A stretch of 64,000 bases of DNA from Straminergon stramineum (taxonomy: Eukaryota > Streptophyta > Bryopsida > Hypnales > Calliergonaceae), in NCBI GenBank assembly GCA_963920665.1, contig OY987273.1:5892501-5956500 (forward strand), given 5' to 3'. The stretch's first letter is position 1; every line of letters begins with the position of its first letter. Below are positions 1 through 64,000 of the stretch, one piece after another. The translations under genes were made by a program, and so were the position numbers. Under the pieces are notes generated by a model that saw nothing but the letters and a program-made list of their open reading frames with translations, ran no database searches and was not told the DNA's origin.

Positions 1-114
1 AAAAATTCTAGCAAAGTGACAAAATAGTTGACAAAATTTTGTCAAATTATTAGCCGTATCTATAGGTTCCCATTAACAAAGCAATTGACAAACTTTTGTC
101 AATTTTTTGTCAAA

Positions 115-300
115 TAGGACACAATTTCCCTTGTAGTGTATCTAAAGATCCTGCCATAGTTTCATCATGAGATCTTCCAATGGTTGTATCTGAAGATCCT
201 ACTATAATTGCATCGGGAGATCTCCCAATGGTTGTATATAAAGATTCTGCCATAGTTGCATCGAGAGATCTCCCAATAGCTATATTTAGAGATCTTTCAT
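115..300. repeat. 48-bp tandem array carrying a GGGAGATCTCCC palindrome
   Basis: Copies of the motif catcgRgagatctcccaat start near 163, 211 and 259, exactly 48 bp apart, with matching spacer text (aagattctgccatag) between them. A partial unit precedes the first copy and a decayed half-site (agagatctttcat) follows the last. The core of each unit is a near-perfect palindrome centred on AGATCT. Any ORF over this array is a translation of the repeat and not a gene. Confidence 0.8.
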
Positions 301-491
301 TTGAGCCATGGTTGGAAACTTGTTTTAGTGATAGGGTGCACCTTACTCGATGATGCATGTGCATTATTGGCTTGCTTAATACACATTTGGAGATTTTTAG
401 ATATAGTTAGGATATGCAACTTATTTGTTTGCAAACATGGATGCTTATCTTTATATTCCCTTCTCAATATTGGTTGTGTAACTTCTTCCAT

Positions 492-1857
492 CATCGAGAG
501 ATCTCCCGATAGAACTCACAAAGGTAACACATTTAAGTATGAATTTCAACATGACTTGATGTTGCTTTCAAGCAATTAATAAGTTTTAAAAAATCAAGAG
601 ATGTCATAATATTTCTAGGCCATGGCAAGGGTGTTCAAGCTACGGCTCGCCTAACTTCATGTTGCCTCAATGTTATTTGCAAGTTTACCAATCATCTGGA
701 TAGCCCTCAATAGAAATTTAGTAGAAAGTGGAACACACATTATGGATTCATTATGTAAATCCTTCAATGATGCAATTATCCCGTACCTAGGTGGAACACC
801 TCTAGTGGATGAATGACAAGATTTCAATGCTCAATCTAAACCATTTAACAATGGTGATTCAGTGAAGTTGTTTGTTCCAAGATTTGGTGAAGTTGGACTA
901 AAGTCTATTGTGGAGGTTTGTCCTTAGGGCCAAAGGCTTGGTGTGGCCATTCCATTGGAGTCGTGGGTATTCATTTTGTTATGACCTCATTCAATTATTT
1001 TGGAAGCTCAAAATATCCCTATCAACTTCTACTAGAGGGATTTGAGAACATTGGTGGATGTGCTAAATTGGACAATGTTATAGAGAGCCGATGGTGTTGT
1101 GAGAACATCGAGAGATCTCCCGATGGTTATATGTCCATATATTCATCAAGAAGCTTGGTTTGGACTTGAAGTGCATTGGAAAGACTCTCTAGGTCTATTT
1201 GTTTCATTAGGCTGAATAAATTGTTAGAAGTCCAAAGATCATTTTCAAGATGGAGCACTTGTTGAGGAGGATGTAGGTGTGACAACCTTTAAGGGCTCAA
1301 GCAACTTCCAATGACTGTAACTAGAATGGTAGCTCATAGTGATGCAAATTGGAAAGAGATGTGAAGAACAAGAAGTTCTTGCTACTATATTAGCAATATG
1401 ATAATTCCAATACTACCATGGAGTTAAAGTTCTATACTTGCCTCGTCAATTAGTGGGATTTTGGAAAGAATCCTTGGAGGGTTCCATTTGTATGGAAGCA
1501 AGTTCTGTAGTGTATTTGAATTGGTTCAAGATAGTTGATACAAAATCATGTTCACTTCTTATGAAAAGTAGAGAGGTTGCTAATTGTTGGTTGCCTTATC
1601 AAATTTGAATAGGGAAAATGAGGTGAATCCTAGATTGAATACTGTATTAGTTGGATGATTACAAACATCGGGAGATCTCCCCATAATCATCTCAGTTACT
1701 ATGTACAAATAAATGCAATATGAGTGTGTTGCTACAAGAATGTTTTCTCAACATCTTTTCATACACATGATGAGCATACTCTCATTTACATTTTTTTTGT
1801 ACTCTCAATGGCATTGTGGTCTCATTTTAGATTATATTGGAAGATCTCCCAATGGAT
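492..1857. repeat. Dispersed copies of the GGGAGATCTCCC palindrome
   Basis: Further single copies of the 20-bp palindrome seen in the upstream 48-bp array lie near 492-512, 1106-1126, 1666-1685 and 1839-1857, at irregular spacing. The best copies read catcgRgagatctcccgatg, nearly fully self-complementary. The DNA between them has no convincing gene; its ORFs are short and interrupted. A weak plus-strand coding-like stretch lies at about 840-1560, but I do not recognise it. Confidence 0.6.
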
Positions 1858-2190
1858 AGTACCTGAATATAGTTTAGATTTCCGGTAAAAGTCCAAAAGT
1901 AGTTAAATATGGCATAGGAGAAATGTTTTTTTTACAAGTTCTAAGTATTTTCAATTATAGAAGTGAGGAGCATATTTGATTTGAGCTATTATTTTTCAAA
2001 TTTTTATTGAATGGTAAAAACAACATGAAACTAACACTACACTTCAACAAACTTAAATCTTAATTGCTATAGAATTTAAATGGAGACAAACAAACAAAAA
2101 GGTACAAGTTCTAAGTATTTTCAAGAGTGATTAGTCATGAATATATTTCATTTGTGTTATAACCTTCCAAATTTTTCGTTAAAACTATGA

Positions 2191-2390
2191 CTCCTAAACT
2201 CTAAACCCTAAATCCTAATTCTTGAAAATTTGGAATCAGAAGATTATGGAGTCATGGGGATATAGAATTTCTACTATTCTTTCCCAAATTTACTGCAAGG
2301 CTAAAGAAAATTTTGAGCATGTCTTGTTCTTTATCAGAAACTGTACAATGTTTAACCCTAAATCCTAAATCCTAAACCCTTGAAACCCTT
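2191..2390. repeat. Degenerate telomere-like CCCTAAA tracts
   Basis: Two short tracts at about 2191-2220 and 2351-2390 consist of variants of CTAAACCCTAAATCC. Plant telomeres are TTTAGGG repeats, so these are interstitial telomere-like sequences. Related tracts occur near 33,050-33,160, 52,640-52,670, 53,290-53,350, 57,861 and 62,962. Confidence 0.5.
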
Positions 2391-2644
2391 GTAGTAGCTT
2401 TGGATTCCTTGGAGGCGTAGTCCTTGTAGTTTTCTATTTTAAAAGATATTTTGATTTCCTATTCCATTGGTAAGAGGAAGGGAATAGACATGAATTGAGA
2501 ATAGTATTTTCTTGGATGACGATTGGAATTTGTAATACACTCCACTATTTTAATCAATATATAGAGTTTGTGTTGCCTTTAAATTATCATCAAATATAGG
2601 CAAAAATTTGTTGGCCTAAATTCATGAGAAGGCCTAGAATTTTA

Positions 2645-3070
2645 TTATAATGAGGTGAACTTTGAGGAACTAAAAAAAGAAAAGTAATTTTTTCCAAATA
2701 GAAAACAAATGTATGGAGCATTGTTATCCCTAAAGAAGGCATTAGTTTCATTAATAGCCACTATCTCTCTATTTCTTCTTTTATGATAGACAAAACCAAG
2801 TTGTGGAATCCTAGTAAACAACCTACATTGACACTGTAATGTTGAGGAATTCAAAATTCTTTTTTGTACTTGCCGCTTTCTTCATTTTGCCAAGAAATTG
2901 TCCACTTCCATGCATGTTTGGTTTAGAATACTCTTTTTTCAAAATTGTATGCAACTTTGCATGCGCGTTGTTCTTTCTATGCCCATTTTTAGCATCTTGT
3001 GAAGGCTACTTAGAACATACTTCATGGATTGCAATTGTCAATAATTTTGTAGAGAATGCGTTTAGTGTTG
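2645..3070 (-). pseudogene. Possible unrecognised coding relic
   Basis: Read on the minus strand, about 3070-2840 gives a lysine- and histidine-rich stretch with one stop. After a frame change, about 2854-2645 continues as another open stretch of 69 codons containing LGFVYHKRRNREI. The two fit end to end as one frameshifted relic. I see no diagnostic motif and cannot assign a family. The overlapping plus-strand ORF at 2839-3096 is hydrophobic and looks like a shadow. This could be chance openness in AT-rich DNA. Confidence 0.2.
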
Positions 3071-3360
3071 TGAGTATTGTGCTTCTATTCAATTGATTCC
3101 AGGGTTGATAGTTGGAGTAGATAGTAGTCCTTCACTAAAAATTGTTTGCATGATGTGTTTTGTGTTATATGTCAAATTTATTTTTCATTGAATCAATGAC
3201 TATTAAATTTTGCGTATGATTCTTTCCATTCTTCATTATTTTCCATATTTCAGTGTATAGTATTGCTACGTGAGTTCCCAAATTATTCATTGTAAAATTT
3301 GGCATGTAAAGACCATATGAAGGTGGATCAGATTCAAAATTCTGGGAATTCTGAGACCAT

Positions 3361-4045
3361 TTAGGTCAAGTCGACCTTAATTACCACATTTGAATTGTTC
3401 AATCCAAGAATACATTTCAAGTCGACTTGATCTGAAATGAAATAAATACATATTCAAGTATATTGAACTCAAGTTCATTAAACACAAATTGATGTGAAAG
3501 ACGTTTCCATATTAACACAATTCACACAACTATGACATTGAATAAATTAGATTGAGTAGACCTAATTGATGTTATCGAATTGTATGATATGTCAAGTTAT
3601 GTCATCTTTATAAGATAATTTTCTTTGTCTTGCTTACTAGAATTACACGCATTTAGAAGGTTTTAATAATAATTGCAATTGCAAGAACTACGAATCTTAT
3701 TTTAGGTCAACTCGAGCTAAATCATCAATTGCTATCAAAATGAGAACCGTTGTCTTGGATGTGAATGTTTTGGAATTGGTTGTGGATGTCTTAAATTTGT
3801 TATCCAATAATCTTTCTTTGACAAGGTTTATAGAATTTGGAAGACAATTCATATGACCTTATTTCGGTTGAATTGAGCTAAACCTTGAAGAACTTCATAT
3901 GGATTGTTTGCCATCAAATGATGGTCTCATGATGATTCTTTTAGTCCTCAACAAATCACAGGGATTGAATTTGACATGCATCTTCAAATGCTTATCCTTT
4001 GTATATTACCTACTAGGGTATATTTAGGTCGACTTAATCTAAAGT
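3361..4045. repeat. Cluster of AAGTCGACTT-type short palindromes
   Basis: Self-complementary motifs around a GTCGAC or CTCGAG core occur near 3364-3380, 3413-3436, 3700-3720 and 4022-4040. They belong to the same loose family as the palindromes in and around the 25-30 kb gene and at 54.5-55.4 kb. No gene is visible between 3.1 and 4.2 kb. Confidence 0.5.
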
Positions 4046-4207
4046 ATACTAAGTGAAAAAGATTTTGTATAGAATGATTGCCTCTATAACTTGTTTTCAT
4101 TAAGATAAACTACATTATTAGATGTCTAGATAATGTGGATTCCACAATAAACCCTATTGATAATATGGAATCATTTGACTATGAAATTGAAGTTCTTAAG
4201 GGAATAA

Positions 4208-4558
4208 ATGTTGGCATTCCATAGTATGAAGGGCTTTTGGAATTGTCTATGGAATATGGAGTGCGTGGCTCTCTACAATGAGGTAGGTGTACTTGTTGGT
4301 GAGGGTGCTTGCTACAATGTAAATTCTGACTTGGTGCTCGATGCCAACGGTCATCTTAGAGATACTCACGTAGTTGTTCATATTTCAAAAACACATTTTG
4401 AAGTGGATATGATAGAAGAGCAATTATGTTCATTGCTAGCTTGGCCTATTTATCTAGTCCACTGCCATAGAGCAAGCCTATGCGATCATGAGGCTCGAGA
4501 CAATTTCAATTGTCTACAAGCAACTCTCTTAAACCTGACATCTTTGACATCTTCTTAG
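4208..4558 (+). CDS. Transposon-associated protein fragment
   Basis: An open frame of 116 codons. It contains VALYNEVGVLVGEGACYNV and later an Ala-Trp-Pro motif (LLAWPIYLV), the kind of layout I associate with C-terminal regions of plant En/Spm-like transposon proteins. That family link is from general memory and not firm. It lies just upstream of, and on the same strand as, the DUF7869-like pseudogene, so it may belong to the same element. The start is not well defined and the true coding segment may extend upstream. Confidence 0.35.
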   Translation: MLAFHSMKGFWNCLWNMECVALYNEVGVLVGEGACYNVNSDLVLDANGHLRDTHVVVHISKTHFEVDMIEEQLCSLLAWPIYLVHCHRASLCDHEARDNFNCLQATLLNLTSLTSS

Positions 4559-4779
4559 CCATATTCAAGTAGCATTTGAAACCTGCCTCATGAGACTGCT
4601 ATCAAATCAAAGGACCTCACACTTAAGATTCCATCAATACGGTGTCTAGAAAAGTGTGTTGTAGCCTCAATTGCCTTTAGCTATTTTTAAGAGAGAAAAT
4701 TCAAGCCATTCATTAACAAATATACCAGAATTCAATGTTTAAACATAGAATTTTTATGAAGATTGATTTGCATTGGCAA

Positions 4780-7010
4780 GTTCATCATGACTAACGTGGG
4801 AGAAGGATGGTCACAATTGAAGGGGTAAATGTGTGCGTGTGGGTATGGATGCATATTTCCGATGTAGTTTGAGATGCCACTTTCTATTACTATCTAACAT
4901 ATGCAAATAATGGTCAAGAAGCAATGGAATATAGAATTTTGGATTGCTAAAGCAAAGAAAGGGCACTCAATAAGCTACTACTAGGTTGAAGTGCATCCTT
5001 TACAAGGAGGCAGATCACATGCCACATCATACCTAAACTTTCAAATCAAGGGACAAGAATGTGTCCATAATTCTCCCCCAACCTTCTAATGGAAGGGTCA
5101 AATGAAAAAATCAATAAAGCCAATGTTGCTTTCACATTGAAGGAGGTGTCAACTTCAAACTTTAGCAAGATTAGGTCCTCTAAGTTTCCAGAATTTGAGG
5201 TGAAGAAGCCAAGGGACAAGTTTGCTAGGTGTGCTACGTGAGACAAACTACAAGAACTTAGGAAGCATACTTTTGTTGGGTTTCACATTGCTTCGAAGTA
5301 GTCATAGAGGTTGGACAAACATCTTGCCATTACTAGTTCTCATTGAGAGTATTACTATACAAGCTGTTACCGCTTACATAATTCTCCACATGAATGCTTG
5401 ACAATCATGCACGACAAGATGGATCGTTCCAAACCCACTTGTCTAGTCTTTTCTCACAAGTGTACAAACCTTGATAGCCTAGTGAAGTTGCTTGTGTCTA
5501 TCATTGGCATGATTGCACATGGTCATGGAGATGTGTTCTAGGCGCATTATGGCTTGGATCTCTATCCCACAACTCCAATTGCACCACTGGATCCATGGCC
5601 AAGTTTTTATGAGATTTAGAAGAGCCACCAAAGTCTTCCTCTTGACAATTGTTTTAGGGGTTAGGGTCTACAAATTTGTTTGGTGCATTGTTGAATGAAG
5701 CTAAGATGTGCCAAGTGTTGCTTTCTCCCCACTAAAGTACTTTAGTTCCATTAATGCCATTGCCACCTATCCTTGATTTGTAGATGGACAATGCCATTGA
5801 AGACAATAGGAACAAATAAGTTTTTTGTTTCTGGTCTCTATTTGTTCTAAACAAGATCTTTAGTGAAGTGTGTATGAACTTCATGATTGTTGTTCATGCA
5901 CATGACAACATTGATGTGTTGTTTGGAAGATGGAGCATGCTATTGAAGAAAAAAACCCTCCTAATAGTTCTTGCACTTATGAAATCATTCAAGGATGTGA
6001 AATCCATTCCCACTATCCCTCACCATTTAGAAGAGGTGCCTGATTTCAAAGGTTTCATTGCAGGTGCATTTGTAGATGGTGATGACATCCTTGTGGGATA
6101 TACAAAGCCACAACAAGTGAAGTTCTATCTAGATTCAAAGGGGTGTCCAATCATGAAGTACAAATTGTTGTGTACAAATGTAGATTAGTTTGATAAAGAT
6201 GGTAGAGGCATCAAGTTGTGGAAAGAAGACGATGAATGGCGAAGTCAGTATTCATAAGGAGAACCATTGGCGAATCTACAAAAGGCAATGAGAAGTGTTG
6301 AAGACATTGTCAAAGGTATATTAGGGTTTGTAAAATACCGGGAGAAGTTGTGCAATGTAGACATCACTATGGATTGTCAAAGGCGCTATGAGCATGTTGT
6401 GCACTATTGGCCTGATGTGAAGGTAGTGCTACATGAACTACTACTTGCCTCTATTGTTTTGAAGGATAGTTTTTGGTTGACTACTCGTATTCAAGTGATT
6501 GAAGTGGATCAATTAGGTGAAAATGGAGAGGATCGTGAAGAAGTTGGAGAGGATGATGCTTGTGTCGGTCCTTTAAGTCATCATCCACAACCATCTTTTA
6601 GAGTGGTTAGGATCTCTACAAATGCTATTTCATTACAGTTTGTCTTGCAAATGGTGACAATCATTCAATTTGGATTGCAAGGGCATTGTTTAATCTACAT
6701 TCTAACCTTAAGAAACTGAATTGCGTCCTCACTCAATACTTTTGTCTAACATCAAGAGATCTAAATGTTCAAGAGTTCTACACTAGATGGGACAATGAAA
6801 GAGATCTATGTTGAAAGGTTGATGAAATTGAACCACCAATTTGGGAGAACACAAATGCTCTTATAACACCATGGAAGTCTCAAATTAGAAGGATCCCTTC
6901 TAGTGCATGATCAAGATTTCTACTACTCAAATTGAAGTCATCAACCAAAGTTTGGCTTCATACACTTCATCTTGAGAGCAAGGGTGGTTCGAAAGACCTT
7001 GACTACATTG
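4780..7010 (+). pseudogene. DUF7869-like transposon gene, decayed
   Basis: A long coding relic recoverable only by switching frames. Segments in order: a region around 5040-5240 with ANVAFTLKEVS and FPEFEVKKP; a His/Asp-rich stretch around 5400-5560 with ECLTIMHDKMD and IAHGHGDV; a conserved block at 5868-6188 containing VLFGRWSMLL, IPTIPHHLEEVPDFKGFI and PQQVKFYLDSKGCP; and 6267-6719 followed by decayed sequence to about 7010 with a WKSQIRRIP-like end. These blocks in this order match what I know of the DUF7869-type proteins that are abundant in some seedless-plant genomes and usually regarded as transposon-derived. Stops occur at 6186-6188 and elsewhere, with several frame changes in the first half. 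No intact start is visible. Function in the family is not established; a transposase-like role is a guess. Confidence 0.6.
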
Positions 7011-7059
7011 TTTTAATATGTGATAAAATCAGGATTTTTTCTCAAATACCGCAACATCG

Positions 7060-7640
7060 CGACAACTAGATGTCACACGACGTCTAGTGGAGCCCTCGAG
7101 ATGTCCAATAGAGTCAAATTTACCTTTGACTTCCAAAAAATTTATCCCCTTTTACCTAGGCCATCTAGATGCCATTTGGTGTCCATGTGGCACATAAAAG
7201 GGCGCATGTGGGTACAATGTAGAAGGGCAACTTCGGATTTGGGGTGACTGTGTCTAGGGGCAACTTCAAGAGGGAGAACACATAAGGAGGCAACCGCATC
7301 ATGGCGACTACATCTATGGGAAGGCAATCTCAAGTTGGGAAGGCAACCTCGTATGAGGGCAAGCGTGGAAGTCGCGACTACAAATTCAAAGCGATCGCAA
7401 GTGGATAGGGTTCACACGTGGTCGCTTCTTCAAAGCCGTAGTCACCTTTAGGAGACATGTCGTTGCCTTAGATAAACCTATAGTCACCTCTAGAAGACAC
7501 GCAATTGCCTTGATAGACATGGAGTCACAATTTTTGACCTGAGGTTGCTCCACACGTCCAACATCATCTACAATCCCCTTTGGTGCACCTGAGGTCGCCA
7601 CATAAGGACCTGCGGTCACCCCTCTTTAAATATCTGTACA
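7060..7640. repeat. Degenerate GGCAACT/GGCGACT minisatellite region
   Basis: A comparatively GC-rich stretch made of loosely repeated words: ggcaacttc, ggcaaccgc, ggcgactac, ggcaatctc, gcgatcgcaag, and complementary forms such as gtcacctttaggagacat and gtcacctctagaagacac. The same vocabulary recurs at about 57,950-58,160 and 62,560-62,880, where it flanks the hAT pseudogene. The ORFs here (7142-7333, 7386-7619) are translations of the repeat. Confidence 0.5.
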
Positions 7641-7674
7641 CCACCCCTAAAGTCATGGTCATTGTATATGTGGT

Positions 7675-7693
7675 CCCCCCCCCCCCCCCCCCC
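7675..7693. repeat. Poly-C run
   Basis: An uninterrupted run of about 19 C. Two similar homopolymers occur in the window: about 15 C near 23,290 and about 11 G near 35,773. Length may be unreliable in sequencing. Confidence 0.85.
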
Positions 7694-7901
7694 GCCTGCA
7701 CGTGCCTTTTGAAGTCGAGGCCCCCGTGCTTGCCTCACCTATAAATCTAGTCACTATGCAATTTTGGTACCTTCATTCTCCATTGAGGCTTTTGGTCTTG
7801 CATCCTTCATTGGTTGCATGCATTAACTTTGAATTGAATATTTACTTTCTTGCAAATTCATCCATGCTTTTGTGCACACATTCTCAACACCAACAAATCT
7901 A

Positions 7902-10378
7902 ATGGCTACTAGAGGGACCAAGGATGTGCCACTTGTTGTTCTGTACACTACATGCACCCTTGGTGAACTTAGGAAGTCTATCAAAGACAAAAAGAGGAAG
8001 CGCAAGGGCACCATTCATTGAAAGTGATGGCATGTGTTGAAGAGTAGGGACCACCTCGCTTTTAAAGGTTGGAATGAGGAAGTTGAGTCATGGACAATGC
8101 AAATCTGTGAAGAATACATTGAATGGTGTCATATTGGGAAGTTGTTTCTAGCATGGCGCCATCATCACAACCGGCATACCAACAAGGCAAACCTAAAATA
8201 TTGTGAAAGTCTAATTTTCGTTCAAAGATGTGTGGAATTGTAGCAAGTCCTCTACAAAACCCCTTTTGTAGAGAGGAATAAAGTCCCTCTCTTCATTGCC
8301 AAAGGAGCAAATGTAGAGTTAGCCTTGAGCAAAGAAGTTGATTGGTCCATGATCAAGGAAAGTCTTTATGTACAACGTCCAAACATTAGGGTAATACCAA
8401 AAGGTGTATTGAAATTTCGAGAGGGGGGACTTGGACCTATTCGAAGTAATCCACAAAACAAAGAAACTATTGAAGTTGACATAGAGGACTTAGAAGAAGA
8501 CAACGATTTTGATGGTACACAAGCCCCAAGGATAATACAAGGGAAAGAGAAAACTATTACTTATGGAAGTTCAAGTTCCATATATTGAAAGAGGGTCATC
8601 ATCATGAGGACGGATAATAAGACATCCCATGAAGGTTCGATGCTCGACCACTTGAACTAGACTTGCATCAGCCTCAATGACAATTTCAACTCCTCCATTT
8701 CCACTGTAGAATGCAACGTCTTCTACTTCAACCCAAACAATGACGCACTTGTAGAAAGAGGTGTCCACATTTCCATTCCTCCATCTCAAGTGGATTAGAT
8801 CAATAATTCTATGACTTTGGCAAAGGTTCTCAACCTCTTAAGCCTAAAGATGCCATGATTTCTTTACTGCAATCAAATGTGAAGAAACTACAATTTGATT
8901 TGGAACACAAGAATGTACTCATTTCACAACAATCTAAAGAACTGCAATGCCTTTGAGAAAAAAAGTGTGAGACGTTTACTTTGCTAGACATGGACGGCGA
9001 CTTTGTTGAGTATGATCCACATCATTTAGACAAGGTGGTAGGAGACATGACTAGCGATCTCATCCATCATTCTCCTTTTTCTAAGCATATAAAGCATTTT
9101 GTAGTGATTCCAACTTCAATTCTTCCTACCATCACAAAGATTGCTACCATTGACATGAATGATGTCCAAGGGTCTCAAGATTCACTTTCATTTCCTACAA
9201 TTCTACTTCCTATTATGTTAGCAAAGGAAATGGGCCTTCAAGAAGTAAACAATACGCTTCGAGCATGTTTGGCCAAACTAGCAACCACACACTATTATTG
9301 GAAGGTGGCATGCATTCTCTCCATGGATAGATCACAACAAGTTGCCTAAGAGTTGGACAAAGTTTCAAAGAACTTTGTTGCAAATGCCCCTAAGTGTGAG
9401 AATGGACTCACTTTGTGGACATTCTTGGAGGACATGTTTCCCAACAACATCCCTATGCTAAACATGCTTGAGAAGGATCTAATCGATTGGACAAATATTG
9501 GTTGGGACAACAAAAATCAAATGTCTTGCCACATCAAAGAGAAGCAATGACAACTACTATAGCTAAAGCCTAAAGCTTTTGTCTTGGACCATACAAAATG
9601 TCCCATATGTCTCGAACAATTCAGACCCAAAAGAGGGTGGGCACTTGGATTCTATGCACATGTGTACCATCCACAACATCCACAATGTCTTATTAGACGA
9701 TGTTGTGTGATTTGTTCAGCACCATTTCATGATCGTCTATGTGCCATGTTCAACTTGATGACATACATGCCACCTTTTGGGGAACACAATGAAGACACAA
9801 CATTAAAGACGAGATTCTTGGATCGAGACTTACTTTGGAGCTGGCAAGAAGGGCAACATGATAAAAAAAACGGGACCTGCTAGCTCCCAATTGAATTGGG
9901 AAACTAACCTAGTAGAAAATGTTTGAGTTGCACCTAGGCTCATGGGAACAGGCCTACATAATGAAGGGAAGGGGGCATTTTTTTCCAATGCCTTGGAGGA
10001 TATTTTGATAAGAGCTTCGAAGCCTTCAAGTGGGACCCTCATCTAGAACACCATTGTTGGAATTTAGAAGGATGGAGGGTGGCCGACCAAGATGAAAATG
10101 CCTCTCTAGAAGATTTACCTACTATGGCATACCTTGACTCTACGTACGGGCCTTATTACCAAAGCCAAGCACTTGACTACTTGTTGGAACAACACTCTCT
10201 GCAAACAATAAGGACCCTCCAAGCTTTCAACGACTCCAACATTTTGGAATCCATTTTGAATGCGGATGGACCAACTTCTTGCACTCATGCCAAGCACAAG
10301 CTTGGGGTTGGAGAGTCATCCACCTATGACCATGGCAAGCCAAGTGGTGCTGAGAATGACCCAAATGTTATCAACTAA
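7902..10378 (+). pseudogene. Large unrecognised protein with RING-like cysteine cluster, decayed
   Basis: The relic starts at ATG 7902 (MATRGTKDVPLVVLY...) with a basic KDKKRKRKG segment. Frame 0 runs to about 8820 with a few stops (near 8019, 8241 and 8588) and includes VELALSKEVDWSMIKESLYV and an acidic IEVDIEDLEEDND tract. It then shifts to a second frame from about 8822 to the final stop near 10,378, with stops near 8957, 9347, 9548, 9560 and 9881. That frame carries a coiled-coil-like segment (NVKKLQFDLEHK) and a cysteine/histidine cluster at 9596-9750: CPIC, then HVYH, CLIRRCC and CVIC, spaced like a RING-type zinc finger. A Trp-rich tail follows (FEAFKWDPHLEHHCWNLEGW). I do not recognise the whole protein. 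It follows the DUF7869-like relic on the same strand and may belong to the same kind of element. About ten lesions make it a pseudogene. Confidence 0.5.
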
Positions 10379-12380
10379 ACTTTAGGATAAGTTATTGACT
10401 TCAACACCACTTCTCATAATAGTACATGTATAGTGAGGCTCATAGTACAAGGTCATATTTATATCCATACTTGCATTGTGGAGTACTATTGACTATTGAG
10501 TATTTGGTTGTTACTATTTAGATTCCACCTAAAGGACTTTGTGTTATGGTTATTTACAGCTATTTTATATTGTTGTCATTTATAACATATACTACTTTCA
10601 AGTCTTCAACTTCTTATGAGAAGATGTGATTGTTTGCCAAAGAAATGGGTGTTATGATTCTCATAAAATAAATATTCAATCATTCGTAATGTTTTAAAAG
10701 AAGAGTCTTCTTATAATGATATCTTTCAACAAAATATTCTTTGATTCTACACCAATTACCAAACTAATGTGTATTCCTATTTTAGGAAACAAAATCTTCT
10801 TGTATTTATATGCTTTAAAAGAAAATATTTTTTGATCCAGAGGTTGATGAGCGAGTGCTTTTATTCTTGTAAATAATATATTCAAGTGCAATAATGGGAA
10901 AAATTGGATGTTAAGAACTTACAATTTTTTTCCAAAAATAGATTTCATAACTCTTATAAAAACAATATCAAGTCTTCACATTAGAATAAAATGGGTATTC
11001 TTATTTTTATATTCTTAGAAAGAAATATTCTCTCATCTTCAACCAATTGAACTAATGTTTTTATTCTTCTTAAAAAATTATTCACTTGTAAGAATGGAAA
11101 AATATGAGTATTATGATGATTTTAACAAATAAGATTGAAATCTATTAATGTAGGAAAAAAGGTGAGACTAATCTTTAAAAAAAGTCTAAATCTTCATATA
11201 GGAATAAAATGGGTATACTTTTTGTTATACTATCAAGAAGCAATTTTCTTAGATCCTATAACCAATAAAAAGGTGTTCGTTATTTCATAAATTCCATGTA
11301 GAAATTACTTTGGGAGTGAGGCTTGTAAAGAAAATATAGAATTGGTAAAGGGCCATTGTTTTTATTATTATGACAAGAAAAGGTTAGCAATAATGAAAAA
11401 AATGGGTATTCTCTTTCTTCCAAACTAAAGAATGATTCAACACTAAAACTAAAACCAAAAAGTATAACAAGTGTTCTTCTTGTCATTAATAAAAAGATTA
11501 AAATGTAACAATAGAAGGGAAAGATGTTTTTAATCTTATTCATAAGGAAATACTCAACTATAATAGAAAAGAAAAATTCATACTCTTACTCTTACAAACA
11601 AAGGTTTCATCAATACTAAATTATTCTTATAAAATAAAGATTCAATCATGTTAAAAATGGATAGGGCTTGGTTTTTTTTATGTAAAAGGTACATTCTACA
11701 ATATTAAAAACAAAAGGGTACTCGTACTCATGTAAAATTCACTCTCAACTCTCAAGTCTCAATGGATCAACAATAATAACAAAAGTGGATGTTTTTAACT
11801 TCTTATTCTTGGAAAAATAAAGATTCTATAAGAATATTTATTAGGATTTTTACAAAATTACTATTTGATGATTACTATAAAATAACTTATTTTATTTTCA
11901 TATTGAAAAATGTCGATGATGATAAAATGAAATTAGATACTATTGTTTCTTCTAAATACATTCTATCACAATTCTTGTTTACCACTTTAAAATATAAAAC
12001 AAATTTCAAACTTTTTACATCTGTAGGGTAGGAAAGAGTCATACAATCACATTGAACAACTGAATAAGGCTTCACATGGACATTCAAATGAGTAGAATCC
12101 CCTTCTTCAGGTCTTTCTTGAAGTGCTCAACTATCATGGAAATTATTAACATCCTTATGGGAAATTTAGGCACAATGGAATGTCAAGTTATTGTATTTTA
12201 TGCTTACTTGAAGCAAGTGACATCAACAAAGGGTCAACCAAAAAAAAATCCCTTTAGATCCTATGTTACTATTTACTATTTAGAGTATTTTCTACTTCTA
12301 GTGTTGACAAAATCTCTTACTTTGGGCTCAGGTCCCAAGCTTGCAATTTTCTCATGAATAGCAACTCTACTTTGGGTTCA
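10379..12380. other. AT-rich intergenic stretch, no gene seen
   Basis: About 2 kb of very AT-rich DNA with many A/T homopolymers. The ORFs here (10694-10891, 11280-11543, 11789-12031, 11887-12087, 12076-12357) are short, lysine/isoleucine/phenylalanine-rich and overlap on both strands, as expected for chance ORFs. I see no repeat or RNA gene. Confidence 0.6.
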
Positions 12381-13540
12381 TATGCTCCACTTTTGCCATG
12401 TAGACTCATATCAATTTGTAGACTGTAATTCACACAATTCTTTGTGTAACACTCCAATTTTCTTCTCGTATAGCTTCACGAGCTTTTGAAGTGAAGCTAA
12501 CTCTTTTGGTGTGCTACCATATTGAGGAGCTAGTGCTAGTTTTTCCAATTGCAAGGCACATTGTACAACAATAGTGTATTCTTCTTCTTTCTCAATTATC
12601 TAGAGATTGAGGCCTCCCCTCTCATTTTGCACACATGCATGTTCACTTTGCATGATTTTTAATTTTTGTTAATATAGAGCAACTCATCCATTTTGTGCAC
12701 GCATCCCTCCTCTTTCTTCTTTCGATAATAATCTTTGATTTTTTTCAAAGCCAACAAGTACTTGTCATTGTCGGAAATGGTGTTTGTTACCTCCTTAAGC
12801 TTCTCCCTCAACCCATGCAAAATGGTTGCATTCGATGGAATAGAAAGGTGGTTGTTTTTTATTTTATGAAGTTCCTTTGTTTTTGTAGTTGGTTCATGCA
12901 AAGCTACTACTATGGTCTCTATTTTAGCAGCCAATACATCTACTTCATCTTTGGAATCACTTTTGCTTCCTTTGTCATCCGCTTCTATAGGCTCCACCTC
13001 TCAAATGCCTTGTTCATGGAGGTTTGGCAATGTCTTGGGCTTCTCAACCTTTTCTTTCCCCTTTCAATCAACTTCTGAGTTCAAGGCATTTCTTTGTTCC
13101 CCCATGACAACATCTTCATCGTCGCTCGTGAAAAAATACCCAACACATTCATGAGTGTGCTCATCTAAGCTAGAATTAGGTGACTACACTACCTCTTCAT
13201 CACAAATGGCTAACTTTCTTGGCTTCACAGGTGCCAACATCTTCTTGACATCAATTGGTGCTTCTTCATTCATAATTGATGCTTGATCAAGATGGTCACC
13301 AACATGGAGCTCCTTCAAGGTTGACCAATCCACATGCTTCTTTAATACAAGTTCAACATATACCATTTGGACAAGGTAGAAACAAAAAGTGTTGTTTTGG
13401 TAAGGCTTTGGCTCCAAATATAGCTTCATCCACACATGTATGCTTCTTCAGATTAAGGACTCATTCTTGCAATATCCAAGATTTGACTTGTTTTGCTCCA
13501 AGTGAATCTTGTGATGCCATAGCAGAAACAACTTGCTGAT
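12380..13540 (-). pseudogene. Remnant related to the 7.9-10.4 kb protein
   Basis: On the minus strand an open stretch (13,435-13,184) contains VELVLKKHVDWSTLKELHVG, which parallels VELALSKEVDWSMIKESLYV in the plus-strand pseudogene at 7.9-10.4 kb. In both, the segment follows a short hydrophobic stretch. Downstream, about 12,997-12,659 encodes a charged coiled-coil-like segment (KLKEVTNTISDNDKYLLALK) with an acidic lead-in (KGSKSDSKDEVDVLAAKIE), again like the larger copy. Stops and frame changes interrupt it. No RING-like cluster remains, so this is a truncated second member of the family in opposite orientation. It ends just before the direct repeat at 13,558. Confidence 0.45.
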
Positions 13541-13557
13541 GTAGCACCAATCCATGA

Positions 13558-14690
13558 AAGGCGAAGTAGATAGGTTTTTAGTGAGTTAGGATTTGATTTT
13601 GAATCTGATTCGAGTTTCCAAGCATGGGCCTGGGTTTTGGATTTTTAGGATCTGACTTTCTAGATTCCTTAGGAGGTCTGTGATTGGTCACCTAGATTTC
13701 TGGGTGACTTTTTGCCTTTGGGGTTTTGAGTTTTTAAGGGAGGGCAGGCTTGTTGTCCTCTCATTCCATCCTAATGCGTATAGTTGGTATCTTGTCATCT
13801 TTTCTTTAATCTGAGCCACCAAATGGACATTCAGGAATTGATCTGTCATTTATCCAACTTTCCTATGTTTGTTTGTGAGAGCGTTGAAGTGTAAGAGAGA
13901 GGAAGAGGAAAGGAGGAATCCGGATTTGAAGTGACTAGATCTAATTTGGGAGGGAACGTTTGTGACATAGTTTAGGCTTGTGAATATGGTCTTGTGCGCG
14001 ATGCCTTTAAAACCCTGGAATGAAAATCCAGCAAGGAGTGGTGTGGGTGCGAGTCTGGAATACCAGAGAGGGTTCCGTGTGGTGATAAGCAACCGCCAAC
14101 GGAAAATCCCCATCCTATTCTCTGGAAGGTCTGCCAAACCCTAGACTCAGTCTAGTGAACGACTAACAATCCCCCATCGGTTCCGGTTTCTGTTGATTTG
14201 CTATTGTAGTGGAAAGGACTTGTTATGGCTTTGAGTGACCTACCTCCCAAATTGGCCATCTGAGAAGTTGTGAGAGTGTTTTTGGGTCTGATCTAGTGCA
14301 ACATTTGGTCTAAGTGTATTTTGTGTAGTTTAGAGAGAGAAGAGAGTGTGAGGAATACGAATGGTGAGTCCCTACCCCTCTACAAGATCAAAGGCGGACC
14401 CTTTGAGGGTAAAATAGAGGCATTGAAAACCAGTTTGTAAATGAGAAGAGATGGATCCGGATTTTAGAAAGGAGAGGACCCAGATTGGATTCCGGAAAGA
14501 TAGAGATTCGGAGGAGAGAAAGGAAGTGAAAAGAGTGTTTAAGTCAATAATACAGATAATCTTGGCTTGCAGCAATAGTCTAGAATCCCTTGGGATGATA
14601 TTTTGCGTCATTTTACGACGTTTTGGTCTTGTAAGGGTACTAACACTCCTCTATGTGTACGACATTTTGCCTAATCAAGCGTAGCCATTA
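13558..14690 (+). repeat. ~1.1-kb direct repeat, probable 5' LTR
   Basis: Clearly similar along its length to 18,578-19,680, in the same orientation. Shared blocks include gagttaggatttga, ttccatcctantgc, taatctgagccaccaa, gagtgtgaggaatac, gagtccctacccctctac, taaaatagaggcat and cttgtaagggtact. Together the two copies bracket about 3.9 kb holding a gag-like ORF. Similarity seems to begin inside what would be the last codons of that ORF (aaggcRaagtag), so the exact LTR edge is unclear. Two copies of a 3' end is an alternative. Divergence suggests an old insertion. Confidence 0.6.
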
Positions 14691-14883
14691 CCCACTAGCA
14701 ATCTCCCAACCTTTTAATAACCCCTCTTTTTAGAAATTAACATAGGGAAGGGAAAAGAACACCTTGAACACCCCAATGACCCTAACAGCCCACCACACCC
14801 TCGCAACCCCAACACTTGGACCTTGAACCCCCAAACCTGATACTCGGACACATGGGCAGTCGGATACTAGCAGTAGGGGGGAA

Positions 14884-15055
14884 GTCGGGTTCACAATGCC
14901 GGACTATGGGGTGTCCGATTTACAACGCCAGCCAAAAGGGGGGGTCGAGTTCACAACGCTTGGTAAAAAGGGGCTCAGGTTCATAGTGCCATGCAAAGGG
15001 GGGTCGGGTTCATAGTGTAGGCATGGGGGGGCAGGTTCATAGTGTTGGCCAAGGG
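14884..15055. repeat. ~30-bp G-rich minisatellite
   Basis: About six imperfect units of the form gtcgggttcacaacgcc followed by a short G-rich linker (caaaagggg). It sits exactly where the inverted gag-like relic loses similarity to its relatives. The proline-rich ORF at 14904-15101 on the minus strand is a translation of this array. Confidence 0.65.
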
Positions 15056-15059
15056 TGAT

Positions 15060-16138
15060 GGACTGAAAGGGTTTATTGTGGCTAACTCTCCTTCCGCCCA
15101 ACTCAACCTAGCTTGAAGGTTAGTCTTCTCCTTCTCCAGATTCTCAATTTGTTTCTCCTTCCGTCCCAACTCTACCGGATTTGGAAGTTTCTTGACTGCG
15201 TCGAGTATATCTTCTCGCTCGACCTTCAACTCCTTGTTGATCCTTCTGAGAAGGTCTACCCAGGTCTCATGGTACTCCTATGCTTACAACACCTAGTTGA
15301 ATCCGGTTTTGAAGAACCCGGAAATGTCTTCGTCTAGCTTCTCCGGAACCTTCTTTGGAACAGGGAGTTTCCCTCGTGATGCCAGACCGGTAGATTTCCT
15401 TCATCTCCAATCTATGAGTTGCTCCTCCTCTTCCTCTTCTTCAAATGTTGGCTCCTTTGCCTCTACTTCGTCCATGAGGTTGTAATGTAGGATTGTGGAT
15501 CCAATGTTGTACTCTACCATTTCTACGTCACTCAAAAGTTTTGCATAGTGGTTGAGGTGGAACAGGTAAGGACCGATTGGGCTGGTCTTAGCGTTTCCTA
15601 CATTGGCGGCACACTTGGAGACTACTACTCCAATGACTTTGCCCTAGTTGACCGGTCTACCTTCCATTGCACTAAAAATGGTGTTGGCTACTGTAACCGT
15701 AACGTGGGTAGGCTTTTTCAAATATAAGATCGGGATAAAGAACTCTAAGACCTACTTCTACCTTCCATCTAGACAGTCACTAATGGTGTACCCATCCTTA
15801 GAATGGGCTGCATTCTTAAACTTCCCTATCGTGAACTTATCCGTTTGGGAGGCTAATCCGGATTCCTTCCTAGGGAATCTGTATACCTTTGCCCAAACCT
15901 CCTTCGTCCAGGTTCCAAGTCACCCCCTCACTGTCAGCTCATATTGATTTGAAGCTCCTATGATGAGCTCTTGAATCATCTGATCATTCTTTATAGTCCA
16001 TGGCCTAAGGAATGGACCAACATATCCTATTGTGCTCAGGTCGTCTTCTAACTATGACTGGTCCCTCAGTCTTTCCGGAATGGTCAGACAGACCATTCGT
16101 GTCGTAACTAATGGTTTACGGATATCTCCCTCCGCCAT
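15060..16138 (-). pseudogene. Gag-like protein of a non-autonomous LTR element, inverted insertion
   Basis: Starts at a minus-strand ATG near 16,138 (MAEGDIRKPLVT...) and reads down to about 15,060 with several stops. It shares blocks with the other two gag-like copies: GKFKNAAH, a VLEF-(I/L)-IPI-(L/M)-Y segment ending in KKPT, VANTIFSAMEGR, FHL(N/Y)-type stretch, and a terminal coiled coil (AVKKLPNPVELGRKEKQIEN, then LQARLSWAEGELAT). No protease, reverse transcriptase or integrase motif is seen. I call it gag-like from its position behind an LTR-like leader and its coiled-coil architecture; I do not recognise the family. It is cut off at the 30-bp minisatellite. Confidence 0.45.
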
Positions 16139-16560
16139 CGTAAACCAAAACTAATTGAACTGTTGAAACAATCGCTAACTCACCACTCTTTCCCTCAACT
16201 ATACGAGCGCAAAACCACTGCGAAAGAAAGAGGGAGGAGAAATGGAAGTGGCGGGGGTTAAGTACCTGTCATCCTATCAACCGTTCTAGAAGCGGACCGT
16301 TTACCCGTAACGGTTCCCTAGATTCCTAGACCAGAACTCTAGACCGTAGGCTATCGCTATCCAGGTTTCCAAAATCTAGATTCGTCCTAGATCCTTTTAC
16401 GGAACATCTAGATCATCCTCTCAGCCTTAATGCAATGTTTAGGCTAAGAGGATTCTAATTCTGTTCTCCTATAAGAAATTTTGTAAAATTCTATACTATT
16501 ATAGACCTATTTTATACTAATCCGATGGATTCTGAGATTACGTCTCGCAACACCTAAAAA
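16139..16560 (-). repeat. LTR-like leader of the inverted gag element
   Basis: Read on the minus strand it begins TGTTGCGAGA near 16,560. It includes a TATA-like tagtataaaatagg followed by ctataatag, and runs to the gag ATG near 16,138. The same sequence occurs twice near 56 kb in opposite orientations. The TG start and TATA-like box suit an LTR promoter, but I could not define the LTR end or a primer-binding site. Confidence 0.45.
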
Positions 16561-16899
16561 TTTCGGATCTTTTTGAATTGGGGAACTAAGTGTAATAGAT
16601 GGATGAAGTTTGAGGAACTGAGTAGCGGTCAAACTTCATCCACCCATAACTTTGGCTAGGAAAGTCGGATGCGGTCTAGTCTTACATTTTTAGAAATGGC
16701 ACGAGATGAAGTAGAGGGTTCCTATGATATTTCTACCCTAGGATAGGTTCCATCCAAATCATCCAATAGGCCCTCTAGCTTGAAGGCCCAAAACCTTGGA
16801 AGTAGTTTAAGTGAATCTTGCAATTTGGGTTCACTTAGGCACTTAGTGAAAAGATCCATTGCTTGGAAGGCATAATGGACCACACTTAGACACCCAAAA

Positions 16900-18588
16900 G
16901 TAGGAGTCACTTAGTTGAAACCTAGAACCTGGTTGTGTTCGCAAATTACCAAGGGTGGATAATTTTGCACTCAGGAAGGGGTATTCTATCAAGGATTGTA
17001 AGGACGAGAGGCATAGACAGGGGTTAGAGTTTCTTATACCGATCATGTATCCAAAAAAGCCTACCTAGATTACATTCACGATGGCCAATACCATCTTCGA
17101 GGCGATGGAAAGTAGACTAATGCATTGGAGGAAGGTTATCGTGAGCATAGTATTCAAGCTCGATGACCATGTTGAAAAGAGCAAGCTCAGTCCCATCAGC
17201 CCTTATCTGTTCCATCTCTATTACCAAGCAGAGGTTCTAAGTAGTAAAGAAATGATCGAGTACAATACCAAAGCCACTCTCTTGCAATATGCTCTCATGA
17301 ATGAAGTTGAGACGGATCAACCGAAATCCAAAGATGAAGAACTGAAAGAGGAAGAGCGGCTAGTTGACTGTAGAAAAAGGAGGAGAAAATCCATTGATCC
17401 AGCCTCACAAGGAAATTTTCTTATTTAGGAGGAGTTGAAAGGAAAAGTTTTGATGTTCTACCAAATCGAAATTGAGTGGGTATTGCAAGTGTAGGAATAC
17501 CACGACAACTTGGCGGAGCTCTTGATTGACATCGCCAAAGAGCTTAATGTCAAACCAGAGAGAGTCTTGGACAAAGTGAAGTGACTGTCAAATCCGGATG
17601 AATTGAGAGGGAAGGACGAACAAATCCGGAACTTAAAGAAGAAACATGATAACCTCCAATCCTGAGTGAATTGGGTGGATGGAGGGCTTGCAACATTGAA
17701 GTAGAGAGAAAAGGAGGCTCTCCAGCTTGTCAAGAACCTATTTGTCTTGGTGGCAAGATGAGCAGAAGTCATCAACAAAACCGCCCTCTTCTAAGATCGG
17801 TGAATTCAAGAGGCTCATGTAACTGGATCGAAGATAGTGACAATTCTACTTGACTTTTCAACCCAAATGGAAATAGTATTGAAGGAGATGCGACAACTGT
17901 TGGGGCACATTGATTTGGATTGGGTCAAGGACTTCATGTAGTTTCCAGAACTCCCTTTTGTTACGGGAACTCTAGTGAAGCGGAATTCATCAGTTCTACC
18001 ACAACCACGATGAGAAAGGCTGAAGGATGCCCTTTGTCAATCTATGGAACCTTTCTTGAGTCAGGTACGCAATGCCATATGGGGAAGTAGGAAGACAATA
18101 CCTAAGCTGGAAAGGGAGCTGAGTGTACCAAGAGATGTAGTACCATTGGAAGTTTCCACCTCACCGACTGTCCCGACCACCTAACCAACTATGAAGGATA
18201 CTTTCAAGACATTTGGATTGCCAATCTGGAGTGATCTAATTGACTGGATGGGAGCCATGATGAATCCAGCTCGGACCCATCCAGAAAGATTTGAGCACAT
18301 GCAGCAAACTCCACCAAAGAAGGAGAGAATGATAATTGTGTTAGATGAGATGTCCCCAATAGAAGAAGAAGAGGGAGAAGGGGAGGTCTAGATCATTGGG
18401 AAGTCCGACAAAGAGGAGTATCAGATCGGATCGGAGTCGGAATCAAAGGAAGAGGATGATTTGCCACTAGTGATGCAAAAGATTCAGACCTAGGTAGTGG
18501 TTAAGATAACTCCGGTGAAGGTGCCTAGTGGGGCACCAACAAGTCAAGGTAGTAGCAATTCAAAGAAGACGAGGAAGGCAAAGTAGTT
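16900..18588 (+). pseudogene. Gag-like protein of the 13.6-19.7 kb element
   Basis: The plus-strand relative of the inverted copy; its N-terminal part is lost. Recognisable segments: GLEFLIPIMYPKKPT, MANTIFEAMESR (at 17,081), YLFHLYYQAEVLSSKEM, an acidic-to-basic EELKEEERLVDCRKRRRKS, then a coiled coil (LSNPDELRGKDEQIRNLKKK), a Pro-rich segment, a block near 18,191-18,391 (FGLPIWSDLIDWMGAMM), an acidic tract and a basic end (SSNSKKTRKAK) with a stop near 18,587, right at the 3' direct repeat. At least eight in-frame stops. No pol-type domain, so the element resembles gag-only, non-autonomous LTR elements. Much of its 5' interior is occupied by the inverted second element. Confidence 0.5.
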
Positions 18589-19680
18589 AGTTGATTTTAA
18601 TAAGTTAGGATTTGAATTTTTAGATCTAAACGATTTTCGAAGTGTGGGCTTGGGTTTCATATTTTTAGGATCCATTTGCACTTTCTAGATTTTTCGAGAG
18701 GTCATTGAGTGGACATCTTGATTTGAGGGTGGCTTTTTGCCTTTTTATTTTAAAGGGTGGGTAGGTCTATTGCCCTCTCATTCCATCCTAGTGCTTTCAG
18801 TTGTTTATTTTGTTCTCTCTTTTTAATCTGAGCCACCAAGTGGACATTTTGGTTCAACTTTATGTACAAAGTGTGGCGTGTGTGTTTGCATGAGTGTTGA
18901 GGTGTAAGAAGGAGTGAGAAAGGAGGAATTGAGATCTTAGGTGATTGGAGTTGATTGGGAGAGAACGTTTGTAATGTAGTTTAGGCTTGTGAATGAGGAC
19001 TTGCACGTGGTGCCTTTAAATGACTGGAATGGTAATCCAGTAAAGAGTGGTGTGAATGCAGGTCCGAAATCCACTGTGATTTCGTGCGGAGATAATCGAC
19101 CGTGAGTAGGAAAAAACCTCGCTCACATGGAAGGTATGCCAACAATAGGATTAGCCTAGCAAACGACAAACAATCCCTTATCAATTCTAGATGTCTTTGA
19201 TCTATTGTTGTAGTAGAAGAGGATGGAAACAACCTTGAGTGACCTGACTTCCGGATTGGCTAGCTGGGAAGTTGTGAGGGTACTTCTATGTCTAATCTAT
19301 TACAACACATGGTTATAGAAGTTTATGTAGTTAGAGAGAGAAGAGAGTGTGAGGAATACGAGTGGTGAGTCCCTACCCCTCTACAAGATCAAAAGTAGAT
19401 CCTTTGAGGGTAAAATAGAGGCATAGGAAACTAATGTTTTGGAGAAGATGTAATTGGAATTTGGAGAGGTTGGACCCAGATTGAATTCCGGATAGATAGA
19501 ATTTACCAAAAAATAGAGTAAGAATTTGGATGCAATGAATAAGGAGGAAATCCGGATAACCTTAGCTTGTAACAATATACTGGAAACCCTTGGGACGATA
19601 TTTTGAGTCATTTAACAATGTTTTGGTGTTGTAAGGGTACTTACACCTAGACTATGCATACGGCAAAATGTCTTAATCTT
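18578..19680 (+). repeat. ~1.1-kb direct repeat, probable 3' LTR
   Basis: Partner of 13,558-14,690 in the same orientation. The shared words occur in the same order, ending in a shared gtaagggtact(a/t)acac segment near 19,630-19,650. It begins at the last codons of the gag-like ORF. Confidence 0.6.
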
Positions 19681-20400
19681 TGGATGTAGAAGGAGAGGCA
19701 CACGTTTCTTGCAAAAAAATTTTGTCCCTTTTTCGAACTTTGTTGCGAAGCACCCTCTTTTGTAATCGAGATAGTAGTCTCTATATAGTAGATTGTAATG
19801 TTTGGGTCTCATCCTCCATAATGATCACATTATATGTGAAATGGTAGTGTAGGTGCTTAGTCTAATGTTGTAAGACTAAACTTGAACTATAAGAGCATGA
19901 AACCCTAAAACTATTGTACTTCATATTTACAAAAATGCATATATTTACAAGATGAAAACCTCTAACGTTTATCAAAATTCAGCGTAGGCTACGTTGCATG
20001 AAACACCAATAAAAAACACAAATTGGAAGGCACCAAAATGGAAACCCTCACAATTCAAATCCCTAGCTCAAGTGCATGTAATCAACGACTTCCAAGTAGG
20101 TGATAGATAGTGCGTAGAGAAAGCAGTGGAAATTGCAACTAACAATGACCACATTTATATTCGAGGTTGCCTAGGATGAGTGTAAGTGTGGGACTAGGTT
20201 GTCACATTGCATAGTTTAGGGTCATTGGACCAATCGAACAAATGATCCCATTTGCTTTATTTTGTTATGGCCTAAAATTTGGGGAGTTAAAACCGAAGTT
20301 GCTATGATTTACTTTTAGCATGTGGTGTGGCATCCATGCTGGAATCAAGGCATGGATGCTAAGTGTGGGGATGGGTAGTACAAGTGGAGACGTTGTGGAC
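19681..20400. other. Intergenic, nothing recognised
   Basis: No convincing ORF, repeat or RNA gene. The short ORF at 19,612-19,812 on the minus strand partly overlaps the end of the 3' direct repeat. Confidence 0.5.
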
Positions 20401-20690
20401 TAGGCACATACGCATCAGATGGAAACTTAATACAAGCAAGCGCGAATGGGTCCATGCGGGCGTAGACATTGTGCATTGGGTGTGGACACAATTGGGTGGA
20501 AACTTAATATGAGTGGGCATGGACAGGTCCATGTGGGTGGAGTCGTTGAGGATTGGGTGCGAACATGGACAGGCTCTAACGTAAAATATTTGGGCACGGA
20601 CATTTGGATGTGGGTGGAGATGCTAATTAGTTGGGTGTGGACGCAATTGGGTGGAAACATCTGTGAACATGGGCGAGGACGCTATTGACA
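20400..20690. repeat. ~77-bp tandem repeat, G-rich
   Basis: The words gggtggaaac, tgggtgtggac and catggacaggt recur. Copies of ggtggaaac lie near 20,419, 20,495 and 20,650, so the period is about 77 bp with three to four degenerate copies. ORFs on both strands here (20,427-20,660 and 20,446-20,688) are readings of the array. Confidence 0.5.
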
Positions 20691-21039
20691 CCTACTTTAC
20701 AATTTCAAAGTTCAACAAGTTTTATATATGGAGGTGTTTGGGAATTTTGATGGAGAGGAATTAAAACTAATAGTTTGGTAATAAATTGTTGGCATCCTTG
20801 TCAAATACAATTTAAAAAATGTAAGCATTATATGGACTAATGCGCTCAATGTCCCAAACAACTTGAAAATTATTATGTATGCATGTGTTCTTATGATAAC
20901 CAGAAATGTTTATAGATTTCAAGCATTGCACTTTGCAAAGTAGAATAACAATACAATGAACCTATACTTCTATAATATACAAACTTTTGCATTGATCACC
21001 TAAAAAAATCCTTTTTTGGTCCATATATCTTTCTTTCAA

Positions 21040-21360
21040 GTGTTGGAATCCTCTTGAACATTTAGTGTTGGTGCTCCTACAATATTCAAACGACTTGATC
21101 TACGGACTTCTTGTGTAGAAGGACCCGCCAAATGAGCATCTCGAATGTGCATGTCATCATCTCCAAGTGCCTCATCGCAATCATGGTCATCTCCATTGTC
21201 CTCTTCATCATCTCCACTTCCAAGTAATTCTTCATTGCCAACATAAGAAGCTTGGTAGTCCTCAACTACTAAGTTTTCATTTCTAAGCTTGATGACATTT
21301 CTTCAATGTCTCTGTTCCTTCACTCTCTTCTTGTGTCACTTTGCAACAAGATCCTCTACA
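21040..21360 (-). pseudogene. Acidic C-terminal coding remnant, unrecognised
   Basis: Minus-strand reading gives a frame with HKKRVKEQRHWRNVIKL, VVEDYQASYVGNEELLG and a long Asp/Glu tract (GDDEEDNGDDHDCDEA), ending near 21,040. Composition and the strongly acidic tail look like a real protein end, perhaps of a transposon. It has stops and no identified start. DNA between 21.4 and 21.7 kb shows nothing definite. Confidence 0.3.
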
Positions 21361-21835
21361 TAAAAACTTTTAGTTGGGCCTATTCAAATACTTAGGATGA
21401 CAAATGATGGGGTTGACAAGGTGGGGCCTAGAGTGTATGTTCATAGGAATAGCTCAATCACCTCGTTGAGGAGTCTTGCTCCAATTCCTCAAAGGGGATG
21501 TTTGGTGGCCCTTGATAATGAGGCTCTGACGGTATTCCTTCCTCCACCAAAACCATGATGTTGCGGCCCATACTAACCTACAGGATAAAGACGAAGAACT
21601 TGAGGGGATCTAGAATTGGTTCAGTTATTCAAATCATTGTCCACTATCACTTGAGTATCCTACACAAAGTGTAACCCTTCTTGAAAATCATAAATGGTCA
21701 TGGGATCCAAAGTCCTCGTAGGAGAGGGATTTAGGGTATGTTGTATATATGTGCTTTGATTGGGATGAACAACAAGGACCGCAATAGGGTGGGGCATAGT
21801 GGAATGCAACACTGTTTCAAGAACGCCATCATAAC

Positions 21836-22020
21836 ATCATATTCATTAAAATGGGAGTTTTCCATTGAAATGAGAGTTTTAATAATATTATTTACTATAA
21901 ATTTGAGAAGAATCTGTGGTCCTTTAACACTAGAAAGAAAAACAATCATATACAAAACTAGTAAAAACATCATATTCATTAAAATGGGAGTTTTCCAAGT
22001 AAATGAGAGTTTTTATAAGC
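21836..22020. repeat. 133-bp spaced duplication
   Basis: The sentence catcatattcattaaaatg, followed by ggagttttcca and aatgagagtttt, occurs at 21,836 and again at 21,969. Weaker similarity follows each copy. The 146-codon plus-strand ORF at 21,738-22,178 spans both copies, and I do not regard it as a gene. Confidence 0.6.
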
Positions 22021-22249
22021 AGTACAACCATAAGTTAAAGAGAATTTGTACCCTAGAAATACAAAATAAGCAATGCAATGACAAATACTATACATGTGCA
22101 GTTGCAATATATCCAAATACCATGCATAGAAATATCCAAATTCGATGCAAAATGTTCAAAGTATACTTCAATTTATAGAAAGTAATCATTGAATGATGTA
22201 TACATATTGAAATTTTGAATGTATACTAGTACTCGAGAGTCTATGGGAG

Positions 22250-22757
22250 CACTGGAAGCCATGAATTCTTGCAATCATAGTGGCAAAGTAAATGTTGTTT
22301 GGAGATTGTATTGAAAACATCACCACCATTGCAAATGGATTGCTTGGGAAGAGGAGAGTATAGTATACAAAGGATGAAAATGATAGAAAGCTTAAGTACG
22401 GCATAAATCATCAACACACAAAAATGCATGGAAGGAATTAAATATGAAATGTTTAGAAACAAAATCCAGACCCCACTTTGAGAGGAACTCTCATACACCA
22501 CATTGTTACAAGTGTAGTCTATAAGGGTCCTTTTCAAAGAAGGGGCTCGATTTTTTTTCTAAACATTCCATATTCAATTCCTTCTATGAATTTTTGTGTG
22601 TTGATGACTTGAACGATACCTATCACTTTCCACCAATTTCATCCTTCTCAAATCTCGATGCCTTTTTTTCCAAATCCTACTTACAAAGGTGTAGATGATT
22701 CCAGCACAATGTCTAAACAACATTAACTTTGCCACCATGATTGCAAGAATTCAAGGT
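22250..22757. repeat. ~510-bp fold-back (inverted repeat with ~210-bp arms)
   Basis: The arm at about 22,253-22,468 is the reverse complement of about 22,548-22,757. Matching blocks are gaattcttgcaatcat, ggcaaagtNaatgttgttt, catcaacacacaaaaat and gaaggaatt, followed by atgtttagaaa, in mirrored order. A spacer of about 80 bp separates the arms. A transcript would fold into a long imperfect hairpin. The 98-codon minus-strand ORF (22,241-22,537) is the left arm read as protein; the right arm reads similarly on the plus strand, so the arms may come from a coding fragment. Confidence 0.7.
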
Positions 22758-22831
22758 TCCACCAAGTAACCATCGTTTTTAATAGCCAAAAATATGTGAG
22801 TGAAACTATCCTAGTATACTAAATAGAAGTG

Positions 22832-23177
22832 CTACGAATGCGACCTACTCTTCAACTTTTGTATTGCCTTCAATATCTCTGACCCTTGACTGTATCTGCT
22901 ACTACACGTAGAATTTTGCCCAACAATGTCTCGCACTTGCTTCTTCAAGGACCTCCACTCCCAAGTGTCCCATCGACAATGACTTAAATGAGGCCGAGCT
23001 TGCCCTTCATGGGTTTTGCATTGGCGCCTTGCAAACCCTAATAAATGACGTTCAGGTAGAGGGGGTTGAACGACCGAAGATGTTGTGGTTGGTGCATCAT
23101 CATTGGAATTCAAAGGCTAAGTCTTCCACAACCCGTTGGGGTTGATAATGATGTCCTTTGCGAGAACATCAATTTCC
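22832..23177 (-). CDS. Last exon of an unrecognised gene
   Basis: Begins after a plausible splice acceptor (tttttgcag, near 23,178) with EIDVLAKDIIINPNGLWKT. After one in-frame stop it continues with LNSNDDAPTTTSSVVQPP, a Cys/His-bearing stretch (RRQCKTHEGQARPHLSHC) and a basic tail ending near 22,832. A possible upstream exon on the same strand lies around 23,530-23,370 (TTARSTMDFSMMLVDDGVV). It is the most downstream of the minus-strand gene series that runs to 38.7 kb. No family assigned. Confidence 0.3.
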
Positions 23178-23921
23178 TGCAAAAACGAATCAGATTAGAG
23201 ATTCACCTTCTAAAATATGAGAAAGAAAAATCATAAAAAATATCACATTCATAAATGTAAGAATGAAACCCCATATCTCAATGGCAATTCCCCCCCCCCC
23301 CCCCAATTTTCTTGTCATATAGTTTTCTTTGTGTCATAGTAGTTAACCTCGAGCGATCCTAAGGTGAGGTCGGTTATGGATGACTCTTCAGTGGAGAAGG
23401 GGAGCTCACAAGGTGAGTGCACTTCCCTCCATTCGAAGGACTATCAACAACCCCATCATCGACTAGCATCATCGAAAAATCCATCGTTGATCGTGCAGTG
23501 GTTGTAGAATACATGATGTGCCCCAATCCGCCTTGCGAGATGGCGAACTATCCATAGTTAGAGAAAGGATCAGAAGAGGCACCACACTTGTTGTAACACT
23601 CTATTTCAGTGATTGGAGTAGCATGCAAAGCCTGGAGACAAACATAGAATGGTTGTCAAAACAATGCTTCAATGTGTTCAACTATTATGCATATGCAATG
23701 ATTCAAGGTAGCCATATATCTTCCATTCTCTCCACAACATATAAAATATGATGAACATTAAAAATAACTTGCAATTCAGCACAAGTAGTACCTAAAATTT
23801 CCAATCAATTCAAACCAGACACGCAAGTGAAAAGTAAAGAGGCCTCCTCCACCTTCTAATTTCCATTCCATGGCTTCAGAAAATCCTTAGAAGACATTAT
23901 GCGATTTGGATTTTTCTCTCT

Positions 23922-25191
23922 CTACTCCATAAAAATGCTATTGGACTCATCAATTGCTAAATCTAGCTCTATGAACTTGGTTAAGTCCAAGTCATCGAGA
24001 AGGTGAAAAAGCCCCATTGCATCATCTCTCTGAAACGAGTACAATTCTGTGGGCCTTGCTTCGTGAAGGCGTTGAATATAAGGTAGAAGGTGATCGATAA
24101 GAATCCCATCCATGGCACCATATCCTTGGTATGACCACGTATCAAAGAGAATCACATTTTCTGGATTATTCTTGACTTGCTTTGCGGGACTGTCATCAAC
24201 TATGATGGTATTCTCTCTAGAGAAAATGGAATCCTCCATGTCAAACAACCTTTCCAACGGTTTGAGGAACAAGTCTTCATTTGTTCCCTTCACATTGTAG
24301 TTCACTATCCTTCCCTCCTTGCTTCTGTGCTTTAAAACGACACATTGCTCTTGCCCAAAGACATGCCACAGGGAGTCTATGCCCATGAAGAGGGCATTGC
24401 ACACTTTGACTACCGTGGCCCTTTACATGGAGCTCCAGACTGAGATGTTCGCAATCGTGGATAACTCGTGGAGAAACATGAGACAATGGGGCTGCATCTT
24501 CACGAATTTTTCACAAAAGGTGAGGCATTCTAAGGCTAGATTAAAATCATCAATATTGGTGAACTTCCTTTCCCTTGCGTGATATCTCTTATCCTCACAG
24601 ACGCAAAGTAAACCATTCATATCTAGGATGACATTGAGCCACTTCTCTGTGACCCTGAATGAAAATGGGTAGAGGACCTAGTCCTCTGCCTCACCAATTG
24701 AAACACATGCCTGACCGCTACCCTGTTAAGGATTTTATAGCCAAAACGTGGAGACCGTTAAAACCCATGCACTGCCCGTCACATTGAGAAACTAAAACTA
24801 AACAAGAAGAACGAATTACAGAATTGAAAAAGCCAAGGGCTCGAAAAGAGACACAATGAACTACAAAATGCTAAAATGAATTACTCACCACATTAGCTGA
24901 TTGATCAAGTGGAGAAGAAACTATTGCATCGACCAACTCTTTTGAAAAAGGGATATCCAACTCCCAAAGTGCCTAGTCAGAAAGATTGTCATCAACCTTT
25001 TCCTCGATTGCGTTGAACATGCTGACATCCTCTTCTTCCTCCTCAGGCATTGCGGAATGCATTGTGTCTACGTCTAAGAAGGCATCGCTATGTGGAGAAA
25101 GTAACTCCGTGCAGACACGTTGAGGACTAGATGCTAGGACAGACTCGATAGCAAGAAATGAAACATGGGGCAGAATTACATTGACAATCAT
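23922..25191 (-). pseudogene. FCP1/NIF-type HAD phosphatase-like protein
   Basis: Two exons. The first, about 25,191-24,889, starts at ATG 25,191 (MIVNVILPHVSF...), has an acidic EEEEEDVSM tract and one stop, and ends at a gtgagt donor. The second, about 24,730-23,922, is the catalytic part: VILDMNGLLCVCED, then NISVWSS, VFGQEQC, IIVDDSPAKQVKNNPEN and an FDTWSYQG segment before a helical end (DHLLPYIQRLHEA). This is the order of the FCP1/SCP (NLI-interacting factor-like) domain of the HAD superfamily, which dephosphorylates proteins such as the RNA polymerase II C-terminal domain. The usual DxDx(T/V) reads D-M-N-G, so the second Asp is Asn; related plant proteins with DxN exist, and activity is doubtful. 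One stop (near 24,421) interrupts the domain. Codons and strand fit its neighbours. Confidence 0.65.
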
Positions 25192-25367
25192 GGAGCCCGC
25201 AGTTGTGAAAATTGTACACAACAATTAATGGTGTAAGAAAACAATTTTATTATAATATCTCAGAATGAGAAATAATGTCACAGTTACATACATTGGAAGT
25301 CTTCCTCCACCTACCTATGTCTTTTGGCGCAGTGCATTCAATGGACGAACGGAAAACTTGAAGGCAA

Positions 25368-25391
25368 GTTCAACTCGATTTGAGTTGAATG
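25368..25391. repeat. Palindrome copy just 3' of the ParB-like gene
   Basis: Reads as AACTCGATTTGAGTT with extra complementary flanks. It lies about 20 bp beyond the likely stop codon of the 25.4-29.4 kb gene. Confidence 0.7.
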
Positions 25392-26382
25392 AGAGGTTGG
25401 AAGGTCACTGGGAAGAACCTAGTTGTTCCTCAACCATAGGATGGAGGGACTTCTCATCCGCCACGGCAATCTCTTCCTCCACCGTTTGAATAGAATCATT
25501 TACATCTTGTGGAGCTAAGTCCGATGTCTGTGCAATAGGCGATTGGTCAAATGTTGTGGCCGTCATTGACAGATTTGCGAACCCCTACTATGCTTGCCTC
25601 TCACTATCAGTTGAGGTATGAGGCTGATTGCCAATACAAAGTTGTTGTGATTGACTAGGGGAGGGCGTGATCATTTGCATCGGTGTCGGATTTGCGGCGT
25701 GCATACTCATATAAACGTCTTGAGCAACGACCACACATACTTGAGGCATCATCTTGTTCATCATGTCCCTCATCATAGTCATGTCCTCCTTCCTTGCCTT
25801 CTTGTTTTCCGCTCAGTCCTCCAACAGCATGCGCAAGAGCATCTCCATCGTCATCTCCTCCTTTGGCGACTCTTCTCTAGTCCTCTTCCAAGGATCACGC
25901 TTGGATGAGCCCGGAGTGAGGTTGGGACGCTCCCCCGGTGATGACGACGAGCCACGCATACTGTTGACCTCAGTTGGATTTGTCAAATCAATTAGATCCC
26001 CATCTGTGCTCGGAAACAGCCGCGTCACAAGATCCATCTATGTTGGAGTATGCTCTTCACTATCATCAATGAGATGGACTATTGTCTAAAGGTCATCCTC
26101 GTCGTCCGAGAGTTCTTCTACCCGAGCCGAAGATGTTGCCTTCCCCTTTCTCGAGCTTGTTGCACCCCTCGCCGACATGGAGGCCTCTTTGGTTCCCTTT
26201 TGCACGTGTGCGCCTTCATCCACGAAGTAAGCGGAATCAAGGAAATCATCCTTGTCCAAGTTCTCCGACATCACGGCAAGATTCTGAAATCTATCGTGAT
26301 AACTATTGTCCACAATGGCGAAGTGATCCAACCCACTCATTTGCATCACAAGATATGGATGTCAAACAAAAGTAATCGACCA

Positions 26383-26510
26383 GTTCAAGTCGAATCGACT
26401 TAAAACCAATTAGGAATTGGTAGAAGTTTATAATCATCAACATTCAAAAAGGACCGCCATCACACCTATCTTCATGAAAATAAATTTCAACTCGAATCGA
26501 CTTGAAATGG
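26383..26510. repeat. Two palindromes inside one intron
   Basis: Near 26,383-26,406 (AAGTCGAATCGACTT) and near 26,485-26,508 (ctcgaatcgacttg core). Both lie in the intron between exons 2 and 3 of the ParB-like gene, one towards each end of it. The intron begins with gtaagc at 26,519. Confidence 0.7.
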
Positions 26511-27960
26511 AATGCTTACCCAAGCAGCGTAGATGAATTTTACACCTGCGAAAATTGAGAGGATGTCTCTTCTTGCGTTACAAAAGAGGTCCAGAACATG
26601 CAAATAGAACTCCATGCGGAGTTTGGTATCATAGATCCTATACTCTAGCTCATTATACAGACCCGACTTCTTCCACTTGGTGATCTTTGGGACGTCAAAC
26701 CTCCTCGAAATCAATTTCAACTTAATCCTTGTGCCTTTCTTCACCAAAAAGATCAAGTAGACAAGTGCCTTCGCGCAAGTGGCACTTGTGGCTAGGTTTT
26801 CCAAGTGCTCGACAAGCGTCGAGAGGTACTTTGAGAAATGCGCTACATACGATGCGCCAAATTCCCTAGTCCTAATATGTGCCCTGAGTTTATCATCCGT
26901 CTACTGGTCACCACAAATCCACAACCACACCTTTGGGTCGGTCATGCAAGGATCATCCAACTTCATGAGCAGATCCATGAATATAAGGAAGTAGGGAGAG
27001 TCTCGAAGAGCTATCTCCTTGTTAATCACTCTTGGATTATTCCGGAAGTCAATCGACACAAGCTTGAGGGAGTCACCCATGGCATCGTTCCATACATCAT
27101 TGTCCCAAGACAATAGTTTGTCGTCCTTCATGTCATAGGGTCTCAAGTATGATATGGCGTCTGGCTTCTTATACTTCCCCTTGCTTTTCAAGAAGACCTT
27201 AAAGAACTTTGCAGCGTAGGGTGAAATCCCCCGTCAACTTTTGTTCTTGTTTGCTGGTCTCTTCACTTGCGAAAAGAACTCTTCTCTAGGAGCCGTCAAA
27301 AGGAGTTGTTTGGTGGCCTTCGTAACGTCATAGTTTTGCTTGAATGCCTTCCACTGCTCCTTTTTGTAATCCCTATTACTATTGAAGAATCTCAAGCTCA
27401 ACTTCTTGAAATACAAGTACTTCTTGACAGCTTGCTTTCGTTTATTTCGCTTGAGCCATTCCTTCGCACTGTAGCAATCCACAATGAATCCCGAGCCCTT
27501 CTTGATGGTTACTTTCGAGTGAGGATGCTCCCTTCCTAGCGTTCTATTCAGTAGATACAACGCCAACTTCTTGAGATCAGATTCGGGCGTGTTACCTAAT
27601 CATTTGAAGAACTCCTGACCTATCACCCCATCTTTCTCCGCCTCCTAATTCTTCGTATCCTTGTATGGCAATAAGGATTCCAGATCAATCAATAATCCCA
27701 GCGACTGGCTGGATATGACCTCTTTCCACAGACCATGCACTTCATCTAATGCAGTGATGATCTATATTTTGTTGTGGATGGATATATCTGCCACTTTCTT
27801 CTTCTTCAATGCACCTTGGGACTTCTTGACATCGATCATTGCAAAACGAAGTTTCATAGCATCACGAAACTCTTGTACCAAAACAGTAAAAGGGGAGAAG
27901 TCAATCACAGCAAATCAATGATACAATGTACTAGTGTTAGTGGCTCTCTGAAAGACTAGG

Positions 27961-27988
27961 ATTCAAATCAAGTCCATACGAGTTGAAT
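27961..27988. repeat. Palindrome inside the first intron
   Basis: AAGTCCATACGAGTT with complementary ATTCAA/TTGAAT flanks, located in the ~130-bp intron between exons 1 and 2 of the ParB-like gene. Confidence 0.65.
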
Positions 27989-29462
27989 GGAGGGGCATAC
28001 CGTCCACTTCTTGGCCATGACTAAGTCTCGAGGCGTTCGACTTTGGACAGCCATAGTTTTCTCCAACTCCGTCGGCTCTTTTGGGGGAGGTGGATGGTCA
28101 AGACTAATCCAGACGTTTCTCGCACTCGGTATGTTTGTCGCCCATGTTGGCATATAGTTCTGGAAATGATTCACCGTGTTATAATATGTTGAAATTTTCC
28201 GAATGATTCTCTCGTCTTTATTCTAGACAATAAAACAGTCCCACTCCTTGAACTTCTCGAACTTCTGCTCAGCCTTCGGAATGGCCTTCATTCTTTTCGA
28301 TGCCTCAATGCTATGTTGACCATTCACCATCCAAAATTTTCCGAACTTCACGTCTCTGTAGTCCAAGGGCTTGGATGAGAGATCTTGAGGCATTGCAAAG
28401 AGGGTCATCTTCTTGTTTGGATCGGGCATCTCTAGGAAGAACTTTAGCAATGACATTACCCCCTTTTCTTCTAGTCCTTGAATGTTAAAACTCTCGGGAG
28501 GGGGCTCTAGTTGTTCAATCGAGATGGTAAATTTCTTGTCTATCCTGAAGATGTAAGAGTCTATGCATGATGTCCAATATTCTTCATAAATTTTCTTGGA
28601 CTTGTTAGAATTCATCTCTTCTTGGCTTCCTTGTATGTCCTTCAGAAGCATAGTGAGTGTAGACGCCATGGTGTCTTCTAGAACCTTGGCAATCGCGTCT
28701 GCAACGGTCTTTCCCCGAGTCTTCGTGCCCACAATGGCGTTGGCGAAGGGTGTACCCCTGGGGTCTCTTTGGGTAGTTTTCTTCTTCGTCTTATTGCGCC
28801 CAATCTCTGTCGTCTCAACAACAAGAGAACTATGGCTCCCTCCCGCTACATTGTAGGACTTCGTTATGGAGAGAGGCTTCATATTTTTTGCTCTCTCCAC
28901 ATTCTTTGACTTCAATTGCTCAAATGCTTTGAAAACAACATTGAGTCGTAACGCCAGTGTCTTCGGTGGTAAGGGCCCTCCATTCTTGAAAATCCACCTC
29001 TTCTCTTCAATGTGATTCACAATATTTTTTTGAAGCTCATTGAAGTTTGAGTCTTCAAGGCTTCGACATGTAGTGGTTATTGAAAAGATGGAGACCTTTG
29101 GAGGTACAACATAAGAAAAGACGTATTCCTCAGCTTGATCAAGGTTAATCATCTTGCACGACATGATCAACATATTATCAGGACCCAGTGTTGACTTCCT
29201 TGATAGTTTCATATAATGAAACCAGAAGCGTCGTGGGACAGTTCTTGTACTTTATTGTGAAGCTCAAGTGACCGAACGCATGCGTCATGATGATACTCCA
29301 GCACTCGATGTGTTCTGGCTCATTCCACGTCCAGTACTCTCCAAGGAGGAGTTTCTCTCCATAGTCCTCAAGGTTCTCGTCGCCTTCTATTATGAATATT
29401 CGGAAGTGTGTCTTTAATTTTTTAGTTTGGTCCTCCATTTCTGCACATTGATTGACTCTCTG

Positions 29463-30240
29463 TTTAGAGTTTAACTCAATACGAGTTGAAATTGAAAGCA
29501 CTCAAAGAAGTATTTGTTAGATTCTTATTGTTTTTTCTTATGTTGTTCACATTTGTTTTTAAATTTAGATTTAGTTCAACTGTTAATTATGTTCTAGAAT
29601 TTTTTCTATTTTCAATTCAAGTCGTATCGACTTGAATGGTCAAATAGGCGATTGTTTTCAATTGTTTAAGTCGATTTCCTATCAAAGCATTTCACTATGA
29701 ATCGGGTTTTATAATGGATTATTTGTTTTTGTAGTGTGGATGTTGTAGGGTCTAGGGGGCTTCTTTGTTTTTAAGATACAAAATATCGTTCATTTCAAGT
29801 CAATATGAGTTGAATTTGTTTGCGTCACTACTAATTTTCTATGAGATACGCATGTGTGTAGTTTAGGATATTTGACAATCAGATGAATACTCATGTTGAA
29901 TTGAGTTGAATCTATAATGCATTATTGCTGCTATTTACTTTCGTCATGTGATAGACCTAGAAATTCAAGTCAATTCGACTTGAATTGGTTTGCATTACTT
30001 CAAATTCTTTGGTGCAATTGTTTTGCCAAGGGTATTTGAGAATCAAATGATTGTTCATGTCAAATCGAGTTGAATTTGTAATGCATTATTGTTGTTATGT
30101 ACTCTCTTCATATAATAGAGCTAGAAATTCAAGTCAATGCGACTTGAATTTCTCTGGATTCCTTCTACCATTCTACAATAACAAGGTGCCTTTGAGTTGA
30201 ACTAATGTCAAGTTGAATCTGCATCAACTTGAATTTCTTT
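29463..30240. repeat. Palindrome cluster upstream of the ParB-like gene
   Basis: Copies near 29,470-29,491, 29,615-29,637, 29,792-29,817, 29,962-29,986, 30,056-30,076, 30,125-30,150 and 30,196-30,232. Best forms are AAGTCGTATCGACTT and AAGTCAATTCGACTT with TTC/GAA outer pairs. The first is about 30 bp from the start codon. Spacing is roughly 90-175 bp. Between them the DNA is AT-rich, and some flanking text also repeats (gtaatgcattattg; atagagctagaaattcaag). No gene. Confidence 0.75.
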
Positions 30241-30249
30241 GGACGTGAA

Positions 30250-32200
30250 ACCCCCATGAATTGAAGTTGATGCTATTGCAAGTTCAAAACAGGTAGAACT
30301 ATATCTGGGTGGGGAAGTCCTAAATCTCTGAAATGGGAGAAAATGTACCTAAAGCATTAGGAAATGGACTATAGGAAGGATCTCAGTATCTCTAAGCAAC
30401 CCTAAATGACAGAGTCAGATGAAGAACAATGACTGCAAGACTTAGAAACAATGAAAACAATAATTATATGAAATACAAAAAGGAGCTTACCATCTTTTTG
30501 AGAAAATTCTGAAATTTCCATCACTGTATTGTGGCTTCACGTTCTTGTATTGATTCAGTAAGAGGATTCAACATCCCACAATCTGAAATGCCACATTGCA
30601 GACAATGAGGTTCATGAGAAAGATCTGTGCACAAGTCAAAGAAAGTAGAATACAGTAATGCAAAGCAAGAAAAAAGAATGCACAAACAGAATTTTCTGAA
30701 TGCACCTACAAAACTTAGATCTAGACCAAACAGAAAAATTCACAGAGACACTAAGTAGGACATGTTGTAGGTAGGCAAACAAAAGTCCCCAACCCTAGCA
30801 AATATGGAAACATGCAAGCTTGGAATCAACTAGAAGTCCAAAACCCTAACAAATGTGGAAACACGCAAGCTTGGAATGCATCCTACAACTAGTAAGCAAA
30901 TAATACAAAAACTTGGCATATAGTAATCATCAAACAAAAAACTCCAACAACAATGACAAGAAAGAAAAGAAACAAATGAAACTTTCGATGATGAAGAAGC
31001 AATTGAAGCACCTTTGCGGTGCCACTTCAAGAAAGAAACTCGCGCAATCCTACACCGCGAAGCCTGTCTCACAACCTTCCTTCCATACTCACAATCCCTC
31101 GATGACGTGCACAAAATTTTTGCAAACACAATGCATAAAACAGACACCCAGAAATGGAGGTGTCGCAACGAGTAGAAAGTAGAAAGCAGGACCTCGAAAT
31201 GACCCAGAAGATAGGAAGAAGCATATCTTGCAGAATCCTAAACCTATAGGGTACCCTATACCCATGTGGTACTTTGAAGCACCTTTTCTTTTTTAATTTG
31301 TGAGAAAAGGTCAAGATGTTGATTATTTAGAATTTGGTGAAGTATTTTATTTCTACAATCTACATTCATCTACCTTATGGAACAAAAAATAATTTTCAAT
31401 CATTTGCATGTACTTTTTCATCCAAATTTGGCTACTTCATCCACCTTTTCAATAGAAATGGAAATGTTCTTGCAAAAAAAGATTTCTTTTATCTGGTATA
31501 CAGTACACATTCATTTTGAAAATTCTTCAGTAGAAGTAGGTCCAACATTAAAAGGAGAATGGAATCATCAATACATGGCTTGAACATGGATCCTTAAATA
31601 TAGAAATCTTACCGGTGAGATTGTTCTAGCAAACCTAATGTTGTCAAACAATTTATTTTGAAAAATAGTGGAATTTTCATTCATCAATGAATTGTGCATA
31701 ATATTTCTTCAAGAAAATGCTCATATTGCCTAAAAAGGAACATTGTTCATATTAACTTTCACATCAAATAGAAGGAATGAAAGCTTAACATGTGGACATA
31801 AATGCAATCTTCTAGGGAAAAAATTTAATATTTTTATTTGAATATTTCGAAGATTTAGATTAAACAAAAAAATTCACTTGACCATTCACATCCACTACCA
31901 GGGTTGCTAGCGTGCGAGCCTGTGAGTGTGAGCTTGTGAGCTTGTGAGCGGGAAAAAAAGAAGTGGAAAAAACCACTAAGGTACCCATGACCGTGGATAT
32001 ACCTATGACCGTGAATGTATAGAATATGGAACTCCCTATTAGTGAATTTATTTTTTTCTTAATTTTTTACTGACTCATGAATTAAAGGAAAAAAAACATG
32101 GTTTGACATTTGCATTTGGTTTAGGGTTTGTTTGAAATGCACACATTTGTCACTTGCTCATAGCGGTTTAGGGTTGGGTTTAAGGTCTTTGATTCCTTAT
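30250..32200. other. Intergenic with a small 52-bp duplication
   Basis: Near 30,793 and 30,845 a ~34-bp phrase (ccctaRcaaatRtggaaac, then gcaagcttggaat) is repeated with a 52-bp period. The opposing ORFs at 30,830-31,168 (minus) and 30,913-31,182 (plus) overlap, and neither has a recognisable motif. Around 31,911-31,960 is a gtgagcttgtgagc stretch, which has an inverted counterpart near 50,040-50,095. No convincing gene. Confidence 0.45.
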
Positions 32201-33020
32201 ACTCTTCATCTTGGTTATTCTAATTTTTTTAAACCCCATTGCTTATTGTAATTTTTTTGCCACATCCTATTTTTTTGATGAGGACTATTCTGTTGTAATG
32301 GGTTTTTTTAACCCTCATTTTATTTATGAAGACTCTTGGGTTATTTTTATGTTCATAATTTTTCACACACCACATTTTTCTAAAGAAACTTGTATTGTTA
32401 ATTGTTGCAATTTTTTTTTCACTTCCTATTTATTTTCTTCAAATCTATGGTGTTGTAATGTTTTGGCACACCTTATTTTTTGGTATCAAGATTTTGGGTT
32501 ATTTTTTGTTCATAATTTTTCACACACCACATTTTTCCAAAAAGACTTCTATTGTTGGTATTTTGGTTTCACACCCTATTTTTTTGCATATTGTAAATAT
32601 TTTCCCTCCCTTTTGGTGTTGTAAATGCTTTTTCCACTCCCTATTTTTTTCATGAATATTGTGGTGTTGGGATGTTTTTTCCACTCCCTATTTTTTTTCC
32701 TTAAAATTGTGGTGTTGGGATGTTTTTTTCACACCCTATTTTTTTTTAAGACTCTTTGGTTATTGTTACGTTCAAAATGTTTTACACACCACATTTTTTC
32801 CAAAAAAATCTTATTGATGTAATTTTTTTTTGACTCCCTATTTTTTCTTCAAAATTTTGGTGTTGTAATGTTTTTTTCTCACCCTTTTATTTGTATCAAG
32901 ATCTTGGTTTATTGTTATGTTCATATTTTTGTAGGGTCCACTTTTTTTCAAAAAAAATTTTATCATTGTAATTTTTGTTTCACTCCCAATTTTTTGGGTT
33001 CAAGACTGTGGTGTTGTGAA
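32200..33020. repeat. Pyrimidine-rich degenerate tandem repeat
   Basis: The phrases cactccctattttttt, gtggtgttgggatgttttt and ttcacacaccacattttt recur many times. Around 32,636-32,740 the local period is about 47 bp; longer composite units occur before it. The plus-strand ORFs rich in Phe, Leu and His (32,211-32,822) are readings of the T-rich repeat and not membrane proteins. Confidence 0.65.
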
Positions 33021-33039
33021 TTTAATTATCTTCTTCATA

Positions 33040-33160
33040 TCCATTTAGTTTCGGTTTAGGGCGGTTTAGGGTAGGGTTGTCCATGTATGGACATTCCTTT
33101 TTTACCATCTCTTTTTTGGTAAGAGGCTATGATTGGTTTAGGGTTTAGGGTACTCTATTT
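33040..33160. repeat. Telomere-like TTTAGGG tract
   Basis: Contains ggtttagggcggtttaggg and, about 70 bp later, ggtttagggtttagggta. It is degenerate and short, so it is an interstitial tract and not a chromosome end. Confidence 0.6.
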
Positions 33161-33373
33161 TACTGAAAAAGACTTATGTATTCTTGTGTTGGAATGATTT
33201 TTTGTTTTACTCCATACTTTTATTTGGAAGGACTTTCAACAAGAAAAAACCAAGAATGCATGAGAGTCAAGGAAAATGAATCATACAATATGTAGCCATA
33301 AAGCACAAAAATCCAATCATAATGAAAATGAAAACATATGGGTTGACTCATAAGATATGTCAATCTCATGAGC

Positions 33374-36300
33374 CTAAGTCGCAGTAGACTTTGTTGTAGA
33401 ATCCATGTCACTAGAAGAATCTGAAGTCTCTCTCCCCTCAGATGCTGATCCATCTATGAGCTGCAAGACATTTAAAGCATACGAAGGTTTACGGCATTTG
33501 GGTTTTGAAGTACCAAATTCCGCAAACACTGAAGCTAGATGTTCTGCATACACTGGAAGATTGAAGGACTTTTCTGGACTCAAGATAAGTCTTCGTTTCT
33601 TCTTGGCTGCATCGGTTGACATCAATCCCTCGCTGTTGGAAACAAAAATGATAGAGTGTTAGATTTATGAAGCATTACAAGTACCATGCAAACCAAAAAT
33701 TTGGAAATGTAGAAACTTACTTACTAGGTCTATCTCGCCGAATAAACTTACGAGGTACCACGTTCATGGCATCTGGATCTTGTGATGCTACAATTGCAAC
33801 TACTTCATTAACAGTAACTGTTGTGACTGGAGTAGCGGTCTTCTTCATGGACTCAAGAATGCATGAAAAAATTGTTTGATTTGCCTCCAACGCCACAATG
33901 TGGCGTCCCGTTGCACGGCATGCTATAATGGAGGCACCTAAGAAGAAAACCACAAATCAATATCTCATTGATTTCTTGTATGACATTGAGATTAGAAAAA
34001 TACTTGCGACAATCCAAACTCACCCGTAGATGCTGTGCAATCAAGGGCCACGTCTCCCTCATCGGTAGTCCCCTCAACTATAAATTGGATGAAGCGGGCA
34101 TCCTTCTCTCGTGCCCCGCACCATGGCATTCGATCCATGTCATTGATCAACATCGAGTCTTCGGTCGTGTAGTTGATGAAGAAGTCATCACGCTTGAGGT
34201 CAACTTTGGCCTTCAACATTGTTGCCGACCGCTTGAAACAAAAGTTGGATTTACCTTTTGCACCGTGGTCTTTCACCAAGAGGGTGATGCCGAACTTCAA
34301 AGTCTGGAAGCATAAAATGATAAAACAACACATATATAAACTAGAACTCGAGGAAGATTATGAGATTAGAAATACAAAGAGAATTCTCATAAATGAATGA
34401 AATCATATTGTGTTGTTTTTGTCAATGGCCGACGTCAAGTGCACCCGATTCATGCCCATCCACTCTTTTTTTTTCACCATATTGGGGAACTCCTGACATA
34501 ATCCGGCAATGGTGCTTTTAGCATCCATGCTCCACGAATGGAATACCACAATGCAACTATGGTCTTGCAAATGCCTCTCCACAAAGAAAAATGCTTGGTA
34601 GATCATGTTGTATTCAGGATCTGAGTTCCAGTAAGGCACATGATTTTTTGAAAATGACACCCCCGGAACTAGCAAGTTCTCTTGGCAGTCAAAAAGCATG
34701 AGGTCAAACCCTGGCCACTAATTGAGTACTCCATTGTATACTCTGGCCTTCCCTACCGCCATCTGCCAAAACAAATTTGAACTTGTAAGTACCTACGACG
34801 TAGAAGGTGTAATAATGACATATTGTACTAATATAGAACAAGGGTAAAATACAGAATTATACAATTCATTTACCTTCTTGAAGAACTCCATGACCTCAGT
34901 GCCGCAATTTAGGCCATCATTGGTTTCATTCTCTACAACGTCTATAATGGAGACATTGAGCACTAACTCCTCTGATGTCACATCTTCATCGTCACCTATA
35001 GCAATCACTTCTGTGCCTTGGGTAACCATCTCTTTGGTGAACTCTAGTAGTATGGCCTTCCTCTTCATCCCACTACGTACTCTGGCTTCCATCTGAGAGC
35101 CTTGATCTACCGTCGATGACGTAGGAACTATACCTTCTCCATATTCCTTCTTCTTCCCTTTTGCCTTGGTCTTCTCCTCCTTCTCCTTCTCCTTGTCCTT
35201 CTCCTTCTCTACCAACTTTGCTACATGCTCTACCTCTTTTTTCTCTTTGTTTTCTAAAGCAACTTGGATTCGAGCCGCTTTTCTCCTGTCATTGGTTTCC
35301 CTCCTTGCGATGGCCTTCTCCCTCTGTTTATCAGTTAGCCCTGCAAACTCATCAACATCCATGTCAATAGTTCCCATTCCCTCCAAGGAGTTTCGTAGTT
35401 CAACCTCCGGTGGATGCATGTATGAGATGGGACAATCAATGTACCATCCGCCGCCACTAAGGTGAGCTATGGTGAATGTTCGGAGTTGATTTGCCGTATA
35501 CATGCAATCTGCAAAAGTACAATCAAGAAAAGTCAAGAGAAATGGAGGCAAGTCCTTTCCCTCGATTGCCCCTTTTGCCTCCAACTCTTGCTTGAAGTAT
35601 TTGCCAAAATATTAAGGAAGATTGGTACATGACATCGGAGATGAATAGCAAATATTAAGGAAGGCCAAATGAAATTTCAACTTCATGTAGTACTACATCA
35701 AAATAAGAATTTGAACTTTACAAAATATTGAACTATAAAAATTACATTGTGAAACCTAGAGGAATCCAAAATGGGGGGGGGGGCTACCAAGTACTTGTAA
35801 AACCATTGTCGGATTCGACAATGGTTTGGAAGGTACCACAAGCACCCCCCACTTCTAGTCATTCGCTTTGTTTCCATGTTTTCTATCATAATTAAAGGTG
35901 ACCAGAACCAAGACAATCTAGAATTTGAAATGCTCAAATAGAGTGAATCAAATTACTAGAAAGTAATGGAGGCATACCAGAAAAGCACTCTTTGCACTAC
36001 CTGTTTTGACCCCTCAAATGTCATGAAGTTGTCGCTTTTCTTGAAGTAGTTTGTTCCTCTGAGATGAGCCATGAAGCCTTGGTCCCAGATCTTCCTCCTC
36101 CAACCTTCTATATATTCGGACAAGGTCTCCGGCTGTTGTGGAACGTTGATGTTGATGTTGTCTTGCTTCACCACGTTCTCGAAATATTCTACAGCTACAT
36201 CTTCAATCTATAAAACATGTGAATTAGTGAGCATTTAATATGGCCCTATAAGGATTTCTGGAATACAAAATTTCATTAATTGTAAACTCTTCCGCTTTCG

Positions 36301-37981
36301 AAATCCAAATATAAGGCAAGAAAAAACTTACCCCAGAGTACCAAACGCATCTGTTCAAGAAAGGACCCAATAGTGTCTCAGATACAGGCCTCGATAGAAA
36401 CCATCTAGCATCACGTGAAGGCATTGAGGAGTTCCACCACTTCAAAAACTTCGTCTTGTGAAAAGGAATGGTGTTGCAAGTTGCCACCATTTGAAGTTTT
36501 TCAAGAGTCATCTCGGGGACCTCATTTGCACTCCAATGTTTTTCCACCTACACCAAAAATATCCGCAATAGAAAATCCAATTTAAACTCCATCGGAGACA
36601 ATTGTCATGCCCTTATTATACGTACATGAAAGTTACCTCTTCCAAAAATTCTGGCTTGTGAGTAGGATTGGCCATTGCCACCAATTTCATCATCTTGACA
36701 TTCAATTTGTTTGTCTTCTCTTTTGCTCCAGCTCTCATGGCATAAGCATGACCCTCGGTAGTTTTTTCTTGCTCAGGTGTCATCTCATTATACTTTCGCA
36801 GTGATGCATCCATTGCTTGGGCTATCTCTTGCTGCACAAATCCAATGAAATTTTTTTTTTTAATAATTCTTAAGACAAAAGCTATATTAGAATACAATAG
36901 GGTTTAGGACTATCAGTGATTGTAAAAATGTATAAAAAATAACATATTCATGTAGAAGCCTAAAAGAAGGTTAATTTCATCAAATAATTTCTCACCCGAA
37001 AAACAAAAGTTGTGAAGACCTCTAGGGGCATAGAGTACCAAGTCTTCCTAGTTTTGGGTGCCCTATATCATTTGAGTTTTGACGGTCTCAACATGTCGTT
37101 GAAGCGCTCGATGGAAAGAAGTACATATTTCTGAACTCGATACAAAGTATGGACGAAATTGGTCTTCACATGAGAATCCTCTATGGACCTGCCATTCATG
37201 GTCACACTTTTGATTAGGGTGTTGCTTGCCAAATGCAATACTTTCAAAGTAAATTCTAAGTCCAAGACAATGCCAAATTCACTAAGTGTAGAAGAAGTTC
37301 TTACTTGTTTATATCATGCATAACGTGCATGACCAATTCTATCTTTTCCTTTGTATCTAGAACAATGGAATCCATGGCACAATGCCAATCCCATTCCTTT
37401 GAGTGTTTCTTCCTTATATGATTCATCAACGAAATGAGCCTGTGATTACCGTCACAAACAAAAAACTTGAGGTTTTTCAAAAACCTCAACTCCGGCATGG
37501 ACTCAACATGGGCATTGAAAATGTCATTCCTCTTCTTCCATAACGGACCCCACTCCTCCATTTCCTCCTTAGTGAATGTTGAATTCTTTCCCGCTTCGTT
37601 TGTTACGGTGACATAGAAAACCGAGGCTCCATCTCGATATCCTTTATTGAACTTTTGCTCAAGCAACTTCAAATCACATGCAAGTGTTGGCCTTACCATA
37701 GGCATGGCCACCATTCGGTAGAGTGGGATCTGTAGTCGAAAGAGATGATCGGGCTTCATCCTTAGAGAAGCAATGGTCTTCACAGAATCCACCTTGTGAT
37801 ATGACCGCAACTCGTCCTCGTCAAAATCTTTGTCTTCCTCTTCTAAGATGGCTACCTCCATCTCCTCTTCTACAAAATCCCCTTCATCTTCACCTTCAAT
37901 GTCGGGCTGAGGAGTGTCATCGTTGTTTTGGGTCTCCATTATGGTATCATCATGTGACAAGTCTGTGGGAGACACATCCAT
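33374..37981 (-). pseudogene. ParB-like (DGNHR) plus N6/N4 DNA-methyltransferase-like fusion gene, spliced
   Basis: About nine exons read from ATG 37,981 (MDVSPTDLSHDD): 37,981-36,996, 36,831-36,637, 36,547-36,332, 36,207-35,978, ~35,595-34,874, 34,762-~34,405, ~34,305-34,021, ~33,938-33,722 and 33,632-33,374, most with good gt and ag signals. About 1,150 codons. After an acidic N-terminus, FFVCDGNHRLISLMNHI near residue 177 fits a ParB/sulfiredoxin-like motif. The middle is unrecognised, with a Lys/Glu coiled coil (KEKDKEKEKEEKTK). The C-terminus carries FDLMLFDCQENLLVPG, then DHSCIVVFHSWSMDA, and finally LDCTASTGAS with GRHIVALEAN, the order IV-then-I seen in beta-class N6/N4 methylases. 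The DPPY position reads D-C-Q-E, so catalysis is doubtful. Lesions: a frameshift near 37,300, stops near 37,070 and 34,719, and one doubtful donor near 34,405. Confidence 0.6.
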
Positions 37982-38214
37982 CTGTTTGTGCACCAATGAA
38001 AATTATCATAATTCATGTACTTGAAATAACAAAACCAGATTCAAAATGAAACATACACAATCAAAATTATAACATTACTCAATGAATGCAAATGCAATCA
38101 CATAGAAGGATGAATCCATTAGTGATTTTGAAAAAGGTAAAACAAGTATGTATTTCTGATCTAGAGGGATCGAAATCAATGTGTCTATAGAATGATTTGC
38201 AATGACTGGATTCA

Positions 38215-38702
38215 ATCAATGTCTACATCCTCCTCAAAGTCGGAACTCAAGTGAATGATCACCACTTCCTGTCTACCCTGAATTGATTTACAGTCACACT
38301 CATGTCGACATGTGTCCTCCCATATCGGACCATCAACAGTCACAGAAACCTGACTTTCTGAACTATATTCAATATCAAAGCTCTCTGGAGATATTACGGT
38401 TGTCTTCTATCTAGTAAAATCCAACATTCTTTGAAGACGTCTATGACACCAATGGACGTTGGGGTCACTCACTTGACTTAGACATGATACTTCAAAAGCA
38501 TCAACAGCACGGTGAGCGACATCCATAATATCATTGAAACTTACCACATTGTCCTCTTTGGCTTCTTCCTCTCCTGAGTCACTGAAGACCTCCAAGGCTT
38601 TGTTTGTTGGTGTCAAAGGCTCAGATGGCCCAGCCTCGTGAGAAATTGGGATATTCTGAGGTTGAACAATGGGTATTGATGTGCTCTCTCTATGTCCTCC
38701 CT
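38215..38702 (-). pseudogene. Acidic C-terminal exon, unrecognised
   Basis: Starts after a good acceptor (gggaaacag, near 38,703) and reads GGHRESTSIPIVQPQN, then EVFSDSGEEEAKEDN, a Cys-containing stretch (EVSCLSQVSDPNVHWCHRR) and, after one stop at about 38,408, an acidic end (SSDFEEDVDID) with a terminal stop near 38,216. It lies about 240 bp upstream of the ParB-methylase gene on the same strand. Its 5' exons are not identified; the basic exon at 43.7-44.0 kb is one possibility. Confidence 0.35.
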
Positions 38703-38889
38703 GTTTCCCAAAAAACACAATAAACAATCTTGAATTGAATCATACAATTCACATTCAACAAGAATTACATGAAGTACATGATTCATTTTGTTGGTAGGAG
38801 AAAGAAAAATCCAGATTGTAGGGGTCAAATACATGTTTGGAAGAGGACTGTCGGATCCAACTGTGGTCAGTTGTTCCTCCATTGGACCA

Positions 38890-39650
38890 CTAATTTAAGG
38901 TTCACTTTTATTAAAAGCATGAAACACTCAAGTATTCACTATGAGCATACTAAAACCAATAATCTTAAAAATAATTCAAAGCTATCAATGTCCAAGAGGT
39001 TCATGTAACCTACAAATATCTAGGTATAGAAACTAACTATGAAACTCCCACAAAACAAATTATCCCACTAAATCACGATACCAACAATGTATTCAACAAA
39101 AACTAAATAGCTCAAAGAGAGTTTTCATTTTCATGGCAGAAGCTTGAAGCAACAAACGATTTTATCTATTTAAAATTTTCAAAAAATCACTCAACTCAAG
39201 AAATGACTAAACATGAAGAACCTAAGAAGAGCCAAACTTGAATAATGGGAATCACACATGGGAATGACGGAAGAGATCAAGAAACAATTTAAAAGTTCAC
39301 CCGGAATTAAAATGTCACGCTAGGCGATTTGTTACTATTGCCTTGAGTTTTTTTTGTTTGAAGTATAATCCCATTTCAAGAAGACAAAATAATAGAATCC
39401 CATTTTAAAAGAATATGGATTGATTTGTGATAACCTAGAGCAAATACAGAGGATTTCACTCTAACTATTATTCTATTTTAAATATCCAGTATTGATGTAA
39501 ATAGCATGATGACGTATACAAATTAATATTGTATACAATATTCCTATTTGGATATTACTCTATTTCTTCGTGCTTCAAGCTTTATAATCATATCTAGTGT
39601 GCAAATATGAAAATGTTAATGCAAAATTTATGAAGTCTAATCTTTAGGGA
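38890..39650. other. Intergenic, nothing recognised
   Basis: AT-rich, no ORF of note, no repeats beyond short homopolymers. It separates the minus-strand gene series from the 351-bp tandem array. Confidence 0.5.
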
Positions 39651-39660
39651 CGGGAACTAT

Positions 39661-40745
39661 AATCAAAAATTCTCATCTCTAAAATTTTGCCAACACATTC
39701 CTTTGATCGCATTGTTCAGTTAAGAAAGTAGCCTCATCGATACCAAGCTATTGTTAGATTTTGGCTTCATGACACAAAGGTCAGGTAGCTCATTTGGGCA
39801 ATTAAACTTCTCTACTGAATCTGAGTACTGAGAACGAGTGAAGTCATGGTTTCGTAGGGTCAACCTGGCTAGCCTTCCTCATCTTTCGGATCCGATAGTA
39901 GCCAAAGGATTCCCACCTGGACCCTCAAGTCGACATTCAAGGAATTTCGAAATCCAACGCTGGAGTGGGAACGATTGTAACAAAGAATCAAGATTTTTGC
40001 TTGGGACTTAGAATCAAAAATTCTACCCTAACAAATCTCGCCAGCACGTTCCTACAATCGCATTGATAAGTCAGAGAGAAGCCTCATTGATACCAAGCTG
40101 CTCTCACATTCAATGGCTTCATGACACAAAGGTCAGGCAGCTCATTTGGGCAATTAAACTTATCTACTGAATCTGAGTATTGGGAACGATGAAGTCACCG
40201 TTTTCATGGGGTCAACACCTTTGGCCTTACTCATCTGTTGGATTCGACAGTAGCCAAAGGATTCTCACCGCGACCCCCCTAGTTGACATTTAAGGAATTT
40301 CGAAATCCAAACATGGGGTGGGAATGACTGTAACAGAGAATCAAGATTTTTGCTCAGGACTTAGAATCAAAAATTCTACCCTAACAAATCTCGATAACAA
40401 GTTTCTCCGACCATATCGATAAGTCAGAGAGAAGCCTCATCGATACCAAGCTGCTCTCACATTCAATGGTTTCACAACACAAAGGTCGGAAACTCATTTG
40501 GGCGATTAAACTTATCTATTGAATCTAGCAACTAGGAACAATGAAGTCATCATTTTCATGGGGTCAACCTGTTTGGCCTTACTCATCGGTCGAATCTGAT
40601 AGTAGCCGAAGGATTCTCATCGCGACCCCCCTAGTCGACATTCATGGAATTCAAAATCCAAACGCGGGGTGGGAACAATTGAAGGAAGAATCAAGATTCT
40701 TGCTCGGCAATTATAATCAAAAATTATAATCTCTAAAATTTCGAT
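39661..40745. repeat. ~351-bp tandem repeat, three copies plus a partial
   Basis: The phrase aatcaaaaattct begins units at 39,661, 40,012 and 40,365, and a truncated fourth begins at 40,715 (spacings about 351, 353 and 350). Each unit carries cctcatcgataccaagct, then atgacacaaaggtcagg-type text, catttgggc(a/g)attaaact, gatagtagccaaaggattc and ggaatttcgaaatccaa in order. Copies 2 and 3 are closer to each other than to copy 1. No ORF is conserved across units, so this is satellite-like and not coding. Confidence 0.85.
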
Positions 40746-41099
40746 GTCGTACCTGTACCGTTGGTCGAGTGGGAGCCTTGCGTGGACGCCCTTCTTCCAA
40801 GTCCCCATCCCCTCTTGATTGACTTCTCGTATTCCTAGCCATCCTTCCAAGCTGCAGGAGAATGATTCAAATCTAGTCTCAGTACTTGTATTGAGGTTGA
40901 AATAGCTAGCAAGTACTTTGCGTGCAAGAAGACGGTACATAGCTTCAGAAGGAACAGCACCGCAACGTGCACAGAGGAGCAAGGCACCAGCTTTTGTGGC
41001 TCGGTGTGCCCTTATCATTTCCTCCCGGACAAGCAGAGAAGGAAACATTTCCAAAGGTGGAAGACGACACCATCGCGCCACCACCAAAACTAAAACCAC
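40617..41099 (-). CDS. Doubtful 160-codon ORF
   Basis: Open from 41,099 to 40,617. The first ~120 codons have a mixed composition (RAHRATKAGALLLCARCGAV, then YRLLARKVLASYFNL); the last ~40 run into the end of the 351-bp tandem array. A plus-strand ORF overlaps it. I recognise no domain. It may be chance or an exon fragment. Confidence 0.15.
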   Translation of the reverse strand: MVLVLVVARWCRLPPLEMFPSLLVREEMIRAHRATKAGALLLCARCGAVPSEAMYRLLARKVLASYFNLNTSTETRFESFSCSLEGWLGIREVNQEGMGTWKKGVHARLPLDQRYRYDIEILEIIIFDYNCRARILILPSIVPTPRLDFEFHECRLGGSR

Positions 41100-41600
41100 G
41101 CACCTATTTCCATTCCTTCAGCTAATGAATGTGGGGAATTTTCTATTTTCAATTTACTATTGACAGTGAGCCTGTGAAGCACTTGCTGTCGCGAGTACGT
41201 GGTCGACAGATGTTTGGAATTACTTGAAAGCATTGAAAGAAGGAACAGGGAAGAATGTCGCCACCTACAACTACGCCTAAACGCACCTTTTCCCATTCCA
41301 CCAAGTCAATTCATTTTTGGAATCCTCTATTTTAAATCTACTGTTCAAAGTGAGCTTGAGAAACGGGTGCTGCCGTGAGTGCATGCTTGACCAATGTTTG
41401 GAATTTCCCAACGCTTGCTAGCGCCACCCCGAAATACGGCACAACACACCTAACCATTCCACCTAGCCACACAATTTCTGAAATTTCCAATTTTGGAGGT
41501 ACAATTGAAAAACGCTTGTCAAAATGATGTTGTTGCTGCATGCTTGATGGAGGGTTCGTTCGAAACATTCAGTCTTGTCAAGCAGTCCTTGAATCAGTTT
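41098..41600. repeat. Degenerate ~160-185-bp tandem repeat
   Basis: Three diverged copies begin near 41,098 (acgcacctatttccattcc), 41,281 (acgcaccttttcccattcca) and 41,443 (acacacctaaccattccacc). Each continues with an aatttNctatttt-like phrase, a cagtgagcNtgNgaaNc-like phrase and a gaNNaatgtttggaattNc-like phrase. Confidence 0.5.
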
Positions 41601-43690
41601 AATGAATGGATTTTTAAATTTAAATTTTAGATCTACGCTCTCCGAGTTACTCAATTTATAAACATCTCACATACCTAAGTGCACTTGCAAATCTCATCCT
41701 TTGTAATTTTAAAATACCTTGAAAATAGATGAAGCTTCTATGATTTTGTATCAGGCAACATCCACCGAATTCTAAGCCAGGGTGAACCACTCCCCTCTTT
41801 CATCCTGAGCATTCGCGAGGGAGAATGCTACTCATAAGAGTTGTCACGAAGGATGAAATTTGCAAATTTTGAATTCATATTATGGCCCCCTAATTACTAT
41901 AGGAAGGCATATAGCATAATTTTAGTTTACCGAAAATATTGTTTTACTAAAGCCGCTTGAGAAATGACTGTGGGTCAAAGTGAACTACGCCCCCTCAACG
42001 TCTTTCGAGAAGTCGTTCTAAGAATGCATGCACAAAAAAAGGCACCCTATTTCGAGCTTAATTCATTTATCATGTACACCTCTCTTGGATAATTTGGGGC
42101 CATTAATTGCAAGTACATATTCAAAAATTGAACGTATGATCATGTGTGGTAGAGGAAAAGTTTAACATTTTCACTCATGGACTAGCGATTGGAGCTAGGG
42201 GGTGGTTCACCCATGTCAACTTCTAGGGCCGAGTGGGGGAATTACAACCACCCAAATCCAATGTATTGGTGCTATTTACCCATTAATTGAACCCACTAAG
42301 TTTCTTACACACATAATTAAATTTGGATCAAAATTTGGATTTCTAATTATAGGACCTTGTTTAGCAAAGACTGGTGCTTTAGGTACAGAAATTAGTACCA
42401 ATATAGGATCCTCTCATTCAAAGTACACCCCTGAATGGACATGGAATGTTTGAGCTAAGGCTTCAATCTAAGAATACACATATATCTTGAATTGACTATA
42501 TCTAATTAGGGTCCTCACATAGGGCAAATTTCATTATAAATTAATAATATTTACAAATTTATATTAACTAGAACTATTTTTTATTTTTTTCATTTTATAA
42601 GAAATCATGTAGTGGACATGAAGAACTTGAAACCGCCGTTGTATGAGGGATTATTTAAAGAATACATGAATGTACCCAATTAGAATGTGGGAGCAAACCT
42701 CAAAAATATATTATAATAGCCACCATATAAGGGTTGAGACATGTAATTTATTAGTATTTATGAATGGCACGAATTCTAATCCCCTTACACAACATCAAGA
42801 TGAAACAACATTGTTTATTTATTTTGTTGTCTTCATTTATTACATCTACATATAAGCACTAGGGTAGTAGGTCCATAAAGCACCCAACTAAGAGCTCAAA
42901 TAGAATTTTGGGGTGCTGGAACTTATTGAAATAGGGTCCAGTACATTTTTCTTGAAAGACAAGAGAAATTGACATCTAACCCAAGTCGTTTCATATTTTT
43001 GGGAGCTTTGTAGAATTAGTTAGCCATTTCGGAAGTTGAAATGGCATAGGGCTCTAAAACCATACACCTCCTCAAATGTACACTACTCGTACATCCTTGT
43101 AAAGATGAAAAAATCCTTTGTACACACAGTGCACATTTGAAGAGGTGTGCGGTTTTAGAGCTTGGGCTGATTTTGAGCCTCCTACCTTAATGTCTCACAA
43201 GTTTACTAAGAAGCATTCCTATATCTCATAACCCTAAACAAACCATTGAACTCCTACGATATTCAATCACTCTAACGAGCAATATCCTAAATCCACATTT
43301 TAGGTGACGAGTCTAAATTCTATAAAGCAAAGTTATGGCGATGTCCAACATTATGAACATCCTATTTTATGTTAAAACATTGCCTAGCATAATATGAAGA
43401 TGTTATGTTGGACGTCAATGTTGACGTAAAAAGTGGGATGTTCCATTAGTTGTCACCTAGAATTAATCCTATAAACTATTGGTTCTTTTTAATGGAGAGA
43501 GAAAATGTTTTCATTCCTGTACATCTAAGAAGGCATTATCCCTCACGAAGACTAAGAAGCACATACATGAAATGCAATGACAATGAACATTCATCAATTG
43601 CAAATTTGCAATGACAGTGAACATATGTCAAATGCAATGTCAAGGCATTCAAATCAACTACAATGACAAGGAATCAACTGAAGAAAAGGA
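41600..43690. other. Intergenic with hairpin and short repeats
   Basis: No convincing gene; the ORF at 42,202-42,453 has no recognisable motif. Contains the 43,051-43,161 hairpin. A smaller inverted pair lies near 43,350 and 43,405 (gatgtccaacatNatgaacatc versus gatgttatgttggacgtc). Near 43,570-43,670 there is a loose repeat of caatgacaNtgaacat and caaatgcaatg. Confidence 0.5.
43051..43161. repeat. Compact imperfect hairpin, ~43-bp arms
   Basis: The left arm, 43,051-43,094 (gctctaaaaccatacacctc, then ctcaaatgtacact), pairs with the right arm, 43,119-43,161 (cacatttgaagaggtgtgcg, then gttttagagc), around a ~24-bp A-rich loop. A handful of mismatches. It could be a tiny inverted-repeat element or a precursor-like fold. 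Confidence 0.7.
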
Positions 43691-43699
43691 ATGATTTGG

Positions 43700-44017
43700 C
43701 TAGGTTCTTACAGAAGTGGTGACCTCATGTTGTCCTTCAGTCTGTCCGCTTGTCGTATCCTCTGACATGTCTTGCAATACGTCAAAGTTTTTCACTCCAC
43801 CACTTTCTTCCCCACTCCTATCTTCAGTAACAAAGCGAAGAGCTTTGCGAAGGTCTCCCGATGTGGATTGACCTGTTTTGGACCTAACTTTCTTCCCTCG
43901 GGTCATTCTAGATCTCCGTAGTTCCTTATGAGAAGAAAAATACAAAGCCCTCCGCCTACTCTTTCTCTTTCTCTCGAACGTACTAGGATTGGATGCGCCC
44001 AAGTTCTCTACAAGCAT
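43700..44017 (-). CDS. Basic exon-like ORF, unrecognised
   Basis: An open frame of 105 codons. It has a strongly basic N-terminal half (FERKRKSRRRALYF, then RMTRGKKVRSKTGQ) and an acidic, Ser/Thr-rich second half (TEDRSGEESGG, then QDMSEDTTSG). Its 3' end coincides with a good splice donor (acttct|gtaaga), so it looks like a first or internal exon on the minus strand, possibly upstream of the acidic exon at 38.7 kb. No known domain. 44,020-45,080 holds nothing definite. Confidence 0.35.
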   Translation of the reverse strand: MLVENLGASNPSTFERKRKSRRRALYFSSHKELRRSRMTRGKKVRSKTGQSTSGDLRKALRFVTEDRSGEESGGVKNFDVLQDMSEDTTSGQTEGQHEVTTSVRT

Positions 44018-45088
44018 AAGGAAGGCAACTACATGAAATCTAACACTCTAGACTCCATCACAGACCCTAAACTCAAAGCACGCAATGGCTGAAGATGGTA
44101 GAAATGACTTCTATTTATCAAGTTCAAAAAAATGGTGTAGGTGAATACACTGCCACATCGGAAAGTAGACTGATGACAGAGGCTTATATTGGCAGTTACC
44201 TAATGGTATGCCAAAGTTGGCTTGATGCGCCGTAAACATTCATAATGGGAGGTTAGTTAATCGAAGCTTAAATCTGACACATTCCAGAAACTTAAAGGCC
44301 ATCCAAAGCGCGGCTTCTATGCATTTATGATTTTTTTGAACATGGGTGCTCTAAAGGGAGTAAAAGGCGGCGGAGGACAGGCCTAGAATGATTAGACTTT
44401 GCAATAGATGACGGTAAGTGTAAAATAGATTAGATGGCTAGGGAGGCAATAGTTATTGCATGTGGATGGTGGCTACAAACAATACTTCAATAGCTGCTAA
44501 TTCCAGTATGTGTCATTTGCTAATTAGTGTACATGGCGGCAAATGACAGTGTTGTAATAAAAGAGGATGGTGGCGGAGGGCTACGCAAAAGTACATTTGA
44601 AAGACCTATTCTAATGGTGGACACCAAGTGCTGAGAGGACTACTAATACTATTTTATAAGTTGATGTAATTGACGATGATGAACCATTTGAGCCCCTTCA
44701 AATTCTTTGAGTCTCCATTCCATGCTTAGGACTAGGGGTCTTCTATTTCATTACCGTATGCATAAGTTGTCGAGATGGCTTGCATTCAAGTGGATGGTCA
44801 TGAGGTACCTCTTATGTTTCCCGTAGAGGATGGAGGACGTGCTAGAGTTCATAGTCATCTTCTCCTCGTCTGATTTAGATTTCTAGAGTCCTCCATTTAC
44901 GTTGAAGAAAAAGGATGTCAGAGTTAGGCAGAGTGAAAGAATGTGTCCCTGTTGTAAAATACGTAGAAGATGAAGGACATTGCTGGTACCTTTCCCCCAA
45001 GAACTATAGGGCATATGGACTTCCTCTCTCCATGTTGGGTTCTTCCACTGAGATTTTGAGTCGCTAGTCAGACAATTCAACAATAAAT

Positions 45089-48000
45089 ATGCCATATACA
45101 GGACACATTTCACCTAGTGGAAGTCCTCAAATTGCTTCTGTTCTTCTAAAGCCTATTTTACTTCAGATTGTGAAGATAGAGAAATTAGATCCAATTATAG
45201 AACTTTCTAGTGAATCGGAAGGAGAATCTCCTGAATTGACACTCAAAAATCTAGGATGTTCTATTGGAACTACAAGTACTGGAGGGGCTCTATTGAACTC
45301 TACATCTAAGAATCCATCAAATAGTCAATTGCAATCCACATTGTCTTGTCCTCTGTTGCATCTGTATCCAATCAACAAAGTAAGCATAATGGATTGTTTG
45401 AAGAACCTAGCCAACAGGCATCAGGCTCGAAACGAATTATCCATAATGGATTTGAGCGTCATGAAGCACCACCGTGTTGCTTTTCTTCCAGCAGTATTTG
45501 ATCGAGATATCATTTTCGAAATACCGCCATGCCGCTCCACTTCGTCTTCGTCGGCAGCACGGAGCTTGGAAGGAATGGACCAGCGCTATGATGGGCACCC
45601 GTGGTGTCGGCTCATCACCACAAACATCAACAACATCGACAACCTCAAGTTTCGTAAGTCCTATTGTGATGGCCATCTCTCTTGTATGAACCCAAATTGT
45701 GATTATTTGAATAGAACTTCCAAGCAGAATAAAACAGAGTGGAATGGCTTCACATCGATTCCTTTTGTAGTTGGAGATGGGCCTCCCAAAGACAATATCC
45801 TAGTTTGCAAAGTGTGTAGAAAACCACCTTCATGTCTTAGCCCTTGCAATGCTAGAATATAGTATGCTTTCAGTGATGACCCTGAAATGAATAGGGCTGC
45901 TAATCACTTTGGAGAGCACAACCACCCGGTTGCGAAAGGCATGTATAGAGATTCTGCGGAGCAAATCTGTGGGCTCATTGAAGAGCAGGTGGCTAAAATA
46001 CCAACGGCCACAAACTCGGCGATAGCTCTATCCGCTAGTAAAGAGTTCTTAACCAACTATCTATTTCACAACAGAGATGGAGAGGAGTTATTAAAGGGGG
46101 AAGAAATGGATGAGGTTATGGACTGCTTCCAATATCTTAGTAGTCCAAATATACGGAATGTGATCTCCTCTTTCCGCTTAAACAATAGAGGAGGGATCAT
46201 TGACAACATTATGACCATGAAGAAGGAGTCGAAATTCGAATTCATACACGATAGTGTCTTCCCCGGCCAAGGGAAGGAAAAGGTTTATGTCTTCAAAATG
46301 CTCACAAAAGGACCAGGAAGTGGAGTGGACCTTGTAAGGCGCATGCAACTAGGAGTTAATCTACAGAACACATGGTTGATGTTTGACCACATGAAGCGTG
46401 TGAAGGAGTGGACCACAATGGCCTGCCATGTGTACGATGTTGAGTACAAGAAGGTGATGACTATTGCAATGTGCGATATGCAATCCAAAGATACTGAGGT
46501 GCAAGTACAATTTTGGAGGAGCTTAAACATTGTCATGGAGCAATGGGGAGTGGCAAATCCAAACTTTAAAGGATTCATGGCAGACAGTGCTATGGCCAAT
46601 TGGAATGCGGTCCGGATTGTCTATGGCAATGGATCTGCCAATGAGGAAATGGAGAATTGTGAAAGGACCTGTTTGCTACATTGGAGTAGTTCTCTTCATA
46701 AACACACCCAAAAGTATATCAAGGAAGTACTTCAGTAGCAACATATTTCTCTGTGTAAGCAATATAAAGATTCCAAGAATATGGATGAGGTAGACACACG
46801 TTACCTAGCAATTTGATCATGGTGGTTATCATCCGGAGTTGCAAATGAAGAAGCACTTCATCACTTAGACCATTGGCTAGCATTTTGGCATTTTTGATAT
46901 CAGCAATGGGGAGGCTTCATGGATATGGTGAGTGAGGTATTTCTTTCTATGCATAAGGGGATTTCAACTAAATCTATGGTGATACATACAATTTGCTTTC
47001 TTTTCTAATGATGTAGAATAAAGAAAAAACTTCATTTTCTAATTTTAAATTTTCTGAGTTATACTTCCTAGATACCTGGAAGAGGGAGTGTATAGAATAG
47101 TGAAAAAAAATATGTCCGGTCCAACATATGTCTTTGTGGTGTTTACTAGCCCCCCTCTATTGACTGCCTTTAAGTGACCATACAAGTTTTCAAAGTCCTC
47201 ATGTACGATGTCACTACTTCCTTATACCAATTCATTGAAAGATCATTATGTTCTTCTATTTTAATGTAGTAAAATATGTGTATTTGAATTTGTCTTTGAA
47301 TGTACTTCATTGTCTGATAGGGCATGTTCAGTAGAACACAGAAGAGTCCATAGTTACAAATATGTATGAGGTATTGAAAGTGAAGTGCTAACTTTTCCTT
47401 GAACTTGTGTTCATTTCTAGAAATTGAAATTAGAAGAGATGCTCGACATGCCATCGTGTAATTTATCTAAAACTGTTCATAACAAGTGGCTCCAAATGTC
47501 TGGAAAAAGGGGAAACAACTTGTTTGATGCTACTTGTGACGACAATATTCGTGCTTGGATGCAAATGACAAATTATTGAGCATACCTTAGAGGTCATGCA
47601 CGTGGCTCTGGTCCATCGAAGAATGAATTGAAGTTGAGAGTTGCTAGTCGAAGTAGAGATCCAAAGAAAATTGCCGAAGCACTCAATATTTTACCTAGAG
47701 TAGAGGGGCTTGGAAATCCAATACCGCATTTAGAAGGAGAAGAGATCTTTGGAAGCACAAAAAGGAAGTTGGATCTACCCATAGGAGATGCTGGGGACTC
47801 ACATAGATCGAACAAACTCAATTTCTCTCAACCACGTGTGCGTACGAGGTCCACATCGATTTCTATTGAGATCTTCGATGCAAAAGGTAATGAGCCTACC
47901 ACAAATACTTCTCCACATGTCACTATTGCATGTGAAAGTGATTGTGATACATCAAAGTGGCACATTGCAAGTATCAACCACAAATCGAATGCAAAATGTC

Positions 48001-48809
48001 ACGCTCAACAACAAGGGTCAAATATCAAGTGCTCTGCTAGAATTGCAAGGGGAAGGAACGGTAACCTTGCTCCAACCTATTGAGATAGAAAACTAGATTA
48101 TGGTACTAAGCAAGAAGTGGTGGTTGACTTTTGGTTCTATTGGGATGATATTGAACGTTGTGTGAAAGGTTCAAAATGGAAGTGGATAATTGACTGGCCA
48201 AAGGTGCCTGAAATTTGGCATATTCTATCAGGGACACACCTCAATTGGGAAGAAACTCTCCTCTTGCAACATGCAGGATTTCAACTCCAACAACGCCGTA
48301 CATTATCGCCACGTCGACTTTTCAACATGTCAAACATTTTCAAGATTGCCTTGTTTGACCATCCACCACCAAAGAATGCAGATGCATATCCAACAGTCAG
48401 GAATAGCCGAACTATTCGTAGGATTGCAAATGCACCAACTATAAAGCATCGGAACAAGTGGGAGAGTGTAGGAAACATTAGAGGGCAAATTCTGGGAGTG
48501 ACCTTACTACCCCAACCGGGCTTAGGTGCAATAGTCTCGTTAGAGACAGGGGCAGACCATAACAGAAATGTCTACCGAATTACAATTGGCATGTTTCCCA
48601 CGTGCACATGCCCTGACTTTACAAATATGGTTGTTTCTGCTATTGAAGGTCGACAACAATACGTAAATTGCAAGCACTTGTACTATTTGTATAGGTACTT
48701 CTGCAAGATGGATGTCAACGAAGACAAATTCATTCATGCACCTAGTTATAGCTTCAATGAGTTGAAACTCCTTCTAGTTCGAGCTGGAATTATTACAATT
48801 CCTAAATAG
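45089..48809 (+). pseudogene. Mutator-like transposase with zinc cluster and SWIM finger
   Basis: Starts at ATG 45,089 (MPYTGHISPSGS). Exon 1 stays in one frame to about 46,930 through stops near 45,860, 46,736, 46,816 and 46,897. It encodes a Cys/His cluster (CDGHLSCMNPNC, CKVCRKPPSCLSPC, then FGEHNHPV), like the WRKY-GCM1-type fingers found at the front of Mutator-like transposases, and then a DDE-like core with WLMFDHMKRV, FKGFMADSAMANW and a CERTCLLHWSSS segment. A ~490-bp insert (about 46,930-47,421), with a plausible gtgagt donor and tttctag acceptor, looks like an intron. The rest runs from about 47,421 to 48,809 with stops near 47,577 and 48,081, and ends in a SWIM finger (CTCPDF, then NCKHLYYLY; C-x-C-x(n)-C-x-H) before the stop near 48,807. 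It would cut and paste its own element. No terminal repeats were identified. Confidence 0.7.
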
Positions 48810-49460
48810 GCATGCATTCTTTTTCAAGCACACTTCATTTGTATTGTATCCATTTACATATTTTATGATTGAAATGATTTAGCACACTTGGAATTGAAAA
48901 AGTCTACGCATTTCCTAAGTATTAGAATATGCACCATTCATGAAGTGTTTTGAAGCATATTCCCGTGAATGATCAGAAATTGTAATCATAATTTACTATT
49001 GCACACATGAGTATGAAATTCTATTTAATTCCATTCATTCTATATTTGTACTACCTACTTCATTTTTTTCTGAATTCCTTTGTCTCACTTGCCTTTCTTA
49101 TTCTTTTCAATCTTTTCTTTTTTTGGATTATCCTTCACATTTTTTTTCATCTTCTTTTCCTTTTCCTTAACCTTTTTTTTAAAATTACTTTCACTTTTAT
49201 AATGAAAGTCTTTCATTTCCTTTCCATTTCCTCTTCCATTCTTTTTTAATGAACTTCCATTTTTTCGTCCTTTTTCTTTTCATTTACTACCCGTTTATGT
49301 CCTCACTTCCCATTTTTTACTTACTCTCATTTTCTATTCCTTTGCTTCCAATTTTTTGGGCACTCTTTTTATTCATTTCAGTCCTCACTTTCATCACTTG
49401 TTTTTGTCATTTCTTTCTAGGACATGTTCTATCTTTTATAACTCACTTATTTCTATAATT
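48810..49460. other. Pyrimidine-rich low-complexity DNA
   Basis: From about 49,010 to 49,460 one strand is mostly T and C (tttccttttccttaacc, ttccatttcctcttccatt). The two plus-strand ORFs of 80 and 69 codons are Phe/Leu/Ile-rich because of this and are not membrane proteins. Confidence 0.6.
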
Positions 49461-50144
49461 TTCTACAAATTTGTGCCACATGTTTACATGTGGCATCAAA
49501 TTAGATGCTCCCTAAGATTAATTCTTACAATTTAAAATTATCCATTGCAACACTCTTACAAATGAGAGTGAGCTTTTTACCACAATGATTTGTCCTAACT
49601 ATGTCACCCTAAGTCGTCAATTGCCAACTCATACTTCACGTGCCCTCTTGTACTAGTGCATGTTGAAAATTCTTATACATATGTGGTACTTAGAAGATAC
49701 GGTTCTTTGCATGAACTAAAGCTAGGTAGGAAATTATAATTCACTATTTCCAAAGTGACATGAGTTTACTAGACATTAAGCGGTTGGCATATTCTCTACT
49801 ATAGTTAATAAATAAATTCTTTGAACTATGTACAAAATTCCGAAAGTCTGAATGCATGGCTATAGAAAACCCTAAAATAGAAAGTATAAAATTTTATCAC
49901 ACACCACGGTCATAGGGTACAAGGTCATAGGTCATTGAATTTACAATAAATAGTAAGGTTTCCTTCATTTTTTCTAACAAAAATGCAAACAAAAAATTTT
50001 GGACCAAAAAATTCTACAAAATAGGGTTTGGGGGCTCACCACTCACAAGGTCCACGCTCGCAGCTTGCAAGCTCACACGCTAGCGTGGTTGCATCCACTA
50101 CATGCTCGAACAAATCAGTGAGCCCCTTGTTGCCTTTGCCCACT

Positions 50145-50203
<59 letters not shown>

Positions 50204-52650
50204 GTTTTGGTTTTTTTTTTTTCTTATAGTGGCCTTAAATATTAATTGGCTTAATTTCTCTCCCCAAACTATCCACATTGACCATTCTATGTAGGATTTG
50301 ACTTCGGCATAGTTTCCTCTAAATCAAAATTTCCTTTCACGTATGGAAAGAAAACTTGAAGAATGACAAGAGGAAGATATAGAAGACTGTTTAATTTTGG
50401 GGGGTATTTAGGAGGTATGAAAAGCAAAGTAAACCTTGTCATCTTGTCCATTTTTTTCTCTCGGAAGTTTGTGAAAATTGAGTTAGAAAATGGATCCTAT
50501 ACACATTATTCTTTATTAAAAAGATAAATAGATACTATGATTGGAGTGCCTATAGAAACACATGCTTCATAATTACTTTCACAATACTAATGTAAATGAA
50601 ATTAACTAATCTCTCTATATTTTGACCAAAATTTATTCTATAAAGAATCGATTAAAGAAATTATTTAAAAATTTTAATTTGTGCTTTTTCTATGCATGAG
50701 CTTGACCGTTCTAAACTTTTTTCCCAAACATCAATTAAAATCTTAATTATATTCCCATGAATGGAATTTGTTTTTCCATCCTAAAATAAAATTTCCAAAA
50801 ATCTTGCTAAAAACTAAGATCGTAGGGACCAAATCAAACCTTGAGTTGTGTCCCAAGGGAACACTTGGGACATTTGGATTAAGGGGTTGATGAAAATAGA
50901 ACAAGTAAAAGGTTTTTGAACAAAAATCAATCTACCTAATAAAGTTGAGGAATTAAAGAAGTTGTAAAATCAATTGGAGTCAATTTTTTAAGATGACTGC
51001 ATTCAAATGGAAATAAAAAAAAATCTTGTTATGACTTCCACAACAATTAACTTTCATATAGCTGCTTGTGTTTAGAATTTTGAAGAACTATTGTAAGCGA
51101 CACAAAGTTTTAGGATAAAAGAGAAATTTGTATTAGTATGGCAATTACATTTGTTTGATGATTTAAAAAATTTTGAAGGGCACTTTCGAAGGGTAACTAC
51201 AAAAATAAAATTCTTTACTTTCTCCCCAAAAGGTAAAGGATTTGATTTGTGTGAGGTTTTGAAAGGCCTATATGTACCATAATTGAAGACTCTTAAGCTT
51301 ACTATTATATCTCATTTTCTAATGTTCAGCAAAATCTGCCAATTTCACTTCATTTCAAATCTAGAAATTTGTCTTTTCATCATCTATTTCCTTGGGAAAT
51401 GTTCCCAATAGGTTTAGTAAAGTTTGTTCTTGTTTTCCAACATTTTGAATCTAACCCCTAAAGGACCATTGTCCCTTTAGGGGACAAATGAGATTTTGGG
51501 CAGGTTCCTACGGTCTCAATTTTTGTCCTGCTTTTGTGAAACTTTTTATGAAGATAGAAAAATAGATTAGCTTCGTGAGAATATAATTTTTTTTCATGTG
51601 GTGCCTAGGAACAAAAGTTATGCCCACATAAGCCTAGAATAGGGGAGAGGGGGCAGCAAAAAAAATGTTTCAAAAATTTGAAATTTTTTATTTTTTATTT
51701 TTTTCCCTTATAGATTGTATTTTTGTCTACATGGAAAGCTTTTATTCATTCCATTTGGATTTGTTATGAGAAAGTTGTAGACAATCTTGTTTTTCGGGCA
51801 CTTAGAGCATCTTTCTAAACAAATAACTTACAGGATTCATTTCTCAGTGCAATTTTTACAATTTTTAAAAAAAAAAAAGGTCCTTATCATTTCATTTGCC
51901 TTCAAGAACAATCTCACCATTGGGATAAGCGAATTTTAATTCCATCTTAAAGATATGAATAATTTGGATTTTCCTTCTATTTTGTACCTACTTCTATTTA
52001 ACAATTTTTGAAAGAATCAAAATTAATTTTTTTTGTATTTTCTTTTTGTAACATTGAATGCCATGTAACACTTAAGAGATAATGGAATGGTGCATGGGGA
52101 TTATATATCATTGATAAAGGTAATTTGGAAGTGAAAGATAATCATCAACCTCATTTTACATAATCTTCTATATAAATTGGAAATTCCAAAATGAAGCCCT
52201 ACTCATTATGTAATGAAGTACATACTTTTACATATTTGTATACATCAAATGCATATACTCAATGCGATTCTAAATTCCACATATTAGGTACTTGAGCATT
52301 TAAACTTTTTAGATTTGTTTAGGCATACAATTGCATACCATATCATTGAATTGGCTCTTGGAAAAAAAGAACCTAAACATAAATATTATAATTGACATTG
52401 GAAATTAATGCCCCAAAACTATAGCATGTCAAAAAACATCGTATGACCTCTATCTAGATTGAAACTTATGGAAACTTACTCATATAATATGGGAACTTAC
52501 TACCTATGTGTGAATGTAATTTTCCTCCAATCAATGTCGAGGAGCGAAAGTTATGGCACACTCAAACAACCAAAAGTTGAACTCCATTGGTACGAAAAAA
52601 TTTTGGAAGAACATGAAATTAAATTTTCAATTTGTTATCCTTAACCCCTT
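49461..52650. other. AT-rich intergenic DNA
   Basis: About 3.2 kb without a convincing gene on either strand. It holds the (TA)n tract at 50,149. Near 50,040-50,095 lies a stretch (gctcgcagcttgcaagctca, then cacgctagcgtgg) whose reverse complement resembles 31,911-31,960. Confidence 0.5.
50149..50201. repeat. (TA)n microsatellite
   Basis: About 26 uninterrupted TA dinucleotides followed by gggttttgg and a T run. ORFs on both strands through it read as Ile-Tyr repeats and are artefacts. Confidence 0.95.
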
Positions 52651-53300
52651 TAACCTTTAACCCCTAAATGCCCAAGGCACCAGATTTTGGTGTTTTAGGG
52701 TCTTTGAAGTTAAGTAGAGCCCAACGAAATTGCTATTATTAATAGTTTATATTTGTAGAAAACTCTTTTTGAAGTCTAGTTTTTAGGATAAAAAAAATCT
52801 TAAAAATGAAGGATTATGATTTTTCTATTCAATATTTTGTGCAAGGATGCCCACTGCAATTTTGGCCTCCTATAGTATTGAGGGCTATTGGAAATGAGCC
52901 TCAAATACACGAGATGTTCAAGTAAAAATTACATGAGAACTATAGTGAAGACAACCGTAGAATACATTTTGGACAACCATAAATTGATTAGCATTGTGCA
53001 TGCTAAGCCCTGTAACCTCATATTTTTTTAGTGACCAACTTTTTAGAGTTGACATGCACAAAGAGAATTGATAAATTTTCAAACTTTTAACACCCACATG
53101 ATTAATCATTATAATATGTCAATCCGTATGTGATATTGTTATATTTTCTTTTCCTATGTGATCTCTAACATGTCTAGTTTGAATTTGTATGCTTACAATT
53201 AAAAAAATTACTATACCTTATAAAAATGTTGATTTATGGTACAATTTAGAACAAATTTCAAGAAGCTCCAAATAGGCCTTGGGCATTTAGGGGTTAAACC
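52640..53300. mobile_element. Possible small inverted-repeat element (MITE-like)
   Basis: The 21 bp at 52,658-52,678 (taacccctaaatgcccaagg plus c) are exactly the reverse complement of 53,276-53,296; one or two more pairs extend outward. The enclosed ~600 bp is AT-rich, without coding sequence except short chance ORFs. The outer ends merge into telomere-like CCCTAAA tracts, so the similarity could partly come from those. No target-site duplication was confirmed. Confidence 0.4.
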
Positions 53301-54480
53301 CTATACCCTAAACCCTTAAACTTTTAAACCGTATACCATATACCCTAAGAAAGAAAAAAACAAAAATTCCTCAAACCCTACAGCAACAACTCGTGCCATA
53401 GTAGTGCATGAACTGATAACGCACATAGTCCACCCGCATAGATTGAGCATATGTCTTTCCTAAAGTTATTTTTAACATCTATAAAAAGTGGTCTAAAATT
53501 CCTTCCAAAATCGTTAGACAGATAAGTGGAGCATTTGAAATGCTAATTGAAAAAAGTATATAGCTACATTATGTGTAGGCACATGCATTTGGATAGCCAA
53601 CTAAAGCAGCAATGTGGCCACTTTCCAGCACGAGAGTTTTCTCTTAGATTAATGAGGAATTTGGCTACTTTTTTGAAACAAACTATTCCCTGATAAAAAT
53701 ACCCCATGACTATAGCCAACTATTGGAAAGTTGTCCAGAAAAACCGAGCAGTCCCACATGTGCCTTAACTGGAATCATCACTGAAGTGTGTACATTGAAT
53801 GCAAGTCTCTTAAAATATGTGTGGGCCATGCGTGGATGACCGTTTGAATGCCCCTCCAACTTCTCCTGCAAAGATTCTCCCGCCTACGGGCTTTGCTGTG
53901 TCTATTCTTGGGCGAAAGACTATACCATTCTCCTCCTCATTTCTTGATCGTTCTTTGGTATCTTGTATTCACGTCCTATGTTTCAGACATTGTGTTTGCG
54001 CTAGTGTGGAGTGCGCCATTGGAGTTTGCCATTGCGTTTGCGCTTGTCATCGGTTTCCCTACGATCAACTACTCGGTAGTTCCACAATTTCCTTGTCCGT
54101 CCTAAACACTTGATCCTCCAAGCTATGCCATATCTTCGTAGGTTTTCTTCAAATGCACATGACCATGATAGTACTCTCTGTTGCTATGGGGAAGTTTGGA
54201 ATACCTTGCAGGATGATTGTTTTCAATAGCTGCCGAACATTCTTTTCATATTAGTAGAGTTGAAAGTAGTATGTGTATCACATATTCATTCATATAATTT
54301 TATCCAGTACTGTAAAGTTCCTTTCCATTGCAATTGCAAAGCTTAGCTTCCACAATTGGTTCGGTGCATGAATTGAAAATAGGACAATTCCCGTAAAATG
54401 TGCCGAATTTTGCGGACTTCATGTCCACAAGACTACACTTCAATTGATCTACAATAATGAAAATGATAGCGAGGACGAAA
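53300..54480. other. Telomere-like tract and unassigned sequence
   Basis: 53,290-53,350 contains several degenerate accctataccctaaaccc units. From 53,848 to 54,105 a less AT-rich stretch encodes a hydrophobic frame (FLIVLWYLVFTSYVSDIVF, then FAIAFALVIGF) overlapped by another open frame; it could be an exon of a membrane protein, but no family is recognised. The rest shows nothing. Confidence 0.3.
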
Positions 54481-54489
54481 CCTAATGCA

Positions 54490-55450
54490 TTATTCAAGTC
54501 AATTCGACTTGAATTAGAAAAACTTTAGGAAAATGTATCCCTACTTATTGATTAGAAATATCAGTAATTGCATTACTAAGGTTCAACTTGAGTTGAGTTG
54601 AATCAGAGAAGTCAATAACTAGCCTGATCGAAGAGGTCCTCGATGATAGGTGAAAGTATCAATGTAAAATTGATACATGAGCAAGATGTAGTGAAAATCA
54701 CTATTTGACTGAATATTGGACCTAAACCATAATTTAACTTCAACTGACTTGGGTTCTTGAGAAGATATAAAGAGTCTCTAGTTCAACTTGACTCGAGTTG
54801 AATTGATAAGAAGTGGAAGTTGAAGAATTTGGAAGATTTTAGGTTAATACAATGAGTTAGAGAATATGTGAAGACTTTTATATAATAGATCCAAATGAAA
54901 AGATATAGTGACTCTAATGCGAGAATTTATCCTTTTCAACCCGAAGTCGAGTTGAATTGAATGACTTATTATGATATTGGAAGGATTGTACAGATGTGGA
55001 CTTCAGATTGGAGAAGTGATGGTTTAACTTGATTTGAGTTGAAGTGATGATAAACTATACTATATTCTATCTCTGAATTCCTATGATTTAGTAGATTATT
55101 TTGCACATCAATTTAATAGATAAGACTTGGGAGATGACAGCGTCTGCGTTAGTTCTATACTCTATAAGGTAGAAAAACATTGGAGTTTCATCACTATAAT
55201 TTAATCAGTCTTAAGGATGGTCTATGTATAAATTATTTTGAAGATTTTGGGTTCATCTGACGAGACCTTAACAAAAAAAAGTACTTGCGAGATTTAGTCT
55301 TTACAGTAGATTGAATTGGGGGAATGTAGTGTCTCATGATTGATCTCTCTCAATGATGCAATTGGTCTGATTTATGATGATGAGAACAGTTCATCGTCGA
55401 CTATAGTGTTATATGTTTCTGTGAGAAATCAACTCAACTCAAGTTGACTT
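54490..55450. repeat. Second large palindrome cluster
   Basis: Copies of the same degenerate palindrome family occur near 54,492-54,515 (AAGTCAATTCGACTT), 54,591-54,604, 54,781-54,803 (AACTTGACTCGAGTT), 54,936-54,960, 55,025-55,045 and 55,434-55,452. The DNA between them has no gene. 55,460-55,940 holds nothing recognised. Confidence 0.65.
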
Positions 55451-55949
55451 ATCATATGCTACTATGTATTGTAGCTATTCTTTGATTTTGGTGAATATTT
55501 CCATTGAGGTATCTGCATGTCTTCGAATGACTGTGTAGGTATCATGGATGTTTCAGTTGATCCAATACAGGAGTACTCCTCCAATTAAGAGGACGTTAAA
55601 AACTTGTTTCTATATGTACATCATTTTTCATTTTTATTGACTTTGTAAATTTGTTTTAAAAATATAATACAATTGAAACAAAATGGCAGTGTGTAAGAGC
55701 ACCTTATATTTTGGTAATGCATGAAGCACTTGTCACAATTCGGGAATGGGGCTGGTTGGTTGTTACAACTTTCCTACCTAAAAAGCTCACTTAGCACCCC
55801 CAAGTCATGTTTATCTCATAGCCGCTCATACCAATTCAGTGTGATTCGAACCCGGACCACCTAAATGAGATAAATAGCTTCTTACAACCAACCATTCATC
55901 TCATGACTTGGTGTTTAAATGGGAATACAATATTCACTTATATGATGTT

Positions 55950-56850
55950 GGAAGAGAAATGGCAGTGGCGAGGGTTAAGTACCTGTCATCCTACCAACCG
56001 TTTCTAGTAGCGGACCGTTTATCGTAACAGTTTTTTAGATTCCTAGACTAGAACTCTAGGACGGAGGCTATCACTATCCAGGTTTCTAGAATCCAGATCC
56101 GTCCTAGATCTTTTTACGGAACACTTGGATCATCTTCTCAGCCTTGATGCAATGTTTAAGCTAAGCGGATTCTAATTCCATTTGCCTAGTGAAAATTTAA
56201 AAAAATTCTATACTATAATAGATCTATTTTATACTAACTCAGTAGATTCGAAGTTTCCATCTCGCAACAAAAGACCATTCATGGGATTTCGAAAGCTATC
56301 TTTTATAGGTACAAAGATATGGATAAAGATGGCAAGCAAGTAGAGGCGCACGGGAATTTGGGGTCCAAAAAACCAAGGAAACATATTGTGCAAGCTACTG
56401 TGGCAACGCGTAAACTTAGAATCTACCGAGGTAGTCTAAAATAGGTCTATAATAGTATAGAATTTTTCAAAATTTCCAATAAGCAATTGGAATTAGAATC
56501 CGCTTAGCCTAAACATTGCATTAAGGTTGAGAAGATGATCCAAGTGTTTCGTCAAAGGATCTAGGACGAAACTCGATTCCGGAAACCCGGATAGCGACAG
56601 CCTATGGCTTAGAGTTCCGGTCTAGGAATCTAGGGAACGATTATGGGTAAACGGTCCGCTTCTTGAACGGTCAGTAGGATGATGGGTACTTAACCCCCAT
56701 CACTCCTATTTCTCCTCCCTCTTTCTTCAATAGCAATTTTGCGCTCATATAGTTGAGTGAAAGAGTGGTGAGTTAGTGATCGTTTCAAGAGTTGTGGATT
56801 GTTTGTCTCCACCAGATCCGAACCTAGTTCCGATTCTTAATGGCGGAGGG
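55950..56850. mobile_element. Head-to-head pair of LTR-like leaders
   Basis: The left arm (about 55,950-56,269) is the leader on the minus strand, starting tgttgcgag at 56,269. The right arm (about 56,399-56,840) is the same leader on the plus strand, starting tgtggcaacg. Both match the leader at 16,139-16,560, including the TATA-like taaaataggtctataatag in the plus copy. A ~130-bp spacer separates them, making a palindrome with arms over 300 bp. The right arm leads into a gag-like relic at 56,841; none follows the left arm. Confidence 0.6.
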
Positions 56851-57760
56851 AGATATCCGGAAACCTTTAGTTATTGCATAGATGGTTTGTCCAACCATTC
56901 CAGAATGGTTGAGTGACTAGTCGCAGTTAGAGGATGACCTAAGCACGATAGGGTGTGTCAACCTATTCTTTAGGCCATGGACTGTGAAGAATGAGTGGAT
57001 GATTCAGGAGCTCATTGTAGGAGCTTCGAATCAGTATGAGTTGACTGTAAGAGGTTGACCTGGAACTTGGACGGATGAGGTTTGGGCGAATGTATACGGA
57101 TTCTCTAAGAAACGATTTAGGTTAGCCTCCCGAACCGATTAGTTTACGGTTGGGAAGTTTAAGAATGCGGCACATGCTTAGGAGGGGTATGCCATTAGTA
57201 ACTATCTAGATGGGAGGCAGAAGCAAGTCTTAGAGTTCCTTATCCTGATCTTCTATCCGGAAAAGCCTACTTGAGTTACAGTTATGGTGGACAACACCAT
57301 TTTTGACGCAACGGAGGGTAGACCAATCCACTGGGAGAAGGTCATTGGAGTAGTGGTCTCCAAACTTGCTGCCCATGTAGAAAAGGTTAAAACCAGCCCA
57401 CAATCAATCCTTACCTATTCCACCTCTACCATTATGCAAAACTTTTGAGTAATGCAGAAATGGTGGTGTACAACATCGGATCCATAATCCTACATTATGG
57501 CCTCACAGACAAAGTGGAGGCAGAGCAACCGACATTCGAAGAAGAAGAAGAGCTGGAGGAAGAGGAGCAGGTGATAGATCATAGACGGAGGAAATCCACC
57601 AATCCAGCTTCATGAGGGAAACTCCTTTTTCTAGAGAAGGTTTCGAAAAAGCTAGAGGAAGACATTTCCGGGTTCTTCAAGACCAGATTTGACTAGGTGC
57701 TGTAGGCACAGGAGTACCACGAGACCTTAGCAAACCTTCTTAAGAGCAAGGTTGTTTAAT
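56841..57760 (+). pseudogene. Third gag-like relic, truncated
   Basis: Starts with a clear ATG near 56,841 (MAEGDIRKPLV, as in the inverted copy) and shows the same blocks: LRPWTVKNEWMIQE-type start, GKFKNAAHA, YLDGRQKQVLEFLILIFYP, VDNTIFDATEGR, and an acidic EEEELEEEEQVIDHRRRK region. Many stops and at least one frameshift (near 57,400). The reading loses similarity at about 57,760, where the DNA flanking the hAT pseudogene begins, so its 3' half is missing. No pol domain. Confidence 0.5.
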
Positions 57761-57860
57761 CGAACGTGTTTTGGGGTTTGGGTGTTGAGTTGTTCGTTTG
57801 ATGATGCATGTCATATAAGACGAGTGTCACATATACAAGACAAATTTGACGAGTACAAAA

Positions 57861-58160
57861 TTAGGGTTTAGGGTTTTCGGGCAGGGCAGCCAAAAATTTT
57901 ATCTTATGTGATGGGTTGTCAATAGTGACGTGGAAAGTTTTGACCGCGTCACTGTGGATGACTACAGGTGGGGCGCGTGTGAGTAAGTTGAGGCGATCGC
58001 GGGTCCTAGAATGAGGGTGAGTGCGGGTCCAAAATCTAGGGTGATTGCGGGTCCAACCCAGGGTGACTAAAGGTCCAACCCAGGGCAACTGAGGGTTTGA
58101 ACCCATTGGCAACTAAGGGTGTAAAGGTGACCACGAGTGTAAGGAAAAGGGCGATCTTGG
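57861..58160. repeat. Telomere-like word plus GGCGACT-type minisatellite, left of the hAT gene
   Basis: After ttagggtttagggtttt at 57,861 come loosely repeated units of the form gggtgactNNNggtccaaccc and ggcgatcgcgggtcc to about 58,160. The vocabulary matches 62,560-62,880 on the other side of the hAT pseudogene and the 7.1-7.6 kb region. 58,160-59,015 holds no gene. Confidence 0.5.
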
Positions 58161-59015
58161 CTTTATCCCATACACAAGGAATTTCTTTTGTTTTGTGGAT
58201 GATAAAAACTTCTAATGTATGACATAAGTGTAATTGTCCATCTTTGAAAATTTGGTCCCAAAAGAGAGATTTTACTTAGTCTTCATACCGGAAATGAGTA
58301 TTTTTGTGGGGAAGAAAGGCAAGTACATCACATCACATAGTTCCATTGGAGATGATTTTCATACTCACTAGTCCATCCGTAAAAGGTTAAGAGCAACCTC
58401 GTGTGCCGTTGCAATTGCAAACATGGATATAACAACCATTTCAATCTTGCTTACGATTTAGGATCCTTCAGTTTCCATGTGCCATTGCATTCTCCTAAGC
58501 CTTAAATTTAGTACTTCACATTCTGTGGTCATTCACTCATTCATAGAAGCCTCCGAGTTCTACATTTTTTTATTACATATGGTTGGGAATTTCTAATTCA
58601 AATTTTCTACTCCTATTGAAGTGTAGAAGCCAAAATTGCAATTGGATATAATAATTACACCAAAAATAGATATAAAAACAAGAAAAAAGTAAGGATAATT
58701 AGTATTACTGTAATTATAAGTTGTACACACTAACAGAATAGTGACCCAATCTTATAAATGAACTTCTACTTGAATTGTACTTCCATGAACTTTGTTAAGA
58801 TCTCCACTTCTCCACTTGTAGAAGTCTATACTAAAGATAGTGAATAGAACTTTGTAATTCTAACACTATCATGCTTTCATACTAAAGTAGATACTACACA
58901 AAACTCATCTATAGGCTATTTGCCTATGAACTTAAGCTAGAAAACTTCAACACACCAAAATTATGCAAAAGCATTACATTACCACTTCACTACCTCTAAA
59001 TCTATATTTATAAAG

Positions 59016-62000
59016 TTATGGTGAAAATGTGTAATCATTGAGCACCTCATCAATGTCAAGGTTAGAATCATCATCCGACTCCTCCACCCTTTCACTATCA
59101 TCACGGTTGTCATTCTCGTTGTCCTCCCTTGGTACACGTTCATTTTGCACTTCTTGTTCTACCTCTGAATTCACGTTCCGCACTTCAATATCCATGATGC
59201 TGTCGCCGCTAGTTTGCACCAATCATTTAGTCAAACTCAATGCATCTGTTGTTCCATCAAGGTTGGATGTAGGGTGTCGTCCGCCTCTACTGGATTGCCC
59301 AATGTTTCGATTGGAATTGGCTTAACTCATGATGAATCTTTAGACAACATGGTTATGACGTTTGGGATTTCTTTGCAGCCTCTCGTGTATCTTCCTCAAT
59401 CGCTTTTTCTGTCCTCTTGTGCCTTCACGCATGAGCAAGGATGATTCTCCAAGGCCAGAAATTGAGGAGGGTTGAGTGGGTTGCAGAGTAGAGGCATGGC
59501 CTTCATTATCAATTGTCCTAAGGACTATTATGCAAGGGCGGCCTAGTCGCACGGGTTGGTATAGACCTAGTCGCCCTAGCATTGTTTGCATTTCCTCCTC
59601 CACTTAAGGGCACAATACGATTCCGGTTCATAACAGCTTGCAAGGGCAAGTCTAAATCATATTCCTCATTTTCTGTTCTTAAGGGGCTTCGTAATGCAGA
59701 AAGTGGACTGCTTGTATGCACAACATCTTTGACGTGTGTTGGCGGTGTTGCCCCCTCTTGCCTTTCATTTACCTCAGCAATTCAAGTAGCGCTTTGTAGG
59801 TTCATTACCCTTGTAGAACCCTGATCTACAACATTTGGAGATCTTGCTTCCTCAGCTTTTGTGGGCATTGGATTATTTTCACCTTCATTGGGGTTGTTGA
59901 AAGTACTTGCCCTCGTCGGCAATGAATTTATTCGAGGAGGTACATTCCTATCCCTAGTAGAGACGTAGGGTTGCGAGGGCCTTCACGGTGCACGTTGAAC
60001 TTCCTCCTCCTCCTTAGAGTAGTACCTATTATTCTCAATAGTAAATGTATTTCCATAGGTTTGTCTCCGTGGAGGACTGTCTTCTCTACGAATCAATCCT
60101 GCCCACATATTTGCAAGTAGGTGTTCTTCTACCAGCCTAATGTTCTCATTAGCTCAAGCTATTATGACTAGGGTGCCATCCCTCGAGGATCTTATAGCTA
60201 ATGGCTCCTCATTCTCTTCCGAGGTATTTCCATCCATAAGGTACTTTTCGTAGAACATTGCAAGATTGCATCTACATTTCTCACGTTCAAGTTTACTAAT
60301 GGTGTAGATATACACCAATCCTTCCGCCTTGGATGTAGTTAGGCAATTTCACACTTTATTGTGCACAAACGAATACATGCTCCAATTCCTTTCACATGAT
60401 GATGTTGAGCACATCAAAGATAGAACTCTCATTGCAATTTTTGGGAGAACATTGGCACCCACAAGATTCCACCATTGATGAGGCATTAGTTTACACTGTG
60501 TAATATTATGAGCCTCTTCTAAGGGGTCAAAAGGGTCTGTCTTCTCTTCAAACTGGGTGAGCTCCTGCAGTGCCTCCATGTATGATAATCCTAATGACTT
60601 GCTCATTTTTCGAAGCACCCGATGTAAGGCTCTTTTGGCCACACCGTACTTACAAAGGGTTCCTACTTCAATCAAAAAAGGATTTAAGAGTGCCCCTGCA
60701 TAGTGTAGGTCTGTAAGCATCAATTTCCAACGATCCTCGAAATGCTTCTCAAACTTCGTCGCAGTTTCATTATTAAAAAAAAAAAGGTTCATTTCTCAAG
60801 ATCCTCATGTGCTCTTAAAGAGTCTTTATAACCAACCAAGCCTTAGGCATTGCTGGGGTTTTCCCATCAAACACTCGAAGAGCAATAAAGACGGGCTCCA
60901 CCATGTACAAAAAATTATTACACTCCACCCAAAAAGATTCCGAATGAATGTCCTCCTGCGCTATACGGGCTCGCATTTTCAATATATCTCCATTTTAGCA
61001 ACGTTCCAAACTAGCCTCAAATTGCACATATATCTCATCCATTATCATTCAAATCAATGCTGACTTGCACTCCACCACACGGGATATCATGAGGAGGTTC
61101 ACTACAAAGCGTGTTTTAGAAGGCATTTGCAATGCTTTGTCCGGGAAGTACTTCCGGAAGAGAGCCAATGTAGAATGGTACCTCTTGATGTACTTTACAA
61201 TTTGTGTACAACGTAGTACTACTTTCTTCACCATACCATCCTTTGCCTAGTCTTCCAAAAGCAAGTCCAAAATGTGTATTGTGCATCCTTGGGTATACAT
61301 GTGAGGATAATTCTCTTGTAATGCCTTCAAAGTCCCCATCATGACAACGACATTGTCCGTACATAGTTGGATAATGTTGTTGGGGCCAACCTCTTCTATG
61401 TATTGCGCCATCATATTGGTTGTATACGCAATGTCCTTCTCCCCCATGATGTCCACATATTCAAGAAACACATCCCCCACATGACACATGAGCATTAAAT
61501 TCAATAATGGACGGCTAATAGTACCAAACCAACCATCCAAATAAATAGTTGCTCCGTAAACTTTGATAGAGTGCTTTGTCTGCTCAATGACCATTCTAGA
61601 AACACTTTCCTTCTTTGGCTCTATCATTCTTGTACGCAAAGCATTGTATGAGGGCGGTTGGTATCATAGTCTTGATGCCGCTATCTCTTTCACTGCTTTC
61701 ACAAAGGCAAGATGGCGTGCAACATTGAACGCGATGCTAGCCTCATAAAAGAAGGAAGCCCACATGGTATCCAACTTTGCTCTTGTGCTACTTTGTAATG
61801 CCTCATCCATGTTAGTTTGCCTAGAAATGGAAGGGTTATTCCTCTTTCTCAAAATTGTTTGAGGAGTGGAATCTACTAAATCTGTACTAGGAAGCATTGG
61901 TTCATTCGTAGCACTAGGTTCCTCTGACCTCTCCCTACCCCCTTCCAACATAGGCTCAACCACAATCTCATCTACAACATCAAATTCTGGAACCTCCTCA

Positions 62001-62293
62001 TGCATTTGTTCAAAGTTCATATCCTTTGGAACAACCCCACCACAAGTCCTAAACTTTTGCAATACTGCGCATGGGATTTTCTTACATCGCTCCAATGTAG
62101 TCCTATCACCCAATCCAAAGTGACAGAATGCCCGCTTTTATACAAATACAAAGGTCCACCCACAGAAAACACATCTCCATGTATTTCCCGCAAACTGATG
62201 GTTAGTGTCTACAAGTAACCAAGGGTCCCACTCTTTTGTGGCTCTTCTCGTATTGTTAATGGTAGTCCTCCTCCCCTCACCCGGACCAGCCAT
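59016..62293 (-). pseudogene. hAT-superfamily transposase, decayed
   Basis: Starts at ATG 62,293 (MAGPGEGRRTTINNTRR). A BED-type finger follows (WRCVFCGWTF, HFGLGD, CKKIP), then an acidic linker, a substrate-binding/DUF659-like core at 61,639-61,247 (YGATIYLDGWFGTISRPLLN, CTDNVVVMMGTLK, YTQGCTIHILDLLLED) and the diagnostic C-terminal dimerisation block near 60,500-60,350 (WWNLVGANVLPKIAMRVL, then CSTSSCERNWSMYSFVHNK). A long charged tail ends near 59,016 (DDDSNLDIDEVLNDY). Stops near 62,145, 61,664, 61,245 and 61,050, a frameshift in an A-run near 60,780 and another near 59,570 show that it is dead. Similar GGCGACT repeats lie on both sides. In life it would excise its element, leaving 8-bp target duplications. 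Confidence 0.8.
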
Positions 62294-62559
62294 ATTGTCC
62301 CTTGCCTATGGATTCTTAAAACAATATTATCATATGAATTAGAGCCTTGATTTAGAAAAAGTAATGGCAAAGCCACCTCCTTTGAACGGTCTTTTAAACG
62401 ACTCAAACCAAGTCGTTGCCCTCTAAAGAACCAAACATCCACAAGAAGCCTCTTTGGAAGATTCAAGTCATGAGTTCATCCCTCAAGTAAGGTGAAAATC
62501 AAAGTACAACCCTTCAACTTTATATTGCAATCCTGCTAGCACTGCAAGTCGCCCACTAA

Positions 62560-62880
62560 GAGCAAAAATGGGTGCAAGAAAAGGGCGACCTCGTAACAGG
62601 CGCAATCGCCCCATGGGCGATTGCGAGTCAACGGTTTGTACTAGGAGTGCGCTTTCGTATGAAAGGGCAACTATAGGTCTAGGGCAAGACGACTGCGCGT
62701 AGAAGGGGGCGATTGTGGGTCTAGGGGGGTGAGTGCGGGTAGAAGGGGGGCAACTGTGAGTCTAGGGTGGGGCGACTTCAGGTAGAAGGGGGCGACTATG
62801 GGTAGAAGGAGGGGCGACTGCAAGTCTCAGGAGGCGACTTTGAGTACTTGAAGGGCAACTGCACTTACGCTTAGGACCCA
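62560..62880. repeat. GGCGACT-type minisatellite, right of the hAT gene
   Basis: Around ten degenerate ~20-bp units such as gggggcgactatgggtagaa, gggcgattgtgggtctag and gggcaactgtgagtctag. It begins about 270 bp upstream of the transposase start codon. Same strand orientation as the left cluster. Confidence 0.75.
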
Positions 62881-62884
62881 AGGC

Positions 62885-63840
62885 CGTTTCTGTTAACTTG
62901 TTAGCGTTCCATTGTTGGGTTTTAAGATGAAAGTCATCCTAGTTTAGATAGATATTTTATTAAACCCTAAACCCTATCCAAGGGTTTGACTTGGTATTTA
63001 GGGTTACTTCAAAAAAAGATTTTTAGGAATATGGTCATAGACTTTAAGAATACAATTTTTTTTAAACTACCACATGAAGGGAAACTCATTTCAAATCCAT
63101 TCCAACAAACTTTATAAAAAATAAATAGAATTCGCTTGTATTCAAATTTGGAAAAAATTAGGAACTTTTTCTTTCAAATTAAAAAGAAAAATGGGGAACA
63201 ACATTGTTTGATCAAACCATATACATGGAATCCACAACTCAAAATGTGTAACTTCCATTTCTCTATCAATTCCAAAAGTATTCTTTTGAGTACCTTTTTA
63301 TGATGTTTTTTCCCAAATTATAAATCTCAAGAAGAGTCTATACATTCATGGGTTGAAGAACATGGGGATGTTGTCATTTACAATATGTTCAAACCATATG
63401 TTAAAATACAGAAAAATGCAACCATATCAACTTATATTGAAACTCTCATAGGTGATGCAGCTTAAATTTATTGAGGGTTCTTTGTGTAGACTCAAAGTTA
63501 CTAGAATTCTTTTTTTTTTAAAATACTACACAAATTCTGCAAGGAATTAACATTCACATAACTTGAAATCATCAAAATTTGTCAAAAATTCAAATGTTTG
63601 GATCCAAATGCAATTACATTTTCATTCACAAAAAATAAAAATAAATGTTCTTGTATTTCAACAAAAATAAGGACAAAACCTTTTTCTTCATATAGATTGG
63701 AAGAAGTACATAGTCATAAAAGAAACAAGAGCCACCTAATTTATACTCCATCCATTTTTCCTTGTTCTTCCCTTTTTTTTCTTTTCTAGTTTTATTTGGG
63801 CTCTTGCCACTCTCTCTTCCCTCTTCGAAAGAGTTAAGTC
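62885..63840. other. AT-rich, telomere-like word, no gene
   Basis: aaaccctaaaccct at 62,962-62,975 is the reverse complement of the word at about 57,861-57,876, outside the right and left minisatellites. Beyond it the sequence is AT-rich with no convincing ORF. Confidence 0.45.
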
Positions 63841-63849
63841 ATAGTTTCA

Positions 63850-64000
63850 CATCTTATTTTGGATCCACCACTTCTTGAACAATGACATGAACTTGATGTG
63901 TGCCTTTGGCCATGACATCTTCTCCTCCAACTTCTGTTCCAATCTCTTCACAGAAGCTAACTTCATCTTCAACTTCTCTATTTTTGTAGTGGATGACAAA
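63850..64000 (-). pseudogene. Edge of a coding remnant with a coiled coil
   Basis: Read inward from the window end on the minus strand, one frame gives KIEKLKMKLASVKRLEQKLE and then HIKFMSLFKKWWIQNKM before a stop near 63,855. The heptad-like Leu/Lys/Glu pattern suggests true coding sequence cut by the window edge. No family assigned. Confidence 0.3.

Follow-up and report, generated by a model that had tools for sequence, protein, structure and literature searches.

A decayed gene joining ParB-like and N6/N4 methyltransferase sequences in a putative Mutator-like element of the moss Straminergon stramineum

What is a gene that joins a ParB-like motif to a DNA methylase-like domain, an arrangement that an earlier note on this locus traced to a phage or plasmid donor, doing in the DNA of a moss, and how did it come to be there? 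The gene lies in a 64,000-nucleotide stretch of the Straminergon stramineum contig OY987273.1 (here called the window), and its features are collected in Table 1. It occupies the minus strand from 37981 to 33374 and, when spliced, specifies about 1,104 amino acids with two stops in frame. The sequence blocks named in the earlier note are all present in the DNA, in the order and on the strand claimed. About nine exons with GT..AG introns had been expected; the spliced gene stands, but ten exons are modelled, and the GT..AG borders hold for eight of the nine introns, the donor of intron 7 being AT. Two lines of evidence indicate that this model is not a product of chance. The coding frame has only two internal stops, compared with 75 and 69 in the remaining two frames, and when the moss homologue discussed below is compared by tblastn with the unspliced window, it matches in six collinear blocks (best E 1e-41), with two block breaks no more than 2 bases from predicted junctions (exons 1/2 and 8/9). 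For exons 3, 5, 7, and 10 that comparison yields no separate block at E ≤ 1; they are supported by the spliced alignment, a single blastp stretch covering query positions 63-983 (E 4.6e-108). The weakest junction of the model is that of exons 5 and 6 (36001/35590), where moss homology begins at 35602, 12 bases ahead of exon 6.

Table 1. Features of the element and its ParB-like/methyltransferase gene (window coordinates)
Feature	Position	Strand	Remarks
Left target site duplication (TSD) copy, 8 bp, TTTTGAAA	31514..31521		
Left terminal inverted repeat (TIR)	31522..31856	+	
Eight ~33-bp T-rich repeats	32244..32996		cluster just inside left TIR
ParB-like/N6-N4 methyltransferase gene	33374..37981	-	ten exons (predicted model); moss homologue E 2e-67
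Exons 1-5	37981-37305, 37188-36996, 36831-36637, 36547-36332, 36207-36001	-	
Exons 6-10	35590-34874, 34762-34409, 34303-34024, 33937-33721, 33632-33374	-	
ParB-like region	37068..37807	-	exons 1-2 up to first stop; DGNHR inside; hhalign profile test
DGNHR	37453-37439	-	exon 1
In-frame stop 1 (codon 266)	37068..37070	-	
In-frame stop 2 (codon 750)	34718..34720	-	
Methyltransferase domain	33721..34762	-	exons 7-9; motif IV DCQE within 34708-34676; motif I LDCTASTG, exons 8/9
FDLMLFDCQEN	34708-34676	-	
CIVVFHSW	exon 7	-	
Intron 7 donor, AT not GT	34407..34408	-	moss alignment gap-free over exon 7/8 junction
LDCTASTGAS	spans exon 8/9 junction	-	
GRHIVALEAN	exon 9	-	
352-bp repeat, about three tandem copies	39651..40745		between the two element genes
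Decayed transposase-like gene	45068..48809	+	SWIM-type motif CxCx(19)CxH, C-terminal; CxxC..HNH zinc-finger-like block upstream
Right TIR	51663..52005	-	
Right TSD copy, 8 bp, TTTTGAAA	52006..52013		

The N-terminal half can be called ParB-like. A profile of the ParB-like region as bounded in Table 1 together with the next 34 residues scored 28.4 (E 0.0017) in hhalign against seven YbdM-type phage and bacterial ParB-like proteins, a value reached by none of 400 column shuffles; this was the significant result among four hhalign comparisons with ParB proteins. In it DGNHRL is aligned on DGFHRY, and the DG.HR box and the N[RK]...H block that follows it are in register with the YbdM-type profile. 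Against eight plasmid partition ParBs the profile made no convincing case (19.2, matched by 10 of 400 shuffles), and the two comparisons with single ParB sequences were not significant. For Pfam ParBc (PF02195), neither the N-terminal part of the window protein nor a fern homologue gave any family at E values up to 10 (the HMMER filters discard most matches above ∼0.1), and the moss protein matched PF01555 only. Searching the PDB with a profile of the ParB region yielded nothing beyond chance hits, AlphaFold models from three-row alignments (pLDDT 46 for window exon 1 and 31.5 for the moss protein) are too poor for a fold call, and Foldseek with the exon 1 model found nothing with E under 0.001; the ParB-like character was thus not confirmed by Pfam ParBc, partition ParBs, or folding. 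Elsewhere in the window, the open reading frame at 28223-29251 was considered as a second ParB gene and received no support from the profile test.

The C-terminal half, judged by its sequence, is a permuted N6/N4 amino-methyltransferase. It matches six PHROG families, all of them named methyltransferase (best E 3.6e-6), and a PDB profile search places DNA adenine methyltransferases at the top (E 0.0013), with an arginine methyltransferase also present (E 0.0026). The PF01555 (N6_N4_Mtase) match of the window protein lies under the curated cut-off of 26.7 bits (18.3 bits, E 0.0024), whereas that of the moss homologue is above it and covers nearly the whole profile (30.4 bits, E 4.9e-7). The catalytic block precedes the SAM-binding block (motif IV at amino acid 754, motif I at 936), as in the permuted beta type. 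The [DNS]PP[YFW] catalytic motif is absent, its place being taken by DCQE in the window and DTPF in the moss; the fern protein stops short of this point. The FxGxG SAM-binding motif is also altered, to TASTG in the window and SASTG in the moss, with the F and first G replaced and the last G kept, and the string ASTGAS..ACRA.GRH around it is identical in the two proteins. Since motifs IV and I are both altered, it is doubtful that the gene product methylates DNA. The proposal first made for this locus, that one spliced gene carries a ParB-like region at its N-terminus and an N6/N4 methylase at its C-terminus, is borne out by the moss homologue, the YbdM-type profile, the PHROG matches, and PF01555 in the moss protein.

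The gene lies inside a 20,484-bp element (31522-52005) with ∼340-bp TIRs, an 8-bp TSD, and a divergently oriented transposase-like gene, so that its suspected carriage by a mobile element is upheld by ends that enclose it. The TIR alignment scores 206, compared with at most 69 in 500 Markov controls and at most 70 in 1424 controls from the window, and is identical in 232 of 326 aligned columns (71%), with 26 gap columns. The two TSD copies match at 8 of 8 positions; within ±12 registers the chance of this is 0.0016 (20,000 random pairs). Mutator-like elements (MULEs) are recognized by long TIRs and a TSD of 8-11 bp, and the ends found here have both. The SWIM model matches the transposase-like gene under its cut-off (E 0.10-0.13), and no transposase model, the MULE Pfam models included, matches it. 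The long TIRs, the TSD length, and the SWIM-type transposase-like gene together suggest that the element is Mutator-like, and it is probably of plant origin. The T-rich repeats near the left end are candidate binding sites; the pattern derived from these same repeats matches eight times where shuffles lead one to expect 0.10, and none were found next to the right TIR. The window also holds further inverted pairs of unrelated repeats, one of which (15249-16542 with 57740-56409) encloses a larger stretch.

Two in-frame stops in an otherwise coding frame mark the gene as a decayed copy. In a neutral simulation, two stops are compatible with no more than ∼0.05 substitutions per site after loss of constraint, whereas the TIRs differ by 0.36 (∼0.18 each); either constraint on the gene outlasted the split of the TIRs, or the TIRs were already unlike each other when the element inserted. 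The decay of this copy would be recent.

The Ceratodon purpureus hypothetical protein M758_1G295400 (1147 amino acids) covers 83% of the window protein (E 2e-67) and, like it, has both domains; the two differ at motif IV, as described above. Homologues found in searches of 5.8 billion sequences (7992, 2535, and 5717 scored candidates), which used a word filter that overlooks distant relatives, are this one moss protein and one fern protein (Adiantum nelumboides, locus L7F22_036439), the latter a homologue of the ParB-like part; no algal sequence was among the matches. With relatives in one moss and one fern, long residence in eukaryotes, as the earlier note had it, is a fair inference. Its phage or plasmid donor fared less well: parts of the window and moss proteins used as queries, which could reach close relatives only, found no whole-protein relative in the phage, plasmid, IMG/VR, and GTDB collections, and similarity there is confined to the methylase domain (264 phage and 140 plasmid records for the moss protein). 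In seven of the 20 phage and 40 plasmid matches listed, a set that leaves out the best-scoring methylase match (E 7e-5), a fused ParB was sought, and the annotated methylase was always a separate CDS of at most ∼260 amino acids. In one other phage record a ParB-like gene adjoins a methyltransferase gene. Within the reach just given, these results lend no support to a recent transfer from a phage.

The closest parallel is described from the brown alga Ectocarpus. The 21.5-kb element Sola1-1_Ec32 encodes a 1104-amino acid protein with ParB and N4/N6 methyltransferase domains, transcribed opposite the transposase, and its authors propose that this accessory protein binds and modifies its own transposon (Dinatale et al. 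2025, PMC12477816). Similar proteins of green and red algal transposons are cited there (Iyer et al. 2011; Petroll et al. 2025, for Bostrychia). As in the 20.5-kb element described here, the two domains lie in one protein of ∼1100 amino acids whose gene opposes the transposase or, here, the transposase-like gene; the Ectocarpus element belongs to the Sola-1 superfamily, whereas that of Straminergon appears Mutator-like, and the likeness of the proteins is one of described architecture. The same holds for bacterial Bce_0392, reported as an adenine methylase joined to a ParB domain and having nicking endonuclease activity; ParB domains are also noted in phage and conjugative polyvalent proteins (PMC5512222). 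The bdelloid rotifer N4CMT and a Marchantia 4mC methyltransferase are amino-methyltransferases of bacterial origin in eukaryotes; in the available text no ParB domain is described for them, and the rotifer enzyme carries SPPY as well as a chromodomain (PMC8885841). In a literature search that most subscription papers lay outside, and in the portions of sources accessible to it, the ParB-methyltransferase architecture in eukaryotes came from PMC12477816 alone, with none for land plants. Because this architecture is already published in brown, green, and red algal transposons, the present gene is a probable land-plant variant of the algal accessory protein, and a gene passed on by descent or exchanged among eukaryotic transposons is a simpler account than a phage or plasmid donor. 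New here, beyond the earlier note, are the decay of the gene copy, the ends of the element, and the divergent transposase-like gene.

It seems rather likely that this is a recently decayed transposon accessory gene whose intact copies bound and marked element DNA and which selection on the element maintained. In its reading frame a ParB-like domain is followed by a middle region and then by the permuted N6/N4 amino-methyltransferase. In intact copies the ParB-like part would grip the element's DNA, perhaps at subterminal repeats, and the methyltransferase part would mark the DNA so gripped with 6mA or 4mC; such a mark may help to distinguish the element from host DNA, or promote its transcription or transposition. 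Selection on the element would have retained the passenger gene, a retention lost in this copy. A role in binding and modifying the element's own DNA is what we infer, with the catalytic motifs altered as noted.

The view that the TIRs and TSD are a coincidence of AT-rich DNA, the gene belonging to no single element, is highly improbable. The ends were chosen post hoc, TIR identity is modest, and one of the other inverted pairs brackets a larger stretch; even so, none of 1924 controls scored above 70, and the TSD matches in register. That a phage or bacterial plasmid recently donated the gene directly is scarcely credible: a bacterial ParB-methylase fusion does exist (Bce_0392, PMC5512222), and in one phage a ParB-like and a methyltransferase gene are neighbors, but the Straminergon gene has ten exons, its closest relatives found are plant, and scans that reach close relatives only turned up no relative of the fusion in the phage, plasmid, viral, and GTDB contigs.

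Capture by the transposon, in Pack-MULE style, of a prokaryote-derived host gene that has no role in the element is decidedly improbable. The Ceratodon homologue sits on a contig of 28,665,150 bases, which would suit a host gene; however, the same architecture is reported in transposons of brown, green, and red algae, and the sparse matches (one fern, one moss) are unlike those of a conserved host gene, with the caveat that the word filter overlooks distant relatives. VANC proteins of Arabidopsis Mutator-like elements are anti-silencing factors, and the methyltransferase half of the land-plant protein might likewise be dead and the fusion a VANC-like DNA-binding anti-silencing or transposition factor. 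This is unlikely but deserves some weight: both proteins depart from consensus at motif IV (DTPF and DCQE) and share ASTG at motif I, the string around motif I is nonetheless identical in the two, and T-rich repeats cluster beside one TIR. Against it, the argument is built on two methylase sequences, the moss protein exceeds the PF01555 cut-off over nearly the whole profile, and the repeats occur at the left end only.

With the accessory-gene reading preferred, a wider and much more tentative suggestion is that land-plant Mutator-like elements mark themselves or resist silencing through a ParB-like protein that, on subterminal repeats, writes 6mA/4mC sites or, its catalysis lost, only occupies them and so escapes 5mC-based silencing, the family being shared by mosses, ferns, and several algal lineages through transposon transfer. 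An alternative prompted by the changes in the catalytic motifs is that the methylase now serves as a DNA-binding part. With a homologue in a moss, the idea put forward for the algal element, that a transposon is bound and modified by the protein it encodes, can be put to a direct test in a land plant. If intact relatives do methylate DNA, transposons would supply plants with 6mA and 4mC, and hosts might acquire such enzymes from them.

The ParB-methylase gene is spliced from ten exons in its final model, with 3,315 coding bases. Eight of the nine introns are bounded by GT..AG (AT stands at the donor following exon 7), G+C is higher in exons (0.445) than in introns (0.319), and the coding frame holds two internal stops versus 75 and 69 in the remaining frames. 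When decay was simulated neutrally, no more than two stops arose in 63% of 200 runs at 0.02 substitutions per site, in 7.5% of runs at 0.05 and in none at 0.1; because of these figures and the few internal stops, this gene copy is judged to be decayed, though slightly. Two short open frames immediately upstream, within the element, could be another accessory gene or 5′ exons of this one.

Relatives were sought among 5.8 billion database sequences. The spliced protein found one match at E ≤ 0.001 among 7992 scored candidates, an 839 aa protein of the fern Adiantum nelumboides that matches its N-terminal part (E 1.2e-13); the methylase part alone found none at E ≤ 1 among 2535. A profile of the window and fern sequences found one match at E ≤ 1 among 5717 scored candidates, the 1147 aa protein M758_1G295400 of the moss Ceratodon purpureus (E 2e-67, 83% of the query covered). 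The moss protein aligns with the unspliced window in six collinear blocks; two block breaks lie no more than 2 bases from junctions that had been drawn beforehand, those of exons 1/2 and 8/9, and exons 3, 5, 7, and 10 have no separate block. With the spliced protein it forms a single blastp stretch (residues 63–983, E 4.6e-108). By a wide margin, a single gene is a better reading than two separate ones; the earlier note's spliced gene joining ParB-like and N6/N4 methylase parts stands, with ten exons in place of about nine. The fern protein ends at the string IDVLLVDV, which resembles the beginning of a methylase domain; the fern gene model may therefore be truncated.

For the methylase half, Pfam N6_N4_Mtase matches the moss protein above the cut-off (30.4 bits, E 4.9e-7; profile positions 2–217 of 221) and the window below it (18.3 bits, E 0.0024). 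Six PHROG families match the window's methylase part (E 3.6e-6 to 0.0075), every one named methyltransferase or DNA methyltransferase, and a window and moss profile places adenine DNA methyltransferases at the top among solved structures (E 0.0013), with an arginine methyltransferase also found (E 0.0026). The catalytic block precedes the SAM block, which is the permuted order; at the catalytic position the window has DCQE and the moss DTPF, and ASTG replaces the usual FxGxG in each. With its two stops, the window copy would hardly be active as a methylase.

The N-terminal half is probably ParB-like, which we hold with fair but not full confidence. Its blocks follow the ParB order (basic block, DGNHR box, DINKS...H), and a stretch of about 45 residues would separate the second strand from the DGNHR strand. 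A profile of the window, fern, and moss sequences scored 28.4 (E 0.0017) against seven YbdM-type ParB proteins of E. coli and phages, in exactly this register; none of 400 column shuffles reached that score (mean 13.5, maximum 26.8). Against eight plasmid partition proteins it scored 19.2, a value that 10 of 400 shuffles attained. Neither a YbdM protein nor a partition protein, each compared singly, gave a significant match; Pfam ParBc matched none of the three sequences, a PDB profile search with the ParB region gave chance hits only, and structure prediction gave no usable model.

The earlier note had also proposed a phage- or plasmid-like donor. For the ParB-like part, searches of 50,697 phage records (best E 5), IMG/VR and GTDB contigs yielded no relative, and neither the methylase part nor the moss protein (close-pattern scan) yielded one in IMG/VR. 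In tblastn, 264 phage and 140 plasmid records match the moss protein, none covering over 80% of it; the 20 phage and 40 plasmid matches listed are all confined to the methylase domain, with coverage of no more than 22% and 12%, respectively. Because these scans reach close relatives only, they speak against a recent transfer, but would not speak against an ancient prokaryotic source. Arthrobacter phage LiSara carries a ParB-like domain gene (304–861 of its record) followed directly by a methyltransferase-annotated gene (845–1101); there the two functions are adjoining genes and are not fused.

Features of the window
Feature	Position	Strand	Remarks
Element ends	31522 and 52005		terminal repeats about 335 and 343 bp
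ParB-methylase gene	37981–33374	minus	
Short open frames	38212–38739	minus	38407–38739 without Pfam match
Decayed element gene	about 45068–48809	opposite to ParB-methylase gene	SWIM-type CxCx(19)CxH; zinc-finger-like CxxC..HNH block
Second decayed coding region	23922–29421	minus	outside element
ORF	29251–28223	minus	ParB-reminiscent NGQHSIEASK; profile tests of ParB likeness not significant
ORF	26900–26487	minus	ends in methylase-motif-I-like string; without Pfam match
ORF	24422–23922	minus	NIF phosphatase PF03031, E 2e-5
Inverted pair, ~1.3 kb	15249–16542 / 57740–56409		79% identical; scattered family, partial copies 17008–17695 and 55950–56256
hAT-like transposon remains	60349–62137	minus	DUF659 E 1e-26; Dimer_Tnp_hAT E 0.00064, just below cut-off
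ORF	5820–6188	plus	DUF7869, E 2.4e-14; possibly another transposon gene
Direct repeat, ~1.1 kb	13558–14646 / 18575–19646		73% identical, 5 kb spacing; possible LTR pair

Self-comparison of the window revealed an inverted pair flanking the gene on both sides. Its alignment score is 206; the 500 Markov controls reach no more than 69, and the 1424 same-window stretches no more than 70. Immediately outside the two ends, which were picked post hoc after inspection, the sequence reads TTTTGAAA on one side and TTTTGAAA on the other, a duplication matching at 8/8 positions (chance 0.0016, 25 registers allowed). Identity between the two repeats is 71% (232 of 326 aligned columns), a divergence that exceeds what the decay of the gene permits; therefore either their difference predates insertion or selection continued to act on the gene. 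In the decayed element gene Pfam found SWIM at E 0.10–0.13 only and matched no transposase model. Long repeats, 8 bp duplication, and SWIM block together suggest a Mutator-like element. Eight T-rich repeats cluster just within the left terminal repeat, on that side only, and about three 352 bp tandem copies lie between the two element genes.

A two-domain transposon passenger is well supported. Architecture, orientation, and element size all fit the class described for the Ectocarpus transposon (PMC12477816). Such a passenger has already been published for algae, which makes this case a variant; it contributes a member with moss and fern relatives, a differently built element, and altered catalytic motifs. 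Judging from the introns and the relatives, the host is probably a land plant. If the mechanism proposed in PMC12477816 is taken over by analogy, the protein would bind and modify its own element.
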